Assembly: GCA_033816765.1 (NCBI GenBank)
Contig: CM066290.1
Coordinates: forward strand, 3,596,001-3,660,000
Source: Nothopassalora personata
Lineage: Eukaryota; Ascomycota; Dothideomycetes; Mycosphaerellales; Mycosphaerellaceae
Direction: 5' to 3'
DNA: 64,000 bases
Part shown: in pieces, positions 1-64,000 of the stretch
Layout of the letters: every line of letters starts with the position of its first letter
How positions within the stretch are numbered: the stretch's first letter is position 1
Made by a program: the position numbers and the translations under genes
Notes under the pieces: generated by a model
The model's database searches: none
What the model saw: the letters and a program-made list of their open reading frames with translations, nothing else
Told to the model about the DNA's origin: nothing

Positions 1-1262
1 TTAAGAGGAAGAGTATATACGACAACATTATAACGGACAGATATATAGATACCCTAGAACTTTAAAAACAATAGACCTAATATAACGTAGCTTCTTATTT
101 CTATAGATAAGATAGAAGGTACTACGCTGTATTAAATAATACGTATACTACTAACGAAACAAGGCTACGAGACATATAAAAAACGCGCACCTATAGTTTA
201 GGACAACGCTAATAAAACTATAGGACGAAGTTATAATAGACTTTATTACGAAGCTCCTACCGTTAAAGGATTAAATAACGAAACAACTATACGACATAAT
301 ACTAGTTATAGTTAATAGACTTAAGAAATACGTATATTTATTCCTACATCGGAGACATATAATATAGAATAGCTCGGATACCTTATACTAGATAGACTTA
401 TCCGATACTACGGATTCCCTTAAGCATTTATAATAGATAGAGACAAGTTATTTATATTAAACTACTAGAAAACGCTTATAGGAACGATCGGAATTAAACA
501 TAAACTATTAATAGCGTACTATCTAGAAACTAACGGATAAACTAAACGGATAAATTAAACGCTAGAGCAATACCTACGACATTATATTAACTACGTATAA
601 GACAACTAGGCTTCGCTACTGTTAATAGTGTAGATTGTACTAAATAACTATAAATCGGAGACAACTTTAACTACGCTATTCTATATAAACTTTAGTAAAG
701 ATCCTAACCTATTCGGAACACCTAGATCCTACCTATAGGCTAAAAGAGCAATCGTAACGACGGATACTCTTAAGGAAGTACATAAAGAAACACGTAAGGC
801 GATTAAAGATGTATAATAAAAACTGTCTCGATAACGGTAGGACACGAGAAAAATAGCACCTCTACTAAAGGAGGGAGATAAGGTCTATCTCCTTACTAAA
901 AATCTAAGAATAAGAACATAGACTAAAAAACTAGATTACGTTAAGGTCGGACTATTTTTTATTAATAAAGTTATAGGACTAGTTGACTATCGCCTACGAC
1001 TACTACCTAACGCAAAAATCTACCTAGTCTTCTATATCTCTAAGTTAGAACCCGTAGACGCTAAAACACCTTACTAGGAGAGCTTCTATTTCGAGCCGGA
1101 AGTAGAAAATAAATTCGAAGTCGAAAGAATCCTAGATAAGAAAGGTGAGCAATACCTTATTAAATAGAAGGAATACGACGATTTAGAAAATACCTAGGAA
1201 CTAAAAGAAAATCTACGTAACTATTAGTAGAAGATCTAGAAATACTATAAAAGGAAAAAGGG
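1..1262 (+). pseudogene. RIPped 3' part of element C pol: integrase to chromodomain
   Basis: This is the downstream part of a Ty3/gypsy pol reading frame. It aligns almost base for base with the intact copy C' from about 63073 to the right window edge, with differences mostly C to T in CpA and G to A in TpG, the RIP signature. The integrase core and C-terminal region occupy roughly 1-1000. A chromodomain follows at about 1098-1250 (reads FEVERILDKKGEQYLIK, a RIP stop, then KEYDDLENT). Stops are TAG/TAA at expected Gln or Trp positions. A purine-rich run at 1248-1262 ends the frame. The element continues past the insertion of element B at 48705. Confidence 0.88.
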
Positions 1263-1266
1263 TAGT

Positions 1267-1304
1267 ATAGGAAACTAATATATACGAGTATATTAGTTTC
1301 CTAT
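1267..1304. repeat. 16-bp-arm inverted repeat after C pol
   Basis: Arms 1267-1282 and 1289-1304 are perfect reverse complements around a 6-nt loop (1283-1288). It lies just after the chromodomain of C and about 10 bp before the insertion point of element B. It could act as a transcription-end hairpin or mark a junction; the sequence does not decide. Confidence 0.7.
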
Positions 1305-1319
1305 GCTAAATTAGCTAAG

Positions 1320-1517
1320 TGTAAGGGCCGTAAGGCTATAAGGGGATGTCGCAATGTATAGTACGCCTACGATCTTCTAATCGTAGATAAACTAAAGCTT
1401 ACTTTCTTCTATAGACGCTATACGCGTCTCCTAGTGTACGTATGCGCGTTACGTACGATATGCTAAGCCGGGCATAGCCGCATTATATATAAGGGTTAGC
1501 TATAGGCTACTCTTATA
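1320..1517 (-). repeat. B 3' LTR
   Basis: This 198-bp repeat matches 48508-48704 and has RIPped TG...CA ends. It contains the LTR half of the self-primer pair. The purine-rich run rc(1521-1535), on the minus strand, abuts the LTR as a polypurine tract. Confidence 0.9.
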
Positions 1518-1914
1518 ACTGCCTCCCCTTCTAGGACGAGCTACCCTTAGCTCGCGGCTTTAGGAGGTTTCTATATAAGTAATCTATCTACTTCTCGTAG
1601 ATTCCGTTACTATACGACCCGCCTACGGGTCTCGTACGTATCGTTATTAGGGTATAGGTAGGTATAAAGTTATAGTTACCGGGTTAACTAACTCGAGGGT
1701 TTAAGAAGCGTACCCTCTCCCTCCTTTTCCTTCTTTTCCCTTATACTATGTTCTCGTAGCGCACTATACCCGCACTACTAGCGATCTACTAGCTCCTTAC
1801 TAGCGACTATCTAGTAACCCGCTAGTACTACTATAGCTTTAGAGGAAGCTATCTAAGACTAGCTCCGCTAGGAGGCCCTTATAGGGGGCCTATTAGCACT
1901 ACTGACACTATTAC

Positions 1915-2111
1915 TATAAGGGGCAGCCTAGTAACTAACCCCTACATGTAGCCTTATATGTAACATGCGGTTGCAACCGGCTGCTAAGCCGTACGTAACA
2001 CGTATAAGTACACCTTACGACGCGCGATACGTCTTAAATAAAAGGTAAGAATTAGTTTATCTACGACTAGCAGGTCGTGGGCGTGCTATACATTACGACA
2101 TCCCCTTAACA
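1915..2111 (+). repeat. A 5' LTR
   Basis: The repeat is 197 bp. It begins TATAAGGGGC, from TG by RIP, while the 3' copy keeps TG. It ends CCCCTTAACA. The self-primer partner lies at 2047-2055. Confidence 0.92.
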
Positions 2112-2114
2112 GTT

Positions 2115-2123
2115 CTAATTCTT
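2115..2123 (+). other. A primer-binding site, self-primer type
   Basis: CTAATTCTT, 3 nt after the LTR, is the exact complement of AAGAATTAG inside the LTR (2047-2055). In Tf1 the 5' end of the element RNA folds back onto such a site to prime reverse transcription. No TGG-type tRNA complement is seen here. Mechanism is inferred; complementarity is seen. Confidence 0.65.
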
Positions 2124-2269
2124 CTCTTCGTTATAATCTATACACGCTATAGAGTCCGAACGCGACGATAGTAGCGCTACGCCTACGGCTCCCCTAAGCC
2201 CTAGGGCCTAGTAATAAGCGAGGCGTATAGCCTTAGTCGTAAGGAGGGATACCCTTCGGGTAGAGGTTA

Positions 2270-3226
2270 AGGAGAAGGGGATATAGAGGGAGATTAAACA
2301 GTTAGAGATCTTACGGGACGTAAGCGTACCGCCGGCGGACCCTTAGGGCGAATCCGGCGGAGAACTATCCCCTACTCCCCCTCCCCCTCCTCTATCTATA
2401 GTAACTAACGATAATATCGTAGCTCGAGGCGCGGTCGTATCGCATGCGACACGTTTACGTCTTAAAGAACCTACGCCTTTTAGAGGGGACTCGATTAAGA
2501 AAGTACGGGTATTCCTAAGGGAGCTCTCTCTTATCTTTACCCTCTTAGGCGGCACGTATGCGACGAACGAGTTAAAGGTCCTATATAGGGTTATGTACCT
2601 AAGCGGAGAGGTAAGTGAGCGATAGTACGCTAACTATAGCGTCCTTAACCTTAAAGGGTATATATACTAGGACTTTAAGGAGTTCTATCGAGACGTATAC
2701 GGTAATCCTATAAACCGCGTGCTTAACGTAATGTTAGAGTATAAGGCGGTGAGATAGAAGGATAACTAGACAGTGCGTTAGTTTATAACTAAGCTAGATG
2801 TTATAGAGGATTAGTTAGGGGACTATACGGAGGCGCAACGCGTACGACATATGCTCGCTAAGCTTACGCCTAGCCTACGGTCCGCAATCGTTAAGTTTTA
2901 TAACATCCTAATAACTAGAGAGGAACTAGTAATCCTAGCTTCGCGCATTAAAAGTACGGAGCGTAGTAGCGGAGGGCACGACCGCGGGTAGCATAGTCGC
3001 CGTAGGCGAGAGACTAAGGGCGACTAAGGGCGAAGCGATCGTAGCTCGAAGTAGTAGAAGCATAGTTAGGCGTCGCGCGACCCGGGTACGAGTTACTAGC
3101 GGGACGCCGGCGGATCGTCTATAACCTTCGATAGGACTAAAGCGGAGTGCTATAGATGCTATAAGAAGGGTTACATTAAGACGGATTGCCCGAATAGGCA
3201 CCTATAGAAGGACCGTAGCGCGTAAG
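2270..3226 (+). pseudogene. A gag, RIP-broken
   Basis: The reading frame is recognisable as a Ty3 gag. A helical capsid-like stretch (LYRVMYLSGEV... DFKEFYRDVYGNP, about 2570-2710) is followed by an arginine-rich region. A CCHC zinc knuckle sits at 3148-3189 and reads CYRCYKKGYIKTDC; its histidine is now tyrosine, the expected CAC to TAC RIP change. Several TAG codons interrupt at Gln/Trp sites. The start codon cannot be placed, probably because ATG became ATA. Confidence 0.8.
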
Positions 3227-3270
3227 CGGTTCGTAGGGTAGACGCTACGAAGGCTCTAACTAAGAAGGGC

Positions 3271-3468
3271 AGCGACTAGGGAAAAGGTAGAGGACTAGAA
3301 GTAGGTCGCTCCTAAGTCCGAGTTTTCCTAAGGTCGACCCCTTAAGGCGAGTAGATGTGTGTCTATCGTAGCGACTAGGGAAAAGGTAGAGGACTATAAG
3401 TAGGTCGCTCCTAAGTCCGAGTTTTCCTAAAGTCGACCCCTTAAGGCGAGTAGATACGTGTCTAGCGC
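3271..3468 (+). repeat. 99-bp tandem duplication in A, exactly 33 codons
   Basis: Unit 3271-3369 is followed at once by 3370-3468 with few differences. The length keeps the gag-pol frame. The corresponding region of B (about 47280-47340) has one copy, so the duplication is specific to A. Confidence 0.8.
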
Positions 3469-3469
3469 G

Positions 3470-6400
3470 TTACTTACGAGGCGCAGTCGAGACTCGTAAG
3501 GGCTTTCGCGAGGCTACGTTTCTCCTAGATGACTATACGGATCTTAGCCTAGTGTCGTATAAGTATATACTCCGACATTAAATGTAACCTATTAATAGGG
3601 TAAGGCTACCGAAGTTAGAGTCGTATACGCATAACCTAGGGTATTACTACGGCGCCTTTACGGTTCGGCTACGACTCGCTAATGACGCGGGAGTAGAGCG
3701 CGTAAGTGACGCTATCTACTACGCGGTGCCTATAGGTAGGCCATTAGTAATTTTAGGTAGACCCTAGCGGTATCGTAATCGGATAGTAAAGGCCGATAAG
3801 GATAACTAGTAGTACTACGGTATAGAGACGCCTACGGTTTAGTAGCGTAACGCACGCGAGTTCCTTAAGGATCTCGAGAGCTTAAAGCAGGTTTATACGA
3901 TAAGTGTTCGGGCTATTACTATAGCAGTACCTAAAGGAGAGGGCCCCTCGTAGCCTAAAGAATTTGTAGACTTCCGAGATATATACGTACCTAATAAGTA
4001 GGCGAAGCGCAAGATGCCCGACGGGGTTAAGTATACGATTAATCTCGTTAAAGGAAAGAAACCCCCTTTTAAGCCGCTATACTACTAGTCCTTAACTAAG
4101 TTAGAGGCCTTAAAGGAGTACCTTGCGTAAGTAATGGAGAAGGGGTGGATTAGGCGGTCCGTAAGCGAGGCGGGTGCGCCTATCCTGTTCGTGCTAAAGA
4201 AGAATAGTACTCTTAGGCTCTATGTTAATTATAGAGGCCTAAATAAGATTATAGTAAAGAACCGATACCCCCTGCCCCTAATTAGCGAGACGCTAGATAG
4301 GCTATTAGGTTCTAGGTTCTTTACTACAATCGATTTAAAGGACGCCTACTATCGTATCCCTATTAAGTAAGGCGATAAGTAGAAGACTGCGTTTCGCACG
4401 CGATACGGACACTACGAGTACCTAGTAATGCCGTTCGGGTTAACTAACGTACTAGTAACGTTTTAAGGGTATATTAATAAGGCGCTAACCGGCTTAGTTA
4501 ATAACATTTGCGTAGTCTACCTAGATGATATCCTTATCTATAGCGAGACGCGTAAGGCACACGTGCGAGCCGTACGCGCGGTACTAGAGAGGCTACGAAA
4601 GTTTACCCTATTCGTAAACCCTAAGAAGTGTCACTTCTTCTAGGAGAGTGTAGAGTTCCTTAGGTTTGTCGTAAGCGCCGTAGGCGTGTCGATAGATAGG
4701 AGTAGGGTAGCCGCTATCAAGGAATAGCCTACACCTACGACCTTTTATAAGGTCTAGTCCTTCCTTAGGTTTTACAACTTCTACCGGCGTTTTATAGAAG
4801 GATACTTAAGGGTCTATAAGCCCCTAACGGACCTGCTAAAGGGATCTAAGGACGGTAAGAAGCACGGCCCTCTTACGTAGACCTTAAGCGAAGAGTAGGC
4901 GTTTCGATAGCTTAAGGCCGGATTCTTAGGTGCACTAATACTTAGGCACTTCGATCCTACGCTACGCACGCGAGTCGAGACGGATGCCTTAGGTTTCGCG
5001 ATCGTAGGTATTATATCCCAATTGTTTAGTACTAAGTAGCATCCTATCGCGTTCTATTTACGTAAGATAATACTAGCTAAGTGTAACTTCGAGACGTACG
5101 ATTAGGAGCTACTTACAGTAGTTAAGGCTTTTAAGCATTAGAGGCTATACTTAGAGGGCGCTACGCATGCGGTACGAGTGCTAGTCGACTACGCTAACCT
5201 ATAGGGCTTTATAACAGTAAAGTAGCTAAATAGGCGGTAAGCTCGATAGGCTACGTTCCTACAGTCTTTTAATTTTATAGTAGAGCATCGGCCGGGTAAG
5301 ACTAACCTAGCCGACGCGCCTTCGAGACGTAGTAACTACGTAGCTATAACGTAATAAACTTCGAACTTACTACCTACCTTATAAAGTAAGCTATCTTTCT
5401 AGAAGGAGTCTCTAGAAGGGACAAGCGAGCCGACGGTAAAGCGCGTGCTTACTACCTACGAGGCGATGTAGGGCGACATAGGCGCGGCGATGGCAGTACG
5501 GAGAGGTGACCTTCCCTATTAAGATAAGCCGTCTTTACTAGTAGTAGTGTGCGCTATAGTAATATAGGGTTAAGCTTACAGCTCGACGGGTGAGTTAATC
5601 CTACTCTTAATGAAGATCGCGTAGTAGTAAGACGACTAGTGTATCGTATGCTCGGCGTAGGCGCTAAGCGCGAGGGACGCTAAGGGATAGCATGTAAAGG
5701 ATAACCTTGTATACTACGGAGACGCGATCGTAGTACCTAGGGATCACGTAATTAGGTCGCATCTAATTCGTATACACTACGACGACGTCCTCGCGGGTCA
5801 CTTTAGAAGAACTAAGACTAAAGAGCTGTTACGACGTAATTATTAGTAAGACTTACTTAGTACGGACGTGAAATAATACGTCTAAGCCTATAGAACCTAC
5901 TAGGGTTCGAAGGCGAGGCGCTATCGACCCTACGGCGAGCTACAACCGCTTCCTAGACCGGAGCGACCGTAGTAGGAAATTACTATAGATTTCATTACGG
6001 ACCTACCTCTAAGTACGCGAGCCGGTTACGTATATAATACGATCCTAGTAATAGTCGATCGCTACTTAAAAATGAGCTTATACATCCCGACGACGAAGAC
6101 TTGCATAGCCGTAGAGCTTACGAGGCTCCTACGAGACGAAGTCGTACGACACTATAGTGTCCCGTTAGGCATAGTAAGCGACCGAGGTCCGGTCTTTACT
6201 AGTTAGTTTTAGAGTAACTTCTACTTCGAGGCGCGTATAAAGCGTAAGCTATCTACGGCCTTTTACCCTTAGACTAACGGCTAAACTAAGAGGGTAAACT
6301 AAACCCTCGAACAATACCTTCGTTATTACTGTAGTAACAATTAAACTAAGTAGGCTAAGTAGCTTATAGTTGCTAAATTCGTAGCTAATAACAGCATCCA

Positions 6401-7035
6401 CCTAACACTACGGATGAGTCCGTTCGAAATAGCGTACGGTTAGCGACCTAAGATTGCCCCTATACTAACTAGATCTCGAGACGAGACCTAGGGGGGGAAG
6501 TACTAGTAGCGGTAATAGCTACGAGTCGCATACGAAAACTACGCGCTACACTCGAGGAGCGATAGAAGGCTATAGTAGAAAGCTAGGCTCGCTACTATAA
6601 TAAGACCCACTAAGCCAAGACCTACCGCGTAGGTAACTTAGTCCTATTATTAACGAAGAACCTTAAGTTAGTAGTACTAAAGAAGAAGATAGGTCCGAAG
6701 TTTATCGGCCTATACCGTATTACGGACGCTGTCGGTTCGTAGGCGTACCGCCTAGCGCTACTAGCCGACTTAAGGCTCTATAACGTCTTCTATATCTCTC
6801 TCCTCGAGCCGTATATCGGTAGCGATAAGGATGGACCCGTACCCCCTCTAGCTAATGAGGACGGAGAGTATAAGGTAGAGGTAGTACTAGATAGGCGTAA
6901 GCGTAAGGGTAAGCTACAGTATCTAGTCCAGTAGAAGGACTAGCTAGAGGAGTATAATAGCTAGGAACCGGCGGAGGGCCTCGCGAATGCGGATCGTATA
7001 GTAGCCGACTATAAGGCGTTAAGGAGAAGCAAATA
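3470..7035 (+). pseudogene. A pol (PR-RT-RH-IN-chromodomain), RIP-broken
   Basis: Domains in order: protease (DDYTDLSLVSYKY, where a DxG active site is expected, ~3530); RT at 4134-4900 with an uninterrupted stretch 4134-4370 ([32 protein letters not shown]) then YLDDILIYS at ~4530; RNase H with VETDALGFAI and LNRR; integrase with FITDLPL, VSDRGPVFTS and a TNG block; chromodomain at ~6850-7020 (VEVVLDRRKRKGKLQYLVQ). Stops fall at Gln/Trp. The gene ends tail to tail with the antisense gene. Confidence 0.88.
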
Positions 7036-7115
7036 AGACTAGTACTAGAGCATAAATAAAACTTTTCTTAACTATAAACAAAATAAAAGCTAAAGAGTAG
7101 CGCGCCCACTAGGGG

Positions 7116-8108
7116 CTACGTAGAGTAGTAGTAGGCGAGGAGCCCGCGAGTAGCGTATAAGGCGAGCGCCTCAGTTGTCGTTACGTAGTAACTTAGGTAA
7201 GAATGCCTAGTCGGCGGCGGTAGTGTCGATTCTCTACGCCTATAGAAACTAGGACTACGGTTAGTAGGGTACACGTAGGCAAGGAACATACGACCCACGG
7301 CGCGGCCGAGTTCGAATAGCCTATTAAGGGCGCGGTTCTACTCCTACTAGAGCGCGAGGGCTTCGGCGGCGGGGGCGGCGGTAGTAGTAGCGGCGGCGGC
7401 GGAGGCACGTATACGGGTCTCCCCGGTACGCTTATGCTTATAGGCATTAAACTGCCTAATGGCCTATAGGAAGGGTTAGCCGAAGCATAGGGGACGCACT
7501 AGAGCACTCCCCCGCGAGTAGTAGTCGACTCGCACGAGCGAAGTAGCGACTTACCTCCTTAATGTCGTTACCTAGCTAGGCACATAGGCGGATCTACTCT
7601 ACTAGCTCCTACTACTAGAGGTCTATAGGCGCCTAGCCTATTATAGCCGTAAGGAAGTCGCGCTAGGACCGCGCGGCGCGTAGGCGGCTTACTAGCGAGG
7701 CGATGGCGTAGCTAGTATTAGGCACGTAGCTATATTTACTACGCCTATAGCGGCTACACTTCTTTAGGAGCTCGCCGGTAGTAACACTATTACAGTTATT
7801 GGCCTCGTCTAGTAAGTGGTTAGCATACGAATTGTAGGCGACACGCGTAGAGACTTACCCCTAACGAAGTACGGGAGGCACCGTATATACATGTTAATTC
7901 TCTACGAGAGCTTAGTAGCTAGCGAGGGCGTTAGTAGCTACGAGGGTAATACTAGTCGCTTGCGACTACTAGGCGTTCTAGGGGCGTCGCGTACTAGAGC
8001 CGCCTAGCGGCGCTCGTCTTCTACGGCGCTAGTAGTGCTATCGCTACTAGTGCTACTAGAGGAGGCGGAGCGGCTAGAGAATGGCAGCGAGGAGGGCACG
8101 GTAGACAT
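7116..8108 (-). pseudogene. A antisense gene: at least three exons with consensus introns
   Basis: A plausible ATG at 8108 opens a Ser-rich exon 1 (8108-7859, MSTVPSSLPFSSRS...). Intron 1 (7858-7809, 50 nt) has GTAAGT, a GCTAAC branch site and TAG. Exon 2 (7808-7555) is 254 nt and reads CNSVTTGELLKK and IASLVSRLRAARS. Intron 2 (7554-7464) has GTAAGT, GGCTAAC and TAG. Exon 3 (7463-7116) contains RQFNAYKHKR and NRALNRLFELGRAVGR. The copy in B has the same phases and exon 2 length, with many third-position differences. The product is an unrecognised helical, basic protein of about 280 residues. A few TAG stops are RIP damage. Confidence 0.75.
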
Positions 8109-8394
8109 AATAATAATAATAATACTAGCGAGGCGCTTACGATAATAGTGCGGTACGGGTGCGTAGTAGTAGTGTAGCGAAGGTAATAAGCTAGGGAGCG
8201 TACTAAGAAAGGGCTAGGTTAGGCTAGAGTTTTATACCCCTAATTAGCTACGTCGGTATAGTAACTAAGCCTTACTTACCTACACCTACATAACGACACG
8301 CACGTAACCCGCATATAGGCCGTATAGTAACTATAGTTCTAGAAGTACATAGGAGCCTCTACGTAGTAACTAGCGAGCTAAGGACAGCTCGTAC

Positions 8395-8405
8395 GGGAGG
8401 GGAGG
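8395..8405 (+). other. A polypurine tract
   Basis: GGGAGGGGAGG lies 4 nt before the 3' LTR, the expected plus-strand primer site of an LTR element. Confidence 0.75.
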
Positions 8406-8409
8406 CAAT

Positions 8410-8606
8410 TGTAAGGGGCAGCCTAGTAGCTAACCCCTATATATAGCCTTATATATAACATACGGTCGCGACCGGCTACTAAGCCGCACGTAACACGCAT
8501 AAGTACACCTTACGACGCGCGATGCCTCTTAAATAAAAGGCAAGAATTAGTTCATCTACGACTAGTAGGTCGTAGGCGTACTATATATTACGACATCCCC
8601 TTAACA
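8410..8606 (+). repeat. A 3' LTR
   Basis: The repeat is 197 bp with TG...CA ends, followed by TSD ATTAC at 8607-8611. It is less RIPped at its first dinucleotide than the 5' copy. Confidence 0.93.
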
Positions 8607-8628
8607 ATTACTAGTACTACTAGTATAG

Positions 8629-9505
8629 ATGTCTAGCGCGCTCGGCGTACTAGATACGCTAGCGAAGCGTAAGTTTAGCGTACTAGGGCCGTAGACCCCT
8701 AAGTCCTTACTAGCTAGGCGCCTAGGTATAGACATTAAGATGTGTATACGTTATCTCCCGTACTTCGTAGCTAGTAAGTATTCGCTACGCTCTTCGCTTA
8801 CGATACGCTTACTAATAGTATAGTAGACGAGTAGGATACGTGTAATAGTATTACTACCGGCGAGTTACTTAAGAAGTATAGGCGCTATAGAGACATTAGG
8901 TACCCCTACGTTAGTAATACTAGCGTCGCTATCGCGTAGCTAGTAGCTCGCCTACGCGCCGCTCGCGCCTAGCGCGATAAGCTTATCTAGGGGCTTAGTA
9001 ACCCTATTACTAAGTAAGAGTAGGATGCTCTAGACTAGTAGTACGAGGTCTACGCCTAGCTAGGCGAGTAGATCTTAGAGGTAAGTACTACGCCTCGCTA
9101 GCGCTCCCTACGCTCGCCGTATACGGCGTACTATCGCTCCCTATATAAATCGGCTAACCTCCTCCTAGGCTAAGAGGCAGTTTAGTACCTATAAGAATAA
9201 GCGTATAGGCTATACCCGCGTACGCTTCGCCGGCGCCTCTACTACTACTACCCCCTCCTCCGCCGCCGCTACTACGTCCGTAGTTCTATAGTAGGAGTAG
9301 AATAGGGCCCTTAATAGGCTCTTCGAGCTCGGCCGTACGGTAAGTAACATACGTATCGTATACGTGTCCTATACTAACCGTAGTTATAGTTCCTATAGGC
9401 TAGAAACATCGATACTACTACGGCTAATAGGGCCTTCTTACTACTAGCCCTACGGGGCGAGTATAATAAGGAGGATAATAAGAAGGATAATAACGAGTAA
9501 TCGCG
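8629..9505 (+). pseudogene. B antisense gene, same family as in A
   Basis: It runs opposite to B gag-pol. ATG 8629; exon 1 8629-8773 (MSSALGVLDTLAKRKF..., 145 nt, phase 1); intron 1 8774-8826 with GTAAGT, TACTAAT (RIPped TACTAAC) and TAG; exon 2 8827-9080, 254 nt, reading TTGELLKKYRRYR; intron 2 9081-9168 with GTAAGT, CGGCTAAC and CCTAG; exon 3 from 9169 with RQFSTYKNKR and NRALNRLFELGR. A possible third intron at 9340-9383 has GTAAGT, TACTAAC and TAG. Differences from the A copy are largely synonymous in these frames. The 3' end is approximate. Element A landed 18 nt upstream of the ATG. Confidence 0.75.
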
Positions 9506-9889
9506 CGCTCCGCGTATGTTAGCCGCCTACTACGCGCCTATCTCCTATCTACGTAGCGCCGTAGCGCGCCCTATAAAAGTTTATTTTTAAAATAAATACT
9601 CTTCTCTATACTCTTCTCTCTCCTTACCTCCCTCTCTAATGTTATTACTATCGGGGATATTTGCTCGACTAAGTAAGCGAGCCTTTTAGTCCGATAGAAG
9701 ACACTATAGGTTAGTATCTTCTATACTAGTTATAGCTAAGTTTACTATCGGGGGTAGAGGTCCTTATATCTAGCTACCGAAGGGTTAAGGCCTAAATGCA
9801 TAACCTATACCCTTGTTTTAGCGCCTTACGCGGCCTTCGTAGGCACCTTATATTCGACTACTATACGCGTAGCCTTCGCGGATCCTTCC

Positions 9890-10470
9890 GCCGGCTTATA
9901 CCGTCTTCGCTAACGCCTTATATTCGGCTACTATACGCGTAGTATTTGCGAGTCCTTATACTAGCTCCTAGCTATTATACTCTTCTAGCTAGCCCTTCTA
10001 TCGTACTAGGTACTATACTTTATCCTTATACTTACGCTTTCCTAGCACTACCTCTACTTTATATTCCCCGTCCTTATTAGCGAGGGCTATAGTGCCTCTA
10101 TCCTTCTCGCTGCCCGCGTACGGCTTGAGGAGGGATATATAGAATACATTATAAATTCTTAAGTCGGCTAGTAGTACTAGGCGGTACGCCTACGAACCGA
10201 TAGCGTCGATAATGCGGTACGGTCTAATAAACTTCGGACCTATCTTCTTCTTCGGTAATGCTAACCTTAGGTTCTTCGTAGATAATAAGACTATATCGCC
10301 TACGTAATAGCTCTTAGCCTTATAAGTCTTATTATAGTAGCGAGTCTAATCGGCTACTACGATTTCCTAACGCTTCGTAAGCGTAGCGCGTATCTCTCGT
10401 ATACGGTTAACTAAGTCTACCGCTACTAGTACCTCCCCTTCCCGGATCTTGCCTCGAGATCCTATAGTAA
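9890..10470 (-). pseudogene. B pol, C-terminal part (integrase tail and chromodomain)
   Basis: The minus strand reads the integrase C-terminal region (aligning with A 6620-6790) and a chromodomain at about 10090-9960 (GEYKVEVVLGKRKYKDKVQYLV). The frame is cut at 10470 by the H tandem and resumes at 44270. Pol ends facing the antisense gene of B. Confidence 0.82.
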
Positions 10471-10860
10471 TATCTACTAACTACCCTATGTAGGCCTGTC
10501 CGAGTTGTAGTAGTGTGAAGCGGCGCTTATGTAAGTAGAGGTATTTACCGGTCCCGGGACCGTGAAATTAGGTCACGTGACGAGTAGCGTAGTAGCTAGA
10601 TAAAATAAGAGGATTAGCGGACCTAAACCCCTATACCCTCTACTCGAGAGGTATAAATTGAATAGTTACCTCGATGCTACGCTTACAATACTTAACTGCG
10701 TAGTATATATCTTAATAGCTATACTAGTCCCGCTAGCTCACCTAAATGTCCAATTAAACCTAAATAAAATAGGGGCAAGTTGGACCTAAGGAACCCTCCC
10801 TCTAAACCTAAGGTTAACATAACTAAACCTAAGGTTAACATAACTAATTAGTCGTTAATA
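10471..10860 (-). repeat. H1 3' LTR
   Basis: The repeat is 390 bp, from RIPped TGTCTAC to GTTAATA (from GTTAACA). It contains a near-perfect copy of the H palindrome (10543-10568) and a direct repeat of an AACCTAAGGTTAACATAACT-like unit near 10805-10848. On the minus strand a purine tract, rc(10861-10873), abuts it. Confidence 0.85.
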
Positions 10861-10879
10861 TATCCTCCCCTATTACGAA

Positions 10880-13851
10880 CCTGTCCTTAGGTTCTAAAGT
10901 AGTAAGCCCGGGTATTATAGGTAGCTTAATTAGTCGCTATAAGCTAAGGTGGTCTTATAGTAGCATAGTAGCTTACCCTACTATTTAGCTTAACATACAA
11001 GATGTTAGGTAGTCCTAGGGCCTACTAGCGACAGTTTATAAAGATCGAAAGGATCCTTCTAATAGAGACCGTAATAATAACGTTAATAACCGCGACTCGT
11101 ATCCGTCGCACTATACTAACGTATACTACGAAACTAGCGAGGGAATAGACAGCTATGTTAGTATTAATCGAGCGGGCTAGATAGTCGAATAACGTAAACG
11201 CTACTTATAAGACAAGTGAGCGTTAGTACTAGTAACCTAATAAATCTAAAGACGAGTCTACCGCGTGGCTAGAAGGTAAGTTAAGGGAAGATAAGTAACT
11301 ATAAGAAATAAGTAAGATCTAAGGACTAGAAGCACCTATACCCGAAGCATTAGAACTAGAATTAGAACTAGAATTAGAACTAGAATCCCATAGGCTACAG
11401 CTATAGCCGGAAATCAACTAGAAACTAGGAGCCTATAGACCCGTACTAACTACTTAGTTCCACTTAGTCTTACATAACTCCTTTATCTAGACCTACTCGT
11501 TGTCGTAGCTAATACTAGTCTTACTAGACACGTCCCTAAGTAGCTAGCTAGTAAAGTTCCTATAGTAGTTGCGGAAGAAGCTCTTATTACGCCCTTCGCT
11601 TATAAAGCACATCTACTCGAGAGTAGTAACTAAGCTAAGCTACTTATCTATCAATTTTATAGCTCGGACGCGCTATTTATGCATCTTCTTATAGAAGAGC
11701 TCCGAGTCTAGGCGGACCGTAGCATTAAGCCACCTTCTAGCATTAAGGATAACTTCGTTATCGTTCTAAGACTTTAAACCCGCTAAGGCATCGGACAGAG
11801 GGCTAATGCTACTAAGGTGTACGGCCGTAGGAAAAGGATAGCCGGGTACTAGGCGTCGATACTTAAACCCTATAGCGCTCTTACTTAGCGTCTTAAAGTT
11901 ACGATAGAGGTCTATTACCTAGTATATGCTCTAGCTTCTCTAGAGTTTAAGATAGTCGTCGTCGCGGATCTCGATAAAGTAAGGGTTAATCTAACGCAGT
12001 ATCCTCTTATGTGCGGCCTACCTTATTAGAACGCCTATAGTAATTACCCGCATTTACCTAGCGCTTAGGTCCTCTCTAAACTAGCTAATGCTATTCTTAC
12101 TTAGGTAATTCTAGACCCTAACCGAGAAGAAACGCTTGAATCGGCCGTCTTCTATACAGTCGTTAATCTAGTACTACTAGATAAACTCTCTAGCATTCCC
12201 TTTATTATAAAAACCGTGTAAAAACTCCGGCCTACTAGTGCCCTCTAAGTTAAGAGAGTACAGTATATTAAGCCGGTTACTAGTCTAGTAGTTTTCAATT
12301 TCGAGGTTTAAGTCGACCCTAGTATACTGCACTATAGTATTCGCGTTACCCCCCTAATGAGCCCTATTAAAGCTAAAAATCGTAGGCCTAGGGAAGGAGA
12401 TAAACCGAGTGCAGTGTTAAGGGTATAGCGCCACTTGTAAGAGCTATAGCCCGGGGTCTTGTCGCATGATCTATTAGCTTAGAGAATACTACATGTTCTA
12501 GTAGACGCCGCCGTTACTAACCTTATTCAATTCTCGTAGGTGCTATCGGTATACGTCGAATTCTCGACTTATTATTTCTCTAACTAATTTAACCCGCGGT
12601 GCCAGTTTAGCGTCATTATACTAGTATAGTATGTTGCTATTAATGTAGGTACCGGTACTATTAAGATCGGCTTAGTTAGCTTCATTAATGCCGAATTTGT
12701 CGAGGATCTAGTTATAGTTAGTATGCGTAACGATGCTACTCGTAGTGCCGACTTTACCTCGAACACGGAGGTAGCTAAGCGGGTTAATAGTCTTCTAACT
12801 ACGCTTGTTAGGGCGAAACCACGACCTATTCTTCACCTTAATAGCTAAAAAACTCTTACCTTTAAAGAGCTAGTCTTAGACCTTAAGCGCGCGCTCACAT
12901 AGGGTATTAGCGGTAATACCGGGATTCGTAACGAAGTAGAGGGCCTTATAGTAGAAATCTCGAATATACTAATCGCACATTATAGCGCTAACCTTACTAT
13001 CCTTCTTAAGAACGTCCGAGATAGCATATTCGAGCATCTCAAGGCCCGCCATCCGGTGCTTAGGTAGCTAGTTAATACTATTTACATTAATCGAGTTTCT
13101 AAACTTAATGCTATAGTACCGCTTATTGTAGGTGTAGTTAGCGCGCTTAATCCGGAGGGCCTCGTCTTCTTACAGGATCTAATCTTTAAAGACTAATACA
13201 TCCCTAATTATAGCCGAAGGTAACATAGTGAGTATCGGATTGCTATTCTTAGTTAAGGCCGGAGTAGATCGTAGGGTACTAACCGGTGTACCTAGCGGAC
13301 TGCCCTCGCGTATAGGTACGCTATCTAGCGTTCGGTTAGGCGAGGATCGAGTAGGCGCAGTTATACCCTTACCTATACTCTCGCCTATACGGAGCTACTT
13401 AAGTCAACTCGACTTACGACCGCCTCTCGATAGGACTATAGGCTAGGTAGAGGCTAGTAGAGTTAGCGTAGTACTCTTTACACGTCCTTTACCTTTACTA
13501 CCCGGTAGCTAACGTAGCTAAGGCTATTATTAGCTAGATAGTCTAGGTTAAGCTATACTATCCTCCGGGGACGCGGACTTCTTAGTAATAGTACCCTCTA
13601 TGAAGTATAGGAGGCTATCCTTATAGACGGCTAGGCGGTGTCTTCTAATAATCTCCCTACTCTTAGCCGACTGCGGATCAATGCTACGTACTTTAGCCTC
13701 CCTGTCGCACCGGGTAAGATTACTAGGCTCTAGAATTCGCTTACGATCTATGCCCTTACGGCCGATCCTTATACGCTAGATTAGTACCCTCTAAATTCTA
13801 CTAATAGCCCTACTATAATCTAGGTACTTGTTAATAAAGGCCGTAAACTAG
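10880..13851 (-). pseudogene. H1 third coding block, distal part, function unknown
   Basis: Downstream of integrase the minus strand keeps one largely open frame with stops only at TAG/TAA. Examples are VILNARRWLNATVRLDSELF near 11720 and LVREIISREFDVYR near 12560. I recognise no domain. The same-phase plus-strand frame is also unusually open at 11000-13227, so the coding strand is not settled; continuity with 21171-22080 favours minus. Element D interrupts it at 13852. H2 has lost 10861-13310. Confidence 0.45.
11351..11386. repeat. 12-bp tandem repeat, three copies
   Basis: TAGAACTAGAAT is repeated three times in register within the H third block, so it adds four codons per unit whichever strand is coding. 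Confidence 0.85.
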
Positions 13852-13856
13852 CGGCG

Positions 13857-14039
13857 TGTCACGGGCAGCCCGCGACCCTTCACTGACGATGCGTCGTCCC
13901 GGGTGAACCTCGGACCTTCTGCATCGGGACTAGCGGCTTGGCGTTAGCTTAAGTACCCGCCGCGCCTCGCGCTCCTCTTTCATAGCTTCGTAGAACAACA
14001 ACTATCTCATTCGGACCCTTTGGTACGCGCGCCCTTACA
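13857..14039 (+). repeat. D 5' LTR
   Basis: The repeat is 183 bp, TGTCACGGGC to GCCCTTACA. GTAGAACAA at 13990-13998 complements the site just after the LTR, so under a self-priming model the RNA would begin near 13990. Confidence 0.95.
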
Positions 14040-14041
14040 GT

Positions 14042-14050
14042 TTGTTCTAC
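14042..14050 (+). other. D primer-binding site, self-primer type
   Basis: TTGTTCTAC, 2 nt after the 5' LTR, is the exact complement of 13990-13998. No tRNA 3'-end complement is apparent. Confidence 0.65.
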
Positions 14051-14183
14051 CACCCTACCCAGATCACGGATCTAGGTAAGGGACGCGTAACACTCAGAAC
14101 AGACAACAGAACGCGCACGGCGCAATAGCAGAGTCGCGCCGAGTCGCACTCGACACAGAACACGGCAAGGCGCAAAGGCGCAG

Positions 14184-16262
14184 ATGCCTAGAGAAACTAA
14201 CGCAGCAAAGACCTCGACAGGTCGCGTTGACACCGACAACATGTCCCAGGACACACAGGCACAGAACGGCATGCCGCCACCGGCAAAGCCACTAGGCAAG
14301 CGTACACGCACCTCTCTTTTCCCCGATCTTTCCTCTTTCCCTCAGAGTCAGACTCAAGGAGACGACACCCGGCGAGTCACAGTAGACACCGGTGCCGCGC
14401 TTCAGCAAGAGTTGGACGAGGCTTACGAAGAGGCATCGGACAGCGAGGCAAAGGGAAAGGTTGACTTCACAGATCTCTTCGAACCGAAAGTCCTCCAAGA
14501 GGAGGGCCAAGAACATACGGTCTTCACATCGCTCGACGTACCCGAACACATCGCCGCTGCCGACTTCACAGATGTCGAGCTAGACGACCTCGTCGAGTTG
14601 GTCAAGGACCACCCGAAGACCCTCTATGACTTCATCCTACGTGGATTCAACACAGCAGTGATGAAGGGTAAGCAGCTCAGTGTACTCGAGCGCGCGAACG
14701 CACATCAGAATAGCCAGTACCGCACCCTGTACGCCGAATACGACCGCATTCATGGAATGCTGCAGACCGAGAAGGCCGCTTTGAGCAAGATGGCCCGAGA
14801 CCTCAAGGACAAGAACGCCGACTCTACTAAGGCGCAGGAGCTTCGGAAGAAGTATGATGCTGCGAACGACCTATGCAAGAAGTTCGCCGACATCACGAAT
14901 CAAGAGAAGAAGAAGGCTCGAACAGCCGAGAACAAGAACAAGACACTACAAGACGAGATCACCCAGTTGAAGACTCGCCTGCAGGCAGCAGAGGACAACA
15001 ACAATGCCCGCTGCTCACGCTCTCGAGGCCGCACCCATTCGCGACCACGCTCACACCGCTCCCAATCACGCCCTGTCCTACGTGAGACTTCCCTTGAAGC
15101 TCTCCAGCGTCAGTATCGTGAGGCAGTGGGCGGCGGCGGTGGAGGTGGGGACGATGGCGATGATGACGACGACTCGGGTGACAAGGACAATGACCGAGGA
15201 CGCAACAACCGACCACTGCCGCGTCGCAACGAGCGTCAAGAATCACACCGCACTGCTAGAGGCCGCAGCAACCGCACACAGACACCACTGGTCGACCTGC
15301 CAGAGCGCCTCCTCAACATCGACGACTTGCTGGATCGCAATATGAAGATCGGCAAGGGCGTGCCAGACCCACGCAAGTTCAAGAACGACGAAGAGCCCAC
15401 CTACGACAGTTGGTACACCAGTATCCTACTAAAACTGACAGTGGCGACCTTTCGCACCGAGCAGGATGGCCTGCGCTTCTTGTATGGCTGGACTGATGGA
15501 GAAGTTCAGAAGACCATTAAGCCGCGCATTCCCATCCCCGGACATCTGGCCTACAACGAGTTCAAGACTGGCGAAGAACTGTTGGACTGGATGACTCGAC
15601 AGTATGGCGCTCGTAATGAGGCCACCAAGGCTGCAGTGGACATTACGAGCTGCAAGCAGCAACAGAAGGAGACGTTTGTCGCATTCCACGCCCGCTACTC
15701 GAAGCTGCGAGCGTGGATGGACTGGAGCGATGAGACGGAGCTTATGTTGTTTCGAACCCGTCTAAATCGCAAGTACTATGTCAAGACCTTCGGCGACCGT
15801 GAAGTGGATCGCCGCCTACACAGCATGCTGGACGTCATCGAGGAGTGCACCGCATTGGACGAGAGCTTCTACGAGACTGAGCAGCTGTACCCTCAAGAGA
15901 GCCGTCCACGTGGCAATGGAGGCAACCAGAACCCCGGCAACCAGACCCAGGGCGACACTGCTGCTGCCGCCGCTGCTGGGGCTGCTGGCGCTGTCGTGCA
16001 GCGTCCACCACAGTACGCCGGCACCAAGAAGAAGGAAGACTTGCCAGCCTACCTTCAGAACCTTACACCGCTCAACCGTGAGGGCCGTGAGGAACTGAAG
16101 AAACAGGGCAAGTGCTTCCGCTGCCGCACTGGACTGCACGTGTCAAGCAACACCGAGTGCCCCATGTACGGCTACGACGGCGATTACCGCCCACCGCGTC
16201 CACGCAAGGACCCGAACCTCAGCTCCCTCGGCGCTGAGGGAAATGGCGAGACCGCTGCCTAA
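14184..16262 (+). CDS. gag: D Gag polyprotein
   Basis: A 692-residue structural protein that would package element RNA. The acidic N-terminal part is followed by a Lys/Glu-rich probable coiled coil (about residues 195-275), an Arg/Ser-rich basic patch and polyglycine/Asp run (~278-335), a Ty3 gag core (about 390-580, including WYTSILLKLTVATF and LYGWTDGEVQKTI), an Ala-rich linker, and one zinc knuckle near residues 644-660 (CFRCRTGLHVSSNTEC, with unusual spacing). The first ATG after the LTR is 14184. The last codons contain the frameshift heptamer at 16238. It is uninterrupted and un-RIPped. Confidence 0.93.
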   Translation: MPRETNAAKTSTGRVDTDNMSQDTQAQNGMPPPAKPLGKRTRTSLFPDLSSFPQSQTQGDDTRRVTVDTGAALQQELDEAYEEASDSEAKGKVDFTDLFEPKVLQEEGQEHTVFTSLDVPEHIAAADFTDVELDDLVELVKDHPKTLYDFILRGFNTAVMKGKQLSVLERANAHQNSQYRTLYAEYDRIHGMLQTEKAALSKMARDLKDKNADSTKAQELRKKYDAANDLCKKFADITNQEKKKARTAENKNKTLQDEITQLKTRLQAAEDNNNARCSRSRGRTHSRPRSHRSQSRPVLRETSLEALQRQYREAVGGGGGGGDDGDDDDDSGDKDNDRGRNNRPLPRRNERQESHRTARGRSNRTQTPLVDLPERLLNIDDLLDRNMKIGKGVPDPRKFKNDEEPTYDSWYTSILLKLTVATFRTEQDGLRFLYGWTDGEVQKTIKPRIPIPGHLAYNEFKTGEELLDWMTRQYGARNEATKAAVDITSCKQQQKETFVAFHARYSKLRAWMDWSDETELMLFRTRLNRKYYVKTFGDREVDRRLHSMLDVIEECTALDESFYETEQLYPQESRPRGNGGNQNPGNQTQGDTAAAAAAGAAGAVVQRPPQYAGTKKKEDLPAYLQNLTPLNREGREELKKQGKCFRCRTGLHVSSNTECPMYGYDGDYRPPRPRKDPNLSSLGAEGNGETAA

Positions 16263-16271
16263 GCGTGGCAG
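16238..16271 (+). promoter_or_regulatory. -1 ribosomal frameshift signal between D gag and pol
   Basis: GGGAAAT at 16238-16244 is in gag phase G_GGA_AAT, the X_XXY_YYZ form. The -1 frame has a stop at 16235-16237, so it opens exactly at the heptamer and runs into pol. Ten nt later CTGCC (16255-16259) and GGCAG (16267-16271) can form a hairpin whose loop holds the gag stop. Known retroviral and retrotransposon shifts use this layout; use here is inferred. Confidence 0.72.
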
Positions 16272-19200
16272 ACAGTGGTCAACCGAACATCCAAGGACAG
16301 AAAGAGCATGAGATTGAGAGACACAGAGTGCAAGAGATGGACTATGAGGAGGGGGAACTGAAGATATCAGCCTGCGCGCTAGAGCCGCAGCAGCCAGATG
16401 TACACCCTCACATAGTCCTGCCAGTAAGGATACAACATGAAAAGGCAAGAGGCCTTGTAGACTCTGCTTCCACCTCTCTCTTTCTGGATTGGAAGTTCAC
16501 ACGCAAACATATAATACCCTTATCCCCTCTGGTAAAAAGCAAGAACCTGACCCTGGGCAATGGCAAGTCTAGCGGCCGACGTATCACCCATGCAGCCCTG
16601 GTTGATGTCGACATCAAGGGTCACCGCGAGCAGATGCTATGTTACGTCACCGACCTTGAATACGACGTCGTCCTTGGCCTGCCATGGTTGAGTGCTCACA
16701 ACCCCGACATCTTCTGGGAGACCGGCGAAGTGGCTTTCAGATCGGACTACTGCTTTGGTCACTGTCTTCATAACAAGACGTCGACAACCGTACAGTCACT
16801 GAACCACCAACACCGTGCTCGCAAGGACACAACGAAATACGGACCGGAGCCCTTCACTAGTGAGTCAGGGGGATTCACAGCAGGAGGGGCAGAATTGAAC
16901 GTGTCATCCATGGACCTGGATGATGACGGAGAGGTTGAGTGCATTGAAGTCACGCAACGAGCCTGGGAGATGTACGCGCACCGGCCTGGGGCCAAGTGCT
17001 TCTACGTCCTGCCCACGGGTGAGGAGTGTGACGAGAATGGCAACCTAAAGCTGAGCGCAATGGCAGCTGATGACCTGGATCAGTTTCTGAACAAGGAGTT
17101 CAACCATAACCCGAAGGAAAAGCTGCCACCAGAATATCATCATCTGGCAGACACCTTCTCGGCAAAGGACCATGATGTGCTGCCACCGCACAGACCCGGC
17201 ATCGACCATGAGATTCACATCAAGCCAGATGGCCCGCAGGAGCCGCCATATCGCAAACCCTATGGTCTCGCTCCGCAAGAAAACGAGGCCGTCAAGAAAT
17301 GGATCACTGAGCAAGAAGGACCTGGCAAGATCAGACCAGCAGGGCAGAAGACAAGTCAATCCCCAGCACCTGTGCTTGTGGTGCGCAAGCCAGGCGGAGG
17401 ACTGCGAGTGTGCATCGACTACCGCGGGTTGAATGCAATCACTATCAAGAACAGATACCCGATACCGTTGATTCAGGAGACGCTAAACCGCATGCACGGC
17501 AAGAAGTACTTCACGAAGCTGGATATCGTCGCAGCCTTCAACAAGCTTCGCATTGCAGAAGGGCACGAATGGCTTACAGCATTCGCTACACGGTATGGCG
17601 TGTACGAATGCCTCGTGCTGCCATTTGGCCTTTGCAATGGTCCCGCATCTTTTCAGTCTTACATCAACAAGGTGCTGCAAGAACATCTAGACGACTTTGT
17701 GTCAGCCTACCTCGACGATGTGCTAATCTTTAGCGATACGCTCGAAGAGCACATCGAGCACGTGAAGAAGGTGCTCACGAAGCTGCGCGACGCTGGGCTT
17801 ACAGTGGACATTGACAAGTGTGAATTCCACCAGCAGCGGGTGAAGTACCTTGGCCTAATCATCACGCCTGAGGGCACTGAGATGGACCTAGAAAAGCTCG
17901 AGTGCATTCAGACCTGGGAAGCGCCTTCCAACCTGAAGGACGTACAAGCTTTCTTGGGATTCGCCAACTTTTATAGGAGATTCATCGAGGCATTCTCGAG
18001 GTTGGCGGCACCGCTGACAGATCTGACCAAATCAAATGGGCCAAGTAACCACAAGAACCGCAAGGTCAACTGGACACCAGAGTGTCAGCGGGCATTTGAT
18101 GCACTAAAGGCGGCATTTAGCAAAGCTGGGATGCTTGCGCACTACGTGCCAGGGCGACAGACGGTTGTCGAAACGGACTCCTCCGACTTCGTCAACGCAG
18201 GCGTGTTGTCGCAATACGATGAGAACGGAGTACTGCATCCTGTCGCGTTCTACTCGAAGAAGCTAAGCCCGCAAGAGTGCAATTACGAAATCTATGACAA
18301 GGAGCTTTTGGCAATCATTAAGGCTTTTGAGGAATGGCGGCCAGAGCTGGCCTGTGAGGGTGACGATGACACTATTGAACCAGTCAAGGTGTTCACTGAT
18401 CACAAGAACCTCGAGTACTTCATGACCACGAAGCAGCTAAACAGGCGCCAAGCGCGCTGGGCTGAATTCCTGTCACAGTTCAACTTTCGAATCATATATC
18501 GACCAGGTGTCCAGGGAACGAAACCTGACAGCCTCACGAGACGCAGCCAGGACCTTCCGCAGGGGGTGGACGATCCGCGTAATCAGCATCAGCACCAGAC
18601 GTTGCTGCCGCCTGAGCGATTCCTTAAGATCGACTCGATGCGCGCAACTATAGAGGACGTAGCTGAGGAGACTACACCACTGAACCTAGAAGCCACAGAG
18701 TTCACACGAACAGCAGCCACTGCTGCCGAGCCGCAGGCGGAGTCGGTCCAGGACGCAATACGAGAAGCCGAACTCGAATACCGCATGACAACAGCCTATG
18801 CCGTGGATACAGAGTTGAATGCAGCAATCAAGACACTGCAGAAGGGGGATGCCATCCCTACACTGCTTCAGAAGGCTAAGGTGCACCCAGTGCACTGCAA
18901 AGTAGAAGGTGATCTACTGTACGTACGCAATCAGTATGGTGGATGGAGCCTGTGGGTGCCGGATGATCGAACACTGCGCACTCGCATTATCCGAATGAAC
19001 CATGACCCGCCAGCCGCAGGACACCCAGGCAGAGCACGCACCTACGAGCTCGTGGCACGTGAATTCTACTGGCCTGGCTTGGCACGGTCAGTGCGCAGGT
19101 ACACCGGCAATTGCCGGCCTTGTCGCACGACGAAATCTCTGCACACCCAGCCACCGGGTTTGCTGCACCCACTTTCGGTACCAGAAAGACCATGGCAACA

Positions 19201-21073
19201 CATCGCAGTAGACTTCGTAGTCGACCTGCCACCGAGCGAACTCGACGGCATGATCTACACTAACATCATGACTGTCACAGACAGGCTCACGAAGGAAGTG
19301 GAACTGATACCTATTGGCGCTATGACAGCGCAGAACGCTGCAAGGTTGTTCCTCAAGCACGTCTTTTGCCGACACGGCTTCCCTGACACTATCACTTCAG
19401 ATCGCGGCAAGCAGTTCATAGCCACCTTCTGGAAACGCCTGTGCAAGATGCTCCGCACAGAGAGGAAGCTGAGTTCTTCCTATCACCCCCAGACCGATGG
19501 GCAGTCAGAACGTACTAACCAGGCAATGGAGCAGTACCTACGAGCCTTCATCAATGAGTCGCAGAGTGACTGGGCAGAATGGCTCCCCCTGGCCCAATTT
19601 GCAATGAACAACCACGTGTCAGAGACTACGGGTGTGTCACCATTCTACGCCAACCTAGGCTACAACCCCGAGTTCACCGAGCGCATTGATCTGCAAGCCG
19701 GTAAAGACCGTAACCTCACGACTATCCAGCGACTCGACAGCAAATCAGCTGAGGCGTTCGCCCGACGGATCTGTGAGCTGCATCGCAACCTTCAAGAGAA
19801 CATGCGAATGTCACAAGCACTTCAAGCGGAAGCAGCAAACAGGCACCGCAGCATCTCGCCAGACTACAAGGTTGGCGACTGGGTGTATCTGAGCACGAAG
19901 AACATCCGCACGACACGACCGTCGAAGAAGCTCGACCGCAAGTACGCCGGCCCATACCAGATCACGGAGGTTATGCCGGCGAAGCTATCATATAAGCTGA
20001 ACCTGTCTGATGCCCTTGCAGGACTAGACAATTGCTTTCACACGTCACTACTTCAGCGCGCTGACAGCCCCGATCTCCTACCGCTCGAGGGACAACGGCT
20101 GGCGCCACCCCCAGCCATCACGATTGAACCAGACACGAGAGAAGCCGAAGCTGCAGCAGACGTTACCGCACCAACACTCGAATACGAGGTGGACAAGATC
20201 TTAGACATGTACACCCGCAAGAGGGCTGGCAAGGTGAAGAAAGGAAAGAAGCGCAACGTGGACACTTGGTACAAGGTGCGCTGGACAGGATATCAGGATA
20301 TGGAAGATGGAGAAACCTGGCAACCAGCTGAGGACTTGCTTGTGAAAGCAGCCGCCGCTCTTGCAGACTTCCACCATAACCGGCCGGAGTTATCCACACC
20401 TGCAGGCTTTGCAGCTCCATCCGACTGGTCCCCACCAGACAATGAGGTGCTCGGACTCAACACGATCAGGGTCAAGCAAGACACCGTCACGATTGAGCCA
20501 GCCGGAGCCTTGCCTCTGATGGAATCGGGTCAGCGCATGTTCACCACGCACCGCTGCACTGACCAGGTTACGAGACAGCCCGTCGTCACAACTGAGGTCA
20601 CCGGCGCCAGCCGTCCTCAGCTCTGCGATAGCACAGGCAGTTGTACCGATGCTTTAGTAAGACCTGCAGAGCCTGCAATGATACCCAACCTTAGTCACAA
20701 GGATCAGACGCGAGTGTCCGCCGAAGACAGACTTAGGTCTAGGTCGGGCCAGCTAGCCAAGCAATGCGAGTCTAAAGCAGACACCGCAGCGAAAGAGATG
20801 TGCGACGCGGAGATTGCAGTGAAGGAGATGGACGACGATCTGGAGGATGACTGGACGTTTGCACGGTTATGGAGCTCGACAGGCAAAGGTGACAAGTGGC
20901 CACACAAGACGGAGCAAGTGAATAAACGAATGAAGGAGCGACACGCTCAGAGGACTGAGGCGACTTTTGAGAGGGGGGGTACTGTCACGGGCAGCCCGCG
21001 ACCCTTCACTGACGATGCGTCGTCCCGGGTGAACCTCGGACCTTCTGCATCGGGACTAGCGGCTTGGCGTTAG
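16238..21073 (+). CDS. pol: D Pol: protease, RT, RNase H, integrase, chromodomain
   Basis: Open to 21073, ending inside the 3' LTR. No ATG lies at the frame opening (16265 is GTG), so expression is probably by -1 shift at 16238. Residues counted from 16265: protease motif DSA at 66-68, where DSG/DTG is usual; RT with YRGLNAITIKNRYPIPLI and YLDD at ~482; RNase H with ETDSSDF and TDHKNL; integrase zinc region around 905-950; catalytic D/D/E in VDFVVDLPP (~983), TSDRGKQF (~1046) and SERTNQ (~1081); chromodomain ~1308-1372 (YKVRWTGYQDMEDGETWQPA). About 200 further residues have no recognised domain. Confidence 0.93.
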   Translation, partial: GKWRDRCLSVADSGQPNIQGQKEHEIERHRVQEMDYEEGELKISACALEPQQPDVHPHIVLPVRIQHEKARGLVDSASTSLFLDWKFTRKHIIPLSPLVKSKNLTLGNGKSSGRRITHAALVDVDIKGHREQMLCYVTDLEYDVVLGLPWLSAHNPDIFWETGEVAFRSDYCFGHCLHNKTSTTVQSLNHQHRARKDTTKYGPEPFTSESGGFTAGGAELNVSSMDLDDDGEVECIEVTQRAWEMYAHRPGAKCFYVLPTGEECDENGNLKLSAMAADDLDQFLNKEFNHNPKEKLPPEYHHLADTFSAKDHDVLPPHRPGIDHEIHIKPDGPQEPPYRKPYGLAPQENEAVKKWITEQEGPGKIRPAGQKTSQSPAPVLVVRKPGGGLRVCIDYRGLNAITIKNRYPIPLIQETLNRMHGKKYFTKLDIVAAFNKLRIAEGHEWLTAFATRYGVYECLVLPFGLCNGPASFQSYINKVLQEHLDDFVSAYLDDVLIFSDTLEEHIEHVKKVLTKLRDAGLTVDIDKCEFHQQRVKYLGLIITPEGTEMDLEKLECIQTWEAPSNLKDVQAFLGFANFYRRFIEAFSRLAAPLTDLTKSNGPSNHKNRKVNWTPECQRAFDALKAAFSKAGMLAHYVPGRQTVVETDSSDFVNAGVLSQYDENGVLHPVAFYSKKLSPQECNYEIYDKELLAIIKAFEEWRPELACEGDDDTIEPVKVFTDHKNLEYFMTTKQLNRRQARWAEFLSQFNFRIIYRPGVQGTKPDSLTRRSQDLPQGVDDPRNQHQHQTLLPPERFLKIDSMRATIEDVAEETTPLNLEATEFTRTAATAAEPQAESVQDAIREAELEYRMTTAYAVDTELNAAIKTLQKGDAIPTLLQKAKVHPVHCKVEGDLLYVRNQYGGWSLWVPDDRTLRTRIIRMNHDPPAAGHPGRARTYELVAREFYWPGLARSVRRYTGNCRPCRTTKSLHTQPPGLLHPLSVPERPWQHIAVDFVVDLPPSELDGMIYTNIMTVTDRLTKEVELIPIGAMTAQNAARLFLKHVFCRHGFPDTITSDRGKQFIATFWKRLCKMLRTERKLSSSYHPQTDGQSERTNQAMEQYLRAFINESQSDWAEWLPLAQFAMNNHVSETTGVSPFYANLGYNPEFTERIDLQAGKDRNLTTIQRLDSKSAEAFARRICELHRNLQENMRMSQALQAEAANRHRSISPDYKVGDWVYLSTKNIRTTRPSKKLDRKYAGPYQITEVMPAKLSYKLNLSDALAGLDNCFHTSLLQRADSPDLLPLEGQRLAPPPAITIEPDTREAEAAADVTAPTLEYEVDKILDMYTRKRAGKVKKGKKRNVDTWYKVRWTGYQDMEDGETWQPAEDLLVKAAAALADFHHNRPELSTPAGFAAPSDWSPPDNEVLGLNTIRVKQDTVTIEPAGALPLMESGQRMFTTHRCTDQVTRQPVVTTEVTGASRPQLCDSTGSCTDALVRPAEPAMIPNLSHKDQTRVSAEDRLRSRSGQLAKQCESKADTAAKEMCDAEIAVKEMDDDLEDDWTFARLWSSTGKGDKWPHKTEQVNKRMKERHAQRTEATFERGGTVTGSPRPFTDDASSRVNLGPSASGLAAWR
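20969..20979 (+). other. D polypurine tract
   Basis: A purine run with seven G lies just before the 3' LTR. It also codes for pol residues, because pol continues into the LTR. Confidence 0.8.
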
Positions 21074-21165
21074 CTTAAGTACCCGCCGCGCCTCGCGCTC
21101 CTCTTTCATAGCTTCGTAGAACAACAACTATCTCATTCGGACCCTTTGGTACGCGCGCCCTTACA
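20983..21165 (+). repeat. D 3' LTR
   Basis: Identical by eye to 13857-14039 over 183 bp. It contains the last 91 nt of pol. Confidence 0.95.
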
Positions 21166-21170
21166 CGGCG

Positions 21171-22080
21171 CCCGCTGTTAGTACTACAAAGCTCGGAGAT
21201 AACGCGTCGATTAAGAATCTTGTTGTCTATCTACTATAGCTAGTAGCGGGTAAGCGTAGCTCGAAGAGTCTTCTCTCGGTTACGAATCTCTAAACCGGTC
21301 TTGCGAATCTTACCGACGATAGGAAATAAGACATCGAGCTTCTTATTACTAAGGAATTCATCCTAGTAGCTCTTACCTATGCCGCTCTTAACTTCCTCGA
21401 AAAATAGGTTAACCTAGACGGAGTAGTCTTTAAACACCTTCTCGAAGCCCTTATAGAAGTTCTTTAACACCTTAACCCGCTTCTAAGGACTAAGCTCTCG
21501 GAACATAACATTAGCGGCGGACTTCGGCGTGTTCGTGTTAGTAAGGACATGCTTAACGTTATCCGGTAGGCGAAGGGACTCGAATAAGGTCTAAGGTAGG
21601 CGGGTAAGCCTAGTAACAGTACTAGTAAGCGCTATACTCGAGCTAGCCGGGCGTAACGATAGACTAGCTAAAGCTATAATGACTAGGATTCGCTATTAGT
21701 AAGATCGTAAGAGCTAGCTATCTCGTAGTGCTACTCTAGAGTATTAGTAAGCTTTAAAAGCTTAGTGTTAGGGTAGGGCTTTAAAGAAGGCTAAGGTCGT
21801 AAAGAGAGAGAGGCTAAAGAACCGTCTAATGTGTTAGTAGCTCTAGTAATAGTGTTAGTGTTTAAAGAAAAAGAGAGGAAGTAGTAGGTAGAGAGCTACG
21901 CTTAAGTATGCCTCTTAGCGTATATCCCTATAACCGTTATAAGGCAGCAGCGCCGAGACCGGTCTTATAAGTGGTAAGAGCAGTGCTATTAAGGTTACAC
22001 TAAAGGTCCGATAACCCTACATGTTACCGAAAACCAGTGCTAGTGACCACCTAGGTGAGCATTCGGTAGGGGCATGCTAC
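21171..22080 (-). pseudogene. H1 third coding block, proximal part
   Basis: The minus strand continues from the integrase side with a charged, helical protein (e.g. VMFRELSP, KRVKVLKNFYKGFEKVFKDYS, DEFLSNKKLDVLFPIVGKI) containing TAG stops. It joins 13851 after removal of D. H2 carries the same sequence at 35800-36700 with RIP differences. No family is recognised. It is separated from pol by the 26-bp palindrome. Confidence 0.55.
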
Positions 22081-22096
22081 GCTATCACGTAATCCG

Positions 22097-22122
22097 ATTT
22101 ACCGGTCCCGGGACCGGTAAAT
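22097..22122. repeat. 26-bp perfect palindrome, H1 copy after integrase
   Basis: Half-site ATTTACCGGTCCC and its exact complement. It lies between the integrase block and the third block. It lacks CpA/TpG, so RIP cannot erode it. Confidence 0.85.
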
Positions 22123-25100
22123 GTAACTCTACTAACTAAGGTCTAACTAAGGTAAGAACACCCTATAAAGTGAAGTCTAGATAACCGAATCGGCTTAATA
22201 AACTAAAGGGCATGTACAATATATGCCTAAGGAAAGTGAACTCTATACGCTATTGCTAACTAATTAGTTCTTAGCCTCGATCCTACTAAACTGTGAAATT
22301 TCGGCTATAGGAAGGTCATAAGGCCTAACCTATAGCTTCTTAGATTCCAGTTTAGGATACGATCCCTTTTCGTTAACTCCTATAGGTAGTATGTCTTTAT
22401 CGGCGATAGGCTCGATCTCGTTCGAATTACTGCTATCTTCGCTATTAGCGACGCTATTAGCGACTTCTCCCTCCCCTATTACGAGATCGATCCCATTATC
22501 CAGGCCTAGTACTCCTATGTTATCCGGGCGAAGCTCTAGAACTAGCTTAAGGTTTTCTCGTGCCTAAACACCCTTTATTAGCGTGCTATCAAGTTCCTTA
22601 AGAATATAGGTACTAAACTCCCTAGAGACACTAGACACCCGATATAGACCTTACTATCGGTAACCGATCTTACGTGAGAAGTTATCCTTATATAGCTTGT
22701 TGAATCTTATAACAAGGTCGCCTTTCTAGAAACTAATAGAGTTAACATTCCGGTAAGAATTAAAGTAGTCCTTACTAAGTTCTCTTAGTCGCTTCCTTCG
22801 AGTATATAGCTCTTCTAAACTAAGGTCTCGAGCCTAGAGTTGACGCGCACGTATAGTAAGTAGGTCCTTAGTCGTTCTTACCGATCCCTACTAGTAATTC
22901 GCCTACGTCGGGTACTTAACTTCAATTGGCAGAATCGTACGATAGCTATATAGGACCTAAGCTAGCGTCATTTTAGTAGTACAACAGGTCGTGGTCCTAT
23001 TAGCCTATAATACAGCGGGTACCTATTTCTCCTATCCGCGGTATGTGTTCCTTATAAGCTTTACTAACGCTATAAGAATCGGACGGTATCTAGTCTCGAC
23101 CGGAGCATTAGACTACGGATAGTACGGCGATATTCGAATCCTTCGAACACTAAGCCCTACGAGTAACCGCTTAACCTTAGCCGCATGAACCGTAGCGTTA
23201 TCGAGCACAATTTCAGCATAGTAGCCGTGCCTATAGAAGACATCTTCGTATAGAAACTTAGTAACCGTCTTAGAGCTAGGAGGTGCCCTTATTACTCTAG
23301 CCTCGATCTAGTTACTAAGTGCTTCGCGCGTAGCTAGGAGGTATCCATTTTTGTGTACCTAGACGGGGTCCGAGTACTACTTTTCACTAATAACCTAAGG
23401 GCTCGATAAGTGAAGCTTACTAGCGCGCTAGTTGCCTTCGCGAAACCTATAAGGAGCATAACTTCGAACCTACGTAGAGACATCGGCGAAGCACCCGTCC
23501 TAGTAATACCGATCGGAAATAAGGTTATATACGACCTTAGCGCTGCAGTGACCGTGTCTCTTATAGTACTCTATAACGATCTCCTTCTAAGCCTTATTAT
23601 CGTTAATTATAAGTTGTAACGGTACTCCTCGGCGCTTCTAGAAGAACAGCAATTAGTCCCGGATAAAGAAATTAACGCTCTTCTTTACTAGTCGCCGGTA
23701 CTTAGCACGGGTAACACTATCGGGCCGGGTCCTAGTTTCTATAACCTAAGTAAGTTACTAAGAGCTTTTAGAATATTAGTTCCCGAGATGTCGTGTTTTC
23801 TAGATTTTAACTAGATAGGTATCGACCGGCTCCGGATACCCGAATAGCTTATTATTAATTATCCGGTCGACATCGTCTTCGTTAGTTTCCCTAGGTTCCT
23901 AAGGTGTAGAGGGCCTACGAGACAGGGCATCTAGGCTAGTGTGCCTAGTCCCCGTAACGTGCTTCACCTCGAACGTGAATAGCCTAATCTATGCGACCTA
24001 CCGGGCTATTGCCGAGTTAGGCAGGTCCGAAGCCGGCCGGTTAAGTTACTATACAAGTGTCTTAGCATTAACCTTAAGGACAAAATTAACGCTAGTAATA
24101 TATCTCTAGATCTTCTTAAGCCCCTTAAGGACCCTAAGGTATTCTCGCTTACTAGCATTATATCTAGATTCTAACGCGTTCTAGATTCCACTCTTATACC
24201 GTACCGGGTGACGCCGTCGAGTGCTGTCTATTAATTCTTAAGAAACGATACATCCCTATCTAGTACCGCTAGTATTAACTAAGATAAAGATAGACCTAGT
24301 ACTAGGTGAGTAGTAGAGGGTAACTAAGGCTAGAGCCTACATAAGATATCTAGTAACCTCTTCTTTCGAGAATTGCTTATTCTCTATCTAGGTAAACTCG
24401 GCGCCCTTCTTTAGTAGCTTGTACATTAGTCGAGCGATAATAACGAACTAGGGAATCTATATCCGGAAGTATATATACAGCCCTATATAGGTGCGGACCT
24501 CCTTAATATAGGTGGGCGTAGGCTAGTCTAGGATCTTAGCTATAACCTTTAGGTTAGGATAGCGACCGTCCGGGCTAGTAACGTACCTAACAATCTTAAG
24601 CTTTTTATATAACTATTGGGATTTGCCTCTAGCAACTACCGCACTAGCTCTCTCTAGGTTAGTAAGAACTAGATCTAGGGAGACGATATGCTTAACGACC
24701 CATCTCCTTAGCCTAGGCTCTACTTCGGCATTCCTATAGTCCTTAGTTAGTCCCTTAATACCGATGTTATCGAGGAACGGCTTCGCTCGATACGAGATAT
24801 AATTAAGTAGAATCTTTGTTACCGTACGCACGAACTAAGCAACTGAATTAGTAGCTCCTTAAGGTAGAATCGTGTTGCGTACTAGGCTAAGAGGGGTTAT
24901 AAAGGCTATTAAGTCCCGGTAGGACTCATCTAAAGTAATCTAATTATAACCTAAAAACAGGTCTATAAGTGAAGCGACTCGGCACCCGGTAAAATCCTCT
25001 AAGAAGCTATCCGTGTCCGGTAGAATGTTAGCATCGCGTATAGTAACCTCATTTAGGAGTATAGCTAAGTTAATTAACCGATATAGCACATCGCTTCTAG

Positions 25101-25926
25101 AGGCATTAACCTTCTTTACGACTAGGAACTAGCTATTAGAGTATACCCCTTATGAGTATTCTAGGATGTTGTTCTTAATCCGGGCTCTAATTATGCGCTT
25201 AACGATTGCCCTAAGACTTAGGTGCAACCGGATAGGGCGTGCCTACTATAGCCTATGAGGGACCGTGTTAATCTTCTAAGGTAGCATAACGTCGTGCCTA
25301 ATTTGCCTTATATAACTAAAATCCTAAGCGAGGACTGCCTCCCGGTTATAGAGCATCTCATCGAATAAGGCCCTTTCTATTAGCAATAGCTTAATGCTAA
25401 CCTTAATTAAGGTAAGTTGTTCTAGCGTAATCCGGCTACCTCGCTTAATACTTAAGAATTTCTTAGTTAAGTACTTCCTATCGAATGGACCTTGTCCTTT
25501 AGGCATCTTAGATTCTAGGTATAGTGCCCTACGCTTCTATTCTATATCTCCCTTAACTCGTAATTCTAGGCGTTCGTAAACGCTCGCGTCTACTAGCTTC
25601 TTCTTATCCGCCTTACGCTTATATATCGTAAAGACCTACGGCATCCTAATGTTAGCTATATGTTAGCCTACTTACTGCTTCCGTACCTAAGCATTCAATG
25701 TAGATTGCCTTAGGATCTCGGAGGGCTAATCCCCTTAAACTAAATAAACGTTAGTAATAGAATCTCCCTTAAACGCGCCTATTCCAATTTCTACAACTCG
25801 TTCCTTTACTCTAGTAGTCCTAAGCAATCCTAATAAGTGAGCTAAATAGTTGCTAGGCGTTAGAGCCTTGCCGGGTTCCTATAGATGCGTCGTGTCGTAG
25901 TCGTATCCGTTTTCCTTACTATAGCT
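22123..25926 (-). pseudogene. H1 pol (RT-RNase H-integrase), RIP-broken
   Basis: On the minus strand the RT reads from ~25180 with FLVVKKVNAS, NEVTIRDANILPDTDSF, QGATNSVA (stop in place of Q) and an open stretch 24831-24613 with GIKGLTKDY and LERASAVVARGKS. This order matches a fungal LTR-element clade whose consensus has DDVGIKGP and LERAG...KSQF. RNase H follows. Integrase lies around 23300-22300 (VLDNATVHAAKVKRLL, IRISPYYP, then ALRARQL-like and GPYRVSS-like C-terminal blocks). All stops are RIP type. Confidence 0.82.
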
Positions 25927-25952
25927 ATTTACCGGTCCCGGGACCGGTAAAT
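25927..25952. repeat. 26-bp perfect palindrome, H1 copy between protease and RT
   Basis: Same 26 bp as 22097-22122, placed between the gag-protease block and the RT block. Confidence 0.85.
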
Positions 25953-28900
25953 TAAAGTCCGAGGTTTCTCCGAGATAGTGCGAGAACCTTACTAATTTTA
26001 TTAAACCCGGCTTTAGTAAATCGGTAGGTTAAGCGCCGTAACTTAACCTACCCTTCTATTTCCCGACGCTTTTAATAGTTCTTAAAGGGTCTTATACCTA
26101 TCCGAGCTAACTAGGGCAGTAAACATAACACTTTTACCTTTACGGCTAGTAATAGTCCCCTCCTATGAACTATTATTGTAGTTACGGGCAGTGAGTCGCA
26201 CCTTACGGGCCCACGGACGTCCTAGGATTGTTAGTAAGTTTAGATCTGAGGAGATAAACATGTCCACCTAGTAGTGAACCCTAAACACCTAAACATCCAA
26301 ATTGCCTATAACATCTTTAAACTAGGCCCGCCCTCTAGCACCTCGAAAGGTAAGCTAAGCACTCGACATTACTAGTAACCTAAACCTATAAGCGTTCCTC
26401 TAGCCGATGATATTCACCTCGGAACCCTTATTAATTAGACACCTAATCTAGTTCTTATTTATCCTAAACTCCGCTACTACCTAAGGACTAGGGACTATAG
26501 TAAAGTTGTTAAGGACACTAGAGAGCCCGATTTTCTTAACGTCCTTATAAAGCTTAGTAGTAGGGACCGCACCTTTAGAGTAAAGTATAGTTAAATATAC
26601 TCCGACATACTAGGCCTAACTATCTTCGCGGAAGACCTCCTTATTATACTTAGGTTTATCTTTACAGGTAACTACTTGTCTAGTGCGAACCTTAGGGTCC
26701 TTTCCTATAAGGCGTCGCACTATAGCGAGCTTCTCCTAAAGAGCGGGGGTGTTAGTAACGCGACCGAAGAGGGCAGCCTCGAACTAGCGACTATATTGAA
26801 ACTAATCTTAGGCGTTTACATTAGGAAACGTTATCTAGAGGATCTAATTAATCTAGTAGATGATACCCTCTTCCTTTATAACCGGGCTATTACTAGCTAA
26901 ACTATATTGTCGGACGTAGTTGTTAATCCTTATAGTCTTAGCATTCTACATACGCTTCCTTTATACAAAGGGGGCGTTTACGGGACTAATAGGCATATCC
27001 TTAGGCAGTCCTTTAGTAGCATCGTTCCCTAATCTATTTACTTAGGCATTATTTCCCCTTCCTAGGGTTACCCCGGATTTAGCTAATAATTGAGTTCCGC
27101 TCATTTAAGCACCGACTTCGTCAATCATTTTAACCTCCTACTAGTTAATCTCAGCTTGCCGGATCTCCTGTTCTAATTGTAGGCGAACTTTCTTAGTAGC
27201 CTTAGCTCGGGCTCGTAGATCCTAGGCTAAGGGCCGGGTCCTCGGGTACGGATTCTTTAGAATGCCTACGGGTGCCTTTCCTTTCACTTTATTAGACTGT
27301 ATAGGATAGGTAGATACCTCGTTAAGCTCGCCTAAGTCGACCGCCTACTCCACTTTACTTTCTCCGAATAAGACCTAATATATACTAGTAGCCTTCTCTA
27401 TTTAGCTAGACCGTGCGTCCTAAGGGCTATACTCTATTAAATACCTAAAGTTAGGAGGGGGCTTAGAATAATTAGGAGGCGTAACCTTAGTTACCCTAGT
27501 ATAGTCCCTACCTATCTATTACTTACGTAGTGCAGGAATCTTATACTAGTTATTAAACTCGATCGGTCTATAATGTTCTTCGAGTAGAGGAAGCATATAG
27601 AGCAGTTTCGGTTTACTATAGTCCCTCCGAAAGTTAAACTTAGTAGGACGTAGATCGCCTTCTTTCCCTAGATACTACTAGTTGTTTAGGGCGAGGTATA
27701 CGTAGCCCCGGGATATTAAGGACCTTATCGCCCTACAATTACTAGCCAAGTACTTCGAACTGCTATAGTTGTAGTAATAACTATCTATCGCTTTAGACTA
27801 TTCGCGATTCTAGGATAGGGGACGCTACATTACGTAAACCTATAGTTTAGTGTCTAGGTTGTGCCTCTCCGGTTATATAGAGCGTTAATTCTCGCTCGGG
27901 TAGAAGGTACCCGCGTCCGCGACGCGACCGCGCTAGTATGCACGTATGCTCATTTTAGCTACCTTCTAGATAAGGTCATTATTAATAACAGTCCTAGAAG
28001 TGGCCTTCTTAAGCGTGTTAATCTTAGGCTTAAGGCGCGGCATTTGCTTCACGACTAAGCGGTGTAGCTAAGGTAAAGTAAGAGGGAAATCTATATATAT
28101 AGCTTTCTATCCCTCCTTACTATCTACGATACTAGTAGCTTCATCGAGGATCCTCTAAAAGTCCCTAAACTTCTTAGATTGCTTTAGGTGAAGCCCGTAA
28201 GCCTTGTAGACCGCTTTCGCGACTCCCTCTAGCAATCCCTAAAGGAGGAGGCGACTCCGGGAGCTGTTATCTAAATCCTTAGGTTCAATTAGGTCACTTA
28301 AGGATATAAACAGGCGGATGAATTCCTTCACATCTTATTCTTTAGGCCTCTTGCCTTACTACGCCCTAATAATCTCCTTAAGATATTCCCGACTCCCTAA
28401 CATCGAGGAGGCGTTAAACCTTAAGAACTCTAATAAGAACGCCCTCCTAAAACGTGCCTTATTAGTAAGCTACCTAGGCAGCCTTATAACTACGCGCCGG
28501 ATAGTAGTTTTGCAATTGCGCTTAAACCTACCCTAGAAATGATCCTTCTTAATAGATGCCCGAGGCGGATACTAGTCTATTAGGTCGCTAAACCGCTCCT
28601 AGAACTTAGTAGTATTAGTGCTATTAAAGAACGGATTCTTAGTACCTCCTAGAGGTAGAAAGCGAGGGCTAGCGTTTTCTATTACTACTGCTAATCGTCT
28701 AAAGAGGGTAGTTATAGTATCTATTCCAATTGTACTGTTCGTTCCTATACCTATACCTAATTTAGTAGCGTTAGTTCCGCTTCTCCCTTCTTTACTAGAT
28801 TTAGGTGTTTCCCCTTCCTCCGATTCCTCTATCCCCTTATAAGGGACAGAATCCCTATAGACCCCTTCCATTTTCGTGGGGTTTATAGGCTGTTCGTAGC

Positions 28901-28953
28901 CTCTACCTATGTCGGTAAAGGTGCTAAGTTTTTCTAGTAACGTAGCTGTATCT
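25953..28953 (-). pseudogene. H1 gag-protease, RIP-broken
   Basis: Gag starts near 28949, where H2 has ATG (43588) but H1 reads ACA, so the initiation codon is lost here. A Thr/Ser-rich N-terminus (MEGVYRDSVPYK...) is followed by a capsid-like region near 28540-28100 and a basic linker. A retropepsin-like site is at about 26430 (INKGSEVNII, where DGGSEVN is expected). The tract 26697-27939 is nearly identical to H2, unlike its flanks. Confidence 0.72.
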
Positions 28954-28967
28954 ATTATTACGTAGTG

Positions 28968-29214
28968 TGTTAAGTTAAGACCTAATAGAATACGTAGTTA
29001 GTAGCGGAGTGGAGTAAAAGATTAATCTTCAACTAGCTAATAGCTACAGGGCATGTAGCAATATATTAGGAACCAATGTGTTAATTGTGTTAGATGTCTA
29101 TCTAAGCTAAAGGGGAGAGAAGGTGTCTTCCGACAAGCTGAGTTATCGTGGATGCCTTAGGCTATTAGATCATAACCTAACTGTTAGCTCCCCTTAAGAT
29201 GCTATATCTTAACA
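28968..29214 (-). repeat. G 3' LTR
   Basis: The repeat is 247 bp. The pyrimidine run at 29215-29228 is the complement of the expected polypurine tract. Confidence 0.9.
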
Positions 29215-29229
29215 CTCCTACTTATCTCA

Positions 29230-32200
29230 CATAGGAGGTTATAGTCTACTCTTCTCCTATTAGTAGTATTTAGACCTCTATAATAGGTTAAGCTAGCTTA
29301 CAAACCTCTAGAAGTGTGGAGTAGTCTTTAGCTTTATAAACCTATCTATAACTATCTTAGATGTTAGGGTGTACTTAATAGTAATAAGCCTTCTCTACTA
29401 AAGTTTCCTAATAGCATTGTAGGTAATGTTAATGTGCTTTAACTTATTATAAACATGTGCATCCCTTACTAGGGTAAGGGCAGCTTAGTTGTTACCTCTC
29501 AATTAGACTAGTCTTAAGCTTAATATAGTCTCCTAGTTTCTAGTGATCCTTAGTTAATAGGAACAGTCTCCTACTAACTCTAGACAGTCTATCTCCCTTA
29601 GCAGTAAAGCTAGGAATTGGGATTGCTTTATATATGCATTTATAGCTATGTATTTAGCTTCTATTGTAGATGTTGCTATAGACTTTTGCTTCTTACTTAT
29701 CTAGGAGACTAGTGCTCTATAGAGGAAGAAGACATACCTAAGGATAGAGACTCTATCTGCTTTGTCTATTACATAATTAGAGTTATAGTATCTAACTAGG
29801 CATCCTTCTCTATACCTAGAGAAGACAAGGCTAAGATTAGGATATAACCTTAGATATCTTATAATCTTTAAAGCCTTTATATAGTAGGCGGATAGGTCAC
29901 TTATAAATGAGCTTATCCTTCCTAGGGCAAAAGCAATGTCTAGCCTTGTAATTGTTGCTAGCTACATCTATGTACTATTGATACTTTAGTACTCTACCTT
30001 GTTACACCTCTTATCTATGTGGCTTAAAGGTTTAAGAGCCTTATAGCTGTCTATAGGTAAGTGTATAGGTGCTGCCTTCTTATAGTTTATCCCTATCTTA
30101 GCAAGGTTGTCCCTAACAAAGTGTCCCTAGTTAAGTTTTAGGATTCATCTCCTCCTGTCCCTTGTAACTCTTATGCTAAGGATCTTTTTAGGTTTACTAA
30201 GATCTTTAATCTTAAAGACTTTACTAAGTTCTCTTTTGAACTAGAGAACATCTGTCAACTTTAGTATAGCAATTAGAATGTTATCTACATATGTAAGAAT
30301 CATAATCTCTTTTTCCTTGTAAATAAGTAGGTATAGATCTACCTCTAACTATGTGAATCTAATCTCTCTAAGCTTTAATACATAGAGTTGATTCTAATCT
30401 CTAGCTGCTTGCTTAAGTCTATATAAGCTTTTAAGGATCTTAAACACTATGTTTAGTAGAAGCTTAACTCCTAATAGTAGTAACATAAAGATGTCTTTAT
30501 AGAGGGTGCTTTCTATAAACGTATTGTTCACATCTACTTAGTAAAGATGGAGATCCTTCTTACACACAATAGCTATAAACACCCTAAGGGTGTTATGTCT
30601 AACTATAGGCGCAAATGTCTCTATAAAGTTAATACTAAACTTCTATAAAAAGCGCCTTATAACTAGCCTAGCCTTAAACTTTTTAATAGCTCTACTAATG
30701 CTTCTTTTAACATTAAAGACCTATCTTAACGTAACTAAGTTTGCTCCTTTTAGTAGAACAGTATTCTCCTAGGTGTTGTTGCTCTATAGAGCATCTAGCT
30801 CCTTCTAGATTGCTTCCTTCTAAAGGTGTCCCTATTTCTTGTTATTTATAGCATCCTTATAGGACTTTGGAATTAGGATCTCTTACTTGTATGCAATAAC
30901 TTCTATAGTTGCTATAAAGGCTATCTCCTTAACTTCTTCTAGGAATTTACTATCCTATAGTACTAAATTATCCACTAATTGTATAGCTGTAAAGAAAGCT
31001 TAGTAGTAAGTAGCAAGGTTCTCTAAGAGGTCTATTGCTTCTCCTACTTTAGTAGCTAGTTTAGGTATAGGGACTATAGATCTTAGGGCTTTCTGTTTCT
31101 ATTTATAGCCCTTAACATTATAGTTAGCCCTCCTCTTACTAAGGGATGATCTAAGAGTAGTCACTTATGTCCTAGTGACATTCTTTTCCTAGAGATCTAG
31201 TAAACTTATCTTAATTGGCTCATCGATTTTCTGAAATTCCCCTACATTCTTTAGAGGCTGGGGAAGTTATATAAACAGCTTTCTTAGCTAGGCTGTTACT
31301 AGGCTACTCTGCTAAATGATTAAATAGTGAACAGGTTGCTCTAAGGATATGTCCTTCCTTAGCCTCCCTAAGGGTCTCCTAGCTGGTGCATTGCTTAATA
31401 GATTCAATTTTGTAACATTGAGATCTATATTACCTCTAGGTTAGTCCTTAAAGAAGTCTATATATATGTGTTGTTTAATAGCTTTTATGTCTAGTTCCTA
31501 AAAGAGCTAGGCCTTAGCTATGTTTTAACGTATCTAACAAACACTGCTTCTTTACCTCTATTTATTAGTTGATTACTTCTTACCTATTAAGGCTAGGATC
31601 TTGTGTCTATATAGATAATAGCTTTGCATCCCTAAACCTTTAAATGGTTAATAGTTGGCTTAATACCATTAAAGGCTTTATCTAGTGAAACCTTAAACCT
31701 ATTATAGTCTAGACTATTTAGTAGTTTGTTCCTTATGTAGGTTTGGGCTTCTAGTGCTTTAGGCTAGAATTCAATTAGCATCTTAGCCTCTTTAAGTATT
31801 GCCCTTATAGAGTCTTCTAAGGTTTGTATTAACCTTTTAACTAGTTTATTTTAGAGCGAGTTATATGCCTTAGTATGCTCTAGCCCAATTCCTAAATCCT
31901 TCTCCTACTGCTTAACTAATATAATAAGTTCCCTTGTATTATTAAGCCTAACTGCTTTTAACTATGCTAATGATTTCCTCTCTGCCTTAATCTTCTAGTT
32001 CTAGAGAGCAACTAGAGCATCTTCTCTTTTCTTAAGAGGACAGGTCTACTTTTTTCTAGAGAAGTTGTTAATAATCTTAAGCTAGTATTTGAACCCTAGC
32101 CTTAATGTTAGTAGTAGACTACATATATCAATAGATATAAGGGCAAGTCTTTTAGGTCTTCTCTTAGTAACTTTACCTTTGTACTTCTTTATCTTTACTA

Positions 32201-33890
32201 TTGAACATACTCTATACTAGTAGAAGCTATCCCTAGGAATAGGAATAGGTTCTTTTAAGTCTATTACCTTATAAAGATTCTAGAGCAAGTTCTTCCTAAA
32301 GTGTACAAATCTTCTATACTAAAGCTCCTACTGTTTTAGGTTAGTCTCTAATTTAGTAGTTACAAAGGCATTCTCTATTAGTGGTGTATATAATAAGTGA
32401 TATGCCCTTTCTTATAGTAGAGGAGAAATCTTATTAATGAATGGAACCCCCCTAAGGAGCCTTGTCTAGACAACAGTTTAGCTAGAGGGGGATATAAGAG
32501 AAAATAAAGGAGGTTAGACACTAAACTGCTTACTAAACTAGTTCTAAGAAACTAGGTTCACCCCTAGCTTAGGTATAAGTAGAACATCTTCTAAAACAAC
32601 TTTCCTACTAGATCTCCTACTTATCTCTACAGTCCTAATATAAGTAGCTAACAAATGCCTACCTCCTACTTTGATCTATTTCTTCTTTATTAAGGGAGTT
32701 ATAGATCTAAAGAGGCAGTTCTAGTTAGTTATATAGGATAAAGCATAAGAATTAAGTAACTACTCTAATAAGGGGAACTTGCCTTGGACTTCTGCAGTTA
32801 AGTGAGCTACTTTATTATACTTATTATTATTAGACATTGTCTTCTAGGATAAGTTGTATAAGTTAGGTAGCTCTTAGGTAGAGAAACCTTTCCTAGTCTT
32901 CCTTGTTTTAGAGGAAGGAGACTAGGCCTAGTTCTTCTAGAGTAATAGTATATTAGAGCTAAGTTTCTTTACCATTTTCTTAAGTTCCTCTATAGAGGAC
33001 TTCTCTCTTAGTATTCTTCTTAAAGATAGTAGTAGAGATCTTCTCTTCTTAATATATGTTGCATTCTAGGAGGATAGTGCTTAGGAATGAGATCTAAGGA
33101 CCTTCTTTGCCTTAGAGAGACTAGGGCAGTCCTTAATAAGATGGTCCTTCTTATAGAGAAGGCAGGAAAGTAATCTTACCTAACCTAAGGGCCTAACCTA
33201 GGTGGCTACTATACTATACTTAGCCTTAGAGGGATTTCATCTAGCCTCTTAAGCCTTAAGGATCTTTAAGGTCCTTTTATGATCTATCTTTGGCTAAGCT
33301 ATAATAGTATCCCTGGCTATATAGTAGTTAGGTAGCAGTGAGCTTAAAAGCTAGGTTATTCTTACATTAGCTTTCCTATAGTGCTGGCCCTCTAGGTTAA
33401 CATTAGCAATCCTCCTTCTAAGAGATACTAGGTGTGCCTATATAGATCTAATAGTGAACTCTTTACTTATCTTAAAGTTTATAAACTGTTTTGTAAGCTT
33501 ATGTATATAGGTTAGTAACACCTAGCTATACTTGTTCTAGAGATGCACCTATATCTTAGTAGCTTTTCTAGATTCGTAAGAGCCCTTAAGCTTAAATTCA
33601 TCTTCTTCTATAATCCTACTTAGGATACTAAAGTAGCAAGCTACATTTTGTTTTATCTATGTTAGTGCATTAAGAATCTCTTTAATCTTAGTCTCTTCCT
33701 AGAGTTTTAGGTTCTTGCCCTTAATATTGTTAAATGACACTTCTAATAGGTTATCAATTGTAAAGAATGCTAACTAGCTCTCTATCTTGTATCTCTAAAG
33801 GTTGAACTATCTCTTCTAATTGTCTCTCCTAAGAATTGGGATTTTGGTTCCCTTCTCTTCTCCTTTCTCTTAGTATAAATCTATAATAAA
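29230..33890 (-). pseudogene. G gag-pol (copia order), broken
   Basis: Read on the minus strand: a zinc-knuckle-like segment at about 33185-33140 (CLLYKKDHLIKDC, second Cys lost) marks gag. The middle (about 32600-31400) is where integrase is expected and is too decayed to place motifs. RT shows YVDNILI near 30285, from YVDDILI by a G to A change. RNase H near 29780-29620 reads DKADRVSILRYVFFLYRALVS, a stop for W, then ISKKQKSIATSTIEAKYIA. These are diagnostic copia motifs. Frame is broken by many TAG/TAA. Confidence 0.85.
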
Positions 33891-34314
33891 TTAAATATAA
33901 TAAAACAAGGTGTATATACTTTAAAGTCGTAGCTTAGGTCCTACTAAGGCTTTTAGTGTAGAATAGTAAGGTTCGTAGGTGTAGATACTAAGGCCTACTT
34001 AGTAGGGTAAAGAAAGAGCGGTGTAGTCTCGGTGCTAGGACATAGGTCTGTCTCTCCTAGCAGAGTCTAAATAACTTACTTGAAGTCCTTCTTAATAGTA
34101 TCTCGATGCAGTTCTGCCTATAGAGTGTCTTTAAGGTATTAGCTTATAGTAAGCCGCATAGAGTCCTTTTCTAGATTACCTATTACTTAGTATTAAACCA
34201 AGCTCCTTAATAGGACAGATGGGGTAGACTTCTACTTCCTAGATGTTTTCTGCTATAATAGTAAGGGATATAAGTAACCTATACTAATATAGGTTGCTCT
34301 TACTCCTGTATAAA

Positions 34315-34329
34315 CCCGGGCTTATAACC
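34315..34329 (-). other. G primer-binding site: half-tRNA initiator-Met type
   Basis: Plus-strand bases 34318-34329 read GGGCTTATAACC. The eukaryotic initiator tRNA-Met anticodon arm is GGGCTCATAACC; the one difference is a CpA to TpA change. A site that pairs with the internal anticodon region, rather than the tRNA 3' end, is known from Drosophila copia. Confidence 0.7.
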
Positions 34330-34577
34330 TGTTAAGTTAAGACCTAACAGGATACGTAGTTAGCAGCGGAGTGGAGTAAAAGATTAATCTTTAACTAGCT
34401 AATAGCCACAGGGCATGCAGCAATATATTAGGAACCAATGTGTTAATTGTGTTAGATGTCTATCTAAGCTAAAAGGGGAGAGAAGGTGTCTTCCGATAAG
34501 CTAAGTTATCGTAGATGCCTTAGGCTATTAGATTACAACCTAACTGTCAGCTCCCCTTAAGATGCTACATCTTAACA
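34330..34577 (-). repeat. G 5' LTR
   Basis: The repeat is 248 bp and matches 28968-29214 with RIP-type differences (e.g. AACAGG here, AATAGA there). Confidence 0.9.
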
Positions 34578-34659
34578 TAGTGCTTACTTTAGAATATGCT
34601 AATACTAGTTGTTACTTAACAGGACCTTGTAACCGTAATTGTTACTAAAAACCTTAGAC

Positions 34660-34805
34660 CTTAAGTGTTTTCGACCTTAGTCGACCTTAACCGTGAACCT
34701 TGACCTTAAACCTTAACCTTAAACCTTAACCTTAAACCTTGACCTTGAGTGATGACCTTGACCGTGAACCTTGGACCTTGAACCGTGATTTTAACCTTAT
34801 AAACT
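34660..34805. repeat. Degenerate AACCTT-type short repeats in the H1 5' leader
   Basis: Many copies of a 6-7 bp unit of the type AACCTTA or GACCTTG occupy the non-coding leader between the H1 5' LTR (right) and gag. H2 has the same block at 43675-43815. Confidence 0.75.
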
Positions 34806-34865
34806 GGATGCTAATACGCCACCGGGTGTACACTTAATACCCCCCCTTATTAACTACTAAAATAA

Positions 34866-35255
34866 TGTCTACCAACTACCCTATGTAGGCCTGTCTAAGT
34901 TGTAGTGGTGTGAAGCGGCGCTTATGTAAGTAGAGGTATTTGCCGGTCCCGGGACCGTGAAATTAGGTTACGTAACGAGCAGCGTAGTAGCCGGATAAAA
35001 CAAGAGGATTAGCGGACCTAAACCCCTATACCCTCTACTTAAGAGGTATAAATTGAATTGTTGCCTTAATGCTACGCTTACAATGCTCAACTGCGTAGTA
35101 TATATCTTAATAGCTATACTAGTCCCGCTAGCTTACCTAAATGTCTAATTAAACCTAAACGAAATAGGGGCAAGTTGGACCTAAGGAACCCTCCCTCTAA
35201 ACCTAAGGTTAACACAACTAAACCTAAGGTTAACATAACCAATCAGTCGTTAATA
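34866..35255 (-). repeat. H LTR shared by H1 (5') and H2 (3')
   Basis: The repeat is 390 bp and contains a palindrome variant at 34938-34963. On its right it joins internal sequence that is 2.45 kb further from the LTR in H1. Confidence 0.85.
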
Positions 35256-36747
35256 GTACGCTATCTAGCGTTCGGTTAGGCGAGGATCGAGTAGGCGTAG
35301 TTATACCCTCACCTATACTCTCGCCTATACGGAGCTACTTAAGTCGACTCGACTTGCGACCGCCTCTCGATAGGACTGTAGGCTAGGTAGAAGCTAGTAG
35401 TAGAGTTAGCGTAGTACTCTTTACACGTCCTTTACCTTTACTACCCGGTAGTAGCTAACGTAGCTATTACTAGCTAGATAGTCTAGGTTAATCTATACTG
35501 TCCTCTAGGGACGCGGACTTCTTAGTAATAGTACCCTCTATAAAGTATAGAAGGCTATCCTTATAGACGGCTAGGCGGTGTCTTCTAATAATCTCCCTAC
35601 TCTTAGCCGACTACGGATTAATGCTACGTGCTTTAGCCTCCCTATCGCACCGGGTAAGATTACTAGGCTCTAGAATTCGCTTACGATCTATGCCCTTACG
35701 GCCGATCCTTATACGCTAGATTAATGCCCTCTAAATTCTACTAACAGCCCTGGTATAGTCTAGGTACTTATTAATAAAGGCCGTAAACTAGCGGCGCCCG
35801 CTGTTAGTACTACAAAGCTCGGAGATAACGCGTCGATTAAGAATCTTATTGTCTATCTACTATAGCTAGTAGCGGGTAAGCGTAGCTTAAAGAGTCTTCT
35901 CTCGGTTATAAATCTCTAAACCGGTCTTACGAATCTTACCGACGATAGGAAACAAGATATCGAGCTTCTTATTACTAAGGAATTTATCCTAGTAGCTCTT
36001 ACCTATGCCGCCCTTAACTTCCTCAAAAAATAGGTTAACCTAGACGGAGTAGTCTTCGAACACCTTCTCGAAGCCCTTATAGAAGTCCTTTAACACCTTA
36101 ACCCGCTTCTAAGGACTAAGCTCTCGGAACATAACATTAGCGGCGGACTTCGGCGTGTTCGTATTAGTAAGAACATACTTAACGTTATCCGGTAGGCGAA
36201 GGAACTCGAACAAGGTCTAAGGTAGGCGGGTAAGCCTAGTAATAGTACTAGTAAGCGCTGTGCTCGAGCTAGCCGGGCGTAACGATAGACTAGCCGAAGC
36301 TATAATAACTAGGATTCGCTAGCAGTAAGATCGTAAGAGCTAGCTATCTCGTAGTGCTACTCTAGAGTGTTAGTAAGCTTTAAAAGCTTAGTGTCGGGGT
36401 GGGAGCTTTAAAGAAGGTTAAGGTCGTAAAGAGAGGGAGGCTAAGGAATCGTCTAATGTGTATAGTAGTAGTAGATAGATGTATTAGTAGCTCTAGTAAT
36501 AGTGTTAGTATTTAAAGAAAAAAGAGAGGAAGTAGTAGGTGGAGAGCTACGCTTAAGTATGCCTCGTAGCGTATGTCCCTATAACCGTTATAAGGTAGTA
36601 GCGCCGAGACCGGTCTTATAAGTAGTAAGAGCAGTACTATTAAGGTTACACTAAAGGTCCGATAACCCTACATGTAACCGAAAACCAGTACTAGTAACCA
36701 CCTAGGTAAGCATTCGGTAGGGGCATGTTACACTATTACGTGATCCG
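35256..36747 (-). pseudogene. H2 third coding block, truncated
   Basis: Matches H1 13311-13851 plus 21171-22096 without the D insertion, so it shows the empty D target site (around 35792). It is minus-strand coding by analogy with H1, with TAG/TAA stops. Function is unknown. Confidence 0.55.
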
Positions 36748-36773
36748 ATTTACCGGTCCCGGGACCGGTAAAT
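36748..36773. repeat. 26-bp perfect palindrome, H2 copy after integrase
   Basis: Identical to 22097-22122, at the equivalent position. Confidence 0.85.
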
Positions 36774-39700
36774 GTAACTCTACTAACTAAGGTCTAACTA
36801 AGGTAAGAACACCTTATAAAGTGAAGTCTAGATAACCGAATCGGCTTAATAAACTAAAGGGCATGTGTAATACATGCCTAAGGGAAGTAAACTCCGTACG
36901 CTATTACTAACTAATTAGTTCTTAGCCTCGATCCTACTAAACTGTGAAATTTCGGCTATAGAAAGGTTATAAGGCCTAACCTATAGCTTCTTAGATTCCG
37001 GTTTAGGGTACGATCCACTTTCGTTAACTCCTATAGGTAGCACGTCTTTGTCGGCGATAGGCTCGTTCTCGTTCGAATTACTACTGTCTTTGCTATTAGC
37101 GACTTCTCCCTCCCCTATTACGAGATCGATCCCATTATCTAGGCCTAGTACTCCTATGTTATCCGGGCGAAGCTCTAGAACTAGCTTAAGGTTTTCTCGT
37201 GCCTAAACACCCTTTATTAGCGTGCTATTAAGTTCCTTAAGAATATAGGTACTAAATTCCCTAGAGACACTAGACACCCGATATGGACCTTACTATCGGT
37301 AACCGATTTTGCGTGAGAAGTCATCCTTATATAGCTTGTCGAATCTCATAATAAGGTCGCCCTTCTAGAAACTAATAGAGTTAACATTCTAGTAAGAATT
37401 AAAGTAGTCCTTACTAAGTTCTTTTAGTCGCTTCCTTCGAGTATGTAGCTCTTCTAAACTAAGGTCTCGAGCCTAGAGTTAACGCGCACGTATAGCAAGT
37501 AGGTCCTTAGTAGTTCTTACCGATCCCCATTAGTAATTCGCCTACATCGGGTGCTTAACCTTAATTAGTAGAATCGTACGATAGCTATATAGGACCTAAG
37601 CTAGCGTCATTCTAGTAGTACGACACGTCGTAGTCCTATTAGCCTATAATACAGCGGGTACCTATTGCTCCTATCCGCGGTATATATTCCTTATGAGCTT
37701 TACTAACGCTATAAGAATCGGACGGTGTCTAGCCTCGACCGGAGTATTAGACTACGGATAGTACGGTAATATTCGGATCCTTCAAACACTAAGCCCTACG
37801 AGTAACCGCTTAACCTTAGCCGTATAAACCGTAGCGTTATTAAGCACAATTTTAGCATAGTAGCCGTACCTATAGAAGATATCTTCGTATAGAAACTTAG
37901 TAACCGTCTTAGAGCTAGGAGGTGCCCTTATTACTCTAGCCTCGATCTAGTTACTAAGTGCTTCGCGCGTAACTAGGAGGTATCTATTTTTATGTACCTA
38001 GACGGGGTCCGAGTACTACTTCTTACTAATGACCTAAGGGCTCGATAAGTGAAGCTTACTAGCGCGCTAGTTGCCTTCGCAAAACCTATAAGGAGCATAA
38101 CTTCGAACCTACGTAGAGACATCGGCGAAGCACCCGTCCTAGTAATACCGATCGGAAATAAGGTTATACACAACCTTAGCGCTACGGTAACCGTGTCTCT
38201 TATAGCACTCTATAACGATCTCCTTCTAAGCCTTATTATCGTTAATTATAAGTTACAATAGTGCTCCTCGGCGCTTCTAGAAGAATAGTAATTGGTCCCG
38301 GATAAAGAAATTGACGCTCTTCTTTACTAGCCGCTAGTACTTAGCACGGGTAACACTATCGGGCCGGGTCCTAGTTTCTATAACCTAAGTAAGTTACTAA
38401 GAGCTTTTAGAGTATTAGTCCCCGAGATAGCATGTTTTCTAGATCTTAAGTAGATAGGTATCGACCGGCTCCGGGTACCTAAATAGCTTATTATTAATTA
38501 TCCGGTCGACTTCGTCTTCGTTAGCGTCTATAGGTTCCTAAGGTGTAGAGGGCCTACGAGATAGGGCATCTAGGCTAGTATGCCTAGCTCCCGTAACGTG
38601 CTTCACTTCGAACGTAAATAGCCTAATCTATACGACCTACCGGGCTATTGCCGAGTTAGGCAGGTCCGAAGCCGGCCGGTTAAGCTACTATACAAGTGTC
38701 TTAGCATTAACCTTAAGGATAAAATTAACGCTAGTAATATATCTCTAGATCTTCTTAAGCCCCTTAAGGACCCTAAGGCATTCCCGCTTACTAGCATTAT
38801 ATCTAGATTCTAACGCGTTCTAGATTCTACTCTTATACCGCACCGGGTAACGCCGTCGGGTACTGTCTATTAATTCTTAAGAAACGATACATCCCTATCT
38901 AGTACCGCTAGCATCAACTGAGACAAAGATAGACCTAGCACTAGGTAAGTAGTAGAGGGTAACTAAGGCTAGAGCCTACACAAGGTATCTAGTAACCTCT
39001 TCTTTTAAGAACTGCTTATTTTCTATCTAGGTGAACTCGGCGTCCTTCTTTAGCAGTTTATACATTAGTCGAGCGATAATAACGAACTAGGGAATCTATA
39101 TCCGGAAGTATATACACAGCCCTATATAGGTGCGGACCTCCTTAATATAGGTAGGCGTAGGCTAATCTAGGATCTTAGCTATAACCTTTAGGTTAGGATA
39201 GCGACTATCCGGGCTAGTAACGTACCTAATAATCTTAAGCTTTTTGTATAACTATTAGGATTTGCCTCTAGCAACTACCGCACTAGCTCTTTCTAGGTTA
39301 GTAAGAACTAGATCTAGGGAGACGATATGCTTAACGACCTATCTCCTTAGCCTAGGCTCTACTTCGGCATTCCTATAGTCCTTAGTTAGTCCCTTAATAC
39401 CGATGTTATCGAGAAACGGCTTCGCTCGATGCGAGATATAATTAAGTAGAATCTTTGTTACCGCACGCACGAACTAAGTAACTAAATTAGTAGCTCCTTA
39501 AGGTAGAGTCGTGTTACGTACTAGGCTAAGAGGGGTCATAAAGGCTATTAAGTCCCGGTAGGACTCATCTAAAGTGATCTAATTAGAACCTAAAAACAGG
39601 TCTATAAGTAAAGCGACTCGGCAACCGGCAAAATCCTCTAAGAAGCTATCCGTGTCCGGTGGAATGTTAGCATCGCGTATAGTAACCTTATTTAGGAGCA

Positions 39701-40565
39701 TAGCTAAGTTAATTAACCGATATGGCACATCGCTTCTAGAGGCATTAACCTTCTTTACGACTAGGAACTAGCTATTAGAATATGCCCCTTATAAGTATTC
39801 TAGGATGTTGTTCTTAATCCGGGCTCTAATTATGCGCTTAACAATTGCCCTAAGACTTAGGTGCAATAGGATAGGACGTGCCTACTATAGCCTATAAGGG
39901 ACCGTGTTAATCTTCTAAGGTAGCATAACGTCGTGCCTAATTTGCCTTATATAACTAAAATCCTAAGCGAGGACTGCCTCCCGGTTATAGAGCATCTCAT
40001 CGAATAAGGCCCTTTCTATTAGCAATAGCTTAATGCTAACCTTAATTAAGGTAAGTCGTTCTAGCGTAATCCGGCTACCTCGCTTAATACTTAAGAATTT
40101 CTTAGTTAAGTACTTCCTATCAAATGGACCTTGTCCTTTAGGCATCTTAGATTCTAGGTATAGTGCCCTACGCTTCTATTCTATATCTCCCTTAACTCGT
40201 AATTCTAGGCGTTCGTAAACGCTCGCGTCTACTAGCTTCTTCTTATCCGCCTTACGCTTATATATCGTAAAGACCTACGGCATCCTAATATTAGCTATAT
40301 GTTAGCCTACTTATTGCTTCCGTGCCTAAGTATTTAATGTAGATTGCCTTAGGATCTCGGAGGGCTAATCCCCTTAAACTAAATAAACGTTAGTAATAGA
40401 ATCTCCCTTAAACGCGCCTATTCTAATTTCTATAACTCGTTCCTTTACTCTAGTAGTCCTAAGCAATCCTAATAAGTAAGCTAAATGGTTACTAGGCGTT
40501 AGAGCCTTGCCGGGATCCTATAGATGCGTCGTATCGTAGTCGTATCCGTTTTCCTTACTATAGCT
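36774..40565 (-). pseudogene. H2 pol (RT-RNase H-integrase), RIP-broken
   Basis: Collinear with H1 22123-25926. The RT block sits at about 39800-39240 and integrase at about 37950-36950. It differs from H1 by scattered CpA/TpG changes, including extra or missing stops, so the two copies were RIPped largely independently. Confidence 0.8.
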
Positions 40566-40591
40566 ATTTACCGGTCCCGGGACCGGTAAAT
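40566..40591. repeat. 26-bp perfect palindrome, H2 copy between protease and RT
   Basis: Identical to 25927-25952, at the equivalent position. Confidence 0.85.
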
Positions 40592-43588
40592 TAAAGTCCG
40601 AGGTTTCTCCGAGATAGTGCGAGAACCTTACTAATTTTATTAAACCCGGCTTTAGTAAATCGGTAGGTTAAGCGCCGTAACTTAACCTACCCTTCTATTT
40701 CCCGACGCTTTTAATAGTTCTTAAAGGGTCTTATACCTATCCGAGCTAACTAGGGCAGTAAACATAACACTTTTACCTTTACGGCTAGCAATAGTCCCCT
40801 CCTATAAACTATTATCGCAGTTACGGGCAGTGAGTCGAACCTTGCGGGCCTACGGACGTCCTAGGATTGTTAGTAAGTTTAGATCCGAGGAGATAAACAT
40901 GTCTATTTAGTAGTAAACCCTAAATACCTAAATATCTAAATTGCCTATAATACCTTTAAACTAGGCCCGCCCTCTAGCACCTCGAAAGGCAAGCTAAGCA
41001 CTCGACATTACCGGTAACCTAAATCTATAAGCGTTCCTCTAGCCGATAATATTCACCTCGGAACCCTCGTTAATTAGGCACCTAATCTAGTTCTTATTCA
41101 TCCCAAACTCCGCTACTACCTAAGGACTAGGGACTATAGTAAAGTTATTAAGGACACTAGAGAGCCCGATTTTCTTAACATCCTTATAGAGCTTAGTAGT
41201 AGGGACCGCTCCTTTAGAGTAAAGCATAGTTGAATACACTCCGATATACTAGGCCTAACTATCTTCGCGGAAGACCTCCTTATTATACTTAGGTTTATCT
41301 TTATAGGTAACTACTTGTCTAGTCCGAACCTTAGGGTCCTTTCCTATAAGGCGTCGCACTATAGCGAGCTTCTCCTAAAGAGCGGGGGTGTTAGTAACGC
41401 GACCGAAGAGGGCAGCCTCGAACTAGCGACTATATTGAAACTAATCTTAGGCGTTTACATTAGGAAACGTTATCTAGAGGATCTAATTAATCTAGTAGAT
41501 GATACCCTCTTCCTTTATAACCGGGCTATTACTAGCTAAACTATATTGTCGGACGTAGTTGTTAATCCTTATAGTCTTAGCATTCTACATACGCTTCCTT
41601 TATACAAAGGGGGCGTTTACGGGACTAATAGGCATATCCTTAGGCAGTCCTTTAGTAGCATCGTTCCCTAATCTATTTACTTAGGCATTATTTCCCCTTC
41701 CTAGGGTTACCCCGGATTTAGCTAATAATTGAGTTCCGCTCATTTAAGCACCGACTTCGTCAATCATTTTAACCTCCTACTAGTTAATCTCAGCTTGCCG
41801 GATCTCCTGTTCTAATTGTAGGCGAACTTTCTTAGTAGCCTTAGCTCGGGCTCGTAGATCCCAGGCTAAGGGCCGGGTCCTCGGGTACGGATTCTTTAGA
41901 ATGCCTACGGGTGCCTTTCCTTTCACTTTATTAGACTGTATAGGATAGGTAGATACCTCGTTAAGCTCGCCTAAGTCGACCGCCTACTCCACTTTACTTT
42001 CTCCGAATAAGACCTAATATATACTAGTAGCCTTCTCTATTTAGCTAGACCGTGCGTCCTAAGGGCTATACTCTATTAAATACCTAAAGTTAGGAGGGGG
42101 CTTAGAATAATTAGGAGGCGTAACCTTAGTTACCCTAGTATAGTCCCTACCTATCTATTACTTACGTAGTGCAGGAATCTTATACTAGTTATTAAACTCG
42201 ATCGGTCTATAATGTTCTTCGAGTAGAGGAAGCATATAGAGCAGTTTCGGTTTACTATAGTCCCTCCGAAAGTTAAACTTAGTAGGACGTAGATCGCCTT
42301 CTTTCCCTAGATACTACTAGTTGTTTAGGGCGAGGTATACGTAGCCCCGGGATATTAAGGACCTTATCGCCCTACAATTACTAGCCAAGTACTTCGAACT
42401 GCTATAGTTGTAGTAATAACTATCTATCGCTTTAGACTATTCGCGATTCTAGGATAGGGGACGCTACATTACGTAAACCTATAGTTTAGTGTCTAGGTTG
42501 TGCCTCTCCGGTTATATAGAGCGTTAATTCTCGCTCGGGTAGAAGGTACCCGCGTCCGCGACGCGACCGCGCTAGTATGTACGTATGCTCATTTTAGCTA
42601 CCTTCTAGATTAGGTTATTATTAATAATAGTCCTAGAGGTAGCCTTCTTAAGCGTGTTAATCTTAGGCTTAAGGCGCGGCATTTGCTTTACGACTAAGCG
42701 GTATAGCTAAGGTAAAGTAAGAGGGAAATCTATATATATAGCTTTCTATCCCTCCTTACTATCTACGATACTAGTAGCTTTATCGAGGATCCTCTAAAAG
42801 TCCCTAAACTTCTTAGGTTGCTTTAGGTGAAGCCCGTAAGCCTTATAGACCGCTTTCGCGACTGCCTCTAGTAATCCCTAAAGGAGGAGGCGACTCCGGG
42901 AGCTATTATCTAAATCCTTAGGTTTAATTAGGTCACTTAAGGATATAAATAGGCGGATAAATTCCTTTACATCCTATTCTTCGGGCCTCTTACCTTACTA
43001 CGCCCTAATAATCTCCTTAAGATATTCCCGACTCCCTAACATCTAGTAGGCGTTAAACCTTAAGAACTCTAATAAGAACGCCCTCCTAAAACGTGCCTTA
43101 TTAGTAAGCTACCTAGGCAGTCTTATAACTACGCGCCGGATAGTAGTTTCGTAATTACGCTTAAACCTACCCTAGAAATCATCCTTCTTAATAGATGCCC
43201 GAGGCGGATACTAGTCTATTAGGTCGCTAAACCGCTCCTAGAACTTAGTAGTATTAGTGCTATTAAAGAACGGATTCTTAGCACCTCCTAGAGGTAGAAA
43301 GCGAGGGCTAGCGTTTTCTATTACTACTACTAATCGTCTAAAGAGGGCAGTTATAGCATCTATTCTAATTGTGCTATTCGTTCCTACACCTATACCTAAT
43401 TTAGCGGAGTTAGTTCCGCTTCTCCCTTCTTTACTAGATTTAGGTGTTTCCCCTTCCTCCGATTCCTCCATCCCCTTATAAGGGACAGAATCCCTATAGA
43501 CCCCTTCCATTTTCGTAGGGTTTATAGGCTGTTCGTAGCCTCTACCTATGTCGGCAAAGGTACTAAGTTTTTCTAGTAATGTAGCCAT
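40592..43588 (-). pseudogene. H2 gag-protease, RIP-broken
   Basis: The start ATG is kept at 43588, and the first 116 codons are open (MATLLEKLSTFADIGRGYEQ..., then a Ser/Thr/Glu-rich stretch) before the first RIP stop at 43238. The rest follows H1 gag-protease. The empty G target site lies at about 43606-43610. The tract 41336-42578 is almost identical to H1. Confidence 0.75.
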
Positions 43589-43674
43589 ATCTATTATTAC
43601 GTAGTGCTTACTTTAGAATGTGCTAATACTAGTTATTGCTTAATAGGACCTTGTAACCGTGATTGTTACTAAAT

Positions 43675-43815
43675 ACCTTAGACCTTGAGTGTTTTCGACC
43701 TTAGTCGACCTTAACCGTGAACCTTAACCTTAAACCTTAACCTTGAACCTTAACCTTAAGTAATGACCTTAACCGTAAACCTTGGACCTTAAACCGTAAT
43801 TTTAACCTTATAAAC
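43675..43815. repeat. AACCTT-type short repeats in the H2 leader
   Basis: Same degenerate block as 34660-34805, with more TpA. Confidence 0.7.
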
Positions 43816-43876
43816 TGGATGCTAATACGCCACCGGGTGGACACTTAATAACCCCCCTTATTAACTACTAAAATAA

Positions 43877-44269
43877 TGTCTACTAACTACCCTATGTAGG
43901 CCTGTCTGAGTTGTAGTGGTGTGAAGCGGCGCTTATGTAAGTAGAGGTATTTGCCGGTCCCGGGACCGTGAAATCAGGTCACGTGACAAGTAGCGTAGTA
44001 GCTAGATAAAATAAGAGGATTAGCCGACCTAAACCCCTATACCCTCTACTCGAGAGGTATGAATTGAATTGTTGCCTTAATGCTACGCTTACAATGCTTA
44101 ACTGCGTAGTATATATCTTAATAGCTATACTAGGTCCCGCTAGCTCACCTAAATGTCTAATTAAACCTAAATGAAATTAGGGCAAGTTAGACCCAAGGGA
44201 CCCCCCCCCTCTAAACCTAAGGTCGACATAACTAAACCTAAGGTTAACACAACCAATTAGTCGTTAATA
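43877..44269 (-). repeat. H2 5' LTR
   Basis: The repeat is 393 bp and contains a palindrome variant at 43949-43974. The right neighbour at 44270 is the continuation of B pol. Confidence 0.85.
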
Positions 44270-47200
44270 ATAGGTGTTAGGGTAATCTTAGGTCTCTAAC
44301 TATACGCTATCTCGGATAGGCTTATACGTAGCGTAGGGTAGACGCTATTATTATATACAAATTTAGTAATAGCTAGCTACTTAGCCTACTCTATCTAGTT
44401 CTCGCTATAGTAATAACGAAGGTACTATTCTAAGGTTTAGTTTACCCTCTTAGCCTAGCCGTTAGTCTAAGGGTAGAAAGCTATAGATAGCTTACGCTTT
44501 ACCTACGTCTCGAAGTAGAAGTTACTCTAGAACTTGCTCGTAAACACTAACCCGCGGTTACTTACTATACCCGCTAGTATACTATAATGCCGTACGACTT
44601 TATCTCGTAAGATCCTCGTAAGCTCCGCCGCTATATATGTCTTAGTCGTAGGAATATATAAGTTCATTTTAGAGTAGCGGTCGACGATTACTAGGATCGC
44701 ATTATACACGTATTCTCCTCGCTTACTTAGCGGTAGGTCCGTAATAAAATCTATAGTAATTTCCTACTATAGACTGTCTAGCCTAGGTAGTAGCTATAGC
44801 TCGCCGTAGGGTCGATAGCGCCTCGCCTTCGAGGTCTAATAAGCCCTATAGTTTCTAACATACTCCCTTACATCCTTACTAAGTAATTCCTACTAGTAAT
44901 AACGTCGTAGTAGCTCCTTAGTCTTTACCTTACTAAAGTGCCCTACTAGTAGGTCGTTATAATATATATAGAGTAGCTATGCTCTTACTATATAGTCTTT
45001 AGGTACTATAATCGCGTTCCCGCGATAGACTAACCCGTCTTTTATGTACTAGTCCTTAGCGTCCCCTTCGCTAGGCGCCTACGATAAGTATACGACGTAC
45101 CTATCGTCTCTCCCCTATACGATTTTTATTAGTAGTGTAAGCAGTTTACCTAGGCCGCCCTACATTATTATAGCGCATACTCTTACTAGTAGCGATCGGG
45201 TCCCCTACGGCTCGTAGGCTTCTACTGCTATTATCGTCGCCTTATCCTATATCTTCTCGTAGGTAGCGGTTACGCGCCTTACTATAGGCTCGTCCTCTCT
45301 TAATAGGGATTTCTTCTAGAAAGATAGCTTACTTTATAGCGTAGGAAGTAAGTTCGACGTCTACTACGCTACGCGTACGTAGTTACTACGTCGCGATAGC
45401 GTATCGGCTAGGTTACTCTTCCCCGACCTATACTCTACTACGAAGTTAAAAGATTATAGAAACGTCGCCTATCGAGCTTACCTCCCGTTTAGCTACTTTA
45501 CTATTATAAAACCCTATAGGTTCGTATAGTCGACTAGTACCTAAACCGTATACGATACGCCTTCGAGGTACGGTCGCTAATGCTTAAATGCCTCTACTAC
45601 TACTAGTAGCTCTTAGTTATAGGTCTTATAATTATACTCGGTAGGTATTATCTTACGAGAATAGAAGGTAATTAGATACTACTTAGTCCTAAACAACTAA
45701 GAGATAATACCTACAATCGTAAAACCTAAGGCATCCGTTTTAACCCTCGTACGTAACGAAGGATCGAAGTGCCTTAGGATAGGTACTCCGAGGAACCCGG
45801 CTTTTAGCCGTTAGAACGCTTACTCCTCGTAAGCGGACTATATAAGAGGCCCTTGCTTCTTACTATTCTTACATCCCTTTAGTAGGTCTATTAATAGCTT
45901 CGTAATCCTCGAGTACCCTTCGATAAAGCGCCTATAGAAGTTATAGAATCCTAGGAAGGATTAAACCTTATAAAAACTCGTAGGCGTAGGCTATTCCTCG
46001 ATTACGGCTACCCTACTCCTATCTATCGATACGCCTACGACACTTACGATAAACCCTAGGAACTCGGTACTCTCCTAGAAGAAGCTACACTTCTTTAGGT
46101 TCGTAAATAGGGCGAACTTTCGTAGCCTCTCTAGCACCGCGCGTACGGCTCGTACGTGCTTCTTACGCGTTACGCTATAGATAAGGATGTTATTTAGGTA
46201 GACTACGTAGATGTTATCTACTAACCTAGTAAGGGCCTTATTAATATACCCCTAAAAGGTAGCTAGTACGTTAGTTAACCTAAAAGGCATAACTAAGTAC
46301 TCGTAGTAGCCGTATCGCGTACGAAACGTAGTCTTCTACTCGTCTCCTCGCTTAATAGGAATACGGTAGTAGGTATCCTATAGGTCGATTATAGTAAAGA
46401 GCCTAGCGCCCTATAGCCTATCTAAGGTCTTACTAATTAGGGGTAGTAGGTACCGGTTCTTTACTATAATCTTATTTAGGCCTCTATAATCTATATAGAG
46501 CCTAAGAGTACTATTCTTCTTTAGTACGAATAGGATAGGCGTACCCGCCTTGCTTACGGATCGCCTAATCTACCCCTTCTCTATTACTTACGGAAGGTAC
46601 TCCTTTAAGGCCTCTAGCTTAGTTAAGGACTAGTAGTATAGCGGCTTAAAAGGGGGTTTCTTTCCTTTAACGAGATTAATCGTATACTTAACCCCGTCGG
46701 GCATCTTACGCTTCGCCTACTCATTAGGTACATATATATCTCGGAAGTCTATAAATTCTTTAGGCTACGAGGGGCCCTCTCCTTTAGGTACTACTATAGT
46801 AATAACCCGAACACTTATCGTATAAACCTACTTTAAGCTCTCGAGATCCTTAAGGAACTCGCGTACATTACGCTACTAAATCGTAGGCGTCTCTATACCG
46901 TAGTACTACTAGTTATCCTTATCGGCCTTTACTATCCGATTACGATGCCGCTAGGGTCTACCTAAAATAACTAACGGCCTACCTATAGGCGCTATATAGT
47001 AGATAGCGTCGCTTACGCGCTCTACTCCTATATCGTTAGCTAGTCGTACGCGAACCGTATAGGCGCCGTAGTAATACCCCTAGTCCTACGCGTACGACTC
47101 TAGATTTAGAAGCTTTATACTACTAATAGGCTATATCTAGTATCGGAGTATATACTCGTACGATACTAAGCTTAAATCTACACCGTTATCTAGAAGAAAC

Positions 47201-47335
47201 GTAGCCTCGCGAAAGCCCTTACGCGTCTCGACGGCGCCTTGTAAGTAACGTACTAGACTCGCATCGACTTACCTTAAGGGGTCTATATAGAAACTCGGAC
47301 TTAGGAGCGACCCTTACCTAGTCCTCTACCTTTTC
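44270..47335 (-). pseudogene. B pol, main part (PR-RT-RH-integrase)
   Basis: On the minus strand: protease near 47200-46950, RT at about 46600-46050 (the counterpart of A 4134-4700), RNase H at about 45800-45400, and integrase at about 44900-44300. An open stretch at 44709-44527 reads ILVIVDRYSKMNLYIPTTKT and IVSNRGLVFTS, the integrase core with SDRG now SNRG. The frame resumes at 10470 after the H insertion. Confidence 0.85.
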
Positions 47336-47394
47336 CCTATTTGCCCTTCTTAGTTAAAGCCTCGATAGTTTCTAACCTACGAACCGCTTACGCG

Positions 47395-48470
47395 TCGCGG
47401 TCTTTCTATAGGTGTCTATTCCGGTACTCCGTCTTATAGTAACCCTTCCTACCGTAGCCGTAGTACTCTACTTTCGACTTGTAGCTAGTTAAAGACGAGC
47501 TACCGGCGTCTCGCTACTAACTCGTACCCAAGGCGCCCGGTACTTAACTCTACTTCTATTACTTTAGGCGATCGGTCCGCTTATATACGCCCTTAGCTTT
47601 ACGCTTTCGACGTATATACTACCCGCGGTCGTGCCCTCCGCTACTACCTCGGCGCTCGGTGCTTTCGATACGCGAGGCTAGGACTACTAGGTCTTCTCTA
47701 GTCGTAGGGATATTATAGTAGCTAACGATAGCGGACCGTAAGCGAGGCGTAAGCTTCGCTAGTAGGTGCCGTATACGTTACGCTTCCGAGTAGTCGCCTA
47801 ACTAGTCCTCTATAACATCTAGCTTAGTTGCAAACTGTCGCGCTATCTAGTTATCCTTCTATCTCGTAACCTCGTACTCTAATATAACGTTAAGTACGCG
47901 ATTTATAGGATCGCCGTATACGTCTCGGTAGAACTCCTTAAAGTCCTAGTATATATACCCTATAAGGTTAACGGCGCTATAGTTAGTATACTATCGCTCG
48001 CTTACCTCTCCGCTAAGGTATATAACCCTATATAGGACCTTTAATTCGTCTATCGTATATATAGTGCCTAAGAGGGCGAAGATAAGTAAGAGCTCCTAAA
48101 GGAATACCCTTACCTTCCTTATCGAATCCCCTCTAAAAGGCGTCGGCTCTTTTAGACGCGGTCGCGTCGTATGCGCTACGGCCGCGCCTCGTACTATAAG
48201 ATTATCGTTAGTAGTTATAGAGATAGAGGTAGGGGTTATAGTAGGGAGGTAATCTTCTCTCCTCCCTCCTATACGCTCTAGAGGCGGTACGCTTATAGCG
48301 CGTAAGATCTCTAGCCGCTCGATCTCCCGCTATATCTCTTACTCTTTAATCTTAGCCCGTAAGGCCTCTCTTCTCGTAACTAAGGCTATACGACGCGCCT
48401 ACTACTATGCTCTAGGGCTTAGGGGCGGCGTAGGCGACTCGCCGTCGTATGCGTCGCGATCGGGCTCTAT
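47395..48470 (-). pseudogene. B gag, RIP-broken
   Basis: Collinear with A gag, e.g. the capsid-like segment near 48000-47850 and a decayed zinc knuckle near 47465-47425 (YGYGRKGYYKTEY, with Cys and His now Tyr). No start codon can be fixed. Confidence 0.7.
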
Positions 48471-48493
48471 AGCGTATATAGATTATAACGAAG

Positions 48494-48504
48494 GTAAGCT
48501 TTAG
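48494..48504 (-). other. B primer-binding site, self-primer type
   Basis: On the minus strand CTAAAGCTTAC, 3 nt after the 5' LTR, is the exact complement of GTAAGCTTTAG inside the LTR (48580-48590). Eleven nt is the length known for Tf1 self-priming. The A element has a different sequence at the same place with pairing kept. Confidence 0.7.
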
Positions 48505-48507
48505 AAC

Positions 48508-48704
48508 TATAAGGGCCGTAAGGCTATAAGGGGACGTCGTAATGTATAGTACGCCTACGATCTTCTAATCGTAGATAAACTAAAGCTTACTTTCTTCTAT
48601 AGACGCTATACGCGTCTCCTAGTGTACGTATGCGCGTTACGTGCGGCATGCTAAGCCGGGCATAGCGTATTATATATAAGGGTTAGCTATAGGCTACCCT
48701 TACA
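48508..48704 (-). repeat. B 5' LTR
   Basis: The repeat is 197 bp and matches 1320-1517, followed by TSD CTAAG (48705-48709). Confidence 0.92.
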
Positions 48705-48831
48705 CTAAGATAGGAATCGAACCTATAACCTCCTCTCTAAACGGTAAAGTATAGGGAAATGTTTAAGGGTATAAGCCGAAAAGATTTCCCTATAACGCTA
48801 GAAGGACGCTCTACTACTAAGCTACTCGACT
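48705..48831 (-). pseudogene. RIPped tRNA-like gene with intron, cut in its acceptor stem by element B
   Basis: On the minus strand: acceptor AGTCGAG, D arm/A box TAGCTTAGTAGTAGAGC, anticodon stem TCCTT pairing with GAGGA, and T arm/B box GGTTCGATTCC (exact consensus) with stem ATAGG/CCTAT. The 3' acceptor strand CTTAGCT is split: CTTAG is the TSD of B, and its last two bases are at 1313-1314. A ~45-nt intron-like insert after the anticodon loop has a 9-bp hairpin (TAGGGAAAT/ATTTCCCTA). The loop reads AGC, suggesting Ala, but RIP may have changed it. It lies inside element C between pol and the antisense ORF. Confidence 0.6.
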
Positions 48832-48887
48832 AATTAATTATAGACTAAGGGAAACTTATAAGACTATATTCCCTACGAGGAAGAAGT

Positions 48888-49481
48888 CTAAATTATCGAC
48901 GCTACGACACTACCTAAATTATCCGGGATAGGTAGCGAGAGATTATAACTAACGATCTTAGCCTAAGAATCTAGAGGCATCTCGAGGACGTTATAAAAGA
49001 AAGGAAGGTCTAGAATTTTAATATACGTATCGGTAGGAGGGTTATCTACCTCTAGCGCATCGAGAGCTTCGCTAGTTGCATCCTTAGTACGGCGCTTAGT
49101 AAGGCGTAACTACTTCCTTAAGCGAATCTTCTTTATCCGCTTATCCTAGAGCTATTATATAATTTCTACCTCCTCTTCTTCTAGAGACTCGATATCCCGA
49201 CGTAACTTATCGTAAGCATTCCTTAACCGTTCCTATTAAGTAAAAGATAAGCTTATATTGTAGGACTTATAATTTTTTCGTATATATTTAGAACATTTCT
49301 TCGAACGCGGACCTAGGATATAACGAGGCATCGGTTCCCTAGGCTTAATACGGGCATTACGATGGTTTGAGTAGGGCGCTATCTCGTGTCCTTTAGTAGT
49401 AATATCGGTAGCTAAAGATTTACGGCTAAGAGTCGAAGATCGAGGGGTACGACGTTTATAAGAAGAAGAAGAAGAAGACAT
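48888..49481 (-). pseudogene. C antisense ORF: Ser-rich N-terminus and coiled coil
   Basis: ATG 49481; the first 81 codons are open (MSSSSSSYKRRTPRSS..., RYILGPRSKKCSKYIRKNYK), then in the same frame to TAG at 48888-48890 with only a few TAG/TAA interruptions; total 198 codons. After residue 83 it reads NAYDKLRRDIESLEEEEVEI and KIRLRK, a clear heptad-like charged helix, then LPFFYNVLEMPLDS. It runs against C pol, between pol and the 3' LTR, like the unrelated antisense gene of A/B. No family name is assigned. Confidence 0.65.
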
Positions 49482-49544
49482 CGTTACTAAAAACGAAGTA
49501 ACGAGAATATATTCGTTATTAAGCTTCGAGGCAAAGCTAGGCTA

Positions 49545-49553
49545 GAAGGGGGA
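49545..49553 (+). other. C polypurine tract
   Basis: GAAGGGGGA just before the C 3' LTR. Confidence 0.6.
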
Positions 49554-49556
49554 TAG

Positions 49557-49860
49557 TATTACGGTTTAGTTCCGTAGAAAGCTAGAATTACTAACCTATA
49601 TGTAATATACTCTATTTTGGCATCTAAACGCTAAATAGAGAATAAGAAGACATAACTAAGGTAACGACTAAGTACGACATCTCGCTCTTATAGAGCTTAG
49701 ATAGAGTAAATAGAGTTATAATAGAGTACTACTCTATTTAAAGGATAATCTCCTTTATATTTAGGAACGCTAAGAATCCCTTATAGTTTCGATACGTTTA
49801 ACTTACTATTTAATCTTACTATTTAGAATATAACCTTACCCGACTATTACCTTACTACTG
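49557..49860 (+). repeat. C 3' LTR, RIPped
   Basis: It starts TATTACGG (C' LTR: TGTTACGG). The stretch around 49745-49830 aligns with C' 58695-58790 (shared TATTTAGGAACGCT followed by AGAATCCCTTAT) with RIP changes. The 3' limit is uncertain. Confidence 0.65.
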
Positions 49861-49997
49861 CTTTATACTACTCTTCCTCCTACTCCTACTCGACGAGAAT
49901 AAAATCTCGATGGACCGAAGGTTACCTAACTCGTTAGTTAACTTAGTAAGATTATAGGTTTAACTAAACCTAACAGTACGTAAGGTATAGTATTTAT

Positions 49998-50449
49998 ACC
50001 TAGAATCTACTCGCTAATATTAGCGTAGAGGCGGCGTTACTTATTAAGAGTATCTTAATTCTCCTAGGAGGGAGGATTACTAAGCTCGCGGATAAGTTTA
50101 TTGTACTTAGCGCGCGCGGTATATAGGTAAGCTACTAGCTACGTAATAGCGACGCTAGTATTACTTACGTATAGATACCTACTAATCCTATAGCGCCTAT
50201 ACTTCTTAAGTAGCTTACCGGTAGTAATACTATTATACGTATCTAGCTTATCTATTATACGGTTAGTAAGCGTATCGTAAGCGGCGAGCGTAGTAAATAC
50301 TTACTACGTATAAAGTATAGGAGGTAGCGGAGGTAAATCTTAACATCTATACCTAGACGCTTAGCTAGTAATAATTTTAGGGTCTACGGCCCTAGTACGC
50401 TAAACTTACGCTTTATAGGAGTATTAGGTACGCCTAGCGTGCTACTTAT
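49998..50449 (-). pseudogene. E antisense gene fragment
   Basis: The start codon at 50449 is ATA (ATG RIPped). Exon 1 is 50449-50305 (145 nt, as in B). Intron 1 is 50304-50252 with GTAAGT, a perfect TACTAAC and TAG. Exon 2 from 50251 reads YNSITTGKLLKKYRRYR and runs to the fragment end. It is the third copy showing the same intron. Confidence 0.7.
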
Positions 50450-50858
50450 CTATATTAGTACTAGTAATAGTATTAGTAGTACTAATGTATTACGTACTAG
50501 GGCTTTCTAATAGAGTTAGTCTTAGATAGCTTCTTTAGAAGCTATCGTAGTACTAGCGACTCGCTAGTAGGGAGCTAGTAAGGAGCTACTAAGTTACTAG
50601 TAGTACTAATACAATATACTACGAGAACGTAGTATAAGTAAGAGGAAGAAAAAAGGGGGAAAGGGTATACTTCTTAAACCCTTAAGTTAGTCGACCGGGT
50701 AACTATAACTTTAACTACTTATACCCCGATAACGATACGTACGCAATACGTAGATAAATTGTATAGTACTAGAACTAGTAAGAAGTAGATAGAACCTCTA
50801 TATAGAAACCTCCTAAAGCCGCGAGCTAAGAGTAGCTTATCCTAGAAGGGGAGGTAGT

Positions 50859-51050
50859 TATATAGGTAGCCTATAGCTAACCCTTATATGTAATATACGA
50901 CGATACCCGGCTTAGTAAGCCGTACGTAACGCGTATATATACACTAAGCGACACGTATAGCGTCTATAGAAGAAGGTAAGCTTTAGTTTATCTACGATTA
51001 GAAGATCGTAGGCGCGCTATACATTACGACATTCCCTTATAGTCCTTATA
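50859..51050 (+). repeat. E 3' LTR
   Basis: B-family LTR with RIP changes; its right end is eroded. Confidence 0.75.
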
Positions 51051-52160
51051 GCTAAAGCCTAACTATACTTAGATTATAACGCTTCTTAAAGAAAGATATA
51101 TACATTAATTTTTTTATATTCTTGTTTTCTGTAGTTCTAGAGCCCGTAAGTTCCTAAATTGACTTAACTAAAGCAGCCGTAATAGTAGTATATAACTCTA
51201 TTATGTTGTTTCTATGCTCGATAAAACGCAGTCACGCTACATTTACTTTCGGCAAGGTGGGTCTGTCGTTTTCTGCAAATCGTGTAGCGGCAGCTGGTCT
51301 TAGATTTCCCAAGAAGCTGAAGGCCTAATGAAAGTGATGTGGTTGACCGTGGGCACGCATTTACATTGTTAGCAACGGCCGAGTGCTTTGCACGATAGTG
51401 AACGTTGTTGCTTGATGTTGTCGGACTCCGAGAAATTGGCCAGGGTGTGAAGTTTGGAACTGCTCGTGCCTGCTCGTAGCTGCATTAAGCAGGGATTAGA
51501 GCTGTGCTGCTCGCCAAACAATCTCAATACCAACAGCAGGGAACCAGTGCCGCACCACGTTAGTGAGGCCTGATAGCCTCAACCTCGTGCACTCCCTTGA
51601 TGAGTACTTCTCGATGACTGCGTGGGATGCCGGAACGAAGACTTCTTCACATGCCCTTGTGGGTGGATCTTTCTAGGACACCGAAAGGTTTGCGGAGATC
51701 CGTGTGAAAACATAGCGGAGTCCAGGCCGGGCGCGGCGTTCTTGACAGACTTCAAATCCCTTTTGCGTGGCTTAGAAATCTGCAATAGGATCAGAAACGA
51801 GCGTCATGTGGACAAGTGAAGAGAAATGCTAACTCACAATGGAATTAAACCCGATTCGCACCACGATCGCCGACCCCAAGACAGCAGGTTGTGCTTCTTC
51901 CTCAGCGCAGATGCATCTTGCAAATCCTGCGATGCTATCTGGCCGGCCGAAAGAAGTCCTCGGCAGTCGGTCGCTTCATGTTACTACAGATGCCAGCAGA
52001 TGTTCCTCTTGCTCTGCAGCACAGGACCAGGCCTTTGTGTCACGTTCTCAGCGTGTTTCAGCGTGAACAGGGCTCATATAAGTGAATATATAGTAGTCAC
52101 ATCTAGTATTGCACATGTCTGTCTACTACTGCTATGAGCGAGAATGAGAAGCATAGTGCG
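51051..52160. other. Un-RIPped island without a recognised gene
   Basis: RIP texture stops near 51230 and ordinary composition continues to about 52150. Only short unsupported reading frames occur (e.g. 51622-51819 and 51826-52137, up to 103 codons) with no recognised product. It may be remnant single-copy DNA. Confidence 0.5.
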
Positions 52161-53130
52161 TTATCAACGCGGAACAAAGTAGTACTAATATCAAGATACG
52201 GGCTCGTTGCTATAGTAATTAAGCCTAGTATAAATATGTATATCGCGCTATAAGCGTGTATAAAGTCTATACCCTTGTTAATCCTAAGATGTTAGCTACT
52301 AAAAACTTAATACCGTTAGTTATTTACGTATAGTCTTTTTATTTCTAGTACCTCTAATTCTAAGATAGATAGATATCATTTATAGTCTACTTTAATTTAC
52401 TCTTTATTAGCCTAATATTATAGTTTAGTCTAGGCTATAAAGCTATATCTAGCTACTAGCTATAGAAGGATTATATACGCTATATAAGATTATCTACTAA
52501 CTAGTAACTTAGTAATTTAAAGTTACTTAATTACTAGTGACTTAGTATAAAGGACGAGCCCTTTTAGGTCTTAGTACTAGCTACGCCTATATACTAGACT
52601 AGACTCTAGTTATTTACTTCTAGACTATATCTAACTTTCTCTTTCTTCTATATCTAACTTAGTAAATACTATATAGAACTTTAGTATATATATTATTTAC
52701 CTATAATACTTAGTAATTTATAATTACTTACTTATTTAAATGTATAACTATACTATCTTCTTTATATATAGGGATATATAATACCTCTATAGTCTAAATT
52801 ACTTAACTTACTATATAATATTACTATTTAAAATATACTATAACCTAGCCTCTATCTTATTACTACTAAAGTCTTTAGAAAATAAGTTAGCTGCTACTTT
52901 ATTACTCTTCCTTAACGTCCTATTAGCCTGAAAACAAATCTAATTAAACTTCATCTTCTAATCTTATAATATTAATAAGTTATACTGAATCTAATACCTT
53001 ATACCGATACTAATTAACTTAGTATAGTAATAGAGGCATCCTCTATATATCCTTAACTATAGAAGGAGTTCCGCCCTCTCGAAAACCTCCGCTAACAACA
53101 ACGACAGAGTACGCTAAGGTAATCTATTCG
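52161..53130. other. AT-rich RIPped relic, no gene seen
   Basis: Dense TA dinucleotides and CTAG, with no coding motif or LTR recognised. It probably represents old transposon DNA beyond recognition. Confidence 0.5.
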
Positions 53131-54109
53131 AATAACGCTAGCGGGATACCCGGTATCGTACGTGTACTCTTGCCCGAGGGCAATTTGGATATGCCCCTGA
53201 CAGCTAGCCAGTCATGCCAGGTTAGCCTGTCGAGCTTCCAGTTGTGATGAGAAGCTTTGTCAACTCAACAACGTGGCCGCAAAGCCTTGTAAGGTGTAGC
53301 AATGCTCAGTGGTCCTGGACAATGCCAAGCTACGAGCGGATAACTTGTAGCCCACGCATCCACTCCAACATCGCGAACACGGATGTGTCCGGGTGCTTGA
53401 TGGCTAACGCGACTCTAATCTAGACCCTGAAACTACGCCAACCACTTTCACAACGACCACCCACCGCGCACGACTCTTGTGGTCTTTCTTGCCCCATTAG
53501 AAACTCGCCGTCAAATAGTTTACTCTAGTCTCCGGCTGAACACCCGGGAAACATTGGCTGCAACCCTTGACGATTCCCATACGATAGCCAATTGACAGCG
53601 ATGTTTGACCAACCACAGTCTTGCGCTAAAGATCGCGCCCGACTCTCAAAAATCTACAGGACGGTATACTGATGATCAATAACTTGGACCCCTCCCACAT
53701 CTTCTCTGTTCGCGGACGAGGAACGGTTGCGCAAGGCCAACAATACAAAGCAAACCATATACAATCTTGTTGCGGCGGGTGTGCGGAACCCATGGAGAGA
53801 TCTCGAAACCAGCCAACAGCCGTAGCAAGAATACCGTCGGTTGGAGGTTCAGCGTCAAAGAAATAAGTATGAGACACCACACCAAACCCCCCCTTCTCGT
53901 ATACATACGCTGTACGATTCGTGCTGTCTTTTACTGCAGAAAAGGTGGCTGACTCTAGTGTGCTGTCTCAGAACCCCAGCAAAGTCAACTTTCGCTATAT
54001 TTGGGCCCCGCAGTCTGGCGGGTTCCGGGCCACTTCACGGCGATACAGACCAGAGCAGGTCTTCTGGTCGCGACCTCTTCTCCCGAATAAGGAATCTCAA
54101 GGTCACACA
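53131..54109. other. Un-RIPped upstream region of the RING-PH-VWA gene
   Basis: Normal composition. The frame of the gene stays open upstream of its first ATG back to at least 53921 (GTG), so one or more 5' exons may lie here. No splice pair was chosen with confidence. Confidence 0.5.
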
Positions 54110-57100
54110 ATGTACGCCGCGAAGGGCAACTCTCGAAGGGAACGCAACTTCATCGGTTCCAGCTGTGCCGCATGCGATGAACCACTTGAACACATGCTTC
54201 GCGGCGAGCATGTGCTCTCGTTATCATGTGGTCACGTAGCGCATGAGGCCTGCTTCTACGAGTATGTCAAAGAAGTCAAGGCAAAAGATTGTCCTACCTG
54301 CGGACAAGCACTGGAACTTGACACCACGCGAGGAGGCAATGTAGACTTTGAAAACTTCAACAATATCGTTCGAAATGCACCCGTCACTGGCTTACGGGAA
54401 CAATGGGACCCAAATTCCAAGCCTTTGCCTGTGGAACCGGAGCGGGAACCTGTCCGTCGACAAAGTACAATCAACCACCAGCCTATTCCGCGTAGACCTG
54501 CGAAGCATCATCTCATTCCTGCCCAACTTGAGGGTGACAAACACGCCTGGGAACTGCTCGAACAACCCCAAGCGAATCAGTCCACTGAAGCGAGGCATAC
54601 CAGCTCGCATGGATCGCACACCTCGCATGGCCGCACTGTCAGTGGAGAGACGACCGTGCCAGGCAGGAGTGACTATTCTGATATGTACTCGGTGGTGGGC
54701 AGGCGGCATGACTACGATGTGCAGTCCATGGAGGCCTCGGTCAAGAGCCCACGGCACATGTTCAGGACTCTTGTACCAGCCCCCATGGTTACAGTTCGCA
54801 GCGAATTTCCAACACTCAGCAAATCGAGGCATCAACAAACCTTGACCTGCCTCGTGACCGTGGAAGTGGTGGAAGGGAACTGGCAATCTCAACCTGAAGA
54901 CTTGCGCAATCCTCCTGCAGTTCCATCACCCATACCAGAAGAGCGATACGAGGCACTGACGCCGCGACCAACGTTGAGCAGCCAACGAACGGTCGATAGC
55001 GTACACGAGGGCGTAGCACTGACCGAAGTGAAGGAGGAGCTTTTCAAGCGAGTTATAGACTGGCATGGATTGGACTATGAGCGTTTTGGCAAGCTCCTGC
55101 TACACGGAACAGTTCGTGTTGGCAAGGACCGGCAATCATGGCAAGAGCTGCAATGTTATCTCTTCAGCGAGATGTTGATCTGCGTCAAAGAAAAGAAGGT
55201 TTCGTTAACGACGAGTCAGCATCGGGAGGACGCGAAGCCACAACCGCGGTGCACCTTGAAAGGATCTATCTTGATCAGGCGGCATCTGAAACATGTGGAA
55301 CTGGACCGTGAGGAAGAGATTCTGACTTTAGTTCTGTCTGTCGCCGAGCTACCGGCTTTCCACTTACACTTCAACGAGCCTCGAGAGCTTGAAACTTGGC
55401 GAAGCGCTCTCACCAACATCAACCGACCTGAACCAACAACACCTGTTCGTCCAGAGTTTGATCATGATGCATCTGGCACCGATGAGGATGAATGCGTATC
55501 ACGGCAGAATCGCCGGCTATCATCGTTGCCATCGTCTTCCTACGGCGCTACAAGATCGCAAGCGACTGCACCCACCGAGTACTCTGGCCATGGCGTTCAG
55601 GATATACGTCTCGGCACATCTTCGCTCCACATCCCACTGGACGTAGTTGTCGTCGTTCCCGTGTCTGCTTCCATGTACGGGTTGAAGATCAATCTGCTCA
55701 GGGATGCGTTGCGATTCCTGGTCTCAAGTATGGGTCAGCGCGATCGCATGGGTTTAGTCACATTCGGCTCAGGTGGAGGCGGTATCCCTTTGGTCGGTAT
55801 GACGACCAAGAGCTGGCAAGGATGGTCTGGTGCACTGGAATCGATTCGACCCATACATCACAAGAACATGCGCGCAGATGTTGTGGAGGGCGCAAGTGCC
55901 GCAATGGATCTATTGATGCAACGGAAGTCTTGCAATCCGCTGTCGCACATCCTTCTCATCAGCGATTCTGCTTCTTCAGAGGCGGAGAGCGTGGGGTTTG
56001 TCGTCCAACGAGCGGAAGCTGCAAAGATCGCCATACACTCTTTTGGTCTCGGTCTTACGCATAAGCCAGATGCCATGGTGGAAATGTCGACGAAGACGAA
56101 GGCAAGCTACACGTATATGAAGGATTGGATGATGTTGCGAGAGTGTCTTGCTGGGTGCATCGGTGCTCTCCAGAGTGTGTCGCATCAAAACGCAAAGTTG
56201 CGTTTGAGGTTGCCCGAAGGTTCACCAGCCAAGTTCGTGAAGATCAGCGGCGCATTCCAGATCACGAAGCGTGCGACAGGAAGGGACGCCGAAGCATCTC
56301 TGGGAGACCTACGGTTCGGTGACAAGCGCGACATTCTGGTCCAGATGGCAATACAGCCCGAAAATTCGACACCCGACAGCATTCCGTCCGACCCATGGGA
56401 GAGCATGGTATCCGGACTGGTAGCTCTGGGACCAATCGACCAAGAAGACCAGCGTACTCTGTCCGCGGAAGAGCTGCCTCTACTCCAGGCAGACCTAGTC
56501 TGGGGCGATGTCGTCCGGGACTGCCAAGTGACCCAATTGCCTCGGCCATCCCTATTGGCCATTACGATGCTGCCTTCCTCAAAGAAGGCTGCCTACGGAC
56601 GACCAGCAACACCTCCGATACCGCCTCACCCATCTATCGTGCAAAGAAGAATGGAGTTATTGACATCAGACATGCTATCCCGTGCCTTGAGTCTTGTTGG
56701 CCGAGGACAACACGAGCGAGCACACCATCTTTTATCTGAAACGAGATCCATCCTGAAGGGACTAGGTAAGGGCGAACTACCACCCCTCCCAGCTCCACCA
56801 CCGAGCAGTGCCCTGCCACCGACGCCTGGAGGGCCAGAACACAAAGCCGTCGGACTGGAAGCTTCCTTCCCGCCACCACCTTCTTCGATCCGTCGTCCTT
56901 CCGCACACGAGAGCGAACCAGCTATCCCATTTGTCTCAGCAGCAGGGATAGACAGGTCTACTATGCTTGCGCTCGATATGGAGCTGGAAGCAAGTCTGGA
57001 GTGGATCTGTCATCCAGCTGTGTTCAGCCGCGACGCTCGCAAAGCTGTCCTCCAAGCAATCGGGGTAATCAGCTCGCAGCGTGGCTACACATTCCGGACT

Positions 57101-57211
57101 GCGTCCGAAGCTCTTTGGGCTGGTCGGATTCCCGGAGTGCGACGCCTCACCGACCGCAGTCGCGAGTGGCGGCAAGCTGGAGACCAGCATATAATGGAGG
57201 AATACGTTTGA
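54110..57211 (+). CDS. RING-H2, PH and VWA protein; Ste5/Far1-like scaffold candidate
   Basis: From ATG 54110 the protein has 1033 residues. RING-H2 lies at about 19-70 (CAAC, then SLSCGHVAHEAC, then DCPTC). A PH-like fold spans about 323-433 (GKLLLHGTVRVGK... ELETWRSAL). A von Willebrand A domain spans about 509-680 (VVVPVSASMYGLKI, in which the usual DxSxS metal site is degenerate, PVSAS). The C-terminus is Pro-rich. RING-PH-VWA order is known from Ste5/Far1 scaffolds of the pheromone MAP kinase cascade; this role is inferred. No RIP damage is seen although transposons lie on both sides. The true N-terminus may include upstream exons. Confidence 0.82.
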   Translation: MYAAKGNSRRERNFIGSSCAACDEPLEHMLRGEHVLSLSCGHVAHEACFYEYVKEVKAKDCPTCGQALELDTTRGGNVDFENFNNIVRNAPVTGLREQWDPNSKPLPVEPEREPVRRQSTINHQPIPRRPAKHHLIPAQLEGDKHAWELLEQPQANQSTEARHTSSHGSHTSHGRTVSGETTVPGRSDYSDMYSVVGRRHDYDVQSMEASVKSPRHMFRTLVPAPMVTVRSEFPTLSKSRHQQTLTCLVTVEVVEGNWQSQPEDLRNPPAVPSPIPEERYEALTPRPTLSSQRTVDSVHEGVALTEVKEELFKRVIDWHGLDYERFGKLLLHGTVRVGKDRQSWQELQCYLFSEMLICVKEKKVSLTTSQHREDAKPQPRCTLKGSILIRRHLKHVELDREEEILTLVLSVAELPAFHLHFNEPRELETWRSALTNINRPEPTTPVRPEFDHDASGTDEDECVSRQNRRLSSLPSSSYGATRSQATAPTEYSGHGVQDIRLGTSSLHIPLDVVVVVPVSASMYGLKINLLRDALRFLVSSMGQRDRMGLVTFGSGGGGIPLVGMTTKSWQGWSGALESIRPIHHKNMRADVVEGASAAMDLLMQRKSCNPLSHILLISDSASSEAESVGFVVQRAEAAKIAIHSFGLGLTHKPDAMVEMSTKTKASYTYMKDWMMLRECLAGCIGALQSVSHQNAKLRLRLPEGSPAKFVKISGAFQITKRATGRDAEASLGDLRFGDKRDILVQMAIQPENSTPDSIPSDPWESMVSGLVALGPIDQEDQRTLSAEELPLLQADLVWGDVVRDCQVTQLPRPSLLAITMLPSSKKAAYGRPATPPIPPHPSIVQRRMELLTSDMLSRALSLVGRGQHERAHHLLSETRSILKGLGKGELPPLPAPPPSSALPPTPGGPEHKAVGLEASFPPPPSSIRRPSAHESEPAIPFVSAAGIDRSTMLALDMELEASLEWICHPAVFSRDARKAVLQAIGVISSQRGYTFRTASEALWAGRIPGVRRLTDRSREWRQAGDQHIMEEYV

Positions 57212-57654
57212 AGACGTATTGAAATACTTATTCTGAAGATAACACTTTTACTGGATACCCCCCCAACAGCGTGTTGACCCGAACAACAAAACGTTACGAT
57301 CTCATGATGATACTGGACTACGACCACCTCTCTTTCGCACTGTACATATCACCACCACCTACAACAATACAGAAAGTCCAAAAGCTGGCCGCCTTTTAGA
57401 TGTACGAAGACCTCATAATTGATACCACCCAAGCGGGGGACTGAATCTTTTGCTGCAGGGAAGTGGGAGAATGCGATCCTGCACTGATAGACATAATAGA
57501 TCTACCGTGTAAGATAGACAGTCAGTACTTGCCGAATACCACAAACTTTCACTTCGTGCTTGATCCCAACACATCGCCACCACCTAGCCACGCAACGATC
57601 GCGTAGTGCCACATTAGACATTTTAGGTATCGCTTCGCTCTAAAGTAAGCTCCG
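57212..57654. other. 3' flank of the RING-PH-VWA gene
   Basis: Normal composition, no further gene seen. It likely holds the 3' UTR and terminator; no distinct signal was fixed. Confidence 0.5.
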
Positions 57655-57880
57655 TGTCACGATCCAAGTGCAATTAGGCTGCAGCCCATCAAACCTGAGG
57701 CATCCGCCGCTAAGAAACAGGTGACTTTAATTAGTCACCTACAGCCTTTTCATTTGTAGCAACCTTTGTCACGATCCAGGCGCAATTAGGCTCCAGTCTA
57801 TTAAACCTTAGGCATCTACTGCCAAATGACAGGTAGCTTTTAATTAGTTATCTGTAGCCTTTTCTTATATAGCAATCCTT
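57655..57880. repeat. Tandem pair of ~112-bp LTR-like relics
   Basis: Copies 57655-57766 and 57767-~57880 both begin TGTCACGATCCA. The left copy keeps CpA/TpG (CCCATCAAACC) while the right has TpA (TCTATTAAACC), so the RIP boundary falls between them. The TGTCAC start resembles Ty3 LTR ends such as that of D. Confidence 0.75.
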
Positions 57881-58416
57881 TACTCTTAGATAGACACATA
57901 TAAGAATGTATATAATACACTACTACTTTTAAGAATAACTAATATATAAGCCTAAGTAAGTAAATAATTTAACTAGCTAATTAGCTTACTAATTGATACC
58001 TATAACGTAATAGTTATAAGCCTAATAGGCGCTTAGTAGGACTTTTCTAGGACTAATAAATAAAGGGAATTTTTATAAAAATTATATCTTATATCGTTAC
58101 TATAGGGATATATACCTATCTCTACCTTGTTATATACCCCTATTATAAGTTAGTATAGCTAGTATTAACATATCTAATACTTTTAGCTCCGTAGTATAAC
58201 TAATAGGTACTATTATACTTAAGAGTTATAAATAATAGGATAAATTTAACCGTTAGATAGAACTCTTTACTAAGTCTCTTAATATCTAGAAGTATATAGA
58301 TCCTTATTAGTTAGTTACTAAACTAATAGAACTAGTATACCTATTCTTTAAGGAGATCTAATCTATATATACTATACTAGGATCTATATTAGGGAATATT
58401 ATAATATATAGTATAC
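57881..58416. other. AT-rich RIPped relic next to C'
   Basis: Strong TA/CTAG texture and no gene. C' is inserted at its right edge; the possible left TSD is TATAC (58412-58416), and the partner lies outside the window. Confidence 0.5.
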
Positions 58417-58558
58417 TGTTACGGTATGACAACACCGCAAAGGAAAACATCCTGGCACGGGTCACGTGCAAAAGATGTATGCGCGACTGTTACGGTATGA
58501 CAACACCGCAAGGGAAAACATCCTGGCACGGGTCACGTGCAAAAGATGTATGCGCGAC
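58417..58558 (+). repeat. 71-bp tandem duplication at the C' LTR start
   Basis: 58417-58487 and 58488-58558 differ at a single base (AAAGG versus AAGGG). Each unit begins with the LTR terminus TGTTACGG. Confidence 0.9.
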
Positions 58559-58900
58559 GTCCGCGACGCCTGACTGGGGACGACTCGTCGCGCATAGCGC
58601 GAAAGACGTACCCGCGACATGAGCGACGTCCGCGACGGTAGCGACGAGCGCACTTGTCGCAGAAGGCGCACATGGCGCGAAAGGACAGCCAAGACTGGCA
58701 AATCTCCTTTGTATTTAGGAACGCTGAGAATCCCTTATGGCTTCGACTGCGTTCAACTCATGTTACGATCTCACTGATTGGAATACACTCTTACTCCAAT
58801 TATTCATCTTCGCTCAGTTTGCTTTAGCCTCTCCAAAGAATACCGCCACGTGACTTGACTTATCTCTCTTTTGAGATTAGCCCTGGAACGAGACATAACA
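58417..58900 (+). repeat. C' 5' LTR
   Basis: It runs from TGTTACGG to ATAACA. The right end is set by the terminal CA and by the self-complementary site that follows. The first 71 bp are duplicated. LTR length is 484 bp, or 413 without the duplication. Confidence 0.7.
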
Positions 58901-58902
58901 CT

Positions 58903-58910
58903 TTGAACGC
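58903..58910 (+). other. C' primer-binding site, self-primer type
   Basis: TTGAACGC, 2 nt after the LTR, complements GCGTTCAA at 58749-58756 inside the LTR. Eight bp is short, so confidence rests on the same layout in A, B and D. Confidence 0.5.
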
Positions 58911-58917
58911 CCTCAGG

Positions 58918-60924
58918 ATGAGCGCTACTCAAGCAGCTGGTAGGGGAACACCCGCCCCCAGCGAAGCAGGAAGCATCCGCCGTGCGCCACCACGACAGAC
59001 CACCACGAAGGACGATGAGTCTGATGACGATGACGAGCCTACTCCAAGGAAGAGCGACGTTAAGGCTGCTAAGCCGGACCTCTTCCATGGAGATAGGGCC
59101 AAGTTCGACGACTGGGTCAACCAGATGGACATGTACCTCATGTTCAACCCAGTCGACACCGACAAAAGAACTATCTTCGCCATCACGTTCCTTCGCGGAA
59201 GTGCGCAGAACTGGATCAAACCTTACCTCAAGGAATACCTCGACGGTATGGGACGATTAGACCCCACCGGAATGTTCAGGAACTACACCCTTTTCAAAGA
59301 CAAGATGAAGTCAATCTTTGGAACCTCGAACGAAGTCCAACAGGCCATACGAATCATTCAACACCTGAAGCAGAAGACGTCTACTTCAGAGTACGCCGCC
59401 AAATTCGAAGAATACGGACAGATCACCGGATGGGACCAGACGGCGTTGATGACTATGTTCCGACGTGGACTCAAGGACTCCGTCAAGGACGAGTTGATGA
59501 GACACGGAGGAGCGATCACCAACCTCGAAGGACTGATGAAGGCGTCGATCGACATCGACGATCAGCTCTGGGAACGGTACCAGGAAAAGAAATACGACTC
59601 CAAGGTAGGAGGCATGGCAGGATACGCTCCAGATCGCAAACCCTCAGGGGGGTACGTTGCGAGGGGAGGATTCTCACGACAAAGCCAGCCCTACTATGGA
59701 CCACAGCCAATGGAACTGGACGCTACCCAACGAGGACGGAAGATCGATAAGAGTAGGGGCCACGGAAAGCCCTTCAAAGGAAAAGGAAAACTCACATGCT
59801 ACGCCTGTGGCAAAGAAGGCCACATGGCGCGGGATTGCCGCGGTAAAAATATGGTGCGCCGCGAGCAGTTCAATATGATGCAACCAAAGGTGGACAAATC
59901 TGGGAGCAGTGTTGGACCCCGACAATTCAACTATACCCAGAGAGTGGAGGAGAAGGATAGCAACCGGGTTGCGACGCCTCTCCTGGACCCCTCACAAGGA
60001 CGAGGAGGACACCATGTTCAACAACATACACCACCACCGAATGACCAACAATCAGAGATCGACATCAAGATCAGATTGTTTGGCATGATGGCACGAGGAG
60101 TCAACCATGAAGTCGAGAAAGAGTCTCGACATGGTCACGGAAGCCTTCATTGGCGTTTCTGTTACCAGGACTCGTGTCAAACCCACTACGACGCCAAAGC
60201 AGGCGCAGGGTACTGGCCACAACAGCCAGCAGGAACCCTGGGAGCACAACATGGACGAAACAAGCTCCAGGAAGTGGATGTAGACGAATCTTACTTCGAC
60301 GACGACAAAGAAAACCAGGATCCAGAATGGAACGGACGCTGGTCACCAGCTCCCGAACAACAAACGAACAAGCTGGACACTATTGAAGAAGATTACGTGC
60401 CGGAAGAGTCAAGCGAGGACTCATCCGAAGGAGAAGAGAGCGACACCGACGACGAAAACGAAGTATGCACGTTCACGGTAGACGCGCCAAGAAAGCTCTA
60501 TGAGTTAATCATCTACCTCCAACGAAGGCATGAAGAATTCCTACCAAAGTTCTCAGGGAAACGATACCTAAACCCCAGCGAGTTCGACAAGACACTCGAC
60601 ACGATGAGGGGCATGGTGTGGGGCTACCCAACCATGAACGACACTGAGAACTTGGCTAAAGCGGTTGTCGAACGACCACCCATAGGAAGCCGGATGACAG
60701 GTACCGGATACCTAACACCAGCAGGAACTTTCGTCTCAAACGAACTACGAACAGCAGTACAGCATGTACAGGCTCTCTACTCAGAATCGCAGAAGATCCA
60801 GGAACGCAACAGACTACAAGTGTGGACACAGGGCAACGGGCTACAGGTTCTAGCCGAAGCCTCTAGGCACGAAGCACAGCGAACCACATACCATTCGGGA
60901 AAAGGATCAGCTCCCCAGGAATGA
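58918..60924 (+). CDS. gag: C' Gag polyprotein
   Basis: 668 residues from ATG 58918 (MSATQAAGRG), the first ATG after the LTR. The Ty3 capsid core spans about residues 55-230 (FDDWVNQMDMYLMF, RTIFAITFLRGSAQNWIKPY). A basic linker precedes a standard zinc knuckle at residue ~294 (CYACGKEGHMARDC). A long acidic tail follows (EEDYVPEESSEDSSEGEESD near 490). The stop TGA overlaps the pol ATG. No RIP stops are present. Confidence 0.92.
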   Translation: MSATQAAGRGTPAPSEAGSIRRAPPRQTTTKDDESDDDDEPTPRKSDVKAAKPDLFHGDRAKFDDWVNQMDMYLMFNPVDTDKRTIFAITFLRGSAQNWIKPYLKEYLDGMGRLDPTGMFRNYTLFKDKMKSIFGTSNEVQQAIRIIQHLKQKTSTSEYAAKFEEYGQITGWDQTALMTMFRRGLKDSVKDELMRHGGAITNLEGLMKASIDIDDQLWERYQEKKYDSKVGGMAGYAPDRKPSGGYVARGGFSRQSQPYYGPQPMELDATQRGRKIDKSRGHGKPFKGKGKLTCYACGKEGHMARDCRGKNMVRREQFNMMQPKVDKSGSSVGPRQFNYTQRVEEKDSNRVATPLLDPSQGRGGHHVQQHTPPPNDQQSEIDIKIRLFGMMARGVNHEVEKESRHGHGSLHWRFCYQDSCQTHYDAKAGAGYWPQQPAGTLGAQHGRNKLQEVDVDESYFDDDKENQDPEWNGRWSPAPEQQTNKLDTIEEDYVPEESSEDSSEGEESDTDDENEVCTFTVDAPRKLYELIIYLQRRHEEFLPKFSGKRYLNPSEFDKTLDTMRGMVWGYPTMNDTENLAKAVVERPPIGSRMTGTGYLTPAGTFVSNELRTAVQHVQALYSESQKIQERNRLQVWTQGNGLQVLAEASRHEAQRTTYHSGKGSAPQE

Positions 60925-63900
60925 GCGACCAAAGGGAGTTATGCAACACTCAGGCTCACGCATCGACACCAAACACAGTTTTCCAGATACAAGCAATCGT
61001 CAACGGACACAGGACCAGTGTCATGATCGACTCCGGAGCAGCGGGGAACTTTATTTCCGAGTCTTTCACAACAAGAAACGGGCTAGCTACCCTGAAGAAG
61101 AAATGGGGTTACGAATTGATCGCGGTAGACGGATCATCGTTACCTAGCGTGGAATGGGAGACGACACCATTGCCACTGGCTATCCAACAGCACCACGAGA
61201 ACATTACCTTGGATGTCACTGATATGGCCAGTCATGACATAGTATTAGGTATGCCTTGGTTGAGAAAGCACAATCCAGTTATCGACTGGAGGAGAAGAGT
61301 ACTCACATTTAGGCAATGCAACTGCGTTATAGGCATTGAACCTACGCATCGACAGCGGACGATGGTAGATGAGGCAAGGAAACAGCTCAACGCATTCGAG
61401 CTTGCGCCGAACAGAAGGAATCAAGAACCACCTTCGACCGGGATAGATACTGGCGTGGGGCCGCCGGATCACGAAATCACTGGAACGGATGGAAGTAACG
61501 CACCATCGAAGGATGCTGGTATATCGGAACCAAGCATTCCCAAGGAGTACCTTAAGTGGAAAAGGCTCTTTGAAGAGGAAAAGGGTAGAGACGCCTTACC
61601 TAGACACCAACCATGGGACCACAAGATAAACATTCAGCCAGGGAAGGAGCCTCCATGGGGACCCCTATATCAAATGTCCGAGAAAGAGCTCAAAACCCTA
61701 CGAGAATGGCTGAAGGAGAAACTCGACAAAGGATGGATAAGAAGATCCACCTCAAGTGCGGGAACTCCATGTATGTTTGTTCCAAAACAAAACGGGAAAC
61801 TACGACTCGTACAAGACTACCGAAAATTGAACGAGATCACGATAAAGAACCGATATCCATTACCGAACATCGAAGAAGCACAGGACCGACTCACCGGATC
61901 CGACTGGTACACAAAGATCGATCTACGAGACGCCTTCTACGCCATCCGGATGGCGGAAGGAGAGGAATGGAAAACCGCATTCAGAACACGATACGGACTC
62001 TACGAATTCTTGGTCATGCCAATGGGACTGACCAACGCACCCGCATCCTGTCAAGACCTAGTCAATGAGACGCTGAGAGAACTTCTTGACGTGTGCGTCA
62101 TTGCCTATATGGACGACATCCTCGTCTACACCAAAGGATCACTGCAGAACCACATTAGACAAGTCCAGGACGTCTTCGAGCGCCTCACAAGGGTAGGGTT
62201 CAAGACGGCACCAGAAAAATGCGAGTTCCACAAGAAACAAGTTAAATTCCTCGGATTCATCATAAGCACAACAGGAATCCAGATCGACCCGGCAAAGACA
62301 CAGTCTATCGAAGAATGGCCGACGCCAGCCAACGTTAAGGACGTACAATCGTTCCTTGGACTCGCAAACTATAACCGCAAGTTCATCAAGGACTACTCCA
62401 AAACGGCTGCAGCCATGACTGCACTCACTAGGAAAGACACCAAGTGGACCTGGGGCAACAAAGAACGACAAGCTTTCGAAACACTCAAAAGACAGTGCGC
62501 CTCAGCACCAACACTTCGACTATTCGACGGAACAAAGGAAGTCCAAATCGAAACGGACGCATCGGACATGGCCATAGGCGCATGCCTTACACAAGAACAC
62601 GATGGGAAAAGACACCCAGTGGCCTATTACTCAAGAAAAATGACACCCGCGGAACAAAACTACGACATCCATGATAAGGAACTTCTCGCTATTGTCGCTG
62701 CAATGCAGCACTGGAGAGTATATGCGGAAGGAGCACCTAAGCTGACGATTCTTTCTGATCACAAGAATCTCACTTACTTCACTACAACGAAAGTACTGAC
62801 CCGAAGACAGGCCCGCTGGTCGGAATTGCTCGGACAGTACAAGTTTGAAATCCGCTATACCGCAGGAAAAGACAACGGCAGGGCCGACGCACTGAGCCGA
62901 AGAAGCGACTACATGGAAGGAAAGGAACCAGTGCGACAACAAGTACTTAAGACTAATCCAGATGGAAGTCTAAGCGCCAACACAAAGGAGTTCAACAACA
63001 TAGTGCGCGTTCTTCAGGACACAGAAGAACAGTTCCCACTAGCACAAGGAAGATACCAAGTACCGAAAGGACGAGAAGAGGAATGCATACGACAACATCA
63101 CGACAACCCGATGTACGGACATCCTGGAACCACAAAGACTCTCGAGATCATACAACGCAGCTTCTCATTCCCACAAATGAGACAAAAGGTATTGAACTAC
63201 ATTAAGCAATGTGTTCACTGTCAACAAAATAAGGCTGCACGACACGAGAAGTATGGACAAATACAGTTCAGGACACCACCGACACAACCATGGGACGAGG
63301 TCACGATGGACTTCATTACGAAACTTCCCATATCCACGGACAAGGCGACAGGCACGGAATACGACATGATACTGGTCATGGTCGATCGCCTAACGAAATA
63401 TGCACACTTTATACCTGCCTGCGAGACATACACGGCAGAGCAACTCGGTTATCTCGTTCTCGACAAGCTAGTACGATACCACGGATTCCCAAAGGTCTTT
63501 ATCACAGACCGAGACAAGCTGTTTACATCCAACTACTGGAAGACTCTTGTAGCGGAAATTGGTATACAACACAAACTGTCTACGGCATATCACCCACAAA
63601 CGGACGGACAAACTGAGAGAGCAAATCAAACCTTGGAACAATACCTACGACACTACGTCAACTACGCACAAGACAACTGGGTATCACTCCTACCCATGGC
63701 ACAACTTGCACTGAACAATCACAAATCAGAAACAACAGGCGAAACACCTTTCTTCGCAAATTTCGGAAGACACCCTACGCTGTTCGGTGACAAGAGAGAT
63801 CACCCACAAGCGGAAAGGGCTATCGCCACAACGGAAGACCTAAGAGAGGTACACAAATCCGTCAATAAACGAATTCGGGACTCGCAGCAACGACTCACTG

Positions 63901-64000
63901 AATCTCGTCGAAAACAACAAATGGCACCTCAGCTAAAGAGGGGGGATAAAGTCTACCTTCTTACAAAAAACCTCAAGACACGAAGGAAGACCAAGAAACT
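60921..64000 (+). CDS. pol: C' Pol, partial at the window edge
   Basis: ATG 60921 sits in ATGA with the gag stop, so re-initiation after termination is the likely mode. One open frame runs at least 1026 codons: protease MIDSGAAGNFIS (~35-46); RT with DYRKLNEITIKNRYPLPNI, FYAIRMAEG, GLTNAPASCQD and YMDDILVY (~395); RNase H with ETDASDMAIGA, DKELLAIVAAM and SDHKNL; integrase zinc region HHDNPMYGHPG...CVHCQQNK (~725-775); core MDFITKLP, ITDRDKLFTS and HPQTDGQTERANQTLEQYLR. The C-terminal region continues beyond 64000, where C predicts a chromodomain. Confidence 0.95.
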   Translation, partial: MSDQRELCNTQAHASTPNTVFQIQAIVNGHRTSVMIDSGAAGNFISESFTTRNGLATLKKKWGYELIAVDGSSLPSVEWETTPLPLAIQQHHENITLDVTDMASHDIVLGMPWLRKHNPVIDWRRRVLTFRQCNCVIGIEPTHRQRTMVDEARKQLNAFELAPNRRNQEPPSTGIDTGVGPPDHEITGTDGSNAPSKDAGISEPSIPKEYLKWKRLFEEEKGRDALPRHQPWDHKINIQPGKEPPWGPLYQMSEKELKTLREWLKEKLDKGWIRRSTSSAGTPCMFVPKQNGKLRLVQDYRKLNEITIKNRYPLPNIEEAQDRLTGSDWYTKIDLRDAFYAIRMAEGEEWKTAFRTRYGLYEFLVMPMGLTNAPASCQDLVNETLRELLDVCVIAYMDDILVYTKGSLQNHIRQVQDVFERLTRVGFKTAPEKCEFHKKQVKFLGFIISTTGIQIDPAKTQSIEEWPTPANVKDVQSFLGLANYNRKFIKDYSKTAAAMTALTRKDTKWTWGNKERQAFETLKRQCASAPTLRLFDGTKEVQIETDASDMAIGACLTQEHDGKRHPVAYYSRKMTPAEQNYDIHDKELLAIVAAMQHWRVYAEGAPKLTILSDHKNLTYFTTTKVLTRRQARWSELLGQYKFEIRYTAGKDNGRADALSRRSDYMEGKEPVRQQVLKTNPDGSLSANTKEFNNIVRVLQDTEEQFPLAQGRYQVPKGREEECIRQHHDNPMYGHPGTTKTLEIIQRSFSFPQMRQKVLNYIKQCVHCQQNKAARHEKYGQIQFRTPPTQPWDEVTMDFITKLPISTDKATGTEYDMILVMVDRLTKYAHFIPACETYTAEQLGYLVLDKLVRYHGFPKVFITDRDKLFTSNYWKTLVAEIGIQHKLSTAYHPQTDGQTERANQTLEQYLRHYVNYAQDNWVSLLPMAQLALNNHKSETTGETPFFANFGRHPTLFGDKRDHPQAERAIATTEDLREVHKSVNKRIRDSQQRLTESRRKQQMAPQLKRGDKVYLLTKNLKTRRKTKK

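Follow-up and report, generated by a model that had tools for sequence, protein, structure and literature searches.

A gene with three predicted introns lies antisense to gag-pol, between pol and the 3′ LTR, in a family of Ty3 elements of Nothopassalora personata; it is conserved and under codon-level constraint in its spliced frame, and in un-RIPed copies its product carries a six-cysteine motif. The gene was noticed in a window of 64,000 nucleotides (assembly GCA_033816765.1, contig CM066290.1, positions 3,596,001 to 3,660,000), to which the coordinates below refer except where a copy is named. The observation made in the original prediction is confirmed, in a stronger form than first stated, and its interpretation, that the product might silence, regulate or target its own element, is partly supported.

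Structure of the antisense gene

As had been claimed, the gene runs against gag-pol between pol and the 3′ LTR in element A (minus strand, 8108-7171), in element B (plus strand, 8629-9500) and, as a fragment, in element E (minus strand, 50449-49998). Its parts are given here together with those of L057, an un-RIPed copy, where it serves as reference.

7859..8108, minus strand: A exon 1, 250 nt, with ATG at 8108-8106; the layout matches un-RIPed L057
7809..7858, minus strand: A intron 1, 50 nt, GTAAGT...GCTAACC...TAG, phase 1
7555..7808, minus strand: A exon 2, 254 nt
7464..7554, minus strand: A intron 2, 91 nt, phase 0
7299..7463, minus strand: A exon 3, 165 nt
7240..7298, minus strand: A intron 3, 59 nt, GTGGGT...CTACTAACC...ATAG, phase 0, with an un-RIPed counterpart in L057
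7171..7239, minus strand: A exon 4 to the stop codon TGA; exon 4 is 69 nt in un-RIPed L057
8629..8773, plus strand: B exon 1, 145 nt
8774..8826, plus strand: B intron 1, 53 nt
8827..9080, plus strand: B exon 2, 254 nt
9081..9168, plus strand: B intron 2, 88 nt, phase 0
9169..9339, plus strand: B exon 3, 171 nt
9340..9398, plus strand: B intron 3, 59 nt, GTAAGT...TACTAACC...ATAG, phase 0
9399..9500, plus strand: B exon 4 to the stop codon TAA
50449-50305, minus strand: E fragment exon 1, start codon reading ATA
50304-50252, minus strand: E fragment intron 1, 53 nt
50251-49998, minus strand: E fragment exon 2, 254 nt; similarity stops past exon 2
8230..8236, minus strand: TATA-like box (TATAAAA) found by eye, about 120 nt before the antisense ATG and outside the LTR

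Several details of the original prediction hold at the level of single nucleotides: intron 1 measures 50, 53 and 53 nt in A, B and E, in phase 1 and with GTAAGT...CTAAY...TAG in all three; exon 2 has 254 nt in A and B, and likewise in E and in 41 of the 43 copies aligned below; and intron 2 occupies a position common to A and B (91 and 88 nt, phase 0). The two introns noted are there, and a third had been overlooked (A 7298-7240, B 9340-9398), the phases being 1, 0 and 0. The end given for the A gene, 7116, overshoots the stop codon, which is found at 7173-7171. The splice signals are read on the antisense strand, as proposed; their reverse complements start with CT and end with AC in the sense direction, so that a sense RNA would retain the introns.

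The copies in the window cannot be taken for working genes, as they had been, since they are RIP-dead: in exons 1-3 the frame of A is interrupted by 13 TAG codons and that of B by 13 TAG and one TAA. The six cysteine codons fall in exon 2 and at the end of exon 1 of A, where they are partly RIPed to tyrosine. The TATA-like box, which reads CATAAAAC in the un-RIPed copy L056, may act as a promoter situated between the gene and the 3′ LTR.

The carrier element

Element A retains the following features besides the antisense gene.

3270..7033, plus strand: remnants of A pol, with matches to L056 in RT, RNase H, integrase and SH3/chromodomain; pol and the antisense gene converge
1915..2111, plus strand: A 5′ LTR, 197 bp
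8410..8606, plus strand: A 3′ LTR, 197 bp
8395-8405: purine tract directly before the A 3′ LTR
1910..1914 and 8607-8611: target site duplication ATTAC, left and right copies flanking element A

Element A is nested in element B, 22 nt before the antisense ATG of the latter. The un-RIPed element L056 has identical 197-bp LTRs and a 5-bp target site duplication, ATAAG, and Pfam recognizes in its pol the pieces RVT_1, RNase H, integrase, Tf2-1 SH3 and Chromo (PF00385, E=1.2e-16). RT, RNase H, integrase and a chromodomain at the C-terminus, the hallmarks of a Ty3 chromovirus, are all present. This pol is split over two frames, the chromodomain part standing apart from the main pol ORF. Both in A and in L056 the gene has the placement of an aORF-3R, between pol and the 3′ LTR and antisense to gag-pol, and as in that class it occurs in many copies, counted as a minimum, and is conserved like the other proteins of the element. 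At the gag-pol end of L056, positions 6079-6870 consist of about eight tandem units of 99 bp (33 codons).

The expected linkage to Ty3 pol holds for most copies. All eight A loci (L001-L008) and 24 of the 36 loci L020-L055 have a chromodomain-end piece of pol behind the gene and antiparallel to it, at a greater distance in four of these 24 (L028, L036, L037 and L038); at the remaining 12 of the 36, none was found within 3.5 kb.

RIP and the un-RIPed copies

The repeats of the window are strongly RIPed, the observed/expected ratios in the stretches tested being 0.08-0.44 for CA and 1.4-2.5 for TA; the interval 50000-54000 is mixed (CA at 0.61 of expectation). A separate pattern is seen at 29000-34000, where CpG observed/expected is 0.10, whereas CpG is kept at 1.1-1.6 and CpA lost in the remaining RIPed stretches tested; another mutation context or an older process are suggested as explanations.

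The genome searched comprises 54.5 Mb in 40 contigs, and, with 40 or 150 candidates scored per search, the copy counts of the family are minimum values. By tblastn with the product of A exons 2-4, written with X at the stops, at least 24 places are free of stops among the 150 candidates scored. In the DNA search, 27 of the 40 scored candidates show 99-100% identity to L056 in the part that matched, and 21 of these 27 cover the full query.

Three un-RIPed copies were read directly. L056 is a short form with an open frame of 209 aa; L057 is a long form, open over 245 aa and with introns of 50/91/59 nt; and L058 is a long form whose exon 2, of 253 nt, breaks the frame. The short form is without 167 nt that comprise the end of exon 3, intron 3 and the start of exon 4, and retains the C-terminus; the gap is in frame and flanked by short GCCGAC repeats. 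Among the 27 un-RIPed places, 23 have the short form and two the long form, and two end before that region. The RIPed copy L059 is of the short form too.

Window A and L057 align without gaps over 993 columns and differ at 129 of them, 115 of these differences being CpA>TpA or TpG>TpA. By this substitution pattern, the A gene is readily recognized as a RIPed copy of a gene of the L057 type.

The genome contains a near-identical un-RIPed burst (at least 27 places) beside many RIPed relatives; either the burst moved after the last sexual cycle or RIP is now weak. The same contrast, together with the stop-free places (at least 24, with 150 candidates scored), could be read as the mark of a host-directed product, an anti-silencing or chromatin factor that would shield the element from heterochromatin, RNAi or RIP. 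We consider this improbable: the RIPed copies had the same gene and were killed nevertheless, and insertion after the last sexual cycle would explain the un-RIPed state equally well.

Splice signals across copies

The alignment comprises 43 rows: the B copy of the window, three of the eight A loci (L001, L003, L005), two of three further B loci (L015 being left out), E (L016), and the 36 loci L020-L055, which were chosen from 46 matches. Loss or displacement of the introns in other copies had been named beforehand as a finding that would tell against the gene; the layout is alike across the 43 rows. With truncated rows scored as misses, intron 1 starts with GT in 42 of 43 and ends with AG in 43 of 43. 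Intron 2 starts with GT in 16 and with AT in 25 rows and ends with AG in 41, and the corresponding counts for intron 3 are 14, 24 and 32 of 43. Furthermore, CTAAY is found within the last 35 nt of introns 1, 2 and 3 in 41, 39 and 38 of the 43 rows, respectively. The AT donors of introns 2 and 3 would be the expected RIP product of TGTAAGT.

On the internal branches of the tree described below, introns vary less than third codon positions (24 changes per 200 sites vs 79 per 213, in L020-L055).

Selection on the spliced antisense frame

Since RIP makes transitions, purine/pyrimidine (R/Y) changes were counted, by parsimony on a tree and over 213 sites per codon position. The tree holds 32 of the 43 rows; the three A rows, L016 and the truncated L023, L036, L039, L040, L047, L051 and L054 were left out. 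Purifying selection in the spliced antisense frame, whose absence had likewise been named as contrary evidence, is apparent on the internal branches, where 46/22/79 changes fall at codon positions 1/2/3 (p=5.5e-8; 32 of 43 rows). The differences between A and B favour third positions as well, in agreement with what had been noted: their transversions number 42/30/65 at positions 1/2/3 (p=0.00095). On terminal branches the bias is present but weaker (64/44/80, p=0.006), which does not fit copies that die at once by RIP.

The order 2<1<3 is found in each of the four exons, and when 27 relative registers are ranked, the spliced one comes first and the unspliced one tenth. In exon 2, the antisense frame outscores the other five frames by BLOSUM in 112 of 114 pairs of an A copy with another copy.

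The pieces of pol used as controls were placed by tblastn instead of by a fixed offset, by which only 8, 8 and 3 copies had been aligned in the three pol rows, none of them giving a significant result. The sense integrase piece, as positive control, shows 66/55/112 changes (p=7.7e-6; 21 copies), and the position bias of the antisense gene is comparable to it. A second pol control, the chromodomain end, is weak (45/54/70, p=0.058; 26 copies). The spacer before the gene, as negative control, shows no bias (23/32/21, p=0.26; 25 of 31 copies).

A frame that is only apparent, produced by RIP-biased composition or by an overlapping sense gene, had to be weighed against these counts. RIP raises the frequency of TA and gives alignments a similar look, and L056 does have two sense ORFs, of 178 and 101 aa, across exons 1-2. 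Nevertheless, R/Y coding is blind to RIP, the introns run CT...AC in the sense direction, and the frames of the un-RIPed L056 and L057 are open. Moreover, position 1 exceeds position 2 (46 vs 22 changes, p=0.005), which speaks against a sense frame sharing the third positions of the antisense one: positions 1 and 2 fit the antisense frame, the opposite of what a sense frame would lead one to expect (the sharing of third positions was worked out by hand from ORF coordinates). Taking together the A-B transversions, the R/Y counts, the register ranking and the un-RIPed frames, we reject both an artefact of RIP and a sense overlap; such a reading is extremely improbable.

It might also be conceived that the antisense RNA itself functions, as dsRNA or by interference, and that the frame is incidental; antisense RNAs of retroelements have been discussed as regulators (PMC7264820, accessible text). 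The codon-position constraint in the spliced register, the conserved splice sites and the cysteine columns described below all point to translation, and this reading is disfavoured, being in our judgement very improbable.

The product and its six-cysteine motif

In both the L056 and the L057 products, the cysteines are arranged as C-x2-C-x11-C-x11-C-x2-C-x6-C, with the positions C74xxC77-x11-C89-x11-C101xxC104-x6-C111. Across the 43 rows, these six positions hold cysteine or tyrosine in 42, 43, 42, 42, 43 and 41 rows, respectively, the pattern expected of dead copies, in which RIP changes TGY (Cys) to TAY (Tyr). In the 40 rows of the B, E and F types, cysteine is still present at 74, 77, 89 and 101, and positions 104 and 111 have only the TAY form, apart from a single AAC and a single TAG at 111; there, cysteines at 104 and 111 are suggested by the A-type copies. 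At position 159, the three A rows have a seventh Cys where 39 of the 40 others have TAY; His109 is CAY or TAY in 43 of 43.

The product had been described as unrecognised. It remains without a database match, but the un-RIPed copies reveal the motif, which escaped notice in the window because RIP had replaced cysteines by tyrosines. To judge from its sequence, the motif likely folds as a zinc cluster and binds zinc and DNA.

The nearest comparison is the fungal Zn2Cys6 cluster (PF00172), which also has six cysteines, usually spaced CxxCx6C - linker - CxxCx6-9C. The second half of the motif, CGRCRRSKHSC, fits CxxCRxxKxxC, which we take to be one half of the fungal zinc cluster; the first half, CxxC-x11-C, and the linker, x11, do not fit. 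Membership in PF00172 was rejected, since both the profile and the first-half spacing fail: the Pfam search of the product gave no family over threshold, with PF00172 not among the matches up to E=10, and the PF00172 profile run against the genome itself gave 149 matches, none at the un-RIPed copies. Pfam matches to Rpn3_C (E=0.046) and UL92 (0.21; 0.092 for a piece) were taken as noise.

Neither PDB nor NCBIfam holds a match to the product. A protein set rich in fungi gave no homologue in a search that requires shared 5-residue words; as the search works by such words, and as repeat genes are often masked before annotation, this does not imply absence in nature. The fungal breadth of the set is illustrated by the host gene at 53921-57211 of the window, which retrieves 653 proteins at E<=1e-20, the best match listed being from Fulvia fulva (83% over 94% of the query), with Dothistroma septosporum at 77% over 66%. 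The viral and prokaryote collections gave 9 and 83 pattern matches, without a relative. Rfam had no match over L056 1200-2700, and a bacterial promoter/terminator scan, a method ill-suited to a fungus, gave nothing either.

A possible role in regulating the element

As a tentative proposal, which we rate as coming close to, but staying short of, probable, and which resembles HBZ in layout, the antisense gene with its three predicted introns would encode a nuclear zinc-cluster DNA-binding protein that tunes the sense transcription of its own element. The antisense transcript would start at its own promoter between the gene and the LTR, and the mRNA would be spliced at the three predicted introns. 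The Ser/Pro-rich N-terminus with GGRKRP would then mediate nuclear entry, C-x2-C-x11-C-x11-C-x2-C-x6-C would bind zinc and nucleic acid, and the stretch past the cysteine motif could allow self-association; binding to the LTR or spacer would adjust sense transcription and copy number. Retrotransposition would leave the introns in place, since they are present in the sense genomic RNA as reverse complements, which cannot be spliced out.

A different role would place the product after transcription, as a zinc-binding nucleic-acid chaperone or as a helper of import or integration in the particle or pre-integration complex. Roles in nuclear entry have been proposed for such genes (PMC7264820, accessible text). 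The product is indeed a small protein with a cysteine motif, carrying 33 basic and 27 acidic residues, and the element encodes a zinc-binding domain in its integrase already. However, the half motif CxxCRxxKxxC is presumably typical of DNA-binding clusters, and a product made from its own antisense transcript would be more readily seen as a regulator than as a stoichiometric part of the particle, so that we hold a post-transcriptional role to be unlikely, though worth keeping in view.

Returning to regulation of sense transcription, a more far-reaching possibility, of which we are rather doubtful, is that this lineage evolved its own zinc-cluster transcription factor, encoded antisense. This would be the fungal equivalent of HBZ, with a new fold, and would bind the LTR or spacer and balance sense (transposition) against antisense (restraint), a shortened version being present in the current un-RIPed burst.

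Precedents and significance

The architecture has precedents at the same place in Boty brtn and in the plant aORF-3R genes (PMC7264820, PMC8365987 and PMC4227169, each in its accessible text), and reports of antisense accessory genes in LTR elements, with no function known, go back a long time (PMC7264820, accessible text). The brtn gene of the Boty-like retrotransposons of Botrytis cinerea (Zhao et al. 2011, as cited; accessible portions of PMC8365987, PMC7264820 and PMC4227169) likewise belongs to a fungal Ty3 element and lies antisense in the interval from pol to the 3′ LTR (PMC7264820); Boty-like elements carry gag-pol with a CHROMO domain as well as brtn, and have 5-bp target site duplications (PMC4227169). 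BRTN is also named in Monilinia (PMC5987419, accessible text). Compared by description only, the gene studied here shares with brtn the antisense orientation, the placement between pol and the 3′ LTR, the chromodomain Ty3 carrier and the 5-bp duplication.

Among plants, Grande gene23, RIRE2, Retand and PvRetro13 are antisense between pol and the 3′ LTR, and the product of Grande is located in the nucleus, its gene having a promoter of its own upstream (PMC7264820, accessible text). The likeness, again by description only, is that of the antisense placement; the hosts are plants, and the accessible text of PMC7264820 does not describe a six-cysteine motif for these genes. HBZ of HTLV-1 is an antisense-encoded transcription factor that represses the sense transcription of its own element (PMC3185765, accessible text). 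It resembles the fungal gene by analogy only, in the layout of an antisense gene: HBZ belongs to the bZIP proteins and is transcribed from a start in the 3′ LTR, whereas the fungal product has a cysteine motif, with no Pfam bZIP, and its TATA-like box lies outside the LTR.

A multi-intron antisense gene with a cysteine motif in a fungal element was not found in the literature searched, outside which most subscription papers lie; the main text of the C. fulvum paper (PMC10823647) contains neither ‘antisense’ nor ‘Boty’. The family offers a testable handle on antisense accessory genes, as it combines open un-RIPed frames, a six-cysteine motif suggestive of zinc and DNA binding, and a size large enough for selection to be measured. 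It also exposes a trap in the annotation of fungal repeats, namely that RIP can mask a zinc protein by turning cysteine into tyrosine.

Other elements in the window

Two further un-RIPed sequences were observed in the window. At 13857-21165 stands a young LTR element with 183-bp end repeats that are 100% identical and with ORFs of 692 and 1602 aa; its second ORF enters the right-hand repeat, which leaves no room for an antisense gene. At 58855-60924, a Gag-like ORF of 689 aa contains a CCHC-like knuckle (CYACGKEGHMARDC).
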